Of a DNA stretch of 64,000 bases, positions 1 to 64,000 are shown in pieces. Numbering within the stretch: position 1 is the first letter of the stretch; each line of letters begins with the position of its first letter. Below the pieces are notes generated by a model. That model was given only the letters and a program-made list of their open reading frames with translations, made no database searches and was not told the DNA's origin. Source of the DNA: Endomychus coccineus (lineage: Eukaryota > Arthropoda > Insecta > Coleoptera > Endomychidae); NCBI GenBank assembly GCA_958510875.1, contig OY294067.1, positions 136,617,726-136,681,725 of the forward strand, in the 5' to 3' direction. The position numbers and the translations under genes are program-made.

Positions 1-188
1 ACGTTCTGATATCATCAGCCACTTCGAGGGTGGCGTAGCGATCGTGAGCGAGTAAATGTTCGTATATCGAAAGAGATGTGATGGGCACGTTGTCGTTAAT
101 TTGTTTGGTTTTTTCGCGTACACTTTTTTCAAACGATCCGACTCCAGAATCATAGTATACACGTTGGGTTGAATAAAGTTCATATACC
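1..188 (-). pseudogene. Viral ORF segment left of the Maverick insertion (runs off the window)
   Basis: This is viral sequence outside the transposon. Read leftwards, two frames are open from the insertion point to the window edge. One continues the frame of the interrupted gene at 18130-18400. The other begins at an ATG that would lie at 18137-18135, right at the target site, and looks more protein-like (balanced acidic and hydrophobic residues, no low complexity). I cannot choose between them without the sequence to the left. The product is not recognised. The Maverick at 189-18129 separates this segment from its 5' part. Confidence 0.5.
183..188. repeat. Target site duplication, left copy (tatacc)
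   Basis: The six bases tatacc directly precede the left Maverick terminus (agtaggc...). The same six bases directly follow the right terminus at 18130-18135. A 6-bp duplication next to 5'-AG termini is the known signature of Polinton/Maverick integration. Confidence 0.93.
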
Positions 189-1685
189 AGTAGGCAATGC
201 GGCACCTTGGGCGGCCCAGACAGAGAGCCTTATCAGATGTAGGCAACCAGTAGCGCATGCGCGGTACAGTTGGGTAGATGGTGTGACCTCTAGGGTGTGG
301 TCGTCTCTGACCTCTAGGGTGTCTGACCTTCTGCTAGGGTTTTGTGGTAATCAACCTGTATACAAGGTCTCACGAATCAGCTTGTAGGGTTGGGGCATAT
401 ACAAGGTCTCACAGCAGAGCGTGAGGGAGAATTTCAGCGTAAACATATTCTCTGACAAAAGATACGAGATAGTCGAGAGTCTGTGAATGAAAATAAACTT
501 AATTCAACTCATCATTCTATAGTAACAATTGCGGTTAAACGGGTAAATCATATCTGTTTGAAACACAACGCGTTAAATTATTATTAAAATGAAATAATTC
601 AATTTATCGTTGTTAAATGGATAAATCATATCTGTTTGTGAAACATATAGTAAGATTGCAACGCGTTAGAAACCGCAAATATTTATATGATAATGTTAAT
701 ATTTACCAGGCTCGGACCCAGGCATTTACCAGGCTCGGACCCCGACATTTGTTTCTCCACGCTTCAAAAATTTCCACGATTGTAGATATATATGCCAGGC
801 CGATAGAACAACATGTTATTAATCATTCTATGCTACCTCGCAATCCAAGGCGAACGAATATCTAGAGCACAAAGCAGCTCATGTGATCGAGGTTAGCGAT
901 CAGCGTGACGAAAACGACATGAAAAACGATAAAACGACATGAAAAACGATAAAACGACATGAAAAACGATAAAACGACATGAAAAAACGACCAAAACGAC
1001 ATGAAAAACGACCAAAACGACATAAAAACGACCAAAACGACATAAAAAACGACCAAAACGACATAAAAAACGACCAAAACGACATGAAAAACGATAAAAA
1101 CGATTCGAAGACGAAAGCGTGACGAAAACGACTCGGAAGCGTGACGAAAGCGTGACGAAAGCGTGACGAAAGCGTGACGAAAGCGTGACGAAAGCGTGAC
1201 GAAGGCGTGACGAAAGCGTGACGAACGCGTGACGAAGGCGTGAAGAAAGCGTGACGAAAGCGTGACGAAAGCGTGACGAAAGCGTGACCAAAACGACTCG
1301 AAAGCGTGTGGATCGTACAAGGCGTGTGGCAGCCCAACGAGTTAGTAACATATAGCTCACATAATATTATATCAGGACCACCTTTTTGCATGATCTACAA
1401 AATTTTAGACTTATACCTAACCCTTAAGCTAGATTATAAAATACATCATAGAAAATATACAATTTTCCAGTATACCCTCTCTCTCACAGAGGTGAATTAC
1501 TTGTTTGTGAGATACCATTGAATATAATCACTGGATGTAAGCAGAGGTTAGTGTATATGTTTCATTTTTTACATATAGTAATTATTATTGATTTCTATTC
1601 ACATGTAGTTATTATTATTGATATCTATCCACATGTAGCTATTATTATTGATATTTACATATAGTTACAATATACCTATTTCATA
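189..1685 (+). repeat. Maverick left terminal inverted repeat
   Basis: It pairs with the reverse complement of 17024-18129. Positions 189-865 match 18129-17453 without gaps. Further in, the homology continues to a tract ending ...acaatatacctatttcat, but it is interrupted by a minisatellite (about 900-1300) that is long here and short in the right copy. Conversely, the right copy holds about 100 bp (around 17185-17290) that is absent here. Confidence 0.9.
900..1305. repeat. Two-part minisatellite inside the left TIR
   Basis: Positions about 905-1095 hold roughly ten units of a 17-21-bp repeat (aaaacgacatgaaaaacgat and variants). Positions about 1130-1300 hold about sixteen units of an 11-bp repeat (gaaagcgtgac). 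The right TIR keeps only about two of the first type (17370-17412) and essentially none of the second. The long open frames read through this array on the minus strand are low-complexity products of the repeat and are not called as genes. Confidence 0.88.
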
Positions 1686-4600
1686 TAATATTATATCATA
1701 GGAAATAACCTGAATAGTCTGAACATAAGCGTTTTAACATTTAGTTGAATATCTGTGAGCATTTATGAGATATATAGGTGACAAGAGATTATGGTTTGAG
1801 GTCCATCAGTTCGGTGGAAGAACTCTACTCAATAAGTAAACGAACGATCCTTGTATATTTGTTAAATATATATTACGCTATAGAATTATTATTATCGTAA
1901 ACGACGGTGTGTCTTATTTCATTTATGAAACATACGATAATTATATTTAACCGATTATAAATTGTACCCGCGATAAAAACGGCTGGATAGATAAATTATA
2001 TCAAACTCCGTTCCTCAGCAAACCAACGGTTTCCGCTCAAAACCGTGTGAACGGATTTGCATAGACGCGTGGGTCTAAAAGGCTGAAGACTTCATTTCTC
2101 AAGATCCACCAGGGCCTTAAACATGTGTTTGTGTATGTGTTCGAAGGTAAGCACTCTTTTGATATTTTTTTTTATCCTATTGTTATAATGAATCTAAAAG
2201 AAGTTGGGCGATAGATAGTATGAAGGTAGAAATATTTTTGAATTCTCAGAATATGTTTGGCGGTAAAAAATATGAAAAATATTCAATGTTAAGATTTGTT
2301 CCAACCTTTTGAAATATGTACAGATAGGTGTGAGCCGAAAAACAGAGCTTCCAACTCCATGAAAATATAACTACAGTTTAAAAAAGGGGTCTGAATATTA
2401 TTCTGAATTTGAACATGTTTAAAAAAGAACATCACCATATAATTTTCTACTTGCATGTAACATCATTCTGAAAACATGATTTTGGCTCTAGTTAAAACAA
2501 ATTTCCAGGGGTTACAATTGTAAAATTACCGCCAGGATAAAAATTTTCTTGAAATCCTCATTCCAGGTTTTTGGTTTTAAAATGAATGGCTCTCCAACGA
2601 ATTACTACAGTTATCATATAATTATCCATTAGTAAAAACCCAATGTGAATACTTCAACTATTTTAGCACCCTAAGGAATAAGTATAAAAGAGTTACTACA
2701 AGCTGATAAAAAAATATTCGTAATCACCTATATACTTCCAGAGATTAGCAGCGTGTCTTTGATTTAAATCATTAAATTTAACCCGCTGTATAAGATAAAA
2801 TATAATTTTAGAAAATTATTAATTCCATCTAGAGAGCCGGAATAAAATTGCAAGCAGTAGAAATATTTAGGTCAAAAAAATACAGAACGAATTTTCAACG
2901 AATTACAGCATATATACTCATACCTATATTGATAGGTAAATTATTCGAAATCCCCATTTGAACACATTTCTTATAATTATCACAGTTAACCACACATGAG
3001 TTAGTAATATAAAAACTTCAACTATTTTATCATTCACAGGGTAAATGGTAATATAAAGAATTAAATTTTCTATTTGGACACATTTTCTTATAATTATCAT
3101 ATATATTTCTCACTATATGAACATATATATTTCCAAGATTAGTAGAGGTTTGTTTTAAATTATTCAATTTAGAAATTATTTAATTAATATTTCCAGAGAT
3201 TAGAAATTATTTAATTAGTAGAGACGTGTTTTAAATTATTCAATTAGTAGAGGCTTGTTTTAAATTATTCAATTTAGAAATTAATATCATCTAGAGAGTC
3301 GGAATAAATCGCAGATGCTAGAAATATTTAGGCCAAAAATAGAGGTAAAAGAGCTTCACCATATGTTAGTGAACGAATTTCCAATGAATTACAGCATATA
3401 TACTCATACCTATAATGATAGGTAAATTATTCGAAATTCCCATTTGAACACATTTCTTATAATTATCACAGTTAACCACACATGAGTTAGTAATATAAAA
3501 ACTTCAACTATTTTATCATTCACAGGGTAAATGGTAATATAAAGAATTAAATTTCCTATTTGAACACATTTCTTATAATTATCATATATATTTCTCACTA
3601 TATGAACATATATATTTTCAAGATTAGTAGAGGTTTGTTTTAAATTATTCAATTTAGAAATTATTTAATTAATATTTCCAGAGATTAGAAATTATTTAAT
3701 TAGTAGAGGTTTGTTTCAAATTATTCAATTTAGAAATTATTTAATGAGTAGAGACTTGTTTTAAATTATTCAATTTAGAAATTAATATCATCTAGAGAGT
3801 CGGAATAAATCGCAGATGCTAGAAATATTTAGGCCATAAATAGAGATTAAAGAGCTTTACCATATGTTAGTGAATGAATTTTAACGAATTACAGCATATA
3901 TACCTATATTGATAGGTTAATTATTCGAAATCCCCATTTGAACACAGTTTCTTATATTTTTTCCTCATTATATATATGTATATATTGAACCTCCTACATA
4001 CGGAGCCCTGTTTTAAATTATTAAATTTGATCCCGAATATATATTACTTCAGGTTTATAAGTTAAAAATGTATACTTTTAGAAATATATATATTCATATT
4101 TATATTTACTTATATTAAGTTTATAAGTTAAGAATATGTAATTTTTAGAAAATATTTACAAATTAGTCTATTCTTTGTGTGTTTCATATATATTTTTCCC
4201 CATATCATAACAGGGCTACAGGGTGAATTGATGAAGTCACGTTTGAGTATGGAGAGAGATGGAATAAATTATGCCTAGTAGGAATATTTAGAACAAAGGT
4301 GAAAAAATTATTCTAAAAGCTACACTATATGTGTTTTGATGAATTAGTAATATAAAAACGATTAAGACGTTCAAATTTCACGCTGAATATAAGATCAAAT
4401 GTGAATTTTTTAGTCTAAAAGTATTTTTGTAATATAAGACCCCTAAATTTCATAAATGTGAAAATACCACACTCTCCACAGATGAATTAGTAATATAAAA
4501 CAAATGTGAAGACTTCATCTACAGGTATTTTGATAGGGAAAAAGTAAATTATCAAAAAAAATTCCTGCTTGAGTACTAGTTCTTATATTTTACCCCGTAA

Positions 4601-5375
4601 TTATTCTGAAGCTATTTCACCGAGTCCTGAGATTAGTATTGTCTTGTTATAAATTATTCAACCATTTTGAAGTTTAATTATTTATATCATCTTATATAGG
4701 CCGCTCCAGCAGCGATCCGAGCACTACACCAGAGGGACGCTCAACATCAGGAGGGATAGTCAAGCACCCCTAGGGTGAGTGCTTTTTCTGAACAAATTAA
4801 AATATTCTGAAACGTAATTTATAGGATTATCATTTTATAATCAATGTTTGATATATAGAAAAACCTTCTTTTCCACCGCTTTTTTTTTCTAAACAAATTA
4901 AAATATTCTGAAACTTAATTTATAGAATTATCATTTTATAATCAATGTTTGATATATAGAAAAACCTTCTTTTCCCCGCCACCCAAGAGGTAAAAGGTTA
5001 TGGCGCGTTTTTTTTCAAGTGGTTTCGCCTTTAGCCCTAATCCACTATATAGAAATGTTTGAATCATCCTTTTCTCACCCACTATTGGGTCTTTTTTTAT
5101 TGCCTCTTTTGTAATTTTTGAATATTGGGTCTTTTTGATATGTTTTGTTGCCTCTTTTATTTTAAACATTGGGTCTTTTTTTTATTGCCTCTTTTTATAC
5201 TTATACAATAGGATGGCAAAACGATGATTCAAGACATACCTATTAGCTCAAAGTAAATGAAAAAAACGTTTCAGCGTGTGTGTAATATCCTTTCACTGCT
5301 AATGTATTTGAAACAATTCTATATTTATTGTAAAAAAGACATTTCTATATATATACAGAATCAAAAATATATTGA
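1686..5375. other. AT-rich Maverick interior without a recognised gene
   Basis: No credible coding region longer than about 90 codons is visible. The stretch holds a tandem duplication with a period of about 490 bp (see 2900-3960) and a duplicated block of about 100 bp at 4785-4880 and 4890-4985. One non-AT-rich island of about 70 bp (4699-4770) is bracketed by an acceptor-like ttatatag and a donor-like ggtgagtg. A donor-like aaggtaagc lies at about 2145. These could be small exons of a spliced gene, but I have no protein evidence. Confidence 0.55.
2900..3960 (+). repeat. Tandem repeat, period about 490 bp
   Basis: The segment beginning attacagcatatatactcat (about 2902) recurs at about 3388 and, shortened, at about 3888. 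Each copy is followed by the same run of sequence (cccatttgaacacatttctt, then gttaaccacacatgagttag in the first two). Two copies are nearly full length and the third is truncated. Confidence 0.8.
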
Positions 5376-5387
5376 GTGTATGTACAG

Positions 5388-8300
5388 CTAAACCTTTATT
5401 CTTTTATATCCATATGGATAAGATGTATTTTCGTTAGGAAAGAAGCGCTTCAGAGATACAGGTTTGTACTCTTTCCTGACATCAACAGAGATAACTTCGT
5501 GTTCTTTCGTGCGCCGAATTTGACGGGAGGTTATATATACAGGCTCGGACTTATCCAGTATCATTTTGACTATCGAGTCGAAATTCACAACCTTAGATGC
5601 TGCATAACTAAGGGATATACCCTTAACTTTACAAGTGTTTATATACTCTGCATTTGATGTGGACCAAACCTTGTAGGCGTAGTTTTTGGGGCCACCCGAG
5701 GCAAAAGCCTCAATATATGAGCCAGGCCCATAGGATTCTAACTCATCGGTCATTTCTCCTAGAAACGACCCTGTGGGTGGTTCCCACTCACCCTCTCTCG
5801 AAACGTAGATGATTGAATCTGTATCAAAATACAGGACTCTTTTCTCCAGTTTTTCCAAATAACTGTACAATTTCAGGCGAGCTTGGGCTGTTACGAAGGC
5901 CGCTATAACCACATTTACTGTGGAAAGTGGTGAAAAAACCTCCTCTCGCTCTTCGTAATTTACTATGAGGGTCTCCTCATTAACAGGTACCACTGTGTTA
6001 ACCACAAATGATGGCGAAGTGAGCAGGTTGAATAACTCTGCTGGCTGATTGATAATTTTGGTTTTGGGCTGGTTTTCTCTCTGACCAAACTTACCCCAAA
6101 AAGAATTTAGCATCAACTTAGCTAAACAACGTAGTCCTGGGTTATTTACAATGTTGGGGAACTCTAGTATCACATCTTCACGTAGAAGGTACTCTTCGAT
6201 GTAACGATCTTTTTCGGCTTGACTACAACAATTACCAGGCCAACCCGAGGATTCCTGTTTTATTTTGATGAATTTATTCATCATTCCGGTGAATAAGCCT
6301 GTTACGTTCTCGCCATACTGTGTGGTGTCATACACCCAGATTTCATGGATTTTCTGGATGACGTAACCCTTTTCTAGGGCCTTAATTACCTCATCCAGAA
6401 TCCATGTGCCAGTTAATGATCTCTCAGTCTCATTGTGAGTACATGGCTCTTTACTCAGCTTCTCCCCACACAGTCGGCAAAGAACAAACATCAATTTATC
6501 GTTCATTTTCAGAGGCAATACCGGAAGATAAAGATCTCTCGGGGGCAGAATCGAGCATTTTATCAAGCCCGAAGTTTCATGTAAATTGAGGGTGCTACAT
6601 TCCTCATCTACATACACCTTGGGGTGTCCTATAGGAAATTTCCCATATTTACACACCCAGGGATACAGCGAGCAGACATCAAGATACTTGATTTTCTCTC
6701 CCTCACGACATACATAATGCTCCACAGTGTTACCAGTCCTACCACCAAAGAATGCATCTCTAGGGTTTAGGGGGAGAACGGAAAGAAGGGGATGATTTTC
6801 CGTATACTCTTTAATCTCTCCTGAGATTAGATTTTTGCGGAACTCACACTCCCACATCTGAATTATCTCATACCCAAATGAGCGAATTCTGTCATTTTTA
6901 GCTAGTGTAGATTCATAGCGTGTGTTGAATGTTTCTGAGGGATTATCACTCAAAGGTTTATCACGCTGTTCTTTGAAACATCGGGAGCAGCCGTGGTAGT
7001 AACAGCCTTGAAATTCGAACACCTGATTAGTTTCCGGACACCACCCATCAACTTTCACACCTGCAACGACAGCCTCACGATGTTTTGCAGCATGCTGAAT
7101 ATCAATACCTCTTTGCTTTTCCTCCCACAACAACCACTGTATTGCTATTTTGGATTGAATATCCTTAGCACGATACCCATTTTTTGGTATGATACCAATG
7201 GTGTTTGGTTTGAGGAAATTTCGACGGAATACTTTATTACACGCACTGGCTATAGTGCATGCTTCGGTGAATGGGCAAACGTTAGTCTCCGTCAACATCT
7301 GTTGACGAAATTTCAGACAGGACCGAGCCAAAATCTGCACATCTGATATGCAGTAGGCCACGATCTCCCGCTGAAAATTAAAAGTATAATTATCATTCAC
7401 CTGGGCTGTATGCCAGGATATTAATTTTTCACGATCTTCGGGTTTCATATTGTCCGGGTCGTAATATTCAACTGAAGGGATGGGACCTTCATAATTCTGA
7501 TTTTCCATACGATTGAACAAATGCGGAAAGTACCCCTTTTTCAATTCAGTAAAGCCGAAAGCCTTAGGTAATTTTGATAGAGCCATGGGGAAATAATTCA
7601 AAGAATCTAAAAATTTTACGTTTCCCACCACCATAGAAATCAATTTGGTGCCACGCATAATCAGCTCAGGTTTTAAATTGGTTTTTGTCAAAATATAATT
7701 TAGAATGAACTGATGATCAAATCCGCCCCCATTATGAGCCATAACGATTACTTTTTTAAAAATTTTACGGTGATTCATTATATATTCCATCAGTCTCTCT
7801 ATGGGATTCTTTTGGAGTACCTGCAGCCTTACACAGCATTTCGAACAAACACGAATGTCATCTGCCATATCGATACATACATCACAGCATTGTCTGAAGA
7901 CACATAGATTCGGCTCGTGCAATAGAGAGCCATCAGGTAAAACTTTTTCCTGACGTGTCTCTAGATCGTAAAACAGGAATAGCAGATCGTCACACTTAGG
8001 TTTACCAGTGTCTGGCTGAATGAAACATAAGTGATCAGCGGGTACATGTTTGTTACAGATTTTACAGAAAATCTCTCCACAGAAATGCTCACGACCAGCT
8101 CTGATTGTTTTCAGGCATAAAGAGCACAGCTTGAGACTTTCGCAGACAGTACCTTTACCTGCAGACCCCTGCTTTTTATGCTTTTCAAAGCATGTGGGGC
8201 CCTTGAAGCTCCGTAAGCAATCCGTACATTTCTGCTTCTTTGCCTCAGGGCAGGATGGGGCCTGCTGACATCCTGAGCATGTACCACCACATCTGTGATC

Positions 8301-9134
8301 ACGCTTATGATCATAGGGCATGTGACACTCGTCGCAGAAATAATCGCAGCAAAAAGCAGCTGTGAGAGAGGTAATAACGTTGTAATGACCATCGTTGAAA
8401 AGTAAATTCAATGAGGGGCCATGACCGTAGCCTTTGAAAATGACGTCACGACCTTTTGTGCCATACTGGTACACAACGATTTTATAGGCAGAGAGGTGGG
8501 CTTGGAACTGTTGCAGCTCCGGTATCCCACAGCCTTCCTCGGGTATAATCACACCCGACTCCGAAATTAACTCGATGGCATGTTCCCTCTGCATTTTCCC
8601 CCGATCCCTACGTATTTTCACAAGCTCTGGATCTTTTTCCGTATAAGCAATAGCTACAGCTAGGGCCCGAGGTAGGCAGAGATTATCTTTATTATTTATC
8701 GTGATAATACCTTTGCGATGGGCACATTCTTCGTCGAATGTATTGTAGTTAGTGCCCCGGCCTTTACCTACAGCCATTCTTATCGATGTTACGCCCAAAC
8801 AAAAGGTCTCTGTATTAAGTCCACAAGAATTAGACTGATAAATTGAAGAAATCCGGGCCCATATTTCGTCTACACTAACCTCGCTAGCTGCCTTGAAATC
8901 AACCCAGCCAGGGCCACGAGCGAAGTCTTTCGAGCAGAATGTGAAACCCACCTGATCGGTAGGTCTCAAACCCTCTGTTCCTCGCTGAATTATGCCTGTC
9001 AGGGCATCTTTTATCCAGCTCACTGGTTCTCCAGAATGGGGTAGCTCACGAATTTTGAATTCAAGAGTACGCCCCTGTAATCCGAAGCGCTTTATTTTCC
9101 TCACGCTATCTTTAATTATTAAAAACTTCTCCAT
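5388..9134 (-). CDS. polB: Maverick protein-primed family B DNA polymerase (1248 aa)
   Basis: This is the replicative polymerase of the element, expected to replicate it from a terminal-protein primer. Visible in order: an OTU-like cysteine-protease-like N-terminal region (D150-x2-C153 in KDNLCLPRAL; H250 in GHYNVI); a cysteine-rich zinc-binding stretch (about 262-380); exonuclease motif I YDLE (about 389-392), motif II AHNGGGFD (about 466) and motif III YCISD (about 594); polymerase motif A DVCSLYP (about 819), motif B KLMLNSFWGK (about 1006) and motif C DTDS (about 1104). All catalytic aspartates are present and no stop or shift interrupts the frame. Length suits Maverick polymerases that carry an N-terminal extension. 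The OTU assignment is inference from motif spacing; the polymerase assignment is firm. Confidence 0.95.
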   Translation of the reverse strand: MEKFLIIKDSVRKIKRFGLQGRTLEFKIRELPHSGEPVSWIKDALTGIIQRGTEGLRPTDQVGFTFCSKDFARGPGWVDFKAASEVSVDEIWARISSIYQSNSCGLNTETFCLGVTSIRMAVGKGRGTNYNTFDEECAHRKGIITINNKDNLCLPRALAVAIAYTEKDPELVKIRRDRGKMQREHAIELISESGVIIPEEGCGIPELQQFQAHLSAYKIVVYQYGTKGRDVIFKGYGHGPSLNLLFNDGHYNVITSLTAAFCCDYFCDECHMPYDHKRDHRCGGTCSGCQQAPSCPEAKKQKCTDCLRSFKGPTCFEKHKKQGSAGKGTVCESLKLCSLCLKTIRAGREHFCGEIFCKICNKHVPADHLCFIQPDTGKPKCDDLLFLFYDLETRQEKVLPDGSLLHEPNLCVFRQCCDVCIDMADDIRVCSKCCVRLQVLQKNPIERLMEYIMNHRKIFKKVIVMAHNGGGFDHQFILNYILTKTNLKPELIMRGTKLISMVVGNVKFLDSLNYFPMALSKLPKAFGFTELKKGYFPHLFNRMENQNYEGPIPSVEYYDPDNMKPEDREKLISWHTAQVNDNYTFNFQREIVAYCISDVQILARSCLKFRQQMLTETNVCPFTEACTIASACNKVFRRNFLKPNTIGIIPKNGYRAKDIQSKIAIQWLLWEEKQRGIDIQHAAKHREAVVAGVKVDGWCPETNQVFEFQGCYYHGCSRCFKEQRDKPLSDNPSETFNTRYESTLAKNDRIRSFGYEIIQMWECEFRKNLISGEIKEYTENHPLLSVLPLNPRDAFFGGRTGNTVEHYVCREGEKIKYLDVCSLYPWVCKYGKFPIGHPKVYVDEECSTLNLHETSGLIKCSILPPRDLYLPVLPLKMNDKLMFVLCRLCGEKLSKEPCTHNETERSLTGTWILDEVIKALEKGYVIQKIHEIWVYDTTQYGENVTGLFTGMMNKFIKIKQESSGWPGNCCSQAEKDRYIEEYLLREDVILEFPNIVNNPGLRCLAKLMLNSFWGKFGQRENQPKTKIINQPAELFNLLTSPSFVVNTVVPVNEETLIVNYEEREEVFSPLSTVNVVIAAFVTAQARLKLYSYLEKLEKRVLYFDTDSIIYVSREGEWEPPTGSFLGEMTDELESYGPGSYIEAFASGGPKNYAYKVWSTSNAEYINTCKVKGISLSYAASKVVNFDSIVKMILDKSEPVYITSRQIRRTKEHEVISVDVRKEYKPVSLKRFFPNENTSYPYGYKRIKV

Positions 9135-9800
9135 TGAAAGTGTAAAACAATTGAAGCACTCGAATATATATGTATGATAGGAATTAGTCGTGAAAACAAC
9201 TGCAATTCAAAATGATAATTGAAGCGCTCAAATATGATAGGAATGTCTAATTACTTTAGTTGTAAAAACAACTGATAATAGAATCAAAAAATTATACAGA
9301 GCAGAATAAGAGAGAAAGGATACTCACATACGTCTGCACAGTAGAGATGTTACGATGATAATGAGCGAGGGTGCGACACGTGCCCCTATTTATAGGTGAC
9401 AACGCCCGGAAAGGAGATGATCTGATTGGTTATCATTTCGCAACATACGATCGTAGAGATGATTTGATTGGTTACCCCAAGGTCAATAGTTTTCGTGTCG
9501 AGACATGAAATAGATAAGAGCGTTACTAACTGAATTAGATAAGAGTAATTTTCATTTCAAATTGATATTAAGTTACCTCCAAGGTCAAAGGTTTTCATGT
9601 CGAAACAAGAAATAGATAAGAAAGGTGCAAAGTCCACTAACTGAATAAGATAAGAGTAATTTTCATTTCAAATTGATATTAAGTTACCTCCAAGGTCAAA
9701 AGTTTTCATGTCGAAACAAGGAAGGTGCAAAGTTCACTAACTGAAATAGATAAGAGTAATTTTCAAACCAGCATTCTAATAGCTTAAATTTTATTTTCAG
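9135..9800. other. Upstream region of the Maverick polymerase
   Basis: No gene is seen. A segment containing ttaagttacctccaaggtca is repeated at about 9470-9590 and 9620-9700, with neighbouring copies of gataagagtaattttcatttc. The leader probably holds the polymerase promoter; a tatttatagg tract on the plus strand near 9389 reads as a TATA-like box on the minus strand. Confidence 0.5.
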
Positions 9801-10467
9801 CTACCACACACCCCAGGGCAGCTAAAATCAAGGTAACTTACATTTTATTATTTATATATTAGGATTACGATCTGTGTTCATCACCTGTGTAATATACATA
9901 TTTAGGTTCTGATATCTGATCAAATGCATGAATTCCTGGGTCATCTTTTTAATATTCAAAAGCTCCAGCCCTGTTGTTTTACTCCAACTGTATGGTTTCA
10001 ATCGCTAAAATGAGTGGGGAAATTGTGGATGATGTATTGCTCATGTGAGGAAAATACCTATCTACTGTAGATTTCAATGATATTCAGAAGTACCAGCTAT
10101 ACTATCTTGTATATAAATGTATTCTCGCCACATAGAGCGAACATTAATTTGTCATTCATCTTCAGGGGCAGTACAGGTAGATAAAGATCTCTCAGCGGTA
10201 AAATTGTACATTTTATCAGCCCAGACGTTTCTTGTAAATCAAGTGTGCTACCTGCATAAATTTTGTTTCTCAAAAGACGCTATGGTAGAACTTTAACTTT
10301 GCTGGGGGTGAAGAAATTCGAGCCCATATCTCATCTACTGTAACCTCGCTAGCAGCCTTGAAATCAACCCTGATGTTTCATGTAAATCAAGTGAGATATC
10401 TGCATAAATTTTGTTTCTCAAAGACGCTATGGTAGAACTTTAACTTTGCTGGGTATTAATATTTTAT

Positions 10468-10862
10468 TCAATTTCTTCCAATGCAATCCCATGCCGGTTT
10501 AGTAGATAGCTGCATTGCCTTGTTTCTAGGAATGAACAGATGAAAAACACCTAAGCTGACAACCAGTAGGTGCTCATTAAATAACAGACTGATATTCAGA
10601 AGTTCCATAGTCTTACCGAACACTGCATTATTCATCAGTTTGAATAAGTTCTTCTCGAACTCATTCTTAGAAGCGGCCCTCAATCTAGTATTCAGATCTA
10701 TGTATGCTTTAAGTCATGGAGCTTGCTTAAATTTCAAGGCACGATGAATTTTAGATAGAATCAATCCGTTATCTATCGCCTGCTTAAGGCTGTGGTAATG
10801 GATAACGTACTTCTCCTTTGGATGAAGTGTTACCATCAATTTTGTAGGCATGATTAGATAGT
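10468..10862 (-). pseudogene. Fragment of a second, different Maverick-type DNA polymerase
   Basis: The minus strand encodes a recognisable piece of protein-primed polymerase, including [19 protein letters not shown], which is the motif B region of the polymerase type common in insect Mavericks and distinct from motif B of the intact copy. Upstream it includes [16 protein letters not shown]. An in-frame TGA stands where a tryptophan is expected (after KFKQAP). The similarity ends at the gatattcagaagttcc motif near 10591. A further piece, reading leftwards around 11850-11900 and 12000-12040, resembles the C-terminus of the same polymerase type. Confidence 0.75.
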
Positions 10863-11364
10863 TACATAAATTTTTTTGTTTCTAGACCTGAAGCTATATT
10901 TAGAGTGTTAACCGAACTTATTTTCGCCCCTGTTATACTGAACAATATTCAGAAGTTCCATTACATCACCATCTATCGAATTTATTGCTCAAATACATCG
11001 GCCAATAATAAAACATCGGTCTTCATATATGCTGAACTCGCTGGTATAGTCTTCGTAGGTGGGATTACATAGTTACATTTTTTTGTTTCTAGACCTGAAG
11101 CGATATTTAAATTTAGATTACAATCCTGCTGTTATACCCCAGTTCCTGCCTTATTACGAACGCAAGGCTCTTTGTTCATTTTCTCGCCACACAGCTGAGA
11201 ACGAACATCAGTTTATCGCTCATCTTCTTCGGTAACACAGGTAGATAAAGATGGTTGCATACATTTTTGTTTCTAGCTCTGAAACTATATTCAGAATATT
11301 GACCAAACTTATTTCCGCCCCTTGTTATGTACCAAAACAGTTATTTTTGAATATTTTCAAAGGC

Positions 11365-11652
11365 CTATATTACATTACACGACAAGTTCAAAGTATCCTT
11401 TGTTATATGTTTGGTAAAGATTCTAATGTACTTAGTGCAGAAACCTATCCACTTCGTTATTTCCTGAGAGGATTTTAACAAATACCCTTTTTTGATATTC
11501 AGAAGTTCCACTCTTATAGTTTGAACTTTGATTATCGTTTTTGAGACCCCATAGTTCTGCATTATCTCCGCAATTTCGGACTCATCATATCCAGCCTCTC
11601 TCAGTTCCTGAAGCTTCCTACTAACATCATCACCAGTACGAAGAACCTTCAT
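11365..11652 (-). pseudogene. Open-frame fragment with a helical N-terminal part
   Basis: The first about 40 residues (containing VSRKLQELREAGYDESEIAE) look like a real alpha-helical, possibly helix-turn-helix, segment. After the recurrent gatattcagaagttcc junction the frame runs into unrelated AT-rich sequence, so this is probably a truncated gene piece caught in the mosaic. Function unknown. Confidence 0.3.
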
Positions 11653-13059
11653 TGCATATAATTTGGATCGTAGGCCTACAAAACCAGTCCTATATCTTTC
11701 CTCAGCAACCTCTCTGGGGAATGATAGCTGCCGCCCTGGAGCAGTGTAGGGCCTTGTATATACCCGACCTCAACCAATCGAGACGTTCATCGACAGGAAC
11801 CGTAAACCCTATGGTTACAACTATATTAAGTTCCATTTATCGTCATTGGGAGATAGCTCAATTTTCTCCTGGCATATGAAGAACACCTTGTGTCTCTTAT
11901 ATGCCGACCCTCAACCAAACGACTAGTTCGTCGACAGGAACCGTAAACCCTATGGTTACAACTATATTAAGTTCCATTTATCGTCATTGGGAGATAGCTC
12001 AATTTTCTCCTGCCTTATGAAGAACACCTTGTGTCTCTTATATACCGGTCCTCTACCAAACGGCTTGTTCATGATGGTGAAGATTTGCTGAATCACCACT
12101 CTCTAGTGCCACAAGATTCCTAATAAATTCACCAGTTCGTACATCCCATAGTTTAGCAGCTTGAGCTGTTTTTCACATATTTCGCGATATTCAGAAGTTC
12201 TAACCCTGAACAACAGCAGCTGTACCGAATGGTTCGGGCATTTGTAACCGCTCTTTCTTGGAACTCTTCCAATTGGTTAATATCGGCTACATATTCTTAT
12301 CCTCAAACCAACTATCCAAACAGGTGTCTTGAAAGATTGGTGAATTGGATGTTGTAAAGTACTTGAACTCCGTCAATACCTGCTCTGCTTTGACGATTCG
12401 AAATTCTCCGCAGAATACTGAATTAACCTTAATTGACTCGTTCATTTTTGAACATTTTATTAGGCCTTATGTTAGGTGAAATAGCTGTCTGTTCTGGCTT
12501 ATGGAGAACATCTTATGTCTCTTATATGCCTGTCCTCTACCAAACGACTCATTCATGATGGTGAATACTTGCTGAGCGCAATAGCTGAATCACTACTCTC
12601 TCTAGCGCCTAGTTTCCAATTTTACCAATATCTGTTGGTTCTAAACTATTGAAACTGTTTTCTTCATTATCAGGAGTGTAGGGTAATCTTCTCGGTATGT
12701 TAGCTGCCTGTTTCCACTTTGGCAATACCTGTTGGTTCTAAACTGTTGAAACTATTTTCTTCATTATCAGGAGTGTAGGGTAATCTTCTCGGAATGCTAG
12801 CTGATGTGGACCAAACCTTGTTTTTTCATAAGCATACGCACTACAACAGTGTCTAAAAACCCGTGTATTTATCAGACGATCTTTGCTTTTTTTTAAAAAA
12901 AAATAACCCAAGTAGGTCTTTTGTTACAGAATTGCTATTATTTCGAATATTCAGTGCCAAATTTGATATTTATATTATACATGTTTGAGTACGGATCTGA
13001 TTCTTTATAATCGAAAGAGACTAAGACATATTTCGATCGAAAAACAAACAGCCTCTGCC

Positions 13060-13420
13060 GCAATGACAGCAACAAGAAGTCTCTAACACTTCAACACGTC
13101 TATCGACCATGTTGTTAAATCAAGAAGTCTCCAAGAAGTCTCTAACACTTCTGCATCGCCAACACTTCTATCAACCAAGCTGTCGCTACGCCTCGATCCG
13201 TCAACAAGAAGAAGTCTCTAACGCTAAAGGGCCAAGAAGTCTCTAACACTTCTAGAAGTCTCTAACACTTCAGCACGTCTATCGCCCATGTTGTTAAATC
13301 AAGAAGTCTCCAAGAAGTCTCTAACACTTCTACCTCACCAACACTTCTATCAACCAAGCTATCGCCACGCTTCGATCATCAGAAACACGCTTCTTCACCA
13401 ACCATCTACATCAGCAGCCT
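13060..13420 (+). repeat. Imperfect tandem repeat of an aagaagtctctaacacttc unit
   Basis: A 19-20-bp unit, aagaagtctctaacacttc, and larger blocks (caagaagtctccaagaagtc followed by caacacttctatcaaccaagc) recur at about 13075-13200 and about 13245-13370. The array has one short open frame (13288-13470), which I treat as a by-product of the repeat. Confidence 0.75.
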
Positions 13421-13594
13421 CTAACGCTCGCAACAACGATGTCTCTGCAGAAAATGTGTCTATCTCTTGATCGATTTATACATAATATAATGTAGGTTAC
13501 TGAGATTTTTCTCATGTTTTTTCTTTCTTTTACAGTTGGGGTATAACAACAGGACTGGAACTTCTGAATATCAAAAAAGGGGGCTCTCAACAGG

Positions 13595-14769
13595 CAGCTA
13601 AACGATTCCATCCATGATTGAGCCCCCTACCCCGCTCCAGGGCGGCAGCTATCATTCCCTGGAGCACCCTTGGTCCGGGGGCTGCACCCAAATCAGGCAG
13701 CTATCCATCCTTGAAACCCCCGGACAATCTACCTCAAAGGGGGCTCTCATCAGGCAGCTATCCATCCTAACCGTGGTAGAGCCCCCACCCCCGCTCCCGG
13801 CAGCTATCACCCTTGGAGCCCCCATCATCGATCCAGGGATTATCCACAAGACATCGCAATGATGAACGAGTCGTTTGTTTGAGGATGGTCCCTGGATCAA
13901 CCATCAGGATTGTAATCTAAATTATAAATATAGTTTCAGAGCTAGAAACAAAAATTTATGCAGCCATCTAACTTAAATAAATAAATATAAATACACTTTT
14001 GTTTTTATTACCTACGTATAATGTTCCTCAAAGTGATTCAGATTATTATGTTATCTTTTCAAGTATTCTAGTATGAGTAGTAGCTGTTATCAAACAGTTT
14101 GCGGTTCTCTCTTATCTCGAGTATTGAAGCCAATAAAGATTCATATAGCAATATTCCGTTAGTATCATAGTAATTGGGGCAATATACCTCTAGAGGAATT
14201 CATCGGTGGTATAAAATTAATTGTAAAGACAGGTTATTTCAGTTTCAATAATGTTTTCACAGTCAGATTTTTGGTTGTCAAATTTAAACCCATAATAGCC
14301 AGGATGGGGTTTTACTAGATAGCTGTCTCATAATAACAAATCGTTAAAGATTCATCGTGAGAGTTATCAATCTCGATCATGAAGAATCTCAAATGAGTCT
14401 CTACAGGTGATAATAGTCAAATATATTCATTTAGACCCAGCCAAATTTCTCGAAGGTTCGCAAATGATAATAATATTGCATACAAAACAGGTTAGTTACA
14501 TGGGGAAATATCGAAATTTTCAAATAAAAAAGGTGAAAGTAGTGGGTTAATTTCTACAGCTGATTTAACCTCGCATCGATGAATATTCAATAATTCCAAC
14601 ACCCAACCCTTCTTTCGTGGAATTTCCTTGAGAAATATCTCGAAAATGGGGGACAGTTGTGAAAATTATAGAACTACTTTTTCGTCGTTTTTAAACGGTG
14701 AATTTTATCGGTAGGATGGGGTTATATGATAGGAATAAAACTCTTTATATGCAATAATCTTTACTGAAA
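13595..14769. other. GC-rich repeat island followed by a gene-free stretch
   Basis: Positions 13595-13830 are unusually GC-rich for the element and repeat ggggctctcatcaggcagctatcc-like blocks three times with gagcccccac and ggagcaccctt motifs. From about 13900 to 14769 there is AT-rich sequence without a credible open frame. It includes the inverted copy of the tgtttctag motif at about 13925-13966. Confidence 0.55.
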
Positions 14770-15312
14770 TTACATATTTCTGAAACCCGGGATATCTTCT
14801 TCTTCTTCATATACAAATGTTAATTTACAATTTTCATCCATACTATACAGGCTATTGTTGATTTTTACAGATGATGTAGATTTATTTTCAATGAATGGCG
14901 GCTTATCTGAGTATCCTTTGATGAAACACATGTTTACAACGACATTCCCATCCTTTTCTACCCGTTCCATCGCCCTCCAAATAGGCTCAACTATATTTTC
15001 CGTAGTCCATTGTTGACCTTGAATTTCCACAGTATCGAAAAGGTGAATGCTTTGCGGTGTACAATATTGGAATTTTGCCTCTATCCTCAAAACATTTTGT
15101 ATGTTTTTTCCTGAGAGGTTATGTTCAAGTAGAAATTTCTGACCTAGGGCTCCGTAGGGTGTCTGTTGGAATGCCCGAAGCATCATTCGATCAAACACCG
15201 GTGTGAACTGCATCAAGAAAGATAATTTCATATCGGAATGTTTACTTAACTTATGCCTTTTCACATTGTACTTTCTAGTATAGCTTTTTTGGCATAACTC
15301 GCAGGAGTACAT
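14770..15312 (-). CDS. C2H2 zinc-finger protein of the Maverick (180 aa)
   Basis: The protein opens with a classical C2H2 finger (CELC, twelve residues, then H-x4-H within about the first 26 residues). A domain I do not recognise follows: a mixed alpha/beta region ending in an acidic tail (EEEEDI). It starts at an ATG 72 bp before the end of the neighbouring metalloproteinase gene and has the same orientation. A single finger suggests nucleic-acid or protein binding; nothing more can be read from the sequence. It could be a domesticated host gene or a Maverick accessory gene. Confidence 0.75.
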   Translation of the reverse strand: MYSCELCQKSYTRKYNVKRHKLSKHSDMKLSFLMQFTPVFDRMMLRAFQQTPYGALGQKFLLEHNLSGKNIQNVLRIEAKFQYCTPQSIHLFDTVEIQGQQWTTENIVEPIWRAMERVEKDGNVVVNMCFIKGYSDKPPFIENKSTSSVKINNSLYSMDENCKLTFVYEEEEDIPGFRNM

Positions 15313-15384
15313 GTTTAGCGTGTGTGTTCGCTACGACACCTGATTAATAACTGACACCTCCATTGTTCGCTCCAATATATATAC

Positions 15385-16911
15385 TCAAACCACCTGTTGT
15401 TGTTGTTGTTCAATGTCTTCTTCTTCATCATCTTCTGGGGAGAGTAGGGTTTCGGGTGTATGTCTTGATAGAATCTCGCGCAACAATTCTTTCAACTGGT
15501 CGAACAAGCTCACGTTTGGACATTGTATTCCGAAAATGTTTGGATTGAATTTTTCCACTTTCACCAGGGTATGAAGGAACTCGTTATAGTGATAAACCAT
15601 ATCTTTCTGGAAAAAATATAGTATTCCATCGATGTAGCGAAAAGCGGCCGAGATGGGTGTAGGGGCAGTATAAAAGAGTTTTGTTATCAGTCCGTGATAT
15701 TTCGTTGTGAAGTCACACTCGTTGATTTCGATGAAATAATAATTGTTGTAAAAAATATATGTACGTCCTGTATATGAGCTCACCACACCTTGTATATGAA
15801 CATTAGGTACCCTCATTGCATTTGAATAGGATTTTGGCCAGCCTTTAACCAACTGTAAGCTAGGAAATTCCATCATATATACCATTCTATCTATGAAAAA
15901 TACAATCTCTCCTGAGGGTCTTTGATAAATTGCAGATATTTTTCGGAAGTTGGCCGGTAAAAACGGTAGCCAGTCGGTAATTAACATCGGCTGCTCCATA
16001 ATTTTCGTTTCTAATTCCATTACCCAAACCCACTTTCCATAGAAAATATACAAGCGTTGGTTCACCACCAGGAAGGTGTGCAGTCTCTTCATATTACATA
16101 TATCTGGAGGGGTGGGCGGTTTGGTTGTAGTAGTGGTGGGTGTGGGTTTTAAGGACACAGGCCTATTGGTCGTTGTTGGTTTTCCATATAGACTCTGTAC
16201 ACTATAAATATCATCGTTACTCAAAGTAATATTAGAAAAGTCTTTAGGCTCTTCGTAAAATGCAAACATTACAGACTCGTTATCACTCGTGTGATCTAGA
16301 CCTATTGCATGACCGATTTCGTGTAACAGTACAGCAAACAAACTTGATTCGTTATAAGCGGGCTTCGTTTTTGTTTCACACCAGTTTTCATCTCGATCCA
16401 GATGTATTTCGACAGTTGACCCATCACTTGATGGAAAATCCGAATGTGCAAGAATCGTTCCAGGTCCATCAAACAACCCTGAACACACCCCATTGTTCGT
16501 AACTCTGCGATGCATTCCTCTCTGATACGAAATGAGTATATCGGTTGTGTTACCCCTTGTATATTCAAAACTCAGTCCAGAATATTTGCTCCACACTTCA
16601 AATACCTCTGTGGTCAATCTAAGCAGTTGAGTTGAGGCAAATCTGAATCTCCATGTCAATTTCGACTTCAACCATCTGGATGTTGTTCTGTATTGAGAAG
16701 GGTCATCAGCCACTCCACACCTTTTCGTATTCATCAATTTCAAAGTCTCATTATTTAGGGTACCGTCTATTGGTAGTCTATAGAATTCTTGAAACACTCT
16801 CAGGGCATCCTCTGTTTCGCTCAATCCGTTGGAATTTTCCGACATATACCCATATTTTACTAGATATTCGTTAGCCAGGGCTCCGGCAAAGCATAGAATG
16901 AATAATAACAT
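15385..16911 (-). CDS. Matrix metalloproteinase with hemopexin domain, Maverick cargo (508 aa)
   Basis: A secreted zinc endopeptidase of the MMP family. Visible in order: a signal peptide (about 1-14); a peptidoglycan-binding-like prodomain (about 15-60); a cysteine switch, RCGVADD, with C65; the catalytic domain with HEIGHAIGLDH (H197, E198, H201, H207) and Met-turn M215; a Thr/Pro-rich hinge (about 245-270); and a hemopexin-like C-terminal region bounded by C272 and C464. An acidic and glutamine-rich tail follows, encoded by a CAA/CAG-type run. All catalytic and latency residues are present, so the gene looks functional. It sits just inside the right TIR. MMPs are animal proteins, so capture from an arthropod host is the likely origin. 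The gene appears intronless. Confidence 0.93.
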   Translation of the reverse strand: MLLFILCFAGALANEYLVKYGYMSENSNGLSETEDALRVFQEFYRLPIDGTLNNETLKLMNTKRCGVADDPSQYRTTSRWLKSKLTWRFRFASTQLLRLTTEVFEVWSKYSGLSFEYTRGNTTDILISYQRGMHRRVTNNGVCSGLFDGPGTILAHSDFPSSDGSTVEIHLDRDENWCETKTKPAYNESSLFAVLLHEIGHAIGLDHTSDNESVMFAFYEEPKDFSNITLSNDDIYSVQSLYGKPTTTNRPVSLKPTPTTTTTKPPTPPDICNMKRLHTFLVVNQRLYIFYGKWVWVMELETKIMEQPMLITDWLPFLPANFRKISAIYQRPSGEIVFFIDRMVYMMEFPSLQLVKGWPKSYSNAMRVPNVHIQGVVSSYTGRTYIFYNNYYFIEINECDFTTKYHGLITKLFYTAPTPISAAFRYIDGILYFFQKDMVYHYNEFLHTLVKVEKFNPNIFGIQCPNVSLFDQLKELLREILSRHTPETLLSPEDDEEEDIEQQQQQVV

Positions 16912-17023
16912 GTTGCTCTATCGACAGCTTTACACATAATGCCTTACCTATCTGAAACTCTTATATATATTACAAAAGGCCTTCCCTACTTGAAACTCTT
17001 ATTCGTAGATTGTGTCCATTTGA

Positions 17024-18129
17024 TGAAATAGGTATATTGTAACTATATGTAAATAATAATAACTATATGTAAAATGAAACACTAACCTCTGCTTACATCC
17101 AGTGATTATATTCAATGGTATCTCACAAACAAGTAACTCACCTCTGTGAGAGAGTATACTGGGAAAACTGTATATTTTCTATGTGTATTTTCTAACTGAT
17201 GGCTGTTCAAACTACCTCATTAGATTCTAATAATGTGAAATCATACTTATTATTTCAATAACTAAATGTTAGCTTCAGCAGCAGCAGCTATGTATTTTAT
17301 AATCTAGCTTAAGGGTTAGGTCTAAAATTTGTAAATCATGGTTGTTGTAATAAGGTGGTCTATCTATATCGTTTTTCATGTCGTTTTATCGTTTTTCATG
17401 TCGTTTTCGTCACGCTGATCGCTAACCTCGATCACATGAGCTGCTTTGTGCTCTAGATATTCGTTCGCCTTGGATTGCGAGGTAGCATAGAATGATTAAT
17501 AACATGTTGTTCTATCGGCCTGGCATATATATCTACAATCGTGGAAATTTTTGAAGCGTGGAGAAACAAATGTCGGGGTCCGAGCCTGGTAAATGCCTGG
17601 GTCCGAGCCTGGTAAATATTAACATTATCATATAAATATTTGCGGTTTCTAACGCGTTGCAATCTTACTATATGTTTCACAAACAGATATGATTTATCCA
17701 TTTAACAACGATAAATTGAATTATTTCATTTTAATAATAATTTAACGCGTTGTGTTTCAAACAGATATGATTTACCCGTTTAACCGCAATTGTTACTATA
17801 GAATGATGAGTTGAATTAAGTTTATTTTCATTCACAGACTCTCGACTATCTCGTATCTTTTGTCAGAGAATATGTTTACGCTGAAATTCTCCCTCACGCT
17901 CTGCTGTGAGACCTTGTATATGCCCCAACCCTACAAGCTGATTCGTGAGACCTTGTATACAGGTTGATTACCACAAAACCCTAGCAGAAGGTCAGACACC
18001 CTAGAGGTCAGAGACGACCACACCCTAGAGGTCACACCATCTACCCAACTGTACCGCGCATGCGCTACTGGTTGCCTACATCTGATAAGGCTCTCTGTCT
18101 GGGCCGCCCAAGGTGCCGCATTGCCTACT
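17024..18129 (-). repeat. Maverick right terminal inverted repeat
   Basis: This is the reverse complement of the left TIR, collinear for the outer 677 bp (17453-18129). It is about 390 bp shorter than the left copy because the minisatellite has only about two units here (17370-17412). It contains about 100 bp around 17185-17290 not found in the left copy. Confidence 0.9.
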
Positions 18130-18135
18130 TATACC
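18130..18135. repeat. Target site duplication, right copy (tatacc)
   Basis: Identical to 183-188 and directly abutting the right terminus ...gcctact. Confidence 0.93.
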
Positions 18136-18400
18136 ATACGTATTGATGCGAGAATAAATTAGACGCATCAGTGTAGTACGTCTCTAATATGTCGACGTAT
18201 TTATCGAACGGTACGTCGTTCGCAGACGGAGCTAAAGATTTAAGATTTTCTCGTAAATTTCGGTCACCGCCGTGTCCATTACTGCCGCCGCCGCCGCCGC
18301 CGCCGCCGAAATCGTCATCGTAGTAGTAGTTTTTATCGTTATTACGACGAGGCGACGAACGGGGTAAGATTTTGTTTTCGTTCACGTGCGAAGACGACAT
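18130..18400 (-). pseudogene. 5' part of a viral gene interrupted by the Maverick
   Basis: The frame starts at ATG 18400 (an earlier in-frame TTG at 18424 is less likely). It has a polyglycine run (about residues 30-38) and a more globular end. It then runs into the transposon, where a TAG follows within two codons. Across the element the frame would stay open into 1-182. An alternative ATG in another frame lies at 18137-18135. Product unrecognised. In this molecule the gene is broken. Confidence 0.65.
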
Positions 18401-18643
18401 CTTATGTGTAGACGAGAACGACAATTTTCTCTTTGTACGAGAGAGAGAGAGAAAAAAAGACGTCGAACGGGAGAGAATCGTGTACGAACGGGAAATCGAA
18501 CATTGAAATAAACGATTAAAAAATAATTTTTATTATACAATGAACAAAGCTATATAATATTAAGTTTGTCGTCGTCGTCGTCGTCGTCGTCGTCGTTATT
18601 CATGTTGACGGGGCTCCGGCGGCGATGGCGATGGTTGTGCCTG

Positions 18644-19975
18644 CTAATTAGATGGTACTTTGAATCCCCAGCGAACGTACCCCTTCAGATAACAATTGTT
18701 AGTTTCCGTCCAGCATAGCTTGAAATTCACAGCGGATACGTAAATTTGTTCGTCTCGCAAATCCTCCAGGTCGCAACTGGTCAAATACGATTGTTCTTCC
18801 ACGTCTTGTACCGCGAAACAACCGAACGCGTTCGCACTCTTCGTAAAACCGGTCGTGGGCTGCAGATATAACGCGCTTCCGGTAATTTCATCACGCGAAC
18901 TTATAAAGGTGTCGAACGACGAATGTCTCGCGATTCCCACCAATTGTACATCGTTTATAGATTTTTCGTTGAGTGCCACCTCTCGCGAATACTTTCCACT
19001 CGCCGACAGCGAACGCTGGTAGTTGTCGTGGTCGGCAGCGTCTAAAGCGTCCAACGTCGCGCGCCACGTTTCACGGAGATTCATTATTTGTCTACAACCT
19101 TCTCGCATGATAGTTTGGATGTTCGTCGTGATGGGACCGGCACGATTTATCAGATCGAAACTGATATCTTTCTTCTGATTGGAAGTGGAGCGCGACGATA
19201 GCGACGCCAACACGACGCAACCGTAACCGAAATTGTTTATATCGAACGACAACGCTTTCGTGTTGGACGACTTTATATCGCTACGATCTCTCGATATCGG
19301 AAACGCTACTCGTAATTTTTTAGTTATGCCGGCGATCACGTTTTCTGGCAACGGGTCGAACGAAGCGTCCACGCACAATTGTGAGTTACGATCGTACAAC
19401 GTGAAAAAGAACATTTTCAAATAGCTAGATATGTGTTTCTCGTTATTTCTATCGAAATCGGCCGTATCACCGACGTGATATTTCGTCATCATCGGCAGCT
19501 TTACAGATTTCACGTTGGCCGCAACGTTCCCGATGGTACGACTCCCACATATTTTCTCCACGCACAATTTCGCTTGTTCTTTGTCGATGTAGGAATATTT
19601 CACGGCGATCGATTGATTCCGCTCCATGTAAGAATCCACTAAATCGTCGGTGCGTTCTCTTTTATTCTCGTCCGACCGCCGAACGTTATTATCGGACCGT
19701 TTTTTATCGGTAATACCCGATACAGAAGCGACAACACCACCACCGCCGATAACAAAATCATCTTCGACCGAACCAAATCCATCGTTACCGGGTGACATAT
19801 ATTCTGGCGACTCGATATCGTACGGTTGGCTTTCGGGCACGTCTGCGAATAACTGAACGCGCCGACACTTCGATACCACGTCCTTTCTATCGTCGCCGCC
19901 GCCGGTCCCGCGTCTCTTCTGTAGTATCGTAGGTATATGGCGATTTTTGTTCGGACGAGGTGGTGGGTACGACAT
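18644..19975 (-). CDS. Unrecognised viral protein (443 aa)
   Basis: The N-terminal about 120 residues are disordered (proline-, glycine- and charge-rich), with a motif HIPTILQKRR shared with the neighbouring gene at 20024-20410. Residues about 120-443 look globular, without membrane segments. A structural or DNA-binding role is possible, but nothing identifies it. It is followed by (GTC)n-type triplet repeats at 18567-18598. The start is a clear ATG. Confidence 0.75.
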   Translation of the reverse strand: MSYPPPRPNKNRHIPTILQKRRGTGGGDDRKDVVSKCRRVQLFADVPESQPYDIESPEYMSPGNDGFGSVEDDFVIGGGGVVASVSGITDKKRSDNNVRRSDENKRERTDDLVDSYMERNQSIAVKYSYIDKEQAKLCVEKICGSRTIGNVAANVKSVKLPMMTKYHVGDTADFDRNNEKHISSYLKMFFFTLYDRNSQLCVDASFDPLPENVIAGITKKLRVAFPISRDRSDIKSSNTKALSFDINNFGYGCVVLASLSSRSTSNQKKDISFDLINRAGPITTNIQTIMREGCRQIMNLRETWRATLDALDAADHDNYQRSLSASGKYSREVALNEKSINDVQLVGIARHSSFDTFISSRDEITGSALYLQPTTGFTKSANAFGCFAVQDVEEQSYLTSCDLEDLRDEQIYVSAVNFKLCWTETNNCYLKGYVRWGFKVPSN

Positions 19976-20023
19976 CGTGGGTTTATACGAACGTGGTGAC
20001 GGCGATCTGTCGACGATAATGTC

Positions 20024-20410
20024 CTAGACGATAATATCCTCCTCGTCGGGGTCCGAATCGATAACCATGTTACTCGGCGATGGTTTCTTGTTAGTTGTCG
20101 AAGTCGACGGGGTCCGTTGCGAAGGTGAAAATGCCGGCGGCGAAGTAGGTGACAGAGATTCCGGCGAATCGATATCGAACGATTGACTATCGAGCACGTC
20201 GGCGAACGGATTACCGCTCCGGCACTTCGGTACCGTGTCGTTGTTATCGTCGACTCCGTTCTCGCGTCTCTTCTGTAGTATCGTAGGTATATAATGATTA
20301 TGATTCCTATTCGGACAAGGTGGTGGACACGACATTTCGGGTTTATTCGAGCGTGGTGACGGCAATCTATCGATGATATCTCCGTCCTCTTCCAAATTTT
20401 TACCGTACAT
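20024..20410 (-). CDS. Partial paralog of the 443-aa protein's N-terminus (128 aa)
   Basis: Residues about 25-85 align with residues about 1-65 of the 443-aa protein (shared IPTILQKRR, then PFADVLDSQSFDIDSPES against LFADVPESQPYDIESPE). The C-terminal domain of the larger protein is missing and is replaced by a Ser/Thr/Pro-rich acidic tail. It is either a truncated tandem duplicate or a small disordered protein. Function unknown. Confidence 0.6.
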   Translation of the reverse strand: MYGKNLEEDGDIIDRLPSPRSNKPEMSCPPPCPNRNHNHYIPTILQKRRENGVDDNNDTVPKCRSGNPFADVLDSQSFDIDSPESLSPTSPPAFSPSQRTPSTSTTNKKPSPSNMVIDSDPDEEDIIV

Positions 20411-20580
20411 CTTCGTTCGTCGGCGAAACGAATCGGAAATTATACACGAATCTGTACGTACTGATAATAGCCGTGAGGATAACTGGGTTGGAACACGATG
20501 ACTACTACTACGACTACTACTACCACCACTAATACTATAACAACAGCAAAAGGTAGGAACTAACTGATGTTCTGGTACGA

Positions 20581-21900
20581 TTATCCTGCCTCTTTTATAC
20601 GGTTGCCCGTGATGTCATTTCCCGCTATCGAGTCTGCGTGAGCGTTCTTATCGTTCCCGTTCCCACCGTCGAATTTTTCGTACACGTCGATAAGCTTCAT
20701 CACGATAGCTATAAAGATACCGCCCAGTACGAACACGCAGCAGAATTCGAAAACGTATAGTAGCACACCGACCGTGTCCGTCATTCCGTCCCATACTTGC
20801 TTCGGTAATTCCGTGATGATGTCGGACAGCAACGTGCCGATATTCGGCGTATCTTTACACACGTAAATATCCTTGGGATCGATCATATCTTCGATCGGCA
20901 AATATTGTAACGAATTTTTCGGTGCGTTGATATCGCAACGACGACATTGCCTCCGGTCCGGCTCTTTGACGTCCATAAGTTCCGACGGCCATCCTTTACA
21001 TATACTATTATGGAACGAGCGCGGCAAATTGTTACAGGTGTTCTTCACTTGCACTTCGACGTGCGCACAACTGCATTGGACCAGTTTGCACGTTACCAGT
21101 TCACCCGAACGAGTCGTGTAAATTCTCCAACAGCCGGCCATTCGTTTGGCGTTCTCCACGATGTGACTGAACAAAGCGTAAAGACCGACGCCGACGGTCA
21201 ACGTGACGAAGACGCCCTTAAAGGTGATATATCGTCGTCCTCCGCCGCTTTTTCGGGGTAGCGATTGTAGATTGTTTATCAATTTACGAAATTTCTTATT
21301 CGTCCGGTAAAGATGATCTAAACCGCCGTACGGTAGATCGGTACGTATTTTACGATTTAGTACGTCTTCGTTGCCGGTCAGGACGTTTTTCAACGATGCT
21401 TCGTTAGCGGACATTATCCGATCGAATTCGTGATCGGGAAAATTTTCTACAGCTAATTTTTTGAATACCTCCTTCACTTCGACCTTATCCAAATAATCGT
21501 TTACGAGCCCGTCGACGACCGACGATCTATTTTCGACGGGTACGTTTCGATAACGGTCGATAACATAATCCAAATCGCCGCGTCGTAAATGATGTGCTAT
21601 GTTATCTAACGGAGCGTTCCCGTCGATGTCGACGACGGTTTTCGATAGGGGCCGATACGATTGGCCGATGTTTCCACCGGTGAATCTGACGAATTCGACA
21701 TCGTCGATTAACGTACGTAATACGTGCGATATGGGCTGTATAACGTCGACAGGGATGCGACTACCGGCTCCGTGAGATAAAGCGTCAACGCTAAATTCGT
21801 TCGTTCGCAAACGTTTCAGAGCTGCTAAACCTTCGGACACGTCGGCTACTCCTCGATCGACACGTCTCAATTTGTTCAAACCTTTGGCTAACGTGTCCAT
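20581..21900 (-). CDS. pif-5: Per os infectivity factor 5 (ODV-E56-like), 439 aa
   Basis: A component of the occlusion-derived-virion entry machinery, expected in the virion envelope. The order of features matches the family: a basic N-terminal region; a region with NFPDHEFDRI like the FPET-containing part of ODV-E56; a first hydrophobic segment (GVFVTLTVGVGLYALFSHI, about 240-260); a cysteine-rich ectodomain with CKLVQCSC, CNNLPRS, CKGW and CRRCD; and a C-terminal transmembrane segment (VLLYVFEFCCVFVLGGIFIA, about 390-412). I choose ATG 21900, because the longer frame begins only with GTG at 21936. A CTAAG lies about 60 bp upstream. PIF-1 and PIF-3 follow divergently. Confidence 0.88.
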   Translation of the reverse strand: MDTLAKGLNKLRRVDRGVADVSEGLAALKRLRTNEFSVDALSHGAGSRIPVDVIQPISHVLRTLIDDVEFVRFTGGNIGQSYRPLSKTVVDIDGNAPLDNIAHHLRRGDLDYVIDRYRNVPVENRSSVVDGLVNDYLDKVEVKEVFKKLAVENFPDHEFDRIMSANEASLKNVLTGNEDVLNRKIRTDLPYGGLDHLYRTNKKFRKLINNLQSLPRKSGGGRRYITFKGVFVTLTVGVGLYALFSHIVENAKRMAGCWRIYTTRSGELVTCKLVQCSCAHVEVQVKNTCNNLPRSFHNSICKGWPSELMDVKEPDRRQCRRCDINAPKNSLQYLPIEDMIDPKDIYVCKDTPNIGTLLSDIITELPKQVWDGMTDTVGVLLYVFEFCCVFVLGGIFIAIVMKLIDVYEKFDGGNGNDKNAHADSIAGNDITGNRIKEAG

Positions 21901-22330
21901 TCCGTCGTTCGTATTACGAGAAAAAAAAAACAACACGATTCGAACAGGTATCTCCGCTTAGCTAAGGGGTCGGGTCGGTGTATCTCGTCCGGCACGTGAA
22001 GAAAAATAACAAATATCGTCTTATAACGACGACGACGACGACGATTACGATTGTCGTGGCGACGAAAGTTCGAACGTGGAATACAAACAAAAAAACGTAC
22101 AAATCAATATGGAAGATAAAATTATGCAATAAGAAAAAACGAAAGATACGTGAGGGCCAAAATGTTCACGTACATATCCCATATAGAGATCGTTGCGTGT
22201 GATCGGTAACAAATCGCGATCCATATTATCGTTCCCTTTTCTCCTTAGCGTCTTTCGACTGTTCTTATACGTACGATTTTTGTTCGACACGCTTCCATAA
22301 GAACTATCACGTATATATGTATATGATAGG

Positions 22331-23653
22331 ATGACCGTATTTTTCTGTTGTATAATATTTATCATTATCGTCACGAATACGATGTTGATCGGAAATCTGA
22401 AAAAGTTCTCCGACAATTCGCTGTGGCTAAAAGAAAAAGAAAAAGATTTCAAGTATTATCCGGTCAACGAAGCGATTCGCTCGAATCTCTATCGTAACGG
22501 CGTAACAAACGAAAAGTTACATTTGACCGGCTTGGATTGCGATAGCGTTTTGAGAACTTGTTCTCTGAAGGCGTCCAGGTTCGACGCGGATTCGTGTACG
22601 TATTGTAACGAGCCGAACGCGAAATGCGTCCGTTACGACGAACCTATTAAAATCGTCACGATCGATAAGAAAACGGGCGCCATGACTGGTAGTAGAATCT
22701 ATGACGTGCACGAAAATGCCGATCTCGGTTATTGTACTCCGGTATTTAGCAACGCTTCGAAAGTGTACGAGTCGTCGTCGTCGTCGTCGTCGTCGTCGTC
22801 TGGATCATCTCCCGCGATCGCTTCCGGTGACGGCGTTATTCGATTGGATCCTTGTAACACGAATACGGGCGATCGCGTACTAGTCAAACCGCACACGGAA
22901 GCTACCGGCTACAAAATCAGTTGTTTGTGTAAATATCCGGAAATTATCAGTCAAACGATCCTGTTGGATTCGGATTGTGACGTGCCGACCGCTTGCTCTG
23001 GAGGAAAATTGATCGGCCCCGACTGGCGCGATCCCACACGATACGTAAACATAATCGACGAGTTATCGTGCGATCGTTGCATCTCGGGCACTTTTCCCGA
23101 TCGCGATCCGATCACGAATCATCCCGTGTGTAGAAAATCCACGTTCGCCGAGCACTCGTCCGAAAGCTACGACGAAACCTTCTATCCCAAGAACGTCGCT
23201 TTGTTGAACGTAACCGACGACGCGATAGAACCGACGTTCAGAGAGAAGTTCGGTCATCCGCAGGCGCGTAAAGTACCCGATCCTTGTGCTTTCGATGCGT
23301 TCACTTTCGTACCGTTCGCTCATAGCGAATGCTTATTGACGCACACGCCTGACAAATCGATTTATTTCTGTCGTAGTAACGACGTTTCCGTCGCCACTTT
23401 GCAATACGACGACGACTATCTAAAAGGTAACACCGGTCGATTCGGCAACGGTTGTTATCGTTTCACGAACGACAAGAGCGATATCGATTATATAGTCGGT
23501 GAATATTACAATAGGATACCGTCGTCTTCGTCTGACACGCGTACGAGTCAGCCCCGTGCGGCTCATCCGATAGTCGGATATGCCATCAAAAGATCGAAAA
23601 TTATGATGTACAACAAAGCCGATAAATTCTTAGATATCGATAATGTCGAATAG
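22331..23653 (+). CDS. pif-1: Per os infectivity factor 1, 440 aa
   Basis: Virion envelope protein needed for oral infection in the PIF-carrying viruses. It has an N-terminal hydrophobic anchor (about 4-22). A long cysteine-rich ectodomain follows in the PIF-1 order: LDCDSVLRTC, DSCTYCNEPNAKC, LGYC, LDPCNTNTG, YKISCLCKYP, DCDVPTACSGG and a CDRC...VCR module before ETFYP. A polyserine tract (about residues 150-162, encoded by TCG repeats) is an insertion relative to the usual protein, which is also somewhat longer. The gene overlaps PIF-3 by 11 bp in another frame. Confidence 0.9.
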   Translation: MTVFFCCIIFIIIVTNTMLIGNLKKFSDNSLWLKEKEKDFKYYPVNEAIRSNLYRNGVTNEKLHLTGLDCDSVLRTCSLKASRFDADSCTYCNEPNAKCVRYDEPIKIVTIDKKTGAMTGSRIYDVHENADLGYCTPVFSNASKVYESSSSSSSSSSGSSPAIASGDGVIRLDPCNTNTGDRVLVKPHTEATGYKISCLCKYPEIISQTILLDSDCDVPTACSGGKLIGPDWRDPTRYVNIIDELSCDRCISGTFPDRDPITNHPVCRKSTFAEHSSESYDETFYPKNVALLNVTDDAIEPTFREKFGHPQARKVPDPCAFDAFTFVPFAHSECLLTHTPDKSIYFCRSNDVSVATLQYDDDYLKGNTGRFGNGCYRFTNDKSDIDYIVGEYYNRIPSSSSDTRTSQPRAAHPIVGYAIKRSKIMMYNKADKFLDIDNVE

Positions 23654-24371
23654 ACGTAAGATAGTTATGATCTTCGTTCGTTCTGTTATCATTATTATCA
23701 TCATCATCGTCAGCGTCATCGTCATCGGTAATTTCATAATATTGCCACGAATATCCGAAATGAATAGACGCATCGCGAATATAGAAATAGAAACGAATAA
23801 AATTCTACGTGTAGATGTGACGACAAAAATTGAATCGTTACAACGATTCGTTTACAAGTCGAACGTTACCGATTGTGCTAGTAATGCCGTACGTTGTACT
23901 CACAATCAAGATTGTATCGACTCGTGTAGCAGTGCGTATAATGGATTTTACGAATGTTCTTCGGATACGCGCTTGTGCGTGCCGAGAAACGAGGAAAATG
24001 ATACAGCGAACGAAAACGCCGACGATAATAATGCTGGAACTTCTATTCGCCAGAAAAAGCAATGCAATACCATCAAGGGGGTATTCGCTCTACTACATGC
24101 GGACGTTCAATTTTCTAACGCTTTTTGGAAATGCGTTTCGCTCTTTCCCGCCTTGATAAATGACAACGGCGAACAAATGGACGGGGTATGTAGCGGAGGG
24201 TCGAGTTCCCTCGTCCACATGAACGTTCATACCCATTATCCGATCACTTCCGATTGCGAGTGTGCTCCGGGATTAACATTGACTTCTTTCGGGCGCACGT
24301 ACGATAACAACAACAGAATATCCATCACGCAGATTCCGCGTTGTGTACGCTATCCATTTTTGTACACATGA
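23643..24371 (+). CDS. pif-3: Per os infectivity factor 3, 242 aa
   Basis: It has an N-terminal signal anchor made almost entirely of Ile/Val (about 8-32). Then come the characteristic paired cysteines CASNAVRCTHNQDCIDSC, further cysteine pairs, and a C-terminal DCECAPG module. It overlaps the end of PIF-1, so the two are probably co-transcribed. Slightly longer than baculovirus PIF-3 (about 200 aa). Confidence 0.88.
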   Translation: MSNRRKIVMIFVRSVIIIIIIIVSVIVIGNFIILPRISEMNRRIANIEIETNKILRVDVTTKIESLQRFVYKSNVTDCASNAVRCTHNQDCIDSCSSAYNGFYECSSDTRLCVPRNEENDTANENADDNNAGTSIRQKKQCNTIKGVFALLHADVQFSNAFWKCVSLFPALINDNGEQMDGVCSGGSSSLVHMNVHTHYPITSDCECAPGLTLTSFGRTYDNNNRISITQIPRCVRYPFLYT

Positions 24372-24462
24372 TTGAAATCTTTATATTTGTGCGATTTTTG
24401 ATAGCAGAAAATGGAAGGTGAAAAATAAACAATTCATTCGATAATTTTTTTTATTTCATTTT

Positions 24463-25008
24463 TCATAATATACGATCCAAACATAATACCTGCAGAGTTG
24501 GAGGAGATGCTCTGCTCGACACCGCTTTGTCACCGTGCGTGCACCTGTAACGATTTCCCATACCCCGCAAGTCCATTATCTCACAGCGGAACGGCAAAAA
24601 CGCAACCCTGTGGGGTGTCACATCAATTCCACGTACCACCCGGAAACACTTCAACATGTACGACGTGAACATCGAGTCGACACGACGATCAACATATAAT
24701 GTCAGTTTTGTTCCCATGTATATGTTGATATAGATCACATATCCTCCCAAATCCCAAGCAGGTCGACACCACTCTTTGTCAGATGGAACGAAATTATCGC
24801 CAAAGTAATACACGGATACCATGTTGAAAGCGTTAACGGCTCCGACCATGAATGACACACAATCTCCGGCTATGAACCAATTCTTCGTGGGAAATTGCAC
24901 TTTTAACCATTCTACGATTTCCATCAGTCGCGGACATTTTGTGAATTCGTCTGCGTTGCGTACGGTTGACAACACGGAGCGCACGAACGTTTCACGTGTC
25001 ATCTTCAT
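24463..25008 (-). CDS. Accessory family A protein, intact copy (181 aa)
   Basis: One of a small family in 24.4-29.4 kb. Shared blocks are TFVRSVLSTVRNADEF, a segment around KNWFIAGDCVSF, VYYFGDNFVPSDKEW, SMFTSYMLKCF, VAFLPFRCEIMDLR and a C-terminal PPTLQVLCL. Soluble, with no signal peptide. I do not recognise the fold. It begins at ATG 25008, with the next copy directly upstream on the same strand. Confidence 0.72.
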   Translation of the reverse strand: MKMTRETFVRSVLSTVRNADEFTKCPRLMEIVEWLKVQFPTKNWFIAGDCVSFMVGAVNAFNMVSVYYFGDNFVPSDKEWCRPAWDLGGYVIYINIYMGTKLTLYVDRRVDSMFTSYMLKCFRVVRGIDVTPHRVAFLPFRCEIMDLRGMGNRYRCTHGDKAVSSRASPPTLQVLCLDRIL

Positions 25009-25127
25009 GATTGACGATATTCAAGTTAAATGTTTATACAGATGACATACCTTCCCAGATCGACACTATTCTGACGAACCAATCACAATTTTGTGAATTC
25101 CTCCGCGTCGTAACAAACGTTTCATCT

Positions 25128-25649
25128 TCATGACATGTGCAGGTAGCACAACATTTGTAGTGTTAATGGAGATCTTTTGACAGTCGTTATACGACGCTTT
25201 GAACGTTTCATCGACGAACGAAAATCCATGATCTCACAGCGATGTGGCAAAAATGCAAGGGCCGAATGGCCCTGACGCAACGATAAAAAACATTTCATAA
25301 CATACGACGTGAACACCTGACTGACGTATTCCTCTAGCCACAAAACAAACTCCATGTGCCTGTGCTTGTAGACGACACTGACGAATGAATCGTCTCCGAC
25401 TCCGAGTGGCATCCAATCTTCGTTCGATGGGATGAAATGCTCGCCGAAATAGTAAATTTCAATATTTTTATAATAAGCACTTTCTCCCAACAAAAATGAA
25501 ACAAATTGACCATTAATCATCCAATTTTTTGATGGAAATTGCAACATTTCAATGTTTTTCATCACATCAGGACACTTACTCGTGAATTTTTCGGCACTGT
25601 ATATGGTTGTTAACACACCGCGCAGAAAAGTGTTGTATATGACGTTCAT
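25128..25649 (-). CDS. Accessory family A protein, second copy (173 aa)
   Basis: It aligns along its length with the 181-aa neighbour (TFLRGVLTTIYSAEKF, KNWMINGQFVSF, IYYFGEHFIPSNEDW, VFTSYVMKCF, AFLPHRCEIMDFR). I place the start at ATG 25649. The upstream ATG at 25772 lies before a TATA box (TATATAA on the minus strand, 25735-25729), so the extension is probably promoter sequence. Function unknown. Confidence 0.72.
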   Translation of the reverse strand: MNVIYNTFLRGVLTTIYSAEKFTSKCPDVMKNIEMLQFPSKNWMINGQFVSFLLGESAYYKNIEIYYFGEHFIPSNEDWMPLGVGDDSFVSVVYKHRHMEFVLWLEEYVSQVFTSYVMKCFLSLRQGHSALAFLPHRCEIMDFRSSMKRSKRRITTVKRSPLTLQMLCYLHMS

Positions 25650-25734
25650 TTTCGATGAATAATAATAAATTGATACGTTTTGTATGCTCAATCGGAGGCG
25701 ACTAAATTCTGTGTCTGTTGAACGGCGGTTATAT

Positions 25735-25965
25735 AGGCCACCTACAGCCAACGTAACCGTCATGCGGAACATAATTTTGAAATTCCATCAGACGAACGAA
25801 TTATTTATTACCATAACTAAATCGAGATCGTTCCGTGAGAAATCCAGTAGAGAAATTTCGTTCGCCCACATTCGTTTTCGTTTCGAGTGGATCGTTTTGA
25901 TTCGTCTTGAGTTAATCGATTATCGTTACAAAAGACCAGATGTATTCATTCTCATGGCGGTATCA
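25735..25965. repeat. Two convergent relics of the Fanzor 3' end
   Basis: Positions about 25742-25806 match the plus-strand sequence at 29410-29490 (end of the Fanzor gene, minus orientation). Positions about 25887-25960 match the same gene end in the opposite orientation: the encoded LELIDYRYKRPDVFILMAV parallels LGLMDYRCKTSDEFVRLTE. The body of the nuclease is absent. Confidence 0.65.
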
Positions 25966-27170
25966 CAAAAAAAAAATTATACAGAGTACATTTTTATTTC
26001 ATATTATATACCTTTTTACAAAACATCATTAACAGAAGATGATTACAAATAAATTTTCTATTGTTAAGCAAGAAATGACGCTTCCATGTTTTCATTGTCA
26101 CCGAGAGAATATAAACCCAAAGCATGACGAAAACGTTACAAGAAATCTAATTCAAACATCATTGATTCAATGCTGTATATTGAAAATTCTATCGTGTTCC
26201 ATACTGAACGGAGGGAAGAATTGGACATAATATCCACAGCAAATCTGTATTTTGGAGAATTGGCAGAAAATATACTTGAGAGAAGCCTTTACGAAGAATT
26301 ATTGTTTAACGTTAGTGCGAAGTACGAAGATTTACGCCCAGTTATTGGCCTATTAAACCTGACACCCAGAGTAATTAGTGGAATAGCAGATCACCAAAAG
26401 TAGAAGTTGGTGGAAACTACGTGTATCCTTCCAGTTTATAACCTTTCACTATCTAGTACTCTAACAAACTATTTCGAAAAATCATTGCTTAACGTTAGAA
26501 CGAGATACGAATATGAAAAACATTCTCATCGTGAATGTGTTATCAACCGAGGAATATTATTCAATGCTTGAGATGCTAAAAATACCTCTCTAAATCAACC
26601 AACATCAGGCTGGAACTGAGCGAATTCAAGAGCAGCATGTTGAGAATTGGAAAGCCAACTATCTCGGCAATCCAGTAGGAGAAGACCTTTAGTTTATCGG
26701 AAATTGACATCCTTAACAGTCGCAGAGAAATATGATTCCAGTCCTAAAATCAGGAACTCTTTTATACGTAACGCAGTACTGTGTTCATACTGAATGGGAG
26801 AAACAAGTTGTCAACTTTTTTGAATTCACTATTTCGCGCAAGATACGAAGAGTATATATCCAATGGAACACGTGCAGAATCAAAAAGCCACATCTTCTAC
26901 TGTTGAAAGCAACGGATTTCGAAATTTGATGACCACTTTTTAAAGTACCTACACGAAATACAATCAAAAACAAAATTTTTACTATCTACGATGTTGTAAT
27001 GGAAAAATTCAAAGAAACAATTGTAGATACCGTAGACATTACTATCACTTCAAATATTTGGACTGGAACGATGAGTATGAAAAGTTCTTTGGGTATTACG
27101 ATCCTGTTCTCGCGTACAACGGGTGAAACTTGAACTGATATGAACTTCACCCTGCTATCCATGTACACAG
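25966..27170. other. Gene-poor stretch with decayed coding fragments
   Basis: Several short frames (longest 77 codons at 26170-26403) share recurring fragments such as taacgttagtgcgaagtacga (about 26307, 26488 and, further right, about 28166). They look like remnants of a repeated gene, but I could not identify it. No intact gene is supported. Confidence 0.45.
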
Positions 27171-27179
27171 TACAACCGG

Positions 27180-27500
27180 TGTTCGGGCTCGTTCAACATA
27201 TCTTCATCCAATCTTCTCCGGGCGGATCGAAAATTTCAATAAAATTTAAAGTAGCCACAGACGTGTAATTGGTACTAACTCCAAGTATGACAGATATGAA
27301 CTCTCCTATGATTATCCAATATGTCGATGGGACATCGTGTACTCTCCGCACTAACGTATGGAACTTGCCACGACCAAAACCTCGTTTTTTGTTTTTGTTT
27401 GTAGACTATACTGCCGTTCAAAGTATGTCCGAACGGTGACCATTCTTCTCTTAACGGGTTGAAAAATTCACCAAAATCTAAAATTTCCACAGAACTGGAT
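27180..27500 (-). pseudogene. Decayed copies of the family A gene
   Basis: On the minus strand, FDPPGEDWM (about 27190-27235) and, separately, EILDFGEFFNPLREEW followed by IVYKQKQKT (27275-27490) match the IYYFGEHFIPSNEDW...VVYKHRHME region of the intact copies. The frames are broken and the rest of the gene is missing. Promoter-side similarity to the 25.7-kb copy continues at about 27520-27600, including ttatata. Confidence 0.6.
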
Positions 27501-28274
27501 AATTGCTGGTGAATTTGTATGACGGATAATCGGAGACAACTGACTTATGTATCTGTTCAACGGCGCTTATATACGTTTTTGAAGCCACTCATAGTAACAC
27601 TAGTTGTATGCGTACATCGAACAACAAACGCTAACATCGTATCACCAATTGAAATAACAAAACAAGAAACATTCGTTGTATATTTGAAACTGTTTCTACA
27701 TGTGCAAAGTGCAATTATGAAATCATTACCTATATAAAAGAGAGTCATGTATGTAAAACATCCATTCGATTAACAGCTTAGCCCCGTTCAACGTCACACA
27801 CGGCCTTACTACAAATAATACAGTCCGAGGATAATCACGTGCAGTCATTCATATAGATGTCACCGACAGCTTGTGAGTATCCACATCCCATATAAAATCG
27901 AAATAATAAAACTATTTCAGTTCAATTGTCGAAGGACCGGGAAGTGTTGGACGCTCCTGTTGGGAAGAGAATCGTGAGATGGACGGAAATTCCGTACGTT
28001 ATCATCAAAGGTGATATAATGTTTTGAAGATTGTTCGGATTATAATGTTTTATTCATTTTTCAGTTGAACCTGTCGTCCCGATTCGACATATCCGACGGA
28101 AGCGTCTGAATTATGAATGGAAGAACAAAATCTATCCTATAGAAGTGGATTATTTCGAAAAATTGTAGTTTAACGTTAGTGCGGGATACTGATGAATTTA
28201 CTGTATTCTAAAATTAAATATAAATTAAAATATAAATTATATTCATCACATCTTTTTTTTTTGTGTGTGTGTGA

Positions 28275-28340
28275 TGCGAGTGCGCAAACATAATTTTGAA
28301 ATTCGTATCTCGTGACAGTCACGTTGGCGGTAAATGAGTT
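28275..28340 (+). repeat. Dispersed copy of the Fanzor 3'-end element
   Basis: It contains acataattttgaaattcgta followed by tctcgtgacagtcacgttgg. This matches the last codons and stop region of the Fanzor gene (reverse complement of about 29410-29475), with different sequence after ggcggtaaatgagtt. Confidence 0.6.
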
Positions 28341-28371
28341 GAAGTGATTTAGAATATATCGAATGGGGCGC

Positions 28372-28514
28372 GCTTCGTGCGCACGATGGGGTACCCGGTC
28401 CCCCATAAGGCACCCGCGACCGTTGGTTCATATCCGCTTGAGGCGGATATGTCCCTTGCTCGTTTTACGCGGGTGCCTTATGGGGGACCGGGTACCCCAT
28501 CGTGCACACGAAGC
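28372..28514. repeat. Long hairpin: 47-bp inverted repeat with nested stem
   Basis: Arms 28372-28418 and 28468-28514 are reverse complements with one mismatch (gcgcac against gtgcac). Each contains ggggtacccggtcccccat. The 49-bp loop holds a second stem, catatccgc/gcggatatg. Small open frames through the arms are artefacts of the palindrome. No target duplication is obvious. Confidence 0.9.
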
Positions 28515-28579
28515 ATATTGGAGAAATGAAATTGTAAAATATTTTATGATGAACAAACTTCATCGATCAGGTTTCTTTC

Positions 28580-28760
28580 TCACCGATGGAATATCAAAAC
28601 CAGCATATGTTCCTCGTCGTGCACACTAGCGTTATCGAGAAGCAGTTTTATATCGAGTAAAATTTGTTGGAACGAAATTTCATCGGGCAAATTTCTTCGA
28701 GCTGCAAAAACTTTGAACGTAACTCTCGAAAATTGTAAAATATTTTTTGATTGATTATCA
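28580..28760 (-). repeat. Degenerate hr-like unit
   Basis: Carries gttcctcgtcgtgcacacta, atcgagaagcagttttat, gtaaaatttgttggaacgaa and tttcttcgagctgcaaaaac, the same order as the hr-like arrays in minus orientation, but the central palindrome is degenerate (tttcatcgggcaaattt). Confidence 0.6.
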
Positions 28761-28909
28761 CGCGTGGTAAAATATCGAAGGAACGTTAAATGATTTTGAC
28801 AATTCTGCGTATTTGTTGTACGTCGCAAAAACGCCTCGTATATCCGAACTGAATAAAATATTGTGACAAAGTACAAAAGTCCCGTACAGAATCCAAATCA
28901 CTATCAGAA

Positions 28910-28998
28910 GCTCCATGTCAGACTTATAATTGAGACGTATTTCACAATTATGTTTTACATAATGGTGAAATTCGTATCTCATGACGGTCATGTTAACT
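28910..28998 (+). repeat. Dispersed copy of the Fanzor 3'-end element followed by TATA
   Basis: From about gtcagacttataattgagacg through ggtgaaattcgtatctcatg to acggtcatgtta, it parallels the final coding sequence of the Fanzor gene. It is followed immediately by ctataaatagagtataaata, so it may alternatively be a promoter-proximal element. Confidence 0.6.
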
Positions 28999-29066
28999 AT
29001 AAATAGAGTATAAATATATTCAATTTTTTATTGTTTATTAGAGTTACATATAAATAAAAACTTATG

Positions 29067-29429
29067 TTATTCGTGGTCTACGATATCGAATTTGCCCAAA
29101 CATAGCACCTGGAGAGTTGGCGGAGATATTCTGTTGTCAGGTCCAATCGCTACCGATTTCATTTTTTTGAAACTGTTCACGAGACTGACCACTTCCTCCA
29201 TATCATGCCGTAGTGACCAATACCAAATCCCGGAGGGTGCTGCCGCAACTGTACGCAAATCCATGATCTCACCGCGAAAAGGTAGGAACGCGACCTTGAG
29301 GTGTCTGTGGGTAATTTCGCGTACCAACAGGAAACACTTCAACACGTAAGACGCGAACGTCGATTCGAGTGACGTGTTCACGTATAAAACAATTGGAATT
29401 AACCCATTAACAGCCAACGTGACCGTCAT
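29067..29429 (-). pseudogene. 3' half of a family A gene behind the Fanzor gene
   Basis: Residues about 18-52 (TFASYVLKCFLLVRE, VAFLPFRGEIMDLR) and the C-terminal PPTLQVLCLG match the C-terminal half of the intact family A proteins. The N-terminal half is missing. The frame starts with ATG at 29429, overlapping the stop of the Fanzor gene (ATGA), in sequence that belongs to the 3'-end element. It could be expressed as a 120-aa protein, but is best read as a truncated copy. Confidence 0.6.
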
Positions 29430-30589
29430 GAGATACGAATTTCACCCTTATGCAAGACATAATTTTGAAATTCCGTCAAACGAACAAATTCATCTGACGT
29501 TTTACAACGATAATCCATTAATCCGAGACCAACCAAAATGATGTTACGCGCAGCATTGACGTCACGATTCCAAACGATTTTACATTTTCGGCAAATTTGA
29601 AATCTATGATCGTGACATCGTCGTCGCTTCGTATCGTCTCTATTTACGGTCGAGTTTTTGGGTGGCAAAGGCATTTTACCGGAACATTTCGAACAAGATT
29701 GTGTAGTCAGATACTCATCTACACATATAACGCGACATTTATCGCGTCGACGATGAAACGCTCGTTTGAGCATTTCGACGGCGGGTTTTTTATTTCTGCC
29801 ATAACTGAAATTTTTTTCCAGTGTTCCATCACCAAAACAAACCAACACGGAATCATCATCTTCGGCGGGCAATAACTGATTTACCACCTTATCCTCTGCT
29901 TTACGACGTGAAATGTACGAGTCCCAGTTCAAGCGCGTATATTTCCGCGTAGCGTAAATTTCGCGACTGGACGATAAGAAATTCAGTCTGTATAAAATGT
30001 ACTCCACATGAGAGTTAAAATTAGAACCACACTTCGGCGAAACAATTAATTTTTTCTCTATGTTTATACTTTCGCGATATTCAAGCAGGCGTTTTTCAAA
30101 GATTCTGGCCATTTTTTTCCGTTTACGTCGTCGAGCACGTTCTTTACAGAAATGTTCCTTGAACGTGGCCGATTTCAACACGAAGTTGGTTTCTGTTCGA
30201 GTTTCCTTATCGATATAGCACGCGCCGATATAATTAACAACTCCCGGATCGATTCCTAAATACTTGGTGAAACTTGAACTAGCCACTGTTGTCTCGGGTT
30301 GTTTGTTGGTCTTCTTTCGTTTCTTCTTCTGCGATTGTTGAATTGTGGATCGCCCATATCTATTCATCATGATGGAACAATCGATTCCGTTGGTGGAAAA
30401 ACTCATGGCGAAAGACGTCCGCTGCTTGTGGGGCTCGATGTGCATAGTTGTGTCGTCGAATTTGCCGTAAACTGAGTGAGATAGATCGAAATATTGCCAC
30501 CAATATTTTGGAGTTTCATTCCTAAACACGGGAGCGGTAGTTTTGTCCGGCAGCAATTTTACACTACTTAATAATTCGTTCAAAGCCAT
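29426..30589 (-). CDS. Fanzor (eukaryotic TnpB-like) nuclease, RuvC and zinc-ribbon part (387 codons)
   Basis: The C-terminal, catalytic part of a Fanzor RNA-guided nuclease. Seen: RuvC-I aspartate in GIDPG (D114); the FGDG segment typical of the family; the relocated Fanzor glutamate in VDEYLTTQSC (E292); a zinc ribbon C299-x2-C302 ... C333-x2-C336; and the RuvC-III aspartate in NRDVNAARN (D343). The catalytic residues are therefore present. The frame is the same as that of 30602-31393 and is separated from it by one TAA and four codons, so both are parts of one ancestral protein of about 655 residues. The gene end overlaps the dispersed 3'-end element, where TnpB-family systems encode their guide RNA. 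Confidence 0.9.
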   Translation of the reverse strand: MALNELLSSVKLLPDKTTAPVFRNETPKYWWQYFDLSHSVYGKFDDTTMHIEPHKQRTSFAMSFSTNGIDCSIMMNRYGRSTIQQSQKKKRKKTNKQPETTVASSSFTKYLGIDPGVVNYIGACYIDKETRTETNFVLKSATFKEHFCKERARRRKRKKMARIFEKRLLEYRESINIEKKLIVSPKCGSNFNSHVEYILYRLNFLSSSREIYATRKYTRLNWDSYISRRKAEDKVVNQLLPAEDDDSVLVCFGDGTLEKNFSYGRNKKPAVEMLKRAFHRRRDKCRVICVDEYLTTQSCSKCSGKMPLPPKNSTVNRDDTKRRRCHDHRFQICRKCKIVWNRDVNAARNIILVGLGLMDYRCKTSDEFVRLTEFQNYVLHKGEIRIS

Positions 30590-30601
30590 AGCGTTATAAA
30601 G

Positions 30602-31393
30602 TTAATGTTTTCGGCCAGACGAAAATATAGGAAACGCTGAAAAGGATTTCATCTTTCTCTCTTCGAACCATCGTCCCAACTCGAAAGTGATCGGTACCAA
30701 ATTCCACCAGTCATTTTCTATATTGATGAATTTTTTGTGATAGTCGAAACAGAAATCTTCTAGAAATTCTGCAACTTCTCGACTGTGGGCAACGTGACGT
30801 GGTACGAAGGCGAACAATTCGTCGTAAACTATTATCTTCCATTCGTAGCGTTTTCGATCACACTCTTTCTTGTATTTTTCATAGAAATATCGGACAAGTC
30901 GATCGTAAAAATGGACCGTGATACAATTTTTCATGTTGGTTTCGTGTTGCTTGACACACGACTTGATCAGGTATGTTCGTAATCGGCCGTCGTATAATAA
31001 CGTTTTGTCTGGCCGCATAGCGAAATATTCTTCGTCCAACGCAACGCGTTCTTTCCTCTGTCGTTTGCCCTGAAGATGGTAGTAGAAATCTTGTAGGTGA
31101 CTGATGGAAAACTGTCCGATCGGAAATTCGTTACGATGTAACAATTTTGTATAATGAAAACTGACGTAGAGCGATGCTTCGATGGTCAGTTGAGAAATTT
31201 CCAAAACGTCGTCCTCGATTCGTTGTCGCAACTCAGGATCTCGGCAAAACTTACGAAAACCGCGTTTTATTGTGAACGTCTCGGTACAAGTATTTACCGT
31301 GCTGAATCTATGTTTTTGCTTCAATATTCGATTTGCACACTTGGCCGAAGAAACGCGACTGTGGTCTAATCCACCACATGTTTTGCACGGCAT
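30602..31393 (-). CDS. Fanzor N-terminal part with zinc knuckle (263 aa)
   Basis: It starts with CKTCGGLDHSRVSSAKC, a zinc-knuckle-like motif, then a largely helical region with no membrane segment. It ends at TAA 30604-30602, after which the same frame continues into the RuvC part. I infer it is the N-terminal recognition half of the Fanzor. It has a well-formed promoter: TATAAATA at 31438-31431 and two TCAGT initiators around 31397-31410, just before the ATG. It could be expressed separately; whether the stop is read through cannot be told from sequence. Confidence 0.78.
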   Translation of the reverse strand: MPCKTCGGLDHSRVSSAKCANRILKQKHRFSTVNTCTETFTIKRGFRKFCRDPELRQRIEDDVLEISQLTIEASLYVSFHYTKLLHRNEFPIGQFSISHLQDFYYHLQGKRQRKERVALDEEYFAMRPDKTLLYDGRLRTYLIKSCVKQHETNMKNCITVHFYDRLVRYFYEKYKKECDRKRYEWKIIVYDELFAFVPRHVAHSREVAEFLEDFCFDYHKKFINIENDWWNLVPITFELGRWFEERKMKSFSAFPIFSSGRKH

Positions 31394-31396
31394 GTC

Positions 31397-31438
31397 GACT
31401 GAAACTGAATCGACATGTGTACCGCGGCCTTATTTATA
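31397..31438 (-). promoter_or_regulatory. TATA plus initiator promoter of the Fanzor gene
   Basis: On the minus strand, TATAAATA (31438-31431) is followed about 30 bp later by TTCAGTTTCAGTC, an arthropod-type initiator repeated twice, and then directly by the ATG at 31393. Confidence 0.65.
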
Positions 31439-32575
31439 CGCTGGCGATTGGTGGGCGTTAACGTTTCGGTCGTTTCTCGCTCCGAACGTATTTTGCATAC
31501 ATGAAATGAAATCGAACATGTCCACTAGCGACCAAAAATTATCGGCTAACGACTTCATCGATACATAGTTTTATTAAACGTCGATAGAAAAGATAGAGTT
31601 GTCAACGTACCAGTTGTTCCTATTTCTGCACGCAATTCTCGTCCGAGAGATTAAATTGTGAAATTTTATACGCTCGACCCCCTCCCCCCCCCCCTATATG
31701 AAAATCGAAGATTACTCTAACGTAGTCGTTATGAGATGCGAATTTCAAAACTATGCATCGTTGTAGAAACAGATTCAGCGATCTTAGTGCGATAATTTCT
31801 GATCGGAAATAGTATTCGGAGACATCTACCGAAATGTAATGCAATTTCGTCGGAGTAACGTGGAGAGCGCCACATATTAAAATGTAATGCGATCCCGTTG
31901 AGGTAATGTAAAAAGCGCCATCTTTCGAAATATAATGCAATTCCGATGTGACAACTTGGTGAGCGCCACCTATCGAAACGTTATATCGAATTGTTACAAT
32001 AAGCAGATGAACGCCATCTGGCGGAGTTCTCTCAAACTTTCATCCAACACGTACAGCGTGAAACGTACCATAGATATACTATGTATTCTCAAGAAATCAC
32101 TAAATCTGTAGATGGGGTGGGTTTAATATTGTACAATCTAACCTCAATCGACTTCGCTTTCAGAACTCTGAATTGAATCTGATCAAAATTTTACCCCTTC
32201 TACCGTGATTTTCGTCAGAAATCAGTAGATTTTAGGATTTTCGTGACGTCAATTGGCTCTAGTCCAATGAGAATCGAGTATTCACTCAGCTGACCCTAAA
32301 TTAACTATATAATCAGCAAGCTTCTCGCCCGCGATCCTAAACCTCCTTGACCAGAGTAAGAACAACGTAGTAGTAAGAAGGAGCAGGCCGTCGCGGAGGT
32401 TATATATATAATATATATATATTATATATATAGGGGTGCAGGGGGTGCTATGGGGGTACGTGGAGCCCCATTGACTGTTTAAACTTGGCGTTAGCTTCTT
32501 GCGAGAACTGAAAGTTGCTTTCCACAATTTTCGTTGCCCCCGTGCTACGTCACGTATACGTCACGTAACTGTGAG
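31437..32575 (+). repeat. Long dispersed repeat LR, copy 1
   Basis: Nearly the same sequence recurs at 38342-39495 (direct) and in part at 54745-55470 and 58738-59505 (inverted). Landmarks in order: gattggtgggcgttaacgtt; a poly-C run (about 31679-31693); four to five units of a roughly 45-50-bp minisatellite containing gcgccac and aaatgtaatgc (about 31815-31985); tagattttaggattttcgtg; a TA-only tract (32399-32432); and ggggtgcagggggtgct. No gene is supported. It could encode a non-coding transcript, but that is not shown. Confidence 0.85.
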
Positions 32576-33060
32576 TCATCACTGCTGCAAAAGTTTTCGC
32601 AGCTCGAAGAAATCCGCCGGTGAGATTTCGTTCCAACAAATTTCATTCGAGGCAAACCTGTTTCTCGACGGAGCTAGTGCGCATGACGAGGAACTTTAAG
32701 TTTGGAGACTCGTTCGACGAGAGTTTCGTTCAAAGTTTTTGTAGCTCGAAGAAATCCACCGGTGAGATTTCGTTTCAACAAATTTCATTCGAGGCAAAAC
32801 TGTTTCTCGACGGAGCTAGTGCGCATGACGAGGAACTTTAAGTTTGGAGACTTGTTCGACGAGAGTTTCGTTCAAAGTTTTTGTAGCTCGAAGAAATCCA
32901 CCGGTGAGATTTCGTTTCAACAAATTTCATTCGAGGCAAAACTGTTTCTCGACGGAGCTAGTGCGCATGACGAGGAACTTTAAGTTTGGAGACTCGTTCG
33001 ACGAGAGTTTCGTTCAAAGTTTTTGTAGCTCGAAGAAATCCACCGGTGGAATTTCGTTTA
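32576..33060 (+). repeat. hr-like array A (period 142 bp, about 3.5 units)
   Basis: Units at about 32600, 32742, 32884 and 33026 each carry gaagaaatccaccggtgaga, tttcaacaaatttcattcga, a gacggagctagtgcgcatga block and gttcgacgagagtttcgttc. The core is a near-palindrome around ACCGGT (gaaattccaccggtggattt in other arrays). The unit length is not a multiple of three and the overlapping open frames are repeat artefacts. Analogy: baculovirus hr elements, palindromic origins and enhancers. Confidence 0.85.
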
Positions 33061-33204
33061 ATTGTGAACCGTTCGTTAGAAGTGAAATTACATCGAAAAT
33101 ATAAAACATTCCTTGATACACGGAAGGATATATTTCAAGAACCATTTTCCATACCACAAACGAATACGACTGCATATTTCCGTTTTCTTCCTTTACAATG
33201 CAGT

Positions 33205-33244
33205 GCATATATATATATGTTCCCAAGTAACGTACGGTTCAGTT
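33205..33244 (+). promoter_or_regulatory. TATA plus initiator promoter, copy 1 of a duplicated cassette
   Basis: TATATATATATG (about 33208-33219) and TTCAGTTCGC (about 33238-33247) are about 30 bp apart. The region about 33090-33270 resembles 35325-35490, so the promoter cassette is duplicated before unrelated genes. Confidence 0.6.
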
Positions 33245-33298
33245 CGCAATCGTAGTTTGTACGACATCGTTCGACCAAATCGATCATAATACCGTAAT

Positions 33299-34949
33299 AT
33301 GTCAGATAAAAACGAAAAATTATTGTCCGGTGTGACAGCTAGTGAACAATCCAAAAAACGTGATTTCTAGCAACGAGTCATTGAAGTTATTCGATGAGAA
33401 ATCCAACAGACGAATTTCGTTCACCAAACAATATCCTACAATTTCATTCCTCGAACGAGAGTAACGTTCAACTTTTCATCAAACGACTTCAACGATTCGG
33501 AATTTTGCTGCGCATCCGTTGTTCCTCCTCCAGACGTCGACAGCAATATAAAGAGAACGTGATCACGAAGCCACCAGTGCGATTCGACACATCAGATAGA
33601 TATTACGATAGTTGGAACATAGAACCGATATGCAGGTATCGCTGCCGTCATCGTCTACCGAGACCTACCAGAACAAACGTTGCAGTCACGTAACGGGACG
33701 AGTTTTTCGTCCGCTACAAGAAGTGCCGATCGATATCAAAAAAAAAGTTACGAGGGTGAAATATAACTTGAAAAATTTCGTAATTGAGATTTTGCACGAT
33801 CGTGGTATACAATTATATCATAAAGATATGCGATTTTCTTTCAATGTCGTCGATGCGTATATTTGTGGATGAGAAATGTGTCTTTTTCTAACCAATTTCG
33901 AGTCGTCACAACATCCATCGATATCATCGTTACCATCGATATCGTCTTCGTCAGCAGCGACGGTGTGTTTATCAAGCGAAGTTGCTAACATCGTTGACTA
34001 CATCAGTTTTATGAGGTGTACTTTTTTTCAAAGTTTGTTGTATATCGATAATTTTTTTGAAAGTTTGTTGCATATCGATGTGTTTTATAATCGATCGGCA
34101 ATCATATACGCTCTGATATTCCGAGCGTTTAACGACGATAGTTCGTCATTACACGATTTGTTGCAGTGTGACTCGGACATCGACATCGTTGTCATGTGCT
34201 TCAGATATATGTTCACGCAACACACGTATTACAAAATTAGTTTGCCGCATTTACTCGATAATCTCAGAGCATTGAAAACGAAAAATTACTTGACGGATTT
34301 GCGTCACGTTCGTAAACTGATTATGACATTTGTTCCTTATTGCTCGGCCGATCACACGAAAATTAAATTCGATAGCAATGTCACCTATCGAAAAATTGCG
34401 ACTGTCGCCGTTATATTTTTGTTGGCCACTCATAATTACCTGCAATCGAACGAAGAAGATGTTAATTTTCTGGAGGAATTGAAATTACATTGCTATCGCA
34501 ATGATCGGTGTTCGATTTTTACAGCAATTTCGTTGTTGTATCCGTTTATATCGAGTCCTCATCAATCGATCGACTCCCCACTGTATTACATTATCAATTC
34601 GAGAACCGATTCCGCGAACCATCTCAATGAGCGTACACGACACATTTATTTGCTGTTGCGTGAGAGAACTAGGTCGACTGGGTTCTTCGAATTTTTTGTA
34701 GATTCGACGGTATCGCCGAGATCATTGAAAATGTTGGCATTACGATTTATTTTCACAAATCAGCATCTGATGTTTATTTTTTGCAAATACTATATCAATC
34801 GGTTAGAGCTGAATCATGAGATTCGTCACGCGTACGATCGATACGGCATAGTAAAGTATGATCTGGTTGGCCGACTCATCGACAAAATTGAAAAAACGTT
34901 CGTCTGGAATCGTGTTCGGCCATCGACACAATTGAATTTGAAAGTGTGA
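33299..34949 (+). pseudogene. Family B gene, broken copy
   Basis: This is the third member of the family represented by 48920-50206 and 50395-51732. A 23-codon frame starts at ATG 33299 and stops at 33370. Conserved family sequence is recognisable from about 33720. An in-frame TGA at 33870-33872 stands where the paralogs have tryptophan (DMYASLWKLC against DAYICG-stop-EMC). The same frame then stays open from ATG 33876 to 34949 (357 codons), with strong similarity (IVVMCFRYMF, LIMTFVPYCSADHTK, IVKYDLV). The long 3' frame might still be expressed. Confidence 0.68.
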
Positions 34950-35427
34950 TATTTATTAATAAAAATATATTCTCAAATGTTTTTGTTTTATTTTCCGTAA
35001 TTGCAGTGATCCTCGTCAGTTCAAAAGATAACCGAACCTCGAAGTAATCCACCGGTGGAATTTCGTTCCAACAAATTTCACTCGAGATAAAACTGTTCCA
35101 TTCCTCGAACGAAAATTACGTTCAAAGTTTTTGCAGCTCGAAGAAATCCACCGGTGAGATTTCGTTTCGACAATCGATCGTTCGACGAGAGATTCTAGGC
35201 AGACAAAGTTTGTTCATCAGAAAATATCTTACGATTTTATTTTTCGAGCGAGAGTTACGTTCAAAGTTTTTATAGCTCGAAGAAATCCACCGGTGGAATT
35301 CGTTCGAAGTGAAATTACATTGAAAAAATAAAACATTCATTGATACACGGAAAAATATGTTTCAAGAACCAATTCTCGAACGACAAATTAATAAGGCTCT
35401 ATATTTCCATTTTCTTCGTATACAGTC
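34950..35427 (+). repeat. hr-like array B and duplicated promoter leader
   Basis: Positions about 35035-35305 hold two to three diverged units (aatccaccggtggaatttcg at about 35047, aatccaccggtgagatttcg at about 35145, aatccaccggtggaattcgt at about 35282). From about 35325 the sequence resembles the leader upstream of 33299. No gene is seen. Confidence 0.75.
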
Positions 35428-35434
35428 AATTACA

Positions 35435-35470
35435 TATATATGGGTCTGCCTATTCAAACGCGGTTCAGTT
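35435..35470 (+). promoter_or_regulatory. TATA plus initiator promoter, copy 2
   Basis: TATATATG (35435-35442) is followed by TCAGTT at 35465-35470, about 30 bp downstream, ahead of ATG 35498. Confidence 0.62.
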
Positions 35471-35497
35471 TGCAATCGTTGTTTCTACGACGTCCAG

Positions 35498-35881
35498 ATG
35501 AATTTAGTGTGCGAGCTATTGATGAATAACGCGTATGAATTATTTCTCGAAGAAAGAAGAAAATTTGAGCGTTCGGATTTGGCAGAGCAAGATTTCAATC
35601 TGAAATATGTTAGGCAGATCCGACATATCGAGTTTATGGTTCGGGATATGTACAATTACAGTAAAAAATTTGTAAAAATGAACAATGATCATTACATACA
35701 ATGTGTCTGGAGTGATCCCAAAGTACGTACTGGCCCGGAAACGTGTATATGTTCACACATTCGTCTGATATATGTGCGACTCTTGGACAAGATCGACGAG
35801 TTCCTGAGGCGGCATGAAAAAAGTCCGACAACGTATTTGACAGTGCGAATTTTCCCCGATTGTATGGATTTGCGTAAATAA
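35498..35881 (+). CDS. Unrecognised small accessory protein (127 aa)
   Basis: The start is ATG 35498, just downstream of a TATA/initiator pair. The longer in-frame extension to 35357 would include the promoter. The protein is mostly helical and charged, with a CICSHIR motif and a C-terminal FPDCMDLRK that recalls the MDLR motif of family A, although the rest does not align convincingly. Function unknown. Confidence 0.6.
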   Translation: MNLVCELLMNNAYELFLEERRKFERSDLAEQDFNLKYVRQIRHIEFMVRDMYNYSKKFVKMNNDHYIQCVWSDPKVRTGPETCICSHIRLIYVRLLDKIDEFLRRHEKSPTTYLTVRIFPDCMDLRK

Positions 35882-35929
35882 ATTGATTTTATAATTATTA
35901 TTTTTATTTATTTCGAATCTGCTGCCAAA

Positions 35930-36288
35930 CAAGGTGCGATGTGAACGATACAAGTTTTTTTAATGGATATCTTAGTGACGATAATTCAAAGCTAAGGCTT
36001 AAATCGCTCAAAATCGAATGGTGAACATTAATGGGCCACAAATATGATAATTTCGTACGATATGAAATGTATCATTTGTCCGCCAATGTTCAGATGTGGA
36101 CTCATACTGTGGAAATAACCGATCAACAGTTCATCGCTAAAGATCATTTTACTCTAAACGATTTTCATTTCGCGTTGGGATGCAAAAGGACTCACGGATA
36201 TAAAGATGAACAATCGTGTCAAAATAACAGTAGAAAATTACAATGTATACTACGTAATGTGATGTGTTCATTTGTTTATAATAAATAA
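35930..36288 (+). pseudogene. Family C relic with in-frame stop
   Basis: Translated on the plus strand it aligns with the C-terminal half of the minus-strand gene at 36401-37123 (SFFNGYLSDD against KFFDGYFQND; FTLNDFHFALGC against FTFEDFHDVLGC; SRKLQCILRNVM against SVKLQCMTSIVI). An in-frame TGA at 36022-36024 interrupts it directly after the shared IEW. ATG 36031 opens an 85-codon frame after the stop. The 5' half of the gene is missing. Confidence 0.65.
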
Positions 36289-36400
36289 ATTATCATTATT
36301 ATTTTGTTCTGGTATTATTATGCTAGTGTTTCAAGATCAAGAATTGATCCGTTGAAAAATTCGTATGTAAATTGAAAGATAATGGAAAATAATAACATCT

Positions 36401-37123
36401 TTATTGAGCGAAAAGGTACATGTTTATTACAATACTAGTCATACATTGCAATTTCACACTCCTATCCTCACAAGATGTAGTTTGTTCGTGATTGACATTA
36501 CACCCTAGAACATCGTGGAAATCTTCGAATGTGAATTCACTCTTACACGAGTAATGCGAATCGGTCGTGACAATGGTATAGGTGAACAGTCGCTGACGCG
36601 AAGGTATTCGAACCATGTCATAGTGTATATACTTTCCGCACGTTCTGCCGGTCAGTGTGTACCACTCGATCGGCATGGAAACTCGCTCGTTATTCAATAC
36701 CAGTACCAAGCCCCTACTATTATCCCAATCGTTTTGAAAATATCCATCAAAAAATTTCCCATTCATATCATCGTCCCAAGTCACGATAATCGGTATCGAT
36801 AGTACCGGCCGGCGAACATATATGCTGTCAATTATTGTAATCGGCGACACCGCCTTGGTGGCGTCTCTCCAGTGACCCGCTCGCACGTGATTACTCACGC
36901 GGAGCAGTCGATCGTTCGGCAAGTCGAATAGAAATGCAAAATGTTTCTCAATTTGGAACGTTTCCCTGGTTGCCAAGCTATACGGTGTGCCATTCAGATA
37001 TGTCGTCAGTGTCCCCTGTCTGAAAGCCGCAGCGATATAGATGAAATCCGTACCGAATTTCTCATATTGTCGTTCGGTTCGCTCGACGACTCTTTCATAT
37101 CGGTCACTAAAAACTGTGAAGCG
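36401..37123 (-). CDS. Family C domain, open frame without ATG, overlapping the zinc-knuckle ORF
   Basis: The frame is open from 37123 (right after TGA-TAA) to the stop at 36401, and looks protein-coding throughout its 240 codons (FIYIAAAFRQG, HFAFLFDLPNDRLL, CGKYIHYDMVRIP, FTFEDFHDVLGC). There is no ATG before residue about 120. It overlaps the 3' end of the ORF at 37006-37434 in the -1 frame. The overlap contains G-TTT-TTA (37114-37108 on the minus strand), a frameshift-prone heptamer. Either the two are joined by -1 frameshifting, or a frameshift mutation split one gene. Confidence 0.55.
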   Translation of the reverse strand, partial: RFTVFSDRYERVVERTERQYEKFGTDFIYIAAAFRQGTLTTYLNGTPYSLATRETFQIEKHFAFLFDLPNDRLLRVSNHVRAGHWRDATKAVSPITIIDSIYVRRPVLSIPIIVTWDDDMNGKFFDGYFQNDWDNSRGLVLVLNNERVSMPIEWYTLTGRTCGKYIHYDMVRIPSRQRLFTYTIVTTDSHYSCKSEFTFEDFHDVLGCNVNHEQTTSCEDRSVKLQCMTSIVINMYLFAQ

Positions 37124-37434
37124 TTATCATCGGACGAATTATCATCACTTTGTTCAGTTTCATATTCGGACGAAGATAACTCTTCGTCGCCTTCAACCGA
37201 ACTGTTACTTTCGATAGGAGAGGTACTGGCACGCTCGCATACCGGTAAAGTTTGTTCGCTATTTTCGACTAGTTTTTCCCGACGTGGACATTTTTTTGAA
37301 GTATTACTCCTATGATTTGAACCGCCACACGTTATGCATGGCTTGTTGACTCGTTTCTTTTTGAACACTCGATGTATGCATTTTTTCGAGGTACTTCGCA
37401 TGTGATCTGGACCGCCACATGTTGCACACGGCAT
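37006..37434 (-). CDS. Double zinc-knuckle protein with acidic serine-rich tail (142 aa)
   Basis: Two CxxCGGxxHxxxxSxKC motifs (CATCGGPDHMRSTSKKC and CITCGGSNHRSNTSKKC) form the N-terminus. A Ser/Glu/Asp-rich region follows. The first motif strongly resembles the start of the Fanzor N-terminal ORF (CKTCGGLDHSRVSSAKC), suggesting shared ancestry of this module. TATATAAA (37505-37498) lies about 65 bp before the ATG, with CCAGTC in between. Probably nucleic-acid binding; otherwise unknown. See the entry at 36401 for the possible frameshift continuation. Confidence 0.65.
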   Translation of the reverse strand: MPCATCGGPDHMRSTSKKCIHRVFKKKRVNKPCITCGGSNHRSNTSKKCPRREKLVENSEQTLPVCERASTSPIESNSSVEGDEELSSSEYETEQSDDNSSDDNASQFLVTDMKESSSEPNDNMRNSVRISSISLRLSDRGH

Positions 37435-37737
37435 ATTGTGATGTTGAACGGTGTTTAGCTGTTGATCGACTGGATGTTTGTATATGCACGATCTCCGTTT
37501 ATATAGGAGACGATATTCATTATAGCATAGGTTCTAAATATACAACAGAAGTGTTATCATTTCCATTTTCCGAACTAGCATTACATCGATTCACACTTAC
37601 GAATTTTCTTATGGGAGAGCATTCCCAAGTCGCGTTTCGATCACCCTGCTTCGAAATGGGGCGTATTTCGATAAAGAGTATATAATGAAGTCGCGGATAA
37701 TCATTTGTCATTAGTTCGACTAAATTACGCGTTCAGT

Positions 37738-38232
37738 ATGTCGCCAAGTAAGAAATCCAAACGTCGAAAAATCGAGTGGACCACGATGAAGTTCACGTCA
37801 GACATTCGTGACGGGGAACAACATCATTGTACAAGAGAAGGTTGGTCAGACATTCGTGAAGACATTCGTGACGGGAAACAAGGGGATCGTACAACAATGG
37901 ATTGGTCAGACATTCGTGACGGGAAACAACGGCATCGTACAACAGATGGTTGGTGTGACGGGAAACAACAGGAGGATTGTGCGAGGGGAAAAATAGAAGA
38001 TTGGGACTCTTGCGAATGGGGACAAGATCGTACACGAGAAGAAAAAGGCTATTGGTCGGACCCTGGTGAAGGGGACCAGGATTATCGTACCAGACGGAGA
38101 GAGGATTGGTCCGACCTGTTGGACGCGTTATGGCAACAAAATGAGCAGGAGGAGAATCGCGAACAATATGCAGAGGAGGAATTCGAACTCAAGCGATTAT
38201 ATTTCGATTGGCTCGGGGAAGAGAATGAATAA
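37738..38232 (+). CDS. Acidic repeat protein of the W-D-L family (164 aa)
   Basis: The start is ATG 37738. The frame upstream begins with TTG. A TATATAA box lies at about 37679-37685. A basic N-terminus (SPSKKSKRRKIEW) is followed by four to five copies of an about 14-residue repeat (WSDIRDGKQ..RTT). The acidic C-terminus (REDWSDLLDALWQQNEQE...EEEFELKRLYFDWL) matches the core of the proteins at 55763-56116 and 40719-40961. Function unknown. Confidence 0.65.
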   Translation: MSPSKKSKRRKIEWTTMKFTSDIRDGEQHHCTREGWSDIREDIRDGKQGDRTTMDWSDIRDGKQRHRTTDGWCDGKQQEDCARGKIEDWDSCEWGQDRTREEKGYWSDPGEGDQDYRTRRREDWSDLLDALWQQNEQEENREQYAEEEFELKRLYFDWLGEENE

Positions 38233-38341
38233 AAATATATTATCCAATGATTTGTTTCTATTTTTACCTCTGTCATTTTCGTTTTTGTGTAATAAGAATA
38301 TACCGCGCTGCAGTATATTAGAACGAAATTCATACTTCATG

Positions 38342-39495
38342 TCGATTGGCGATTGGTGGGCGTTAACGTTTAGGTCGTTTCTCGTTCCGAACGTATTTTA
38401 CATACATGAAATGGAATCGAACATATCCACTAACGACCAAAATTTATCGACTAACGACTTCAACGATACATAGTTTTATTAAACGTCGATAGAAAAGATA
38501 GAGTTGTCAACGTACCAGTTGTTCCTATTTCTGCACGCAATTCTCGTCCGAGAAATTAAATTGTGAAATTTTATACGCTTGACCCCCCCCCCCCCTATAT
38601 GAAAATCGAAGATTACTCTAACGTAGTCGTTATGAGATGCGAATTTCAAAACTATGCATCGTCGTAGAAACAGATTCAGCGATCTTAGTGCGATAATTTC
38701 TGATCGGAAATAGTATTCGGAGACATCTACCGAAATGTAATGCAATTTCGTCACAGTAACGTGAAGAGCGCCACCTATTGAAATGTAATGCGATCCCGTT
38801 GAGGTGATGTAAAAAGCGCCATCTTTCGAAATATAATGCAATTCCGATGTGACAACTTGGTGAGCGCCACCTATCGAAAAGTTATATCAATTTGTTACAA
38901 AAAGCAGATGAACGCCATCTGGTAGAATTCCCTTGAACTTCCAATCAACGTGTACAGTATTAAATCTTCCATAGATGTCTCATGAATATCATGAAATTAC
39001 TAAATCTGTGAATGGGGTGGGTTTAATATTGTACAATTTAACCTCAATCGACTTCGCTCTCGAAACTCTGAATTGAATCTGATCAAAATTTTACCCCTTC
39101 TACCGTGATTTTCGTCAGAAATCAGTAGATTTTAGGATTTTTGTGACGTCAATTGGCTCTAGTCCAATGAGAATCGAGTATTCACTCAGCTGACCCTAAA
39201 TTAACTATATAATCAGCAAGCTTCTCGCCCGCGATCCTAAACCTCCTTGACCAGAGTAAGAACAACGTAGTAGTAAGAAGGAGCAGGCCGTCGCGGAGGT
39301 TTTATATATAATATATATATAATATATATATATTATATATATAGGGGTGCAGGGGGTGCTATGGGGGTACGTGGAGCCCCGTTAACTGTTTAAACTTGGC
39401 GTTAGCTTCTCGCGAGAACTGAAAGTTGCTTTCCACAATTTTCGTTGCCCCCGTGCTACGTCACGTATACGTCACGTAACTGTGAGTCATCACTG
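38342..39495 (+). repeat. Long dispersed repeat LR, copy 2
   Basis: A direct repeat of 31437-32575 with the same landmarks in the same order: ggcgattggtgggcgttaac, poly-C (about 38583-38596), gcgccac minisatellite, TA-only tract (39302-39343), ggggtgcagggggtgctatg. Confidence 0.88.
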
Positions 39496-40670
39496 CTGCA
39501 AAAGTTTTCGCAGCTCGAAGAAATCCACCGGTGAGATTTCGTTTTAACAGATTTCATTCGAGGCAAAACTGTTTCTCGACGGAGCTAGTGCGCATGACGA
39601 GGAACTTTAAGTTTGGAGACTCGTTCGACGAGAGTTTCGTTCAAAGTTTTTGTAGCTCGAAGAAATCCACCGGTGAGATTTCGTTTCAACAAATTTCATT
39701 CGAGACAAAACTGTTTCTCGATGACGCTATTGCGCATGACGAGGAACTTGGAGATCTGTTCGACGAGAGATTCTAGGCGGACAGAGTTTGTTCATCAGAA
39801 AATATTTTACGATTTCATTTCGCGAACGAGAGTTTCGTTCAAAGTTTTTCTAGCTCGAAGAAATCCACCGGTAAGATTTCGTTTAAACAAATTTCATCCG
39901 AGACAAAACTATTTCTCGATGAACGAGAGTTTCGTTCAAAGTATTTGTAGCTCGAAAAAATCCACCGGTGGAATTTCGTTTCAACAATTATTCGTTCGAC
40001 GAGAGATTTTAGACGGACAAAGTTTATTCATCAGAAAATATTTTACGATTTTATTTCTCGAACGAGATTCACGTTCAACGATTTTGCAGCTCGAAGAAAT
40101 CCGCCGGTGAGATTTCGTTTCAACAAATTTCATTCGAGGCAAAACTGTTTCTCGACGGAGCTAGTGCGCATGACGAGGAACTTATAAGTTTGGAGATCCG
40201 TTCGACGAGAGATTCTACGCGGACAAAGTTTGTTCATCAAAAAATATTTTACGATTTCATTTCTCGAACGAGATTCACGTTCAAAGATTTTGTAGCTCGA
40301 AGAAATTCACCGGTGAGATTTCGTTTCAACAAATTTCATTCGAGATAAAACTGTTTCTCGATGACTCTAGTACGCATGACGAGGAACTTAAAAGTTTGGA
40401 GATTCGTTCGACGAAAGATTTTAGGCGGACAAAGTTTGTTCATCAGAAAATATTTCGCGATTTCATTTCTCGAACGAGATTCACGTTCAAAGATTTTACA
40501 GCTCGAAGAAATCCACCGGTGAGATTTCGTTTCAACAAATTTCATTCGAGGCAAAACTGTTTCTCGACGGAGCTAGTGCGCATGACGAGGAACTTTAAGT
40601 TTGGTGTCTCGTTCGACGAGAGTTTCGTTCAAAGTTTTTGCAGCTCGAATAAATTTGCCGGTAGTGTGTC
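39496..40670 (+). repeat. hr-like array C
   Basis: About eight units containing aatccaccggtgagatttcg or aatccaccggtggaatttcg (about 39524, 39664, 39863, 39960, 40101, 40304, 40510 and a decayed one at about 40647). They alternate with gttcgacgagag..., caaagtttgttcatcagaaa and tttctcgaacgaga blocks. Plus orientation, continuous with LR copy 2. Open frames here are repeat artefacts. Confidence 0.85.
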
Positions 40671-40718
40671 GAAAATCAGTTTTGCACGAATGCAAATCAT
40701 TGCAAATAACAAACAAGA

Positions 40719-40961
40719 CTAGATTTTAATATTTTTATTGTTGTTATTGGTATTGTTAGTGTCCGATACAGTTTCCAACCACTCTTCATACTGTTGTTGG
40801 AATTCGTCTTCTTCCTCCTCGTCATCGGTCCAATTGAGGACTGCCTCGTCATCTCGTCGAATCATCGCCCAGAGATCCTCCCAACCTGGTCGTTCGAACA
40901 TGGGAGGAACATGTTCTTTGAGTCGTCTGTTTTCTACCGTTCCCTCTCGATCGGTTGACAC
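40719..40961 (-). CDS. Small acidic protein of the W-D-L family, copy without a clear ATG
   Basis: Shares KEHVPP..E.PGWEDLWAMIRRDDE..LNWTDDE with the protein at 55763-56116, at near identity over this core. The frame is open upstream into an asparagine run (to about 41015) but contains no ATG before the core. The only candidates are GTG at 40961 or an internal ATG. The gene may have lost its start, or may use a start I cannot see. It stands divergent to P74. Confidence 0.55.
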   Translation of the reverse strand: MSTDREGTVENRRLKEHVPPMFERPGWEDLWAMIRRDDEAVLNWTDDEEEEDEFQQQYEEWLETVSDTNNTNNNNKNIKI

Positions 40962-41070
40962 GTTTTCTCGATTATTATCGTTGTTGTTGTTGTTGTTCGA
41001 TACACTAGTGAAAAATCATCGTTTCAATCCGTAAATTTCTGACTATAACTTTCCAACCCCACCGAATAAC

Positions 41071-41074
41071 TAAG
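41071..41074 (+). promoter_or_regulatory. TAAG late-promoter-like motif before P74
   Basis: CTAAG ends 6 bp before the P74 ATG. TAAG is the initiation motif of baculovirus late genes. Similar TAAG motifs sit at 46330-46333 and 52355-52358, before two other genes of this block. Confidence 0.4.
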
Positions 41075-41080
41075 AATTCG

Positions 41081-43498
41081 ATGACATCGACGAACGATAA
41101 TAGCAAGAACCGTAGCGACGGAGACTTGGACGTTACCGCGATAATAGGATTCACTGCGAAAGATTCGCGAGACGCTAAATCCTATTCGGGATATCGAAAT
41201 ATACTCAATGTACGAAATAGATGTATGAAAAGCGATTCGCACATGTTCTCGCATACTAATTTGGAAATCAGGGCAGCGAATCCGATCGAGGATTACTCGT
41301 TCGAATCTGAATTCGTCGACCGTGCCATAACGACCGAATGGAAATTTAACGAGAACGGATGTTTGACAACGTCTTGTTTCTCGACGTTTCCTTTGAGCGA
41401 ATCTTGCAAGCCCGACACGACACCTTTCAGTTTCGGATTGCCTCACGGCAAACGTATGAACGCCTGTGCGCCGGTATGTTTCAATTCCCGCTCGAGAAAC
41501 GTACCGTCGGATATTTCGTCGCAATCGACAAAGTCGTCTTTACACGGAGACGAACACAACGTGCCGCCCTATCTGATATGGTACAAGAGCGCTTGTCTGT
41601 TGGAAAATCAGCATTTGGTGTCGTTTTTCGTGGATCCTTCGCGACATTATACCGACCAAATCGATCCGGTCGGATTTTCGTTATACGTGACCGAATTGGG
41701 TGCCGATCGGAATCCGATCACCTGCGCTCGTATCGATACAACGTATTGCAAATCGTTCTATATGAATTATATGAAAGATGAAGATGCTACAGACGGCGAC
41801 GACGAGGACGACATGGCTTGTGGCTTCGAAGGAAGTCTCTATTACGTTCAATTATTCGTAGGTTCGTCTCTGATACGGATGGTAAAAATGACGGCGAACG
41901 TTTTCGAACAATCGGTATACGAAATTCGACGGCTATTCGAGCATACGCACGCGAACGATCTACCGCCATTTTTACGACATTTTCCCGTTACCGTTCCCTT
42001 CTTGAATTCCGTGTTGGATTGGAAGCGATTTCGTAATTCGTCGAAACGTTACGTGTCCGACGACATACTACTGTCACAGTTGGGCTTGACCGATGCCGAT
42101 AAGCGTGAACGACTCTACTGGACGGACGAATATTCTCAGATCGAAGATGGTCGCAACGACAAATACGGCGGTCGTCTGGTGGAGAAACTCCACAAGCAGC
42201 GACAAAATATCGTCGGACATCAAGCAAAATTTTCCGTGTCCGCAGATCGTTCGAACGACAACGATACCGTCGAATCATCTACGCATAACGATACCGGCGC
42301 CGACAACGAAACATCATCGGTCAACACGTTAACGAGCGATATCGTACAGAACGTCTTGATACCGCACAGCAAACGATTACGACGTGAGATCGCAGCTTTG
42401 TCGTCGAGAACTAGAAGAACGACGACGACGACGACGACGACGATGATGACGCCTGAGGCGACAGACGTGAACGACGTCGATCGCGATAACGACGAACTCG
42501 ATAACGACGTGTACGCTGAGTCGTTCGGACAGACGATGCAACAAATCTTAACGGCCATCGGTGGTATGTTATCGACCACGCACAACCTAAAGGAATTATC
42601 TTTCCAGTTGAGTGCGGACGTGAGTTCGGCAGTTTTGAAACAATGGATCACCAAGATCGGTCCGGAAATTTTGAAATCTTTCCTACAATCTGACCTGTTA
42701 CGGGGTGGCAAGACGATCGCCGCCAAATTACTGGCCACTTCGCTGTCGCATACCATGACACACGTGCTGATAGATTCGATCGTAACGACTATCGGCAGAC
42801 AAGCTATAGCTTTGTCGGGCTTAGCCGTATCGGCGCTGAGCATAGTCGGATGGTTGACGATCATCGGTCCTTTGATCGATATCGTTTTCCAATTTATATG
42901 GGATCCGTTGAAGTTTTCCGTGCCCGCGTATTCCGACGCGCTATTACGTAAAATCAGCGAAGGTGCTCTGTTGGAACGACAAATCAACTATGGAATGCGA
43001 CGAATCGAAATGACGCCGTATACGTTTTGGCGTTTACACGTCAGAAAGGACGGGACACGTACCGTGGACGTCGAAGAATCCCTCGACATATTGAAACATA
43101 CGTTCGTTTATTTTCGTCATAGAACCGTCACGTCGGACGGTAGTCTGGTCGATTGGACGACGCACGGTAACGTTAAATTAGGCGGAGAACACGACGACGA
43201 CGACGATGACGTTTCGTTTTCGACGCGAGACATGCGGATGATTTTCAATAGGTTGATGATCAGAAATATGCTGTTGGACTTGGACGATGTGACATATTAC
43301 GAAGCGGCCATGACGACCAGACGTGATTACGCAAAAATCGTACATAAAACGTACGTACCTGTCGCGATGATTACCATTTGTGCAGCCATATGGCTGTTAC
43401 CCATAACGATATCTTTCGTATTTGTCGTGTGTATCTTGTCGATAACGTGTATAATGGTTTCGTCTTGTGTATTCGGCGATAACGCAAAACGCCCGTGA
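41081..43498 (+). CDS. p74: P74 / per os infectivity factor 0 (805 aa)
   Basis: Envelope protein of the oral-infection complex. The N-terminal two thirds show the P74 pattern of scattered cysteines and aromatic motifs (CLTTSCFS, FGLPHGKRMNACAPVC, YLIWYKSACLLEN, CGFEGSLYYVQLFVG). A variable acidic and threonine-rich insert lies at about 390-470. Then come the conserved C-terminal part (about 480-640) with a hydrophobic stretch (LAVSALSIVGWLTIIGPLID) and a second, strongly hydrophobic C-terminal pair (about 755-795). It is longer than the usual about 650 aa, mainly through the insert. It ends in TGA. Confidence 0.92.
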   Translation: MTSTNDNSKNRSDGDLDVTAIIGFTAKDSRDAKSYSGYRNILNVRNRCMKSDSHMFSHTNLEIRAANPIEDYSFESEFVDRAITTEWKFNENGCLTTSCFSTFPLSESCKPDTTPFSFGLPHGKRMNACAPVCFNSRSRNVPSDISSQSTKSSLHGDEHNVPPYLIWYKSACLLENQHLVSFFVDPSRHYTDQIDPVGFSLYVTELGADRNPITCARIDTTYCKSFYMNYMKDEDATDGDDEDDMACGFEGSLYYVQLFVGSSLIRMVKMTANVFEQSVYEIRRLFEHTHANDLPPFLRHFPVTVPFLNSVLDWKRFRNSSKRYVSDDILLSQLGLTDADKRERLYWTDEYSQIEDGRNDKYGGRLVEKLHKQRQNIVGHQAKFSVSADRSNDNDTVESSTHNDTGADNETSSVNTLTSDIVQNVLIPHSKRLRREIAALSSRTRRTTTTTTTTMMTPEATDVNDVDRDNDELDNDVYAESFGQTMQQILTAIGGMLSTTHNLKELSFQLSADVSSAVLKQWITKIGPEILKSFLQSDLLRGGKTIAAKLLATSLSHTMTHVLIDSIVTTIGRQAIALSGLAVSALSIVGWLTIIGPLIDIVFQFIWDPLKFSVPAYSDALLRKISEGALLERQINYGMRRIEMTPYTFWRLHVRKDGTRTVDVEESLDILKHTFVYFRHRTVTSDGSLVDWTTHGNVKLGGEHDDDDDDVSFSTRDMRMIFNRLMIRNMLLDLDDVTYYEAAMTTRRDYAKIVHKTYVPVAMITICAAIWLLPITISFVFVVCILSITCIMVSSCVFGDNAKRP

Positions 43499-43593
43499 AA
43501 GAGCGAAAAAAAAAACAACAACAACAACGACTAATAGAAAATGTTTGTTTATTCGCCCACATAATTGTAAATACATTATCAAATAATATCTGA

Positions 43594-44976
43594 CTACTGG
43601 GATGGTTCATTGTCGAGTACGTTGCGGGCGAAATGAGATAATCCTCCTGAAATGTATATCTTCCCGTTGACACATGCCGCTTGTTTCGAGTCGAACGTAC
43701 GAGTTCCACACGGTAAAAGCATATCGTGCGGATCGATACGTGAATCGTCGAACGCTTTGCGACAAGCTCTACCGATACGAGTGTACGAGTCTTTCTTCGA
43801 CCAACCGCTCAAACAGGGCGAACATCGTTGATGTAATTTTATCGTTTTCAACGACGACATCATGGCATCCTTGTAGTCGTTATCGTCGCTTCTGCCGTTG
43901 TCGCTACCGTTGTGATCGTTGTTCCTGTTGTTGTTGTTGTTGTTATTATTATTATCGTTATTCGTATCGTCCTTTTTGTCGTGGTGTAGTCCTTCGATGC
44001 AGGTGCACGTACCTTCCGTAAAATTGGGTACGATCTGTGGGACGGCGTTGAAAATTTGTGCCGCGCATCCGTTTCGTACGCGATCGAAACGCGAAAATTC
44101 GGAAGCTATCAGTTTGTTATGCATAAAGTCGTATCGTATCGATTCCACCGCTCGCAACGTGCTCACTCCTGTATCGGGATGAACTTCGGTGTCTGTACAT
44201 TGGAAACGATAGACTGGTGCATTGTTCGACGACGACGACGACGAACGTTCGATCAGTTCATTTTCCGGGTCGGCACCGACGGTCAGCGTGGTAGGTATGC
44301 GATTGCGATAACATCGACCGGTCAAATTGTCTTTCAGGTATCCGTTACAGCCGACGATTTCACAGCCATCTTCGCCGCCGAATAAACTAGTTTTCGGGTG
44401 ACATTTCCAACTGTCGAACGTTTTTACTAGTCGCGACGTGTTCGTATTACAATTGACCACGTGCGTAGGCACGCAATAGGCGCCCTGTTTGGCCATTATC
44501 GATCTGTCGACGACGAACGAGTTTTCGTTGACGTATTTATAGCGGAAATCCTTCGAATTACACAATTCCGTACAATCTATCGGTATATCGTCCGGGCCTA
44601 GATATAAACCTCCACGAGAAACGCACCTTTTAGCATCGGCGTCAATTTCCATTTGTCCGTCGTTCACGTACTTTTCGGCGTAAGTCACAGACGGTAAATC
44701 GTCCAAGTTCCAAGCGCTATGTAACATATCGTTTTGCCGTCCAAGTTTGTCGTCGTCGTCATCGTCGTCGTCAACGATATCGGTAACGTCGGCATCCGAA
44801 TTTCCGATGACACGCGCAAATTTATCGAGCGGTTTCACGTATACTTTATAAACCAACAACATCGTTATACAACAAACGACGATGAATAATATTTTTTTCG
44901 ACGGAATCGATGATAACGACGACGACACCGACGACCGTTCGTCGTACCGTCGATCCGTGGCGGATAAGGATCGCAT
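43594..44976 (-). CDS. pif-2: Per os infectivity factor 2 (460 aa)
   Basis: Envelope protein of the oral-infection complex. It has an N-terminal anchor (KILFIVVCCITMLLVYKVYV, about 27-46) and an acidic run. Then comes the conserved PIF-2 cysteine pattern: CVSRGGLYLGPDDIPIDCTELC, GAYCVP, NCNTNTSRLV, WKCHP, GCNGYLKDNLTGRCYRNRIP, FTEGTCTCIEG, CSPCLSGW. An asparagine-rich insert (about 340-365) is unusual. I choose ATG 44976, since the longer frame begins at a GTG and reads through a (TG)n microsatellite (about 44988-45018). It is convergent with P74, whose end is 95 bp away. Confidence 0.92.
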   Translation of the reverse strand: MRSLSATDRRYDERSSVSSSLSSIPSKKILFIVVCCITMLLVYKVYVKPLDKFARVIGNSDADVTDIVDDDDDDDDKLGRQNDMLHSAWNLDDLPSVTYAEKYVNDGQMEIDADAKRCVSRGGLYLGPDDIPIDCTELCNSKDFRYKYVNENSFVVDRSIMAKQGAYCVPTHVVNCNTNTSRLVKTFDSWKCHPKTSLFGGEDGCEIVGCNGYLKDNLTGRCYRNRIPTTLTVGADPENELIERSSSSSSNNAPVYRFQCTDTEVHPDTGVSTLRAVESIRYDFMHNKLIASEFSRFDRVRNGCAAQIFNAVPQIVPNFTEGTCTCIEGLHHDKKDDTNNDNNNNNNNNNRNNDHNGSDNGRSDDNDYKDAMMSSLKTIKLHQRCSPCLSGWSKKDSYTRIGRACRKAFDDSRIDPHDMLLPCGTRTFDSKQAACVNGKIYISGGLSHFARNVLDNEPSQ

Positions 44977-44987
44977 AACGTACGTGT

Positions 44988-45018
44988 ATATGTGTGTGTG
45001 TGTGTGTGTGTACGTGTG
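44988..45018. repeat. (TG)n microsatellite
   Basis: An almost pure tgtgtgtg run interrupted by acg, directly upstream of the PIF-2 start. Confidence 0.85.
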
Positions 45019-45081
45019 TATTCGAATTAAACACGAGTCGATCTTACTTTTGGGTATAAAGATCACGATGAAATGGCGTTT

Positions 45082-45504
45082 CTAGCGATTATGCAAAAAT
45101 ATCGAAATATTCATCCAGGCGTTAAAGATCACGACGATCAAGTTACCGATCATCCAGTAAACTCCGCTGGCAGTCGCACGAGAATAATTACAATACAACG
45201 TGAAGAGCGTGAACAGCAAGATCGTCATCGACGTGTAAAACGAATAAAATTCGTTATTATCTATCACGTTGTCGCGCAAGGACGCGTACATCGAATCTAT
45301 CTTACGCGCGATCTTTCGTTTCGCACTAGCGTCATTTCTGACGGCGGTCGACACGCCGTAATTCGGATTATAATTGCTGCTGCTGCTGCTGCTGCTGCTT
45401 CCGACGCCGTTAACGCTCGACGAAGAAGAAACCGCGTTAGGTGCGATCGTCGTCGATTCTATATGTTCCATTACGCCGTCTACTATCTTATAAGAAACGA
45501 ACAT
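45082..45504 (-). CDS. Small viral membrane protein (140 aa)
   Basis: It starts at ATG 45504-45502; the longer frame begins with TTG and reads through the polyserine codons of the opposite gene. A short N-terminal part and a serine-rich linker are followed by two closely spaced hydrophobic segments (SFYTSMTILLFTLFTLYC and WMIGNLIVVIFNAWMNISIF), so it is probably a membrane protein with both segments near the C-terminus. It sits next to PIF-2 on the same strand. It could be a small PIF or envelope component, but I cannot name it. Confidence 0.65.
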   Translation of the reverse strand: MFVSYKIVDGVMEHIESTTIAPNAVSSSSSVNGVGSSSSSSSSNYNPNYGVSTAVRNDASAKRKIARKIDSMYASLRDNVIDNNEFYSFYTSMTILLFTLFTLYCNYSRATASGVYWMIGNLIVVIFNAWMNISIFLHNR

Positions 45505-46225
45505 GAAAAGAGTATCACGACCAAAACGGAAAATAACCAAAAAAATTAACAACGGTATTGGTAGTAGTAGTAGTAGTAGTAGTAGTAATAGTACAAAATG
45601 GATTAAAACTAGCAATTCTGCCCGCCTGAACGCTTTAATTTCGACGTTGTATTCGCAATCGGACAATTCCAAGTTGAAAGCTATCTCGTTCGATCAGTCG
45701 AAACAGGACGTCCGAAATGAAATCATAAAACAGACACACATGGTTCCTATAGCGAATTCCGGTGGACCGACTATACACGACGTACGACGTTATTACAACG
45801 TGTCGACCTTAGGTCGAGGAACTGACATATATCTGTTGACTGCGAAACACGCAACCAAGGGAACGACGACGACGACGAATCGTGAAGGGTCTCAACCGAC
45901 AACCGCGTCCGTTTCTTTGGTACAAAAACGACGACGACGGCTGTCTCGACCGAATAATCTCGGCAAAAAAACAACCAATAAAACGCTAATCAAGAAGAAA
46001 AAGAAACCGATCGTGAATAGAACGTCTATCGCGAAAACGGTACGTCGACCCGGGCGACACACGAAGGTCGGTGCTGCCGGAGGAACGGTAATTCCGCGTA
46101 AAATAAACGGTATGTTCGCGTTAGAGGATGCGGAAAGACGTTCTACGAATACGACCGGCAACGGTGGATCTTTAAAACGAGAAAATTTACTGAAAAAGCG
46201 CATTCCGGCCACTATGTTATTGTAA
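45503..46225 (+). CDS. Basic serine/lysine-rich viral protein (240 aa)
   Basis: Its ATG (45503-45505) overlaps the ATG of the opposite gene at a CATG, making an extremely compact divergent pair. The protein is strongly basic: KRKITKK at the N-terminus, polyserine at about 20-30, then QKRRRRLSR and IKKKKKP. It has no membrane segment. A nucleic-acid-binding or nuclear role is plausible. Not recognised. Confidence 0.68.
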   Translation: MKRVSRPKRKITKKINNGIGSSSSSSSSNSTKWIKTSNSARLNALISTLYSQSDNSKLKAISFDQSKQDVRNEIIKQTHMVPIANSGGPTIHDVRRYYNVSTLGRGTDIYLLTAKHATKGTTTTTNREGSQPTTASVSLVQKRRRRLSRPNNLGKKTTNKTLIKKKKKPIVNRTSIAKTVRRPGRHTKVGAAGGTVIPRKINGMFALEDAERRSTNTTGNGGSLKRENLLKKRIPATMLL

Positions 46226-46339
46226 CTCTCGCTCGTACGCCCAAACGGTTCGTCGACGAACCTTTCACGTCATACAAATGTATCTCATGACGCGGTCACA
46301 CGTTGGATGTAATTGAATGAGTAAGTAAATAAGACGACG

Positions 46340-47330
46340 ATGCAGAATCAAAATCGACAGCGATCGCTCGACCCGATCGAGGAACCTGAACACGAGCAAT
46401 ATGAAAGAGTGAGTACACCTCTATTGACTGCCGAAGCGGCCGCGAATTTTATCCAATCATATCCTGACCCCGATGGCCTTACGATGTTTCTCTTCGATCA
46501 CGGCGTTAGTGATCTTAATGCGTCACCTCTATCCGATATAGCAACACCGCCACCGTTCGATGAGGATCTTCTACACGATCAAACGACATCGTGTAATTCT
46601 TGGTTCGAACACCAATATCACAATGCCAATAATGTACGATCGTCCCCATCACCAGTATCCTCACCGGTTTTCGTTCCGACACCAACGTCACAAGGGAAAG
46701 GAAAACAGTTAAATCCATCGATCGGGAAAGAAATACAACGAAACCCAGTGATGGAACAAATTAACAATATTCCGTCGAAGACGATCGATAATAATAATTC
46801 GCGGTCGGAAACTGATAGTGTAGCGACAAAAAAAATCAACATTATTAGTATCGGTAAAAAGGGAATTCCATCGAAAACGGCCAAGTTACCTTCAAAGTCG
46901 TTGGCATCGAAAAGAGGTATATACGAAAATCCGTTACCGTCAACTTCGTCCACGGAGATTGTACCGTCGGTGAACGGTAAAAATATTAAAATCGGAAAGC
47001 GCAAAATTTACAATAAAACGAAACAATCTCCCGTTGCGAACGATAAAAACGACGGGAAAAGAGCTGGAGATACGTCTAATTCCACGGTAAACGTGAAACA
47101 AATGAGGACGATCTACCGCACGAATAATAGTGATGACAATAATAACAACGGAAACGTTGACGTTAACGACAACGACGACGCGGACGATGACGACAGTAAT
47201 AATAATAATAATATCGATAATAACAATCGTAAGAATAAAACACTCGTACGTCCGGCGAACGTCAGACGTGGTATACGATGGATGGAAACCGATCGCGGTG
47301 CTAACAATAACGACGACGATGACGAAGACG

Positions 47331-47366
<36 letters not shown>

Positions 47367-48181
47367 GCGGCGATAAAGACGGCACGGACGGCGATGATAG
47401 CGATGATGAAGATCCATTGATAAATTTCAAACGTATTCCACCGAAACGCAGGCATCGTCAATTAGAAACGGATAATGTTAATCCGAGAAGACCGCCCGCG
47501 AAAGGTGGTTTCGGTACGCAGAAAATGGGCCGATCTCGTAATATCGACTATTTGAACAGCGAAAATCGTAAAAAGTTGCTCAATGGCATATGTACCGATA
47601 CGAAAGGACGGTGGGTCAAGTGCAAAAATCTAATACCAAAATATAATTTCAAAGACGTGCATCAATCGAAATGGCTGACACCCAGTCATATATGTGCTTT
47701 GGAAATCACACTGGCCATGCTGGAAAATTGTACGAAACACACCGTGCGTCAGTTCGTTTATTCGGTAACCAATTTCCTGTCGACGAACGATAATTATAAT
47801 ACCGTAGCACCGATACCGCTGAGTCGTTGTATAAGTCATCTCGTGTATGCTCTGCAACATTTCGACGTATGCACGGGAACGCACGATTTCGTTGACGTAT
47901 TATGCGAATGTTACGGTGATGATAATAATAGAAAATTGTTGAAGAAACATCTCAAATCATTCATCAAAGTTAACGATCCTCCGGTGTACGTTTTGGCAGA
48001 TATCAAAGAAAAGCTCCGCGAAATTGTCGATCAATACAAATACGTTTACGACATAAACGCTTTCGTTCCCAATATCGCTGAAGATCAATCGCCCGTAGAT
48101 TATGCTATGCGATTGACGGGAGTGAAACCTACAAAACTGAACGAGCTAAGAACTCGCCTGTCAAACGGCAATTTCGACTAG
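46340..48181 (+). CDS. Unrecognised viral protein with acidic/Asn-rich middle (613 aa)
   Basis: The N-terminal about 100 residues are Pro/Ser-rich. Residues about 130-370 are low-complexity, with long Asn and Asp runs and a polyglycine tract. The C-terminal about 220 residues are globular and helical (YLNSENRKKLLNGICTDTKG, HICALEITLAMLENCTKH, DFVDVLCECYGDD), with several cysteines. Two TAAG motifs lie within 20 bp upstream of the ATG. Function unknown. Confidence 0.75.
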
Positions 48182-48238
48182 TACCGATCGGTCGTACGAC
48201 GATACGTCAGGGTGGCCGTAGCACACAACTCATTCGAT

Positions 48239-48281
48239 ATGTCGTCGAATAACCAGACATCATCATCATCGTCGTCGTCGT

Positions 48282-48317
<36 letters not shown>

Positions 48318-48691
48318 CGTTCTGGTCATCGTTAGCATATACCAGAGATGTCGAGGATTATCTATTAGCAAACATCTCTACAGGCTTTTGCCCGTATTGT
48401 CTTCAATATTTTTGTTACTGTGAAACGTCCATAAATTTTCATCGATTCTTGACTATGCTATATTTCAAGAAATATTCAGGCCGGAACGAATCGAACACGA
48501 ACGTCGCACTCGTCGTCGTCAACGGTGGTGATGCCGTATCAGAAGCCGATCAAAAAAAAATGTTGTTCGCGGACGAAGAAATGTTTTTGTCCGACGAAGA
48601 ATCCGATCGGTCAAATCTGTCGAACCAATCGACGTTGACGACGACGACGACGACGACGACGACGAAAGCGGATAAAACAAGTAACCTATAA
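48239..48691 (+). CDS. Unrecognised viral protein with polySer/polyAla N-terminus (150 aa)
   Basis: The start is ATG 48239; the longer frame begins with GTG. Polyserine and polyalanine (about residues 8-27) are followed by a small cysteine-containing core (GFCPYCLQYFCYCE, possibly metal binding). An acidic tail and a polythreonine run encoded by ACG repeats close it. Function unknown. Confidence 0.62.
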
Positions 48692-48767
48692 TAATTGAAT
48701 GTATTTCACGTATAATTCGAATAAAAATGTTAGAAAATATTGCGATTTATTTCAACCCCGTTTACAG

Positions 48768-48830
48768 CTAACGTGACCACTGCGAGATACGAATTCCACC
48801 ATTATGCGGAACATAAAGATGAACGACCGA
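48768..48830 (-). repeat. Dispersed Fanzor 3'-end element, copy in the core block
   Basis: acagctaacgtgaccactgc, gagatacgaattccaccatt and atgcggaacataaa parallel plus-strand 29410-29465. It sits in the gap before the family B gene at 48920. Confidence 0.6.
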
Positions 48831-48849
48831 TGATACGCTGACGAGAGTG

Positions 48850-48899
48850 TATAAATACGGCTGCGACAGCAATGTCAGTTCAGTTCAGTTCAGTTCAGT
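48850..48899 (+). promoter_or_regulatory. TATA plus five tandem initiators
   Basis: TATAAATA at 48850-48857. Five TCAGT motifs follow at 5-bp spacing from 48875. The first is about 27 bp after the TATA start. The downstream ATG at 48920 is therefore the likely start of the next gene, not the ATG at 48872 that overlaps the initiators. Confidence 0.7.
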
Positions 48900-48919
48900 C
48901 GACCTTATCCACGTCAGAT

Positions 48920-50206
48920 ATGCTACGGTTGTTGTTATCGTCCAAGAAAAAAGAACGCCAGAAACGTAAAATTTATTTGAAAAAATGTACGCATCTTTCT
49001 GCGAACAGTGTGTCGAGCCGTATGAAAGAAAAAGTTACGTTCTTACAGCAACATGTCGAAAAAACGTTCTATCAACATTTGAAGAATCTTACCGGAAAAA
49101 ATTATTCCTTGACGGAGATTTCCTTTGACCTTGCTGATATGTATGCTTCTCTGTGGAAGTTATGCCCGACTCCGACAAATTCTTCACGACGATTGTTATC
49201 GTTATTGCCATCTTCAACATCTGTATCCATTTCGGTGGCGACGAGAAGCAAAAAAAGAAAAGATTTGACGAAATTCACGAGGAAAAAAATCTTCCATACA
49301 TTAATCGACGTTTGTTTGTATTATCATCGAACAACGATTATTTACGCTCTATTACTTCGATCGTGTACAGACGAACAGGCGTTGTTACCCACGTTACTGC
49401 AATGTGAAGATCGATTCGATATCGTTGTAATGTGTTTGAAACGCATGTTATCCCAGGCAAAGTATTACAGAATTTCCTTGAAGCATCTGCTGGATTTCCT
49501 GTCCAAATTGAACGCTGAGCATTTCCTAACAGATTCACATCGCGTTCAGAAATTGATCATGACATTCGTACAATTTTGTCCAGCCGATCATACGACAACC
49601 AAATTCGACACGAATCCGATGTATAAAAAGATTGCGACCATCGCTGTTATATCGTTGTTGTCGAAACATTACGCCGGTGATATACAATCGAAAACAGAAG
49701 ATGTCGTCTTTTTGAACAAGTTAAAAACTCTATGTTATCGACGTAACCTGTGTTCCATTTTTGTGGCGATTTCGACGCTTTTCCTGTTTCTGTCAAGTCC
49801 CCATGCACTGATCGAAGATCCACTATATTCATTGGTCTATTCGAACGATGATTACGAAAACGGAAAACATTTTTTCAATTCCCACATTGAATATATTCAT
49901 GTGTTTTTGATATGGAAAACATGGACAGGAAGATTCTTCCAATTTGTTGATGACTACTCGAAACAGACAGAATCTTCAAAGCGTTGCGTTACGTTAAAAA
50001 GACTGGCATTGCGAAGTATGTTGAAAACGCAGCGTCAAATGTCCAATTTTTATGATTACATCGATAGAATTGCGCTAGATAAAGATTCGCAAGACTTCTA
50101 TAATAGGTACGAAATTGTGAAGTATGACTTGGTCGAAACGCTAGTAGAGTGGATAAAATGTCCGTTATATCGATTGACGTTTCGAAATTTCCATTATATA
50201 AATTAG
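48920..50206 (+). CDS. Family B accessory protein, copy 1 (428 aa)
   Basis: Basic N-terminus (SSKKKERQKRK), a Ser-rich linker (about 95-130) and a long helical body: LIDVCLYYHRTTIIYALLLR, QCEDRFDIVVMCLKRMLSQA, HRVQKLIMTFVQFCPADHT, IATIAVISLLSKH, ending with NRYEIVKYDLVETLV. It is closely similar along its length to the next gene, so this is a tandem duplication. No known family is recognised. Cysteine and histidine spacing does not suggest an enzyme. Confidence 0.78.
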   Translation: MLRLLLSSKKKERQKRKIYLKKCTHLSANSVSSRMKEKVTFLQQHVEKTFYQHLKNLTGKNYSLTEISFDLADMYASLWKLCPTPTNSSRRLLSLLPSSTSVSISVATRSKKRKDLTKFTRKKIFHTLIDVCLYYHRTTIIYALLLRSCTDEQALLPTLLQCEDRFDIVVMCLKRMLSQAKYYRISLKHLLDFLSKLNAEHFLTDSHRVQKLIMTFVQFCPADHTTTKFDTNPMYKKIATIAVISLLSKHYAGDIQSKTEDVVFLNKLKTLCYRRNLCSIFVAISTLFLFLSSPHALIEDPLYSLVYSNDDYENGKHFFNSHIEYIHVFLIWKTWTGRFFQFVDDYSKQTESSKRCVTLKRLALRSMLKTQRQMSNFYDYIDRIALDKDSQDFYNRYEIVKYDLVETLVEWIKCPLYRLTFRNFHYIN

Positions 50207-50394
50207 CGTTTCGAATAAAATATTAACAATCGTAGCGTGGTTTTTTATTTTTGAACTATAGTCTGTGGTATCTCCATTTGGCGACCATTTTCTCTTCGAT
50301 GTTGGGAATGGTGGGGATTATCAGACAATAAAACGGAGGATAAACGCGAAGTGTTTCTACATTGTGGTGGTTCTTACTAGAATTCACGTCAGAC

Positions 50395-51732
50395 ATGCGA
50401 GCGTCGTCTCTATCGTCTACGATGAAAGAACGCGAGAAACGTAAAAATTATATGAGAAAATGTGCGTATCTTCCGATGAACATGGTGCCGAACCATGTGA
50501 AAGAACAAATTACGTTCTTACGACAACATATCAAAAAAATTTCCTATATACATTTGAAGAATCGTGCAAGAAAAGTGTATTCCTTGATGGAGATTCCATT
50601 TGACCTTGCCGATATGTATGCTTCCTCGTGGAAGTTACGCTCATCAGTGACAAATTCTCCACGGCGACTGTTATCGTTATCGACGTCGTCAACATCTGGA
50701 TCCTCCCCCTTGACAGTGACGAGAAGCAAAACAAGAAAAGATTTGACGAAATTAACGAGGAGAAAAATTATCCATACACTAATCGACGTTTGTTTGTGTT
50801 ATCATCGAACAACGATCATTTACGCTTTGTTGATTCGATCGTGTACAGATGGACACGCCTTATTACCCACGTTACTACAATGTGAAGATCGATTCGATAT
50901 CGTTGTAATGTGTGTGAAACGCATGTTTTCCGAGGCAAAATATTACAGAATTTCCCTGGAGCATCTGCTAGATTTTCTGTCCAAATTGAATGCTGAACAT
51001 TTCCTAACAGATTCACATCGCCTTCAGAAATTGATCATGACATTCGTACAATTTTGTGCAGCCGATCATACGAAAACCAAATTCGACATGAATCCGATCT
51101 ATAGAAAAATTGCTACCATCGCTGTTATATCGTTGTTGTCGAAAAATTACCCCGATAATGTACAATCGAGAGCAGAAGATGTCGTCTTTTTGAACACGTT
51201 GAAAGTTCTATGTTATCGTCGTAACCTGTGTTCCATTTTTGTGGCGATTTCGACGCTTTTCCCGTTTCTGTCAAGTCCCCACACACTGATCGAATCTCCA
51301 CTATTTCCCATAGTTGGTTCGGAAGATGATTACGAAAACGGAAAACATTTTTTCAATTCCCACATTGGACATATACATGAGTTCCTAATGTCACGAACAC
51401 ACACTGAAAAATTTTTCAATTTTGTCACTGACTACTCGATACAAACAGAATCGTCGACAGGTGGTGTTACATTGAAAAAACTGGCAATGCGAAGTATTTT
51501 GAAAACTCAACGTCAAACGTCTAATTTTTGGAACTTTTATATTAATAAAATTGCGCTAGACAAAGAATCACAAGATTTTTACAATCGTTACGAAATTGTA
51601 AAATACGACCTAATTAAAACGTTGGTTTCCTCGATAAAACGGTTTAAATATAATATGAATCGGTTCAACGAGTCAAAAAGTGAGGAGGCGTATATTTTCC
51701 GTTTTGGATGTTGGCGTACTGTGAATGACTAA
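50395..51732 (+). CDS. Family B accessory protein, copy 2 (445 aa)
   Basis: Tandem paralog of 48920-50206. The start is ATG 50395; the longer frame begins with TTG. It has the same basic N-terminus, linker and helical blocks, and a C-terminal extension of about 25 residues. No TATA/initiator pair as clear as that of copy 1 is visible upstream. Function unknown. Confidence 0.76.
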   Translation: MRASSLSSTMKEREKRKNYMRKCAYLPMNMVPNHVKEQITFLRQHIKKISYIHLKNRARKVYSLMEIPFDLADMYASSWKLRSSVTNSPRRLLSLSTSSTSGSSPLTVTRSKTRKDLTKLTRRKIIHTLIDVCLCYHRTTIIYALLIRSCTDGHALLPTLLQCEDRFDIVVMCVKRMFSEAKYYRISLEHLLDFLSKLNAEHFLTDSHRLQKLIMTFVQFCAADHTKTKFDMNPIYRKIATIAVISLLSKNYPDNVQSRAEDVVFLNTLKVLCYRRNLCSIFVAISTLFPFLSSPHTLIESPLFPIVGSEDDYENGKHFFNSHIGHIHEFLMSRTHTEKFFNFVTDYSIQTESSTGGVTLKKLAMRSILKTQRQTSNFWNFYINKIALDKESQDFYNRYEIVKYDLIKTLVSSIKRFKYNMNRFNESKSEEAYIFRFGCWRTVND

Positions 51733-51920
51733 AATATCGACAATTGTAATATAATATTTATTTTCGAATCGAAACATACAAAAATTGAATAAACATTACG
51801 AATCTCCAGTTAATGGCAATTTTCTTTTCAAACCTCCATTGTACACGACACTGGTCCTGACGAATCGAACGATAAACCATTCCGTTCGTTCGGGACGGCG
51901 TTCCAATTGAACGGTATCGC

Positions 51921-52145
51921 CTAACCGAAAAATGGAAATGTGTAGTACGGCGGTCGATGATATATCATGGCTTGTTGTTGCGATGCGAACAATCCCAGTC
52001 CAACAGCAACGGTCGTTGTTACCAACGCAGAAACATTCACGATGGGTCGAGTCATCACATGGAATTGTCCACACCGATCATATCGTTCGCACGAATTCGT
52101 TCGATAACAATAATTGCCATCGCCACATCCACCACATGGGAACAT
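51921..52145 (-). CDS. Small cysteine-rich membrane protein (74 aa)
   Basis: The N-terminal region is cysteine-rich (MFPCGGCGDGNYCYR, then NSCERYDRC). One hydrophobic segment follows (VSALVTTTVAVGLGLFA, about 37-53), then a tyrosine/proline-rich end. The layout fits a small envelope or PIF-complex protein, but I cannot assign it. Frames on the other strand also exist here, so it is a moderate call. Confidence 0.5.
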   Translation of the reverse strand: MFPCGGCGDGNYCYRTNSCERYDRCGQFHVMTRPIVNVSALVTTTVAVGLGLFASQQQAMIYHRPPYYTFPFFG

Positions 52146-52375
52146 AACGACGGATAAGTTGTCAATGAGATTGTGACGCGCGCGCGTATCCTATGTGTAC
52201 TCACACTCTCCACGCGTATGGCGCCGTTTTGTAGACGCGGTCGAAAGCGATCGGTAAATACCATTTATCGTAGATATGTACATAACAACGCGCACGTAAT
52301 AGCTCCCACATCCGATCGTCGCAAATGGTGATCGAACTTGACTTCATCTCTTAGTAAGGAATCACTATTAGTATT

Positions 52376-53179
52376 ATGCCATTCTTTTCCAACGATCGCT
52401 TACCGATCGGATACGAGTTTTCCACGTTTCAAGAATTATTTTTATTATTACATCGATACACACTCACACCGATATATAGTTACGAACGACACTTGAAATG
52501 GCACGCGATCGGTCTCACCCTGGAATTATTCAGGCGTCACAACGAAGATTCGTCACGACAATTGAGCGGCCAACACGGATCGCGCGTCGATAAGCACTTC
52601 AGACAGTCGCGTAACGTACTGCTGTCGTGGTTAGTTTATATTTTAGGAAAGCTAGACCGTGTCGATTTGGATTTTGAAATAGGATTGTGCGATATTGTTT
52701 GTTACGAAATTAGTAACATAACGGTGGACAGAACGTTAATCGACGCAACGTCGTTGGGACCGCAAACGCTTCCAATCAGTCGCTTGCGTATAATAACACC
52801 GTCGTCGATGGGGATGTCTGAGATGAAGGAAGATCTGTTAAAGCCCGTACCACTTAACCAATCTTTCCGTAAAATTGAAAGAAAACCACCGAAAGCCGGT
52901 AAATTATCGACGACGGAAAATATAGGACTGGAAGAACGTCGGAAAGGTTTCGATACACAAAAAGAAATGAAATACGTCAGACTTTTTCTGGCATACTTAT
53001 CGAAGGACGAACAGTTAACACAATTCAAAGAGGCAATTCAAGATTGTCACAAAATATTGAGCTATCGAAATATGTTTAATATTTCGTTTCCGCTATTGGA
53101 CAAACACATCGATCAACTTTTATTGCAGGCATCTAAATCAGTATCAAATCTTACGAACCACTACATCGAACAAAGCTGA
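52376..53179 (+). CDS. Unrecognised viral protein (267 aa)
   Basis: An ATG start with TAAG 18 bp upstream. Soluble and mostly helical, with two conserved-looking blocks (YERHLKWHAIGLTLELFRRH and MKYVRLFLAYLSKDEQLTQF) separated by a Lys/Pro-rich linker. No motif identifies it. The last gene of the core block before the hr-like array. Confidence 0.7.
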   Translation: MPFFSNDRLPIGYEFSTFQELFLLLHRYTLTPIYSYERHLKWHAIGLTLELFRRHNEDSSRQLSGQHGSRVDKHFRQSRNVLLSWLVYILGKLDRVDLDFEIGLCDIVCYEISNITVDRTLIDATSLGPQTLPISRLRIITPSSMGMSEMKEDLLKPVPLNQSFRKIERKPPKAGKLSTTENIGLEERRKGFDTQKEMKYVRLFLAYLSKDEQLTQFKEAIQDCHKILSYRNMFNISFPLLDKHIDQLLLQASKSVSNLTNHYIEQS

Positions 53180-53439
53180 CACAAACAAGATTCAAGAGAA
53201 AATCGGAACGAAACAAGTTTTTTCATTCAGGCTGTAATTTTTGTTTGCCAAATAAAACTTTTTCTAAAATAAAACTGTAGAATAATTCGCGGCGAAGAGA
53301 AGAACTTGATCGTCCAACTTTTGACGATCTGTAATTTTGCTGCCAAACGAATCGTAGTCAACGTATCGGTTATTTCTCGTTTTGATGAGCAGAATTTGTC
53401 GATCAAACTTTCTCGGCCTGGGATCTCTCTCGTCGAACG

Positions 53440-54744
53440 AACCTTCAAACTTATAAGTTCCTCGCCATGCGCACTAGCTCTATCGAGAAACAGTTTTGTC
53501 TCGAATGAAATTTGTTGAAACGAAATCTCACCGGTGAATTTCTTCGAACTGCAAAATCTTTGAACGTGAATCTCGTTCGAGAAATGAAATCGTAAAATAT
53601 TTTCTGATGAATAAACTTTGTCCGTCTAAAATCTCTCGTCGAATGAATAATTGTTGAAACGAAATTCCACCGGTGGATTTTTTCCAGCTACAAATACTTT
53701 GAACGAAACTCTCGTTTATCGAGAAATAGTTTTGTCTCAGATGAAATTTGTCGAAACGAAATGCCACCGGTGGATTTATTCGAGCAGTAAAAACTTTGTG
53801 AACGTAACTCTCGTTCTAGGAATGAAACAGTTTTGTCTCGAGTGAAATTTGTTGGAACGAAATTCCACCGGTGGATTTATTCGAGCTGCAAAATCTTTGA
53901 ACGTGAATCTCGTTCGAGAAATGAAATGGTAAAATATTTTCTGATGAATAAACTTTGTCCGTCTAAAATTTCTTGTCGAACGAATAATTGTTGAAACGAA
54001 ATTCCACCGGTGGATTTTTTCGAACTACAAATACTTTGAGCGAAACTCTCGTTCATCGAGAAATAGTTTTGTCTTGGATGAAATTTGTTTAAACAAAATC
54101 TCACCGGTGGATTTCTTCGAGCTAGAAAAACTTTGAACGAAACTCTCGTTCGCGAAATGAAATCGTAAAATATTTTCTGATGAACAAACTTTGTCCGCTA
54201 GAATCTCTCGTCGAACAAATTTTCAAACTTACATGTTCCTCGTCATGCGTACTAGCATCATCGAGAAACAGTTTTGTCTCGAATGAAATTTATGAAACGA
54301 AATCTCACCGGTGGATTTATTCGAGCTGTAAAATCTTCGAACGTGAATCTCGTTCGAGAAATGAAATCGTAAAATATTTTCTGATGAACCAACGTTGTCC
54401 GCCTAGAATTTCTCGTCGAATGAATCTCCAAACTTAAAAGTTCCTCGTCATGCGTACTGGCATCATCGAGGAACAGTTTTGTCTCGAATGAAATTTGTTG
54501 AAACGAAATTTCACCGGTTGGATTTCTTCGAGCTGTAAAAATGTGGAACGTGAATCTCGTTCGAGAAATGGAATCGTAAAATATTTTTTGATGAACAAAC
54601 TTTGTCCACCTAGAATCTCTCGTCGAACGAATCTCCAAACTTACACTTTCCTCGTCATGCGCACTACCTCTGTCGAGAAACAGTTTCGTTGCGAGTAAAA
54701 TTTGTTGGAACGAAATCCATCGGCGGATTTCTTCGAGCTGTAAA
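53440..54744 (-). repeat. hr-like array D
   Basis: About nine units in minus orientation with aaattccaccggtggatttt-type cores (about 53530, 53668, 53763, 53860, 54000, 54103, 54303, 54510, and a decayed one at about 54715), aaactttgtccg..., gagaaatgaaatcgtaaaat and gttcctcgtcatgcgtacta blocks. It joins LR copy 3. No gene is supported; 53180-53440 is a degenerate edge of the array. Confidence 0.85.
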
Positions 54745-55470
54745 AACATTTGCAGCTATGACTCGTTATCACGTGACGTAGACGTGACGTATCACGGGGG
54801 CAACGAAAATTATGGAACGCAACTTTCAGCTCTCGCAAGGAGCTAGCGTCAAATCTAAACAGTCAACGGGGCCCTACGTACCCCCATAGCACCCCTCACC
54901 CCTGTATATATATATTATATATATATTATATATATAACCTCCGCGACGGCCTGCTCCTTCTTACTACTACGTTGTTCTTACTCTGGTCAAGGAGGTTTAG
55001 GATCGCGGGCGAGAAGCTTGCTGATTATATAGTTAATTTGGGGTCAGCTGAGTGAATACTCGATTCTCATTGGAGTAGAGCCGTTTGACGTCACGAAAAT
55101 CCTAAAATCTACTGATTTCTGACGAAAATCACGGTAGAAGGGGTAAAATTTTGATCAGATTCAATTCAGAGTTCTGAAAGCGAAGTCGATTGAGGTTAGA
55201 TTGTACAAAATTAAACCCACCCCATCTATAGATTTAGTAATTTCATGACATGCATAAAACATCTATGGTAGATTTGATACTGTACACGTTGATTGGAAGT
55301 TCAAGAGAATTCTACCAGATGGCGTTCATCTGCTTATTGTAACAAATGGATATAACGTTTCGATAGGTGGCGCTCGTCAAATTGTCACATCGGAATTGCA
55401 TTATATTTCGAAAGATAGCACTTTTTACGTTACTCTGACGAAATTGCATTACATTTCGATAGATGTCTCT
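54745..55470 (-). repeat. Long dispersed repeat LR, copy 3 (inverted)
   Basis: The reverse complement of about 31830-32575, with tacgtacccccatagcaccc, a TA-only tract (54905-54937), tgctccttcttactactacg and gatggcgttcatctgcttat landmarks. The region 55470-55690 keeps partial homology and a tatataagaa box. Confidence 0.85.
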
Positions 55471-55701
55471 GAATTTTATTATCGAGTCATCGAAAATTAC
55501 TGTGAGGCTTATATGCGCGTTTTCTTGTATCGTTGGATCTATTTTTACAGTCACACGAAAGGTGTATTGAAAAATTTACAGATAGAGTGGGGTAACAACG
55601 CGTATATAAGAAAACTTTGAACGTAGCTCTCGTTCGAGGAATGAAACAATATTTAGTTGTAATATTATTCATAGATGTCATTTGGGTGAAATTCGAATTG
55701 G

Positions 55702-55737
55702 TATATAATGCGAGCGTGCTGACCAAGAATGTCAGTT
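55702..55737 (+). promoter_or_regulatory. TATA plus initiator promoter
   Basis: TATATAA (55702-55708) is followed by TCAGTT at 55732-55737, 26 bp before the ATG at 55763. Confidence 0.68.
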
Positions 55738-55762
55738 ACTTTTCAATCGTTCAATCGAAATA

Positions 55763-56116
55763 ATGTCACAACCGGCAAGTGTTAGCGAAACCTATCGAAA
55801 GCGAGTGGTGAAAAAAAGACCAAAAGAACACGTTCCTCCTGTATACGAAAAGCCAGGCTGGGAGGATCTCTGGGCAATGATACGTCGCGACGACGAGCAA
55901 ATCCTCAATTGGACCGACGACGAGGCAGAAGACGACGAGTTCGACCAATTATATGAAGATTGGTGCTTAAGGGACACGGACTATTCTACCAATCTGTCCA
56001 ACAATAACGACAATCGACAAATTCACCGTATAGTGACGAATAATTCCGAAACTCTATCACACAACAGCAACAACAATAACACTGCTTCGATGAATAAAGA
56101 ACCGGGTTACTCGTAA
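55763..56116 (+). CDS. Small acidic protein of the W-D-L family (117 aa)
   Basis: Basic N-terminus (KRVVKKRPKEHVPP), the shared core PGWEDLWAMIRRDDEQILNW, an acidic stretch, then an Asn-rich tail. Good ATG and promoter. Paralogs: 40719-40961 and the C-terminus of 37738-38232. Function unknown; the basic-then-acidic layout could suit a transcription or chromatin interactor, which is speculation. Confidence 0.72.
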   Translation: MSQPASVSETYRKRVVKKRPKEHVPPVYEKPGWEDLWAMIRRDDEQILNWTDDEAEDDEFDQLYEDWCLRDTDYSTNLSNNNDNRQIHRIVTNNSETLSHNSNNNNTASMNKEPGYS

Positions 56117-56259
56117 AGAATTCCATAAATGTATAACATTACGAATAAAATTTAAGCTAGATAAAATGTTTTCTTCCATTTCTTCCATCCCGCAAGCACT
56201 GATCTCAGTGATCTCGTGTATAAAATAAAATTGAATATATTATCTGGCAACGATTGATT

Positions 56260-58737
56260 GTTGAAATGAAATTCCACCGGTGGCTTTCTTCGAGCTACAA
56301 AACTTTGAACGTAATTCTCGTTCAAGGAATGAAACAGTTTTGTCTCGAGTGAAATCTGTTGAAACGAAATCTCACCGGTGGATTTCTTCGAGCTACAAAA
56401 ACTTTGAACGAAACTCTCGTTCTCGAAATGAAATCGTTAAATATTTTCTGATGAACAAACTTTGTCCGCCTAGAATCTCTCGTCGAACGATTGATTGTTG
56501 AAATGAAATTCCACCGGTGGATTTCTTCGAGCTACAATACTTTGAACGTAATTCTCGTTCAAGGAATTAAACAGTTTTGTCTCGAGTGAAATCTGTTGAA
56601 ACGAAATCTCACCGGTGGATTTCTTCGAGCTACAAAACTTTGAACGTAATTCTCGTTCAAGGAATGAAACAGTTTTGTCTCGAATGAAATTTGTTGAAAC
56701 GAAATCTCACCGGTGGATTTCTCCGAGCTGTAAAATCTTCGAACGCGAATCTCGTTCGAGAAATGAAATCGTAAATTATTTTCTGATGAACCAACATTGT
56801 CCGCGTAGAATCTCTCGTCGAACGATTGATTGTTGAAATGAAATTCCACCGGTGGATTTCTTCGAGCTACAAAACTTTGAACGTAATTCTCGTTCAAGGA
56901 ATGAAACAGTTTTGTCTCGAATGAAATTTGTTGAAACGAAATCTCACCGGTGGATTTCTCCGAGCTGTAAAATCTTCGAACGCGAATCTCGTTCGAGAAA
57001 TGAAATCGTAAATTATTTTCTGATGAACCAACATTGTCCGTGTAGAATCTCTCGTCGAGCGAATCTTCAAACTTATAAGTTCCTCGTCATGCGTACTAGC
57101 ATCATCGAGAAACAGTTTTGTCTCGAATGAAATTTGTTGAAACGAAATCTCACCGGTGGATTTCTTCGAGCTACAAAAACTTTGAACGAAACTCTCGTTC
57201 TCGAAATGAAATCGTTAAATATTTTCTGATGAACAAACTTTGTCCGCCTAGAATCTCTCGTCGAACGATTGATTGTTGAAATGAAATTCCACCGGTGGAT
57301 TTCTTCGAGCTACAATACTTTGAACGTAATTCTCGTTCAAGGAATGAAACAGTTTTGTCTCGAATGAAATTTGTTGAAACGAAATCTCACCGGTGGATTT
57401 CTCCGAGCTGTAAAATCTTCGAACGCGAATCTCGTTCGAGAAATGAAATCGTAAATTATTTTCTGATGAACCAACATTGTCCGCGTAGAATCTCTCGTCG
57501 AACGATTGATTGTTGAAATGAAATTCCACCGGTGGATTTCTTCGAGCTACAAAACTTTGAACGTAATTCTCGTTCAAGGAATGAAACAGTTTTGTCTCGA
57601 ATGAAATTTGTTGAAACGAAATCTCACCGGTAGATTTCTCCGAGCTGTAAAATCTTCGAACGCGAATCTCGTTCGAGAAATGAAATCGTAAATTATTTTC
57701 TGATGAACCAACATTGTCCGTGTAGAATCTCTCGTCGAGCGAATCTTCAAACTTATAAGTTCCTCGTCATGCGTACTAGCATCATCGAGAAACAGTTTTG
57801 TCTCGAATGAAATTTGTTGAAACGAAATCTCACCGGTGGATTTCTTCGAGCTACAAAAACTTTGAACGAAACTCTCGTTCTCGAAATGAAATCGTTAAAT
57901 ATTTTCTGATGAACAAACTTTGTCCGCCTAGAATCTCTCGTCGAACGATTGATTGTTGAAATGAAATTCCACCGGTGGATTTCTTCGAGCTACAATACTT
58001 TGAACGTAATTCTCGTTCAAGGAATGAAACAGTTTTGTCTCGAATGAAATTTGTTGAAACGAAATCTCACCGGTGGATTTCTCCGAGCTGTAAAATCTTC
58101 GAACGCGAATCTCGTTCGAGAAATGAAATCGTAAATTATTTTCTGATGAACCAACATTGTCCGCGTAGAATCTCTCGTCGAACGATTGATTGTTGAAATG
58201 AAATTCCACCGGTGGATTTCTTCGAGCTACAAAACTTTGAACGTAATTCTCGTTCAAGGAATGAAACAGTTTTGTCTCGAATGAAATTTGTTGAAACGAA
58301 ATCTCACCGGTAGATTTCTCCGAGCTGTAAAATCTTCGAACGCCAATCTCGTTCGAGAAATGAAATCGTAAATTATTTTCTGATGAACCAACATTGTCCG
58401 TGTAGAATCTCTCGTCGAGCGAATCTTCAAACTTATAAGTTCCTCGTCATGCGTACTAGCATCATCGAGAAACAGTTTTGTCTCGAATGAAATTTGTTGA
58501 AACGAAATCTCACCGGTGGATTTCTCCGAGCTGTAAAATCTTCGAACGCGAATCTCGTTCGAGAAATGAAATCGTAAATTATTTTCTGATGAACCAACGT
58601 TGTCCGCGTGGAATCTCTCGTCGAACGAATCTTCAAACTTATAAGTTCCTCGTCATGCGTACTAGCATCATCGAGAAACAGTTTTGTCTCGAATGAAATC
58701 TCTTGAAACGAAATCTCACCGGTTGGATTTCTTCGAG
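56260..58737 (-). repeat. hr-like array E with 680-bp higher-order repeats
   Basis: The largest array, about fifteen palindromic cores in minus orientation. A super-unit of 680 bp (about 57120-57800) is repeated almost exactly at 57800-58480; a smaller 237-bp step (about 56615 to 56852) is also visible. Each super-unit contains gaaattccaccggtggattt, gaaatctcaccggtggattt and one diverged core ctcaccggtagatttctccg. The short gap 56117-56260 holds nothing recognisable. Confidence 0.87.
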
Positions 58738-59780
58738 CTGCGAAAACTTTCACAGCAGTGATGACTCACAGTTACGTGACGTATACGTGACGTAGCACGG
58801 GGGCAACGAAAATCGTGGAACGCAACTTTCAGCTATCGCGAGAAGCTAGCGCTAAGTCTAGACAATCAACGGGGCTCCACGTACCCCATAGCACCCCCTG
58901 CACCCCTATATATATATAATATATATATATTATATATATAACCTCCGCGACGGCCTGCTCCTTCTTACTACTACGTTGTTCTTACTCTGGTCAAGGAGGT
59001 TTAGGATCGCGGGCGAGAAGCTTGCTGATTATATAGTTAATTTGGGGTCAGCTGAGTGAATACTCGATTCTCATTGGACTAGAGCCAATTGACGTCACAA
59101 AAATCCTAAAATCTACTGATTTCTGACGAAAATCATGGTAGAAGGGGTAAAATTTTGATCAGATTCAATTCAGAGTTCCGATAGTCAAGTCGATTGAGGT
59201 TAGATTGTACGATATTAAACCCACCCCATCCACAGATTTAGTAATTTCTTGAGAATACACAGTATATCTATGGTACGTTTCACACTGTACGTGTTGGATG
59301 AAAGTTTGAGAAAACTCCACCAGATGGCGTTCATCTGCTTATTGTAACAATTCGATATAATGTTTCGATAGGTGGCGCTCACCAAGTTATCACATCGGAA
59401 TTGTATTATATTTCGAAAGATGGCGCTTTTACGTTACTCTGTCGAAATTGCATTACATTTCGATAGATGTCTCTGAATTTTTTTGTTGAATCATCGAAAA
59501 ATACTGTGAGGCTACTGATTTCTGACGAAAATCACGGTAGAAGGGGTAAAATTTTGATCAGATTCAATTCAGAGTTCTGAGAGCGAAGTCGATTGAGGTT
59601 AGATTGTACAAAATTAAACCCACCCCATCCACAGATTTAGTAATTTCATGATATTCATCAGACATCTATGGTAGGTTCTACACTATATACGTGGCAGTTC
59701 AAAGGAACTCCAATAGATGGCGCTCGTACACTCACTGCTACAAATTGATACAACATACCAATAGATAGCGCTCACCAAAT
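58738..59780 (-). repeat. Long dispersed repeat LR, copy 4 (inverted) plus partial copy
   Basis: 58738-59505 is the reverse complement of LR (tgacgtatacgtgacgtagc, TA-only tract 58907-58939, gatggcgttcatctgcttat). At about 59510-59780 an internal part restarts (actgatttctgacgaaaatc through caccccatccacagatttag), giving a nested partial duplication. Positions 59780-60240 hold weak LR-like sequence and no supported gene. Confidence 0.82.
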
Positions 59781-60315
59781 TACCATAGTCAGCCCGTATA
59801 AAATGTTCGATATATGGCGGCACTTGGATGGTTATTGGAACGAATTTGTATGGTAACAGATTCGAAATTGTCAGTGAAAAATAAGAAAAATATTAACAAA
59901 TCAATTTATTAATTCAAATGCGTTGAGTCAAATATCTTTTCTTGATGTTGTCGTTTCGCCGCAGGAACTGTTCAACCTTGTCCATGAGCCGTATGTATAC
60001 CAGACGAATATGCGTTCACATACAGGTTTCTGGGCCAGACTTAGACGATCAACCGCATTACATTTCGGTAGATGTTTCTGAATTTCATGGTCCAACCGAA
60101 ATCATCTCACTAAGTCGCGAGTCACCAAAAATAGTTTGAGGTTCACATGTGCATTTCCTTCTATCGTTGAATCTATTTTTAGATGTATCGGAACTTGTCC
60201 TCGCAATATGTACGCGGTCAGTCCGAGATAGAGAGGGTAACAACGCATATATAAGCGGAACAGTTGCCAATTAAATTCATTCGACAAGTTCTAATACAGC
60301 GATTCTTTCCAAAAT

Positions 60316-61413
60316 ATGGAACGTGCCGGTGTAATTCAATTGTTAGAAACGTTGGTGTGTTTGATTAACGTGGGATGGTATTTGTCGGTGACGAATCGTG
60401 AGGCGGTATGGGACCTGCTGAAATCCATACGAAAAATGGTGATATACCCCGTATTCAGTTTCGCAGAAATGGCAGAAATGGAACAGATGTTTGAAGAATT
60501 GGAAAGGTTAATATCGTCGTCTCCATCGTCGTCATCGTCGTCTTCGTCGCCAGTTCTATCAAGTCTCGATTCGAAACCCGGCCCTGATAATTCGTTGAAG
60601 TTGAACGTTTTCATCAATTTAAAATTTTTACATGTTTCGGGGGGAGCGAAGCATATTTTATCGTCCGGGATGTGTACGACGGACAAGGATTTCGAATCGA
60701 GCGGAAATCCGTACGACGTGAAGAACAAAAGTTCGCTCAGCGATACGTCGCACTTGACGGACCTGATCGTTAAATTACCAGACGCCGTTAGAGCCGTGGC
60801 GAGATTAGCGTTGGAAAAATCGATACGGGCGAGTGCCGTTCAATCGAATTCGCCGCAGGATATGTTGCAGACGCTATACCGTTGGCATGCTAGACCGAGG
60901 AAAATCGAATTTATATCCTACAACGACGATACGCACATGTGTTATCTGCATCTCGTGTCTACGTCGGACGAGCCGACTACTTGTTGCGAATCGTGTAATA
61001 GACCGTTCGATTTGAACGTCGAGGATGCCTTTCGTACCGAGAACTATCGGTGGGTGTGTGGCGACACAGATAAACATTCATCGAATACAGATCGCGTCGT
61101 ACAAATGTATCGTCCCACGTGGTCCATATTGAAAGTTTTTAAAATGGGAAGTAAAATACGGGCTACTCTTGTGCGTTCCAATACGGAGATAATACGGAAT
61201 GTCGATCTGGATGCGAAGGGAGCCTTTGCCGAAATGGTGGACAACGAAATGATCTCGTTGACACGAATTCACGATTTCTTTGGGTGTTCGTTCGCGGGAT
61301 GTGAATCGCGATGGACGACGGCAACGGCTCTGAGTAGTGCACACAACACGATGTGCGTGTTCCGTTCTATCGCGAAAATCGTCAACGCGCGTTCTACAAT
61401 TTCCACATGTTAG
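60316..61413 (+). CDS. Unrecognised accessory protein (365 aa)
   Basis: Helical N-terminus, polyserine at about 68-82, then a globular region with two CxxC-type pairs (CCESCNRPF; GCSFAGCESRW) and RVVQMYRPTWSILKVFKMGS. TATATAA lies about 65 bp before the ATG (catatataagcg at about 60247). The last cysteine-containing block IHDFFGCSFAGC weakly recalls family C (FHDVLGC). Another frame (ATG 61446 to 61591, 48 codons) continues directly after it with protein-like composition and may be a frameshifted C-terminus. Function unknown. Confidence 0.68.
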   Translation: MERAGVIQLLETLVCLINVGWYLSVTNREAVWDLLKSIRKMVIYPVFSFAEMAEMEQMFEELERLISSSPSSSSSSSSPVLSSLDSKPGPDNSLKLNVFINLKFLHVSGGAKHILSSGMCTTDKDFESSGNPYDVKNKSSLSDTSHLTDLIVKLPDAVRAVARLALEKSIRASAVQSNSPQDMLQTLYRWHARPRKIEFISYNDDTHMCYLHLVSTSDEPTTCCESCNRPFDLNVEDAFRTENYRWVCGDTDKHSSNTDRVVQMYRPTWSILKVFKMGSKIRATLVRSNTEIIRNVDLDAKGAFAEMVDNEMISLTRIHDFFGCSFAGCESRWTTATALSSAHNTMCVFRSIAKIVNARSTISTC

Positions 61414-61591
61414 TGATCGATTCGACAGTCTGTGTGCACCAGCGATGGTAGAAGGACCTAATGAACACGAAGTGAAGCTTCCGTCTGACACAATGGACTG
61501 GATTCAGGTGCGAGACCAGTGGATTCGCATACCGAAGTTGGCGACGTTCTATAATAGGATCATCTACCATTTTGTTTTTCGAGAAAAATAA

Positions 61592-61889
61592 ATATTTGAA
61601 TCTATTTCTTATGATTTACTGTACACTGCTCCCCTTCCTGTTATGCTTTGTTGGAACTAGTGTCCAAAATTAATTGTGGTCGGAACCATAGTTGAAGTAT
61701 ACAGGTCTGCCGGAGCCTCCATTCTATCACTTCTCGCACTCCAGAGTCACCTGGTACCGGTGAACGGAGTGCGGCCCGGACTAGCTATTGAAGGGAAGCG
61801 GCATTGAGGTTAATGAGACGACACAATTATTACTACTTTCTTTTTTTTATTCAATAAATTGATCCTGCAACATTCGTATCTCACGATAT
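61592..61889. other. Intergenic region with a short hairpin
   Basis: No gene. A perfect 8-bp stem cgcactcc/ggagtgcg with an inner tcacc/ggtga stem lies at 61735-61773, around ggtacc. Otherwise no pattern is seen. Confidence 0.5.
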
Positions 61890-62834
61890 TCAAGTTGAAA
61901 ATATTTTATCCCATAAGGTACTACTAATACCAAATTTATTTTCGTGGTGTCCGAAGTGATGACGAGCGTGGTACATCTTCAAACGATGGAAATATGTATT
62001 TTTCTGGACATTCCCATCGTGGATATAATAATGTGTCATGTCGTACGATGCGTAACCGAACAACCCTCCAGCCATGCATAGCATCGTGATTGCCGTAGGT
62101 ATGAACACACAGAGCAAATTATATACGAAAAAAACGATCACTGCTGCCGGGAGTGGTGGAAAAACCAGTCTCGTAGAATCGAACGGCACCTTGTGGTGTA
62201 GACCGTGGATCAGGAAGTGTAAGGGGATGAACATTTTTGATCGTCCGGAAACTTTCAGATGGAATATCCACCTATGGATGAAATACTCCAGAAACGTCCA
62301 AACGCCAACACCTCCAATAAAGCACAAAATTGAAAACATTACGGGTATGTCATCATCAGCTGTTGTCGTTTCCATGCGTTGACAAATACCTGTCCAGAAC
62401 AAATATACGATGACGGGAATCCATACTATCGGAACGGCGTACCACTGGGTTTTTGTAAGGCTTTCCAGCAATCGGTTTTCGAACAGTCGTAGCGGTCGAT
62501 CAACCGGTAAAAATACCCATTTTTCATAGAAAGCAGCATCCAGTTTACCAACTTGGCACAACATCGGTTTCGTCCAATCCAATGAATTTTCTAAACTCTG
62601 ACAGATGACATTTTCATGTTGTTCGCCATATTCGTTCAGCAAATAATACGATTCGATCGAATGCCGGTTTCGTAACATCGGCGTTGTCACAGACTTGTTT
62701 TCAAACGGTCGAATACAATCGATACCTCCCGGATGATGGCGTAAAAATGTTGTGATGTCGAATTTGCTCTCGACCGTTGTCGCTCCATATACTTCGAATC
62801 GATTCTGCGAATCCACATCCATCTCATTTTCCAT
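61890..62834 (-). CDS. fa2h: Fatty acid 2-hydroxylase-like protein (314 aa)
   Basis: Di-iron hydroxylase that in eukaryotes 2-hydroxylates the acyl chain of ceramides in the ER membrane. The N-terminal cytochrome b5 domain keeps both heme ligands (HPGG at 34-37; HS at 58-59). Two membrane-spanning regions and the histidine boxes follow: EYFIHRWIFH, HFLIHGLHHKVPFD, DMTHYYIHDG and YHARHHFGHHENKFG, all intact. Length matches insect and fungal enzymes, which suggests capture of a host gene. The ATG overlaps the end of the upstream lipase-like gene by 11 bp, so the two are probably co-expressed. Confidence 0.92.
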   Translation of the reverse strand: MENEMDVDSQNRFEVYGATTVESKFDITTFLRHHPGGIDCIRPFENKSVTTPMLRNRHSIESYYLLNEYGEQHENVICQSLENSLDWTKPMLCQVGKLDAAFYEKWVFLPVDRPLRLFENRLLESLTKTQWYAVPIVWIPVIVYLFWTGICQRMETTTADDDIPVMFSILCFIGGVGVWTFLEYFIHRWIFHLKVSGRSKMFIPLHFLIHGLHHKVPFDSTRLVFPPLPAAVIVFFVYNLLCVFIPTAITMLCMAGGLFGYASYDMTHYYIHDGNVQKNTYFHRLKMYHARHHFGHHENKFGISSTLWDKIFST

Positions 62835-63669
62835 GTTCGATCGATGTTGACACGTTCACGCTACAACGCCTTGTGTTGTATTGTAAATAACCTCCCTTCC
62901 TATTCTCCGTGAATTCGAATTGTGCATCGGGAAGAACGACGAATAAACGTTTTATGATAAACGGACGTCGACTTCCGATACAAAACACTAGTCTAAAGGA
63001 ACGAACGGCAACGCGGTCGTATCTTATGGCGTACTTCGAATCGTTCAAATAGAGTTTCATATCGTTCATGGGGACGATTGTGCGATTATTTTCCATATGA
63101 TAGCGTAATATCGCTCGCACAACAACGATATCGTTTACCTGGAAAATTTGAACATTCATTTGCTTGTTGTTTGCAAAAGAAGAGAAACGCCACTTGAAAT
63201 CGTATAGATTTTTTTCGTCGACCCAATCTACGTATCTTTCACATTCGAACAAATGAATTTCTTTAGTGAATCGCGACTGTAAAATTGGAACTAGCAAACT
63301 TTCGATAGCACAAGAAATCATTCGTACGGTATGATTACGTTTCAACATCGACAAATGTACGCTACAATCGAAAGATAGTAACGTATTGGAAAATAATCGG
63401 CCGCGGTTGTTACGACAATGTCGTATATTCGATTTAGTTACAGGAACGATTCCATCACCACCGTATGGCGAATAAATAATCGTTCCATCAGAACGAATAG
63501 TTTCGATCGATGGATATCCCGATACATTGAGAAATAGATATCGAGTACTCGAAGGTCGTTTACAATAATCCAGTGATTTTCTAATTGTGAACGCGTTTCG
63601 AACATGACGTTCTATCAGGCTGGGAAATCGACTCATTAAAACTTCGATAACGTTTTCATCGTTACCGTT

Positions 63670-63706
<37 letters not shown>

Positions 63707-64000
63707 CCACCACTATCATCGTTATTATTATTATTATTCCGGCCACGATCGATTTTGTTCAAGAGTTCTCCGAACGGCAGTAGTTCATATATGGAATTGT
63801 AAGATTTTACGATGCGTTGTGATGTTCGGCGAGAGAGGAACGATAGATATTTCTCGCCAATTAGATATAACAAAGCGTCTGATGTTCCGCCGTGAGGTGT
63901 CGCAACACATATTACAAGGCGGGGAATCGTACTGTCTGCTGTCCTTCGATTCCGATCCAAAATACATTCTGTATAATATCTAGCGATCAGCCCCCCGAAA
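62824..64000 (-). CDS. Lipase/acyltransferase-like alpha/beta-hydrolase, 5' end beyond the window
   Basis: The frame is open to the right edge and no ATG is seen; a TTG at 63960 is not a likely start. Near the visible N-terminus it has ICVATPHGGTSDALLYLIG and SIYELLPFG, then DGIVPVTKS and a histidine in CSVHLSML. This is the order of the second half of LCAT-type or related lipases: post-nucleophile strand, SxxxLLP, Asp loop, His. The nucleophile serine would lie outside the window. An Asn/Asp run (about 63667-63745) is a low-complexity insert. The C-terminal about 150 residues are not recognised. Confidence 0.7.

What the first reader, a model, noticed from the sequence alone, without database searches (positions are those of the whole stretch)
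183..18135. A Maverick inserted into a viral gene with a perfect target duplication
Both termini, the 6-bp duplication tatacc and near-identical outer TIRs are present, and the flanks on both sides are CpG-rich viral sequence. Removing the element and one duplication would leave an open frame across the junction. A Maverick inside a PIF-carrying insect virus would be a direct route for moving Mavericks between hosts. A Maverick in wasp bracovirus DNA is known (established knowledge), but an intact copy beside a PIF cluster is unusual.
Basis: partly seen in the sequence, partly recalled or inferred. Interest (0 to 1): 0.88.

Follow-up and report, generated by a model that had tools for sequence, protein, structure and literature searches.

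The report
Maverick nested in endogenous insect virus
In the chromosomes of what is likely an insect, one of many near-identical built-in copies of a large DNA virus has had a gene split by a jumping element of the Maverick kind, which likely came from the same genome; it shows mobile DNA nested in mobile DNA, but not yet that viruses carry Mavericks between species.

Summary
The insertion is real and exact: element 189-18129, ends identical over 763 of 763 bases, 6-base duplication TATACC. The same viral site is empty, with one TATACC, in 43 of 43 other copies read, so a chimera is excluded. The interpretation changes. The window lies at 136.6 Mb of a 305.6-Mb contig of a 906-Mb genome, not in a free virus. 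The flanks belong to a PIF-carrying virus (P74, PIF-2, PIF-3, likely PIF-5, DNA polymerase) whose P74 gene has at least 56 near-identical places. The Maverick belongs to a family resident in the same genome (PolB 93-97% identical at 36 other scored places). It keeps an intact PolB and a matrix metalloproteinase; integrase, capsid and ATPase were not found, so it is not 'intact'. It splits a gene of about 1,000 codons, open across the site in 43 of 43 other copies. A second, capsid-bearing Maverick, about 12.9 kb, sits in another viral copy; its far junction was predicted from a 6-base duplication and found once in the genome, without mismatch. Movement between hosts is not shown.

The parts
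189..18129 (.). Maverick-derived element, 17,941 bases
   Evidence: TIR and duplication; site empty in 43 of 43 other viral copies read
183..188 (.). left copy of the target duplication TATACC
   Evidence: single TATACC in 43 of 43 empty sites
18130..18135 (.). right copy of the target duplication TATACC
189..951 (+). left terminal inverted repeat, starts 5'-AG
   Evidence: 0 of 763 mismatches to the right arm
17367..18129 (-). right terminal inverted repeat
907..1308 (.). 21- and 11-base tandem repeats at and inside the inner edge of the left TIR
5388..9134 (-). intact family B DNA polymerase of the Maverick type, 1248 codons
   Evidence: PF03175 E 5.5e-47; best named relatives are beetle proteins, up to 65% identical (the label Maverick for them is mine); motifs present
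10130..12448 (-). decayed remnants of Maverick genes: PolB pieces at 10130-10261 and 11135-11256, a likely PolB piece at 10468-10713, and 12275-12448, which matches a frame beside another Maverick (L034) that was not identified
   Evidence: tblastn; weak Pfam, E 0.03, for 10468-10713
14770..15312 (-). 180-codon frame with an N-terminal C2H2-like finger
   Evidence: PF00096 E 0.0007, below Pfam cut-off
15385..16911 (-). intact matrix metalloproteinase: pro-domain with RCG switch, HEIGHAIGLDH, hemopexin
   Evidence: PF00413 E 2.4e-34; relative named collagenase of Ladona dragonfly adintovirus
1..182 (-). left flank: later part of the interrupted viral gene, continuing into L047:5428-7998
   Evidence: CpG o/e 1.90; codon score, small margin
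18136..18400 (-). right flank: first 88 codons of the interrupted viral gene
   Evidence: codon score 16.2, best of six frames; frame open across the empty site in 43 of 43 copies
20581..21900 (-). PIF-5 (ODV-E56)-like gene of the endogenous virus
   Evidence: PF04639 E 7e-5, below cut-off
23643..24371 (+). PIF-3 gene
   Evidence: PF05006 E 2.6e-17
41081..43498 (+). P74 (PIF-0) gene
   Evidence: PF04583 E 1.1e-15; 56 scored places in the genome
43594..44976 (-). PIF-2 gene
   Evidence: PF04631 E 3.7e-11
28609..58750 (.). six hr-like repeat stretches (28609-28728, 32590-33059, 35038-35321, 39501-40662, 53427-54750, 56258-58750); five of six hold the core CACCGGTG, 34 of its 36 sites in the window
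22331..23653 (+). viral frame of unknown function; in another copy (C3:115.5 Mb) a second Maverick is inserted after base 22331

Best explanation
A 17.9-kb Maverick-derived element with identical 763-base inverted ends and a 6-base target duplication splits a gene of about 1,000 codons in one of at least 56 near-identical chromosomal copies of a PIF-carrying virus, and it likely jumped there from the same genome's resident Mavericks with an integrase supplied in trans. Shown: the ends, the duplication, the empty site in 43 of 43 other copies read, the place inside a 305.6-Mb contig, the resident Maverick family with related ends and 6-base duplications, and both junctions of a second Maverick in another viral copy. 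Inferred: that the jump took place in the integrated copy in the germ line; that a complete Maverick gave the integrase, which cut the target with a 6-base stagger; that the element's own PolB copied it; and that the virus behaves like a giant transposable element, as endogenous nimaviruses do, since its copies mostly keep open frames with few amino-acid changes. Nothing shows that the virus, or this copy, still leaves the cell.
For: Place: window = G000:C1:136617726-136681725, C1 is 305.6 Mb. Copies: P74 in 56 scored places of 130 candidates, 99-100% identical, 55 of 56 without a stop inside. Empty sites: all 39 other scored places of the right flank (40 scored of 110 candidates) and 4 more, 43 of 43 in all, each with a single TATACC and no TIR. 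The copy about 190 kb away has an identical P74 gene (0 of 2418 differences) and an empty site (L009), so the insertion looks younger than that duplication. Host family: besides the window's, 18 TIR pairs among the scored hits, 15 of them 12-21 kb apart, up to 98% identical (40 scored of 1256 candidates); 8 of 9 evaluated pairs have a 6-base duplication (of 10 pairs fetched one could not be evaluated); PolB 93-97% identical at the 36 other scored places (37 scored of 636 candidates, 29 of 37 without stops). Second case: L015 carries a double-jelly-roll capsid (PF21738, E 1.6e-26) and an A32-type ATPase (PF04665, E 5.4e-6) and ends against viral base 22331; the far junction predicted from a duplication ATAGGA occurs once in 906 Mb, with 0 mismatches, at C3:115532964-115532981. 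Few amino-acid changes among copies: pN/pS 0.10 for P74, 0.23 for PIF-5, 0.33 for a third gene (small counts).
Against: No integrase donor was read: sister elements were seen mostly at their ends. 20 of the 56 P74 places are on shorter contigs. About 70 of the 110 candidates for the flank were never scored, so other filled copies may exist. 8 of the first 20 fetched stretches did not cover the site. One sister pair of 9 has no duplication. One of 14 PIF-5 rows is broken by a 14-base length change. The identical TIRs may reflect copying by PolB and not youth. Low pN/pS may date from the free virus.
Confidence: 0.84

Rival explanations
1. The Maverick inserted into a replicating, extrachromosomal genome of the virus, which then integrated at C1:136.6 Mb already filled.
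For: Copies are near identical and show few amino-acid changes, as expected if copies are seeded by a working virus; such genomes would be open targets in the nucleus.
Against: Only the window copy is filled among 44 examined; its relative 190 kb away, with identical P74, is empty. Two different Mavericks sit in two different copies, and about 2 insertions are expected by chance in so much viral DNA (rough arithmetic).
Confidence: 0.12
2. The flanks are a free virus present in the sequenced animal, wrongly scaffolded into chromosomes.
For: 20 of 56 P74 places are on shorter contigs, several of round length.
Against: 36 of 56 lie within four contigs of 144-306 Mb at scattered places, with indels between copies and two private Maverick insertions.
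Confidence: 0.03
3. The junctions are an assembly chimera of virus and host DNA.
For: None found.
Against: TIR, duplication and 43 of 43 empty sites with the predicted single 6-mer.
Confidence: 0.01
4. The virus acts as a vehicle that has carried Mavericks between host species.
For: Two Mavericks are inside viral copies, and uninterrupted copies of the split gene exist in the same genome.
Against: The element's relatives are abundant in this very genome; no other host, particle or infection was seen; viral-contig scans found no relative.
Confidence: 0.06

Closest known systems
Maverick/Polinton (adintovirus) elements
   Same: AG-starting long TIRs, 6-base duplications, PolB of the Maverick type, size 17.9 kb, cargo related to an adintovirus collagenase
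   Different: no integrase, capsid or ATPase found in this copy; likely non-autonomous
Maverick in Cotesia bracovirus (Dupuy et al. 2011, seen only as a reference and a passage of PMC5704228)
   Same: a Maverick inside virus-derived DNA of an insect
   Different: there a rearranged copy in a region of a bracovirus circle; here exact ends and duplication, inside a gene of a multi-copy PIF-carrying virus, with empty sites in the same genome
Endogenous nimaviruses of crustaceans as giant transposable elements (PMC10871703, abstract and passages)
   Same: large DNA virus of the same class (class membership from a passage of PMC12548425), in many copies per genome
   Different: the host here likely is an insect; the virus's ends and integrase were not reached; the word maverick occurs 0 times in that text
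AmFV, labial gland disease viruses and other Naldaviricetes (PMC4517127, PMC12548425, passages)
   Same: AmFV has pif-1, -2, -3, p74, a type B DNA polymerase and matrixin-domain frames
   Different: no named relative of this P74 was retrieved; the 7 hits are unlabelled, 36-41% identical

Membership tests
Maverick/Polinton | long terminal inverted repeats starting 5'-AG | tested here: met
   763 bases, 0 mismatches
Maverick/Polinton | 6-base target duplication | tested here: met
   TATACC, empty site in 43 of 43 copies; 8 of 9 evaluated sister pairs
Maverick/Polinton | family B DNA polymerase of the Maverick type | tested here: met
   PF03175; nests among insect relatives, set of 21 rows with support 97
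Maverick/Polinton | retrovirus-like integrase | tested here: not met
   no integrase hit in six frames of 9135-14769 and 2001-5387 (plus strand from 1400), X at stops; no frame of 150 codons or more with a start there. Hence filed as Maverick-derived, likely non-autonomous
Maverick/Polinton | capsid and packaging ATPase | tested here: not met
   no Pfam hit; capsid, ATPase and neighbouring proteins of the Maverick in L015 have no match below E 0.07 in the element
Maverick/Polinton | adenovirus-like protease | tested here: inconclusive
   no Pfam hit; the only protease-like query, from L031, is labelled by recalled motif, has no Pfam hit and matched only TIR sequence
Naldaviricetes (PIF-carrying viruses) | P74, PIF-2, PIF-3 genes | tested here: met
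   Pfam above cut-off for all three
Naldaviricetes (PIF-carrying viruses) | PIF-5 and LEF-5 | tested here: inconclusive
   hits below Pfam cut-off: 22.7 against 28.9, 17.7 against 24
Naldaviricetes (PIF-carrying viruses) | viral DNA polymerase B | tested here: met
   PF00136 24.6 bits, cut-off 23 (L048:4489-7998)
Naldaviricetes (PIF-carrying viruses) | enveloped rod-shaped particle | not testable with these tools
   needs microscopy
Virus-derived giant transposable element (as endogenous nimaviruses) | many dispersed near-identical copies in one genome | tested here: met
   56 scored places on 23 contigs
Virus-derived giant transposable element (as endogenous nimaviruses) | own integrase and defined ends or target | not tested

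The most novel reading that the evidence does not exclude
A PIF-carrying Naldaviricetes virus lives in an insect genome as an active giant transposable element of perhaps a hundred copies, kept functional by selection, and Mavericks repeatedly nest in it, so that its spread would ship Mavericks as stowaways: three tiers of mobile DNA and a possible carrier for Maverick transfer.
Probability: 0.3. Interest if true: 0.92.

Novelty: new variant of a known kind. Interest (0 to 1): 0.74.

Why it matters
Mavericks are thought to cross species, yet what carries them is mostly unknown (recalled). Here exact Maverick insertions lie in a multiplied PIF-carrying virus, with dozens of empty sites in the same genome as built-in controls. 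That makes two open questions testable: whether such proviruses still move, and whether Mavericks go with them. It also extends to what is likely an insect the idea, argued for crustacean nimaviruses (PMC10871703), that large DNA viruses of this class can live as giant transposable elements.

Tried and rejected
Free-virus reading: dropped. Chimera: dropped. Targeting of Mavericks to the virus: considered because three sister copies have CpG-rich flanks; their flanks do not match the window virus and look repetitive, so not claimed. Naming the virus family: P74 found only 7 unlabelled relatives (where only the candidates sharing most words were scored); scans of viral contigs and genome contigs with P74, PolB, MMP and the TIR end found none, nor did the phage records; the PDB search with the P74 alignment hit only TIM44, taken as chance; the P74 model is poor (pLDDT 36) and was not used. 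The interrupted gene shows only weak coiled-coil-like hits; no function claimed. Copy ages in years were not computed: no rate at hand.

Literature: nine searches (listings), with passages; in these no report of a Maverick in a PIF-carrying virus was seen other than the bracovirus case. The paper that proposed adintoviruses (identifier recalled) is not held.
Full report
OBSERVATION. The element runs from 189 (5'-AG) to 18129, flanked by TATACC at 183-188 and 18130-18135. Its arms match over 763 of 763 bases. CpG observed/expected is 0.87 inside and 1.82 in the right flank; the 182-base left flank has 1.90, reached by 0 of 1000 random element pieces and 450 of 1000 viral pieces.

WHAT THE ELEMENT IS. 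It holds one intact PolB of 1248 codons (PF03175, E 5.5e-47) with the exonuclease and polymerase motifs in place (motif names recalled). In a quick tree of 64 rows (the window's PolB and 63 of the 173 hits) it falls in a 21-row set with support 97; the 9 named rows of that set are longhorn or leaf beetles, 11 are unlabelled (family placement of the genera recalled). The highest identity is 65%. It also holds an intact matrix metalloproteinase with its RCG switch and HEIGHAIGLDH site. Of 42 hits, the only one named for a virus is 'collagenase [Ladona dragonfly adintovirus]', 39% over 93%, so such cargo is known in this group. A 180-codon frame has a weak C2H2 finger. Between 9.1 and 14.8 kb there are only remnants. 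No integrase, capsid, ATPase or protease reached Pfam in six frames of 9135-14769 and 2001-5387 with X at stops, though Pfam recognises the capsid and ATPase of another Maverick of the same genome. That element's proteins find no match below E 0.07 here. A pX-like protein (L032, Pfam below cut-off) finds none either; a protease-like frame (L031, labelled by recalled motif, no Pfam hit) matches only through TIR sequence; an unidentified frame of L034 matches 58 residues at 12275-12448. So the ends are complete and the gene set is not: a Maverick-derived, likely non-autonomous element.

WHERE IT LIES. The window is G000:C1:136617726-136681725 in an assembly of 906,413,582 bases and 129 contigs; C1 is 305.6 Mb. 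This is a chromosome, not a virus contig. P74 (window 41081-43498) matches 56 scored places of 130 candidates, 99-100% identical, 55 of 56 without stops; 36 are on four contigs of 144-306 Mb and 20 on shorter ones, 23 contigs in all. At DNA level the 7 other copies of P74 fetched whole are 99.3-100% identical to the window's, with length differences only in multiples of three (L002 is the window itself). pN/pS over distinct codon changes is 0.10 (7 against 21 changes) for P74, 0.23 (7 against 9) for PIF-5 and 0.33 (15 against 13) for gene 18644-19975. PIF-5 is open in 13 of 14 rows, the third gene in 12 of 12. This points to copies descended from a working lineage rather than a decaying relic (inference; counts are small).

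THE VIRUS. Pfam above cut-off: P74, PIF-2, PIF-3 and a DNA polymerase B within 8 kb to the right of the window (L048). Below cut-off: PIF-5 and a LEF-5-like frame to the left (L047). Six hr-like repeat stretches are alike; five of them hold 34 of the window's 36 CACCGGTG sites, the one at 28609 none. P74 found 7 unlabelled relatives (36-41%) and no named one; that search scored only the candidates sharing most words.

THE INTERRUPTED GENE. On the right, 88 codons from an ATG score best of six frames. On the left the frame favoured by codon usage continues for 856 codons in the neighbouring stretch. The control put the true frame first in 281 of 300 trials, but the margin here is small, 3.65 against 1.64. 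In five other copies whose pieces reach far enough the frame is 1,044-1,049 codons from stop to stop (L009, L014, L017, L021, L023). Its Pfam hits are coiled-coil-like and below cut-off. In the window copy the left piece is one base shorter than in 43 of 43 others, so this copy appears broken by the insertion and by that difference; uninterrupted copies exist.

EMPTY SITES. The right flank matches 40 scored places of 110 candidates. The 39 places other than the window were all read: 8 among the first 20 stretches, 20 and 11. Four more copies were among the first 20 stretches; 8 of those 20 did not cover the site. All 43 are empty, each with one TATACC and no TIR. A copy about 190 kb away has 0 of 2418 differences in P74 and is empty too (L009).

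THE DONOR. Besides the window's, the TIR occurs in 18 pairs among the scored hits, 15 of them 12-21 kb apart, one 30 kb and two short (2.0 and 3.5 kb), up to 98% identical (40 scored of 1256 candidates). Of 10 pairs fetched, 9 could be evaluated and 8 have a perfect 6-base duplication; the ninth (C1:139.5 Mb) has none and lies beside Maverick-like frames. PolB: 37 scored places of 636 candidates, 93-97% identical apart from the window's own, 29 of 37 without stops. So a source is at hand in the same genome.

A SECOND CASE. L015, one of the 8 stretches that missed the site, held a Maverick end abutting viral base 22331 and, inside, a double-jelly-roll capsid (PF21738, E 1.6e-26) and an A32-type ATPase (PF04665, E 5.4e-6). 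If real, a 6-base duplication ATAGGA must stand at the far end. The predicted 18-base junction was searched with one mismatch allowed and occurs once in 906 Mb, without mismatch, at C3:115532964-115532981, giving an element of about 12.9 kb if the two ends belong together; the stretch between L015 and the far end was not read. Roughly 56 copies of at least 62 kb are 0.4% of the genome; with up to 636 PolB places about two insertions are expected by chance, so no targeting need be assumed.

MECHANISM. Most likely a complete Maverick of the family supplied integrase, the element was copied by PolB and inserted into one integrated viral copy with a 6-base stagger. Integrase supply, PolB copying and the germ-line setting are inferred from knowledge of Mavericks, not shown. 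Insertion into a replicating viral genome before integration is the main rival.

COMPARISON. A rearranged Maverick copy in Cotesia bracovirus DNA is on record (PMC5704228, passage and reference). Endogenous nimaviruses are described as giant transposable elements, sometimes with hundreds of copies (PMC10871703, abstract and passages). A 17.6-kb contig with a P74 28.6% identical to that of Penaeus monodon nudivirus was reported from Colorado potato beetle data (PMC9963324, passage), so related viral DNA may exist in leaf beetles. The present case joins these: exact Maverick insertions with empty-site controls in a multiplied PIF-carrying virus. I rate it a new variant of a known kind.

LIMITS. 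Host and virus are unnamed. Host-virus junctions and the ends of the viral copies were not reached. Copy numbers rest on capped lists. No reads, expression or particles were available.

Noticed in passing
801-862 and 16861-16923: The TIR carries a copy of the 5' end (signal-peptide part) of the metalloproteinase gene that lies beside the right TIR.
   Followed up: partly
L015 (G000:C3:115532976-115545834): A second Maverick of about 12.9 kb, with capsid and ATPase genes, in another copy of the same endogenous virus, duplication ATAGGA, at the start codon of the frame 22331-23653.
   Followed up: yes
28609-58750, six stretches: Tandem arrays resembling baculovirus homologous regions; five of six hold a CACCGGTG core.
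   Followed up: partly
29426-30589: A TnpB/Cas12f-like frame (PF07282, E 8e-11) within the viral DNA, with viral CpG level.
   Followed up: no
61890-62834: A fatty acid hydroxylase with a weak cytochrome b5-like part in the viral DNA.
   Followed up: no
25008-29425: Copies of the virus differ here: the stretch is missing in L016, L027 and L028, and about 2.3 kb of other sequence stands near 25008/25015 in L011, L025 and L026.
   Followed up: no
G000 contigs C29, C33, C38, C120, C122, C127: Contigs of round length (80,000 to 194,000 bases) carry viral copies.
   Followed up: no
G000:C5: C5 has 17 of the 36 P74 places on the four large contigs against 6.2 expected by length.
   Followed up: no
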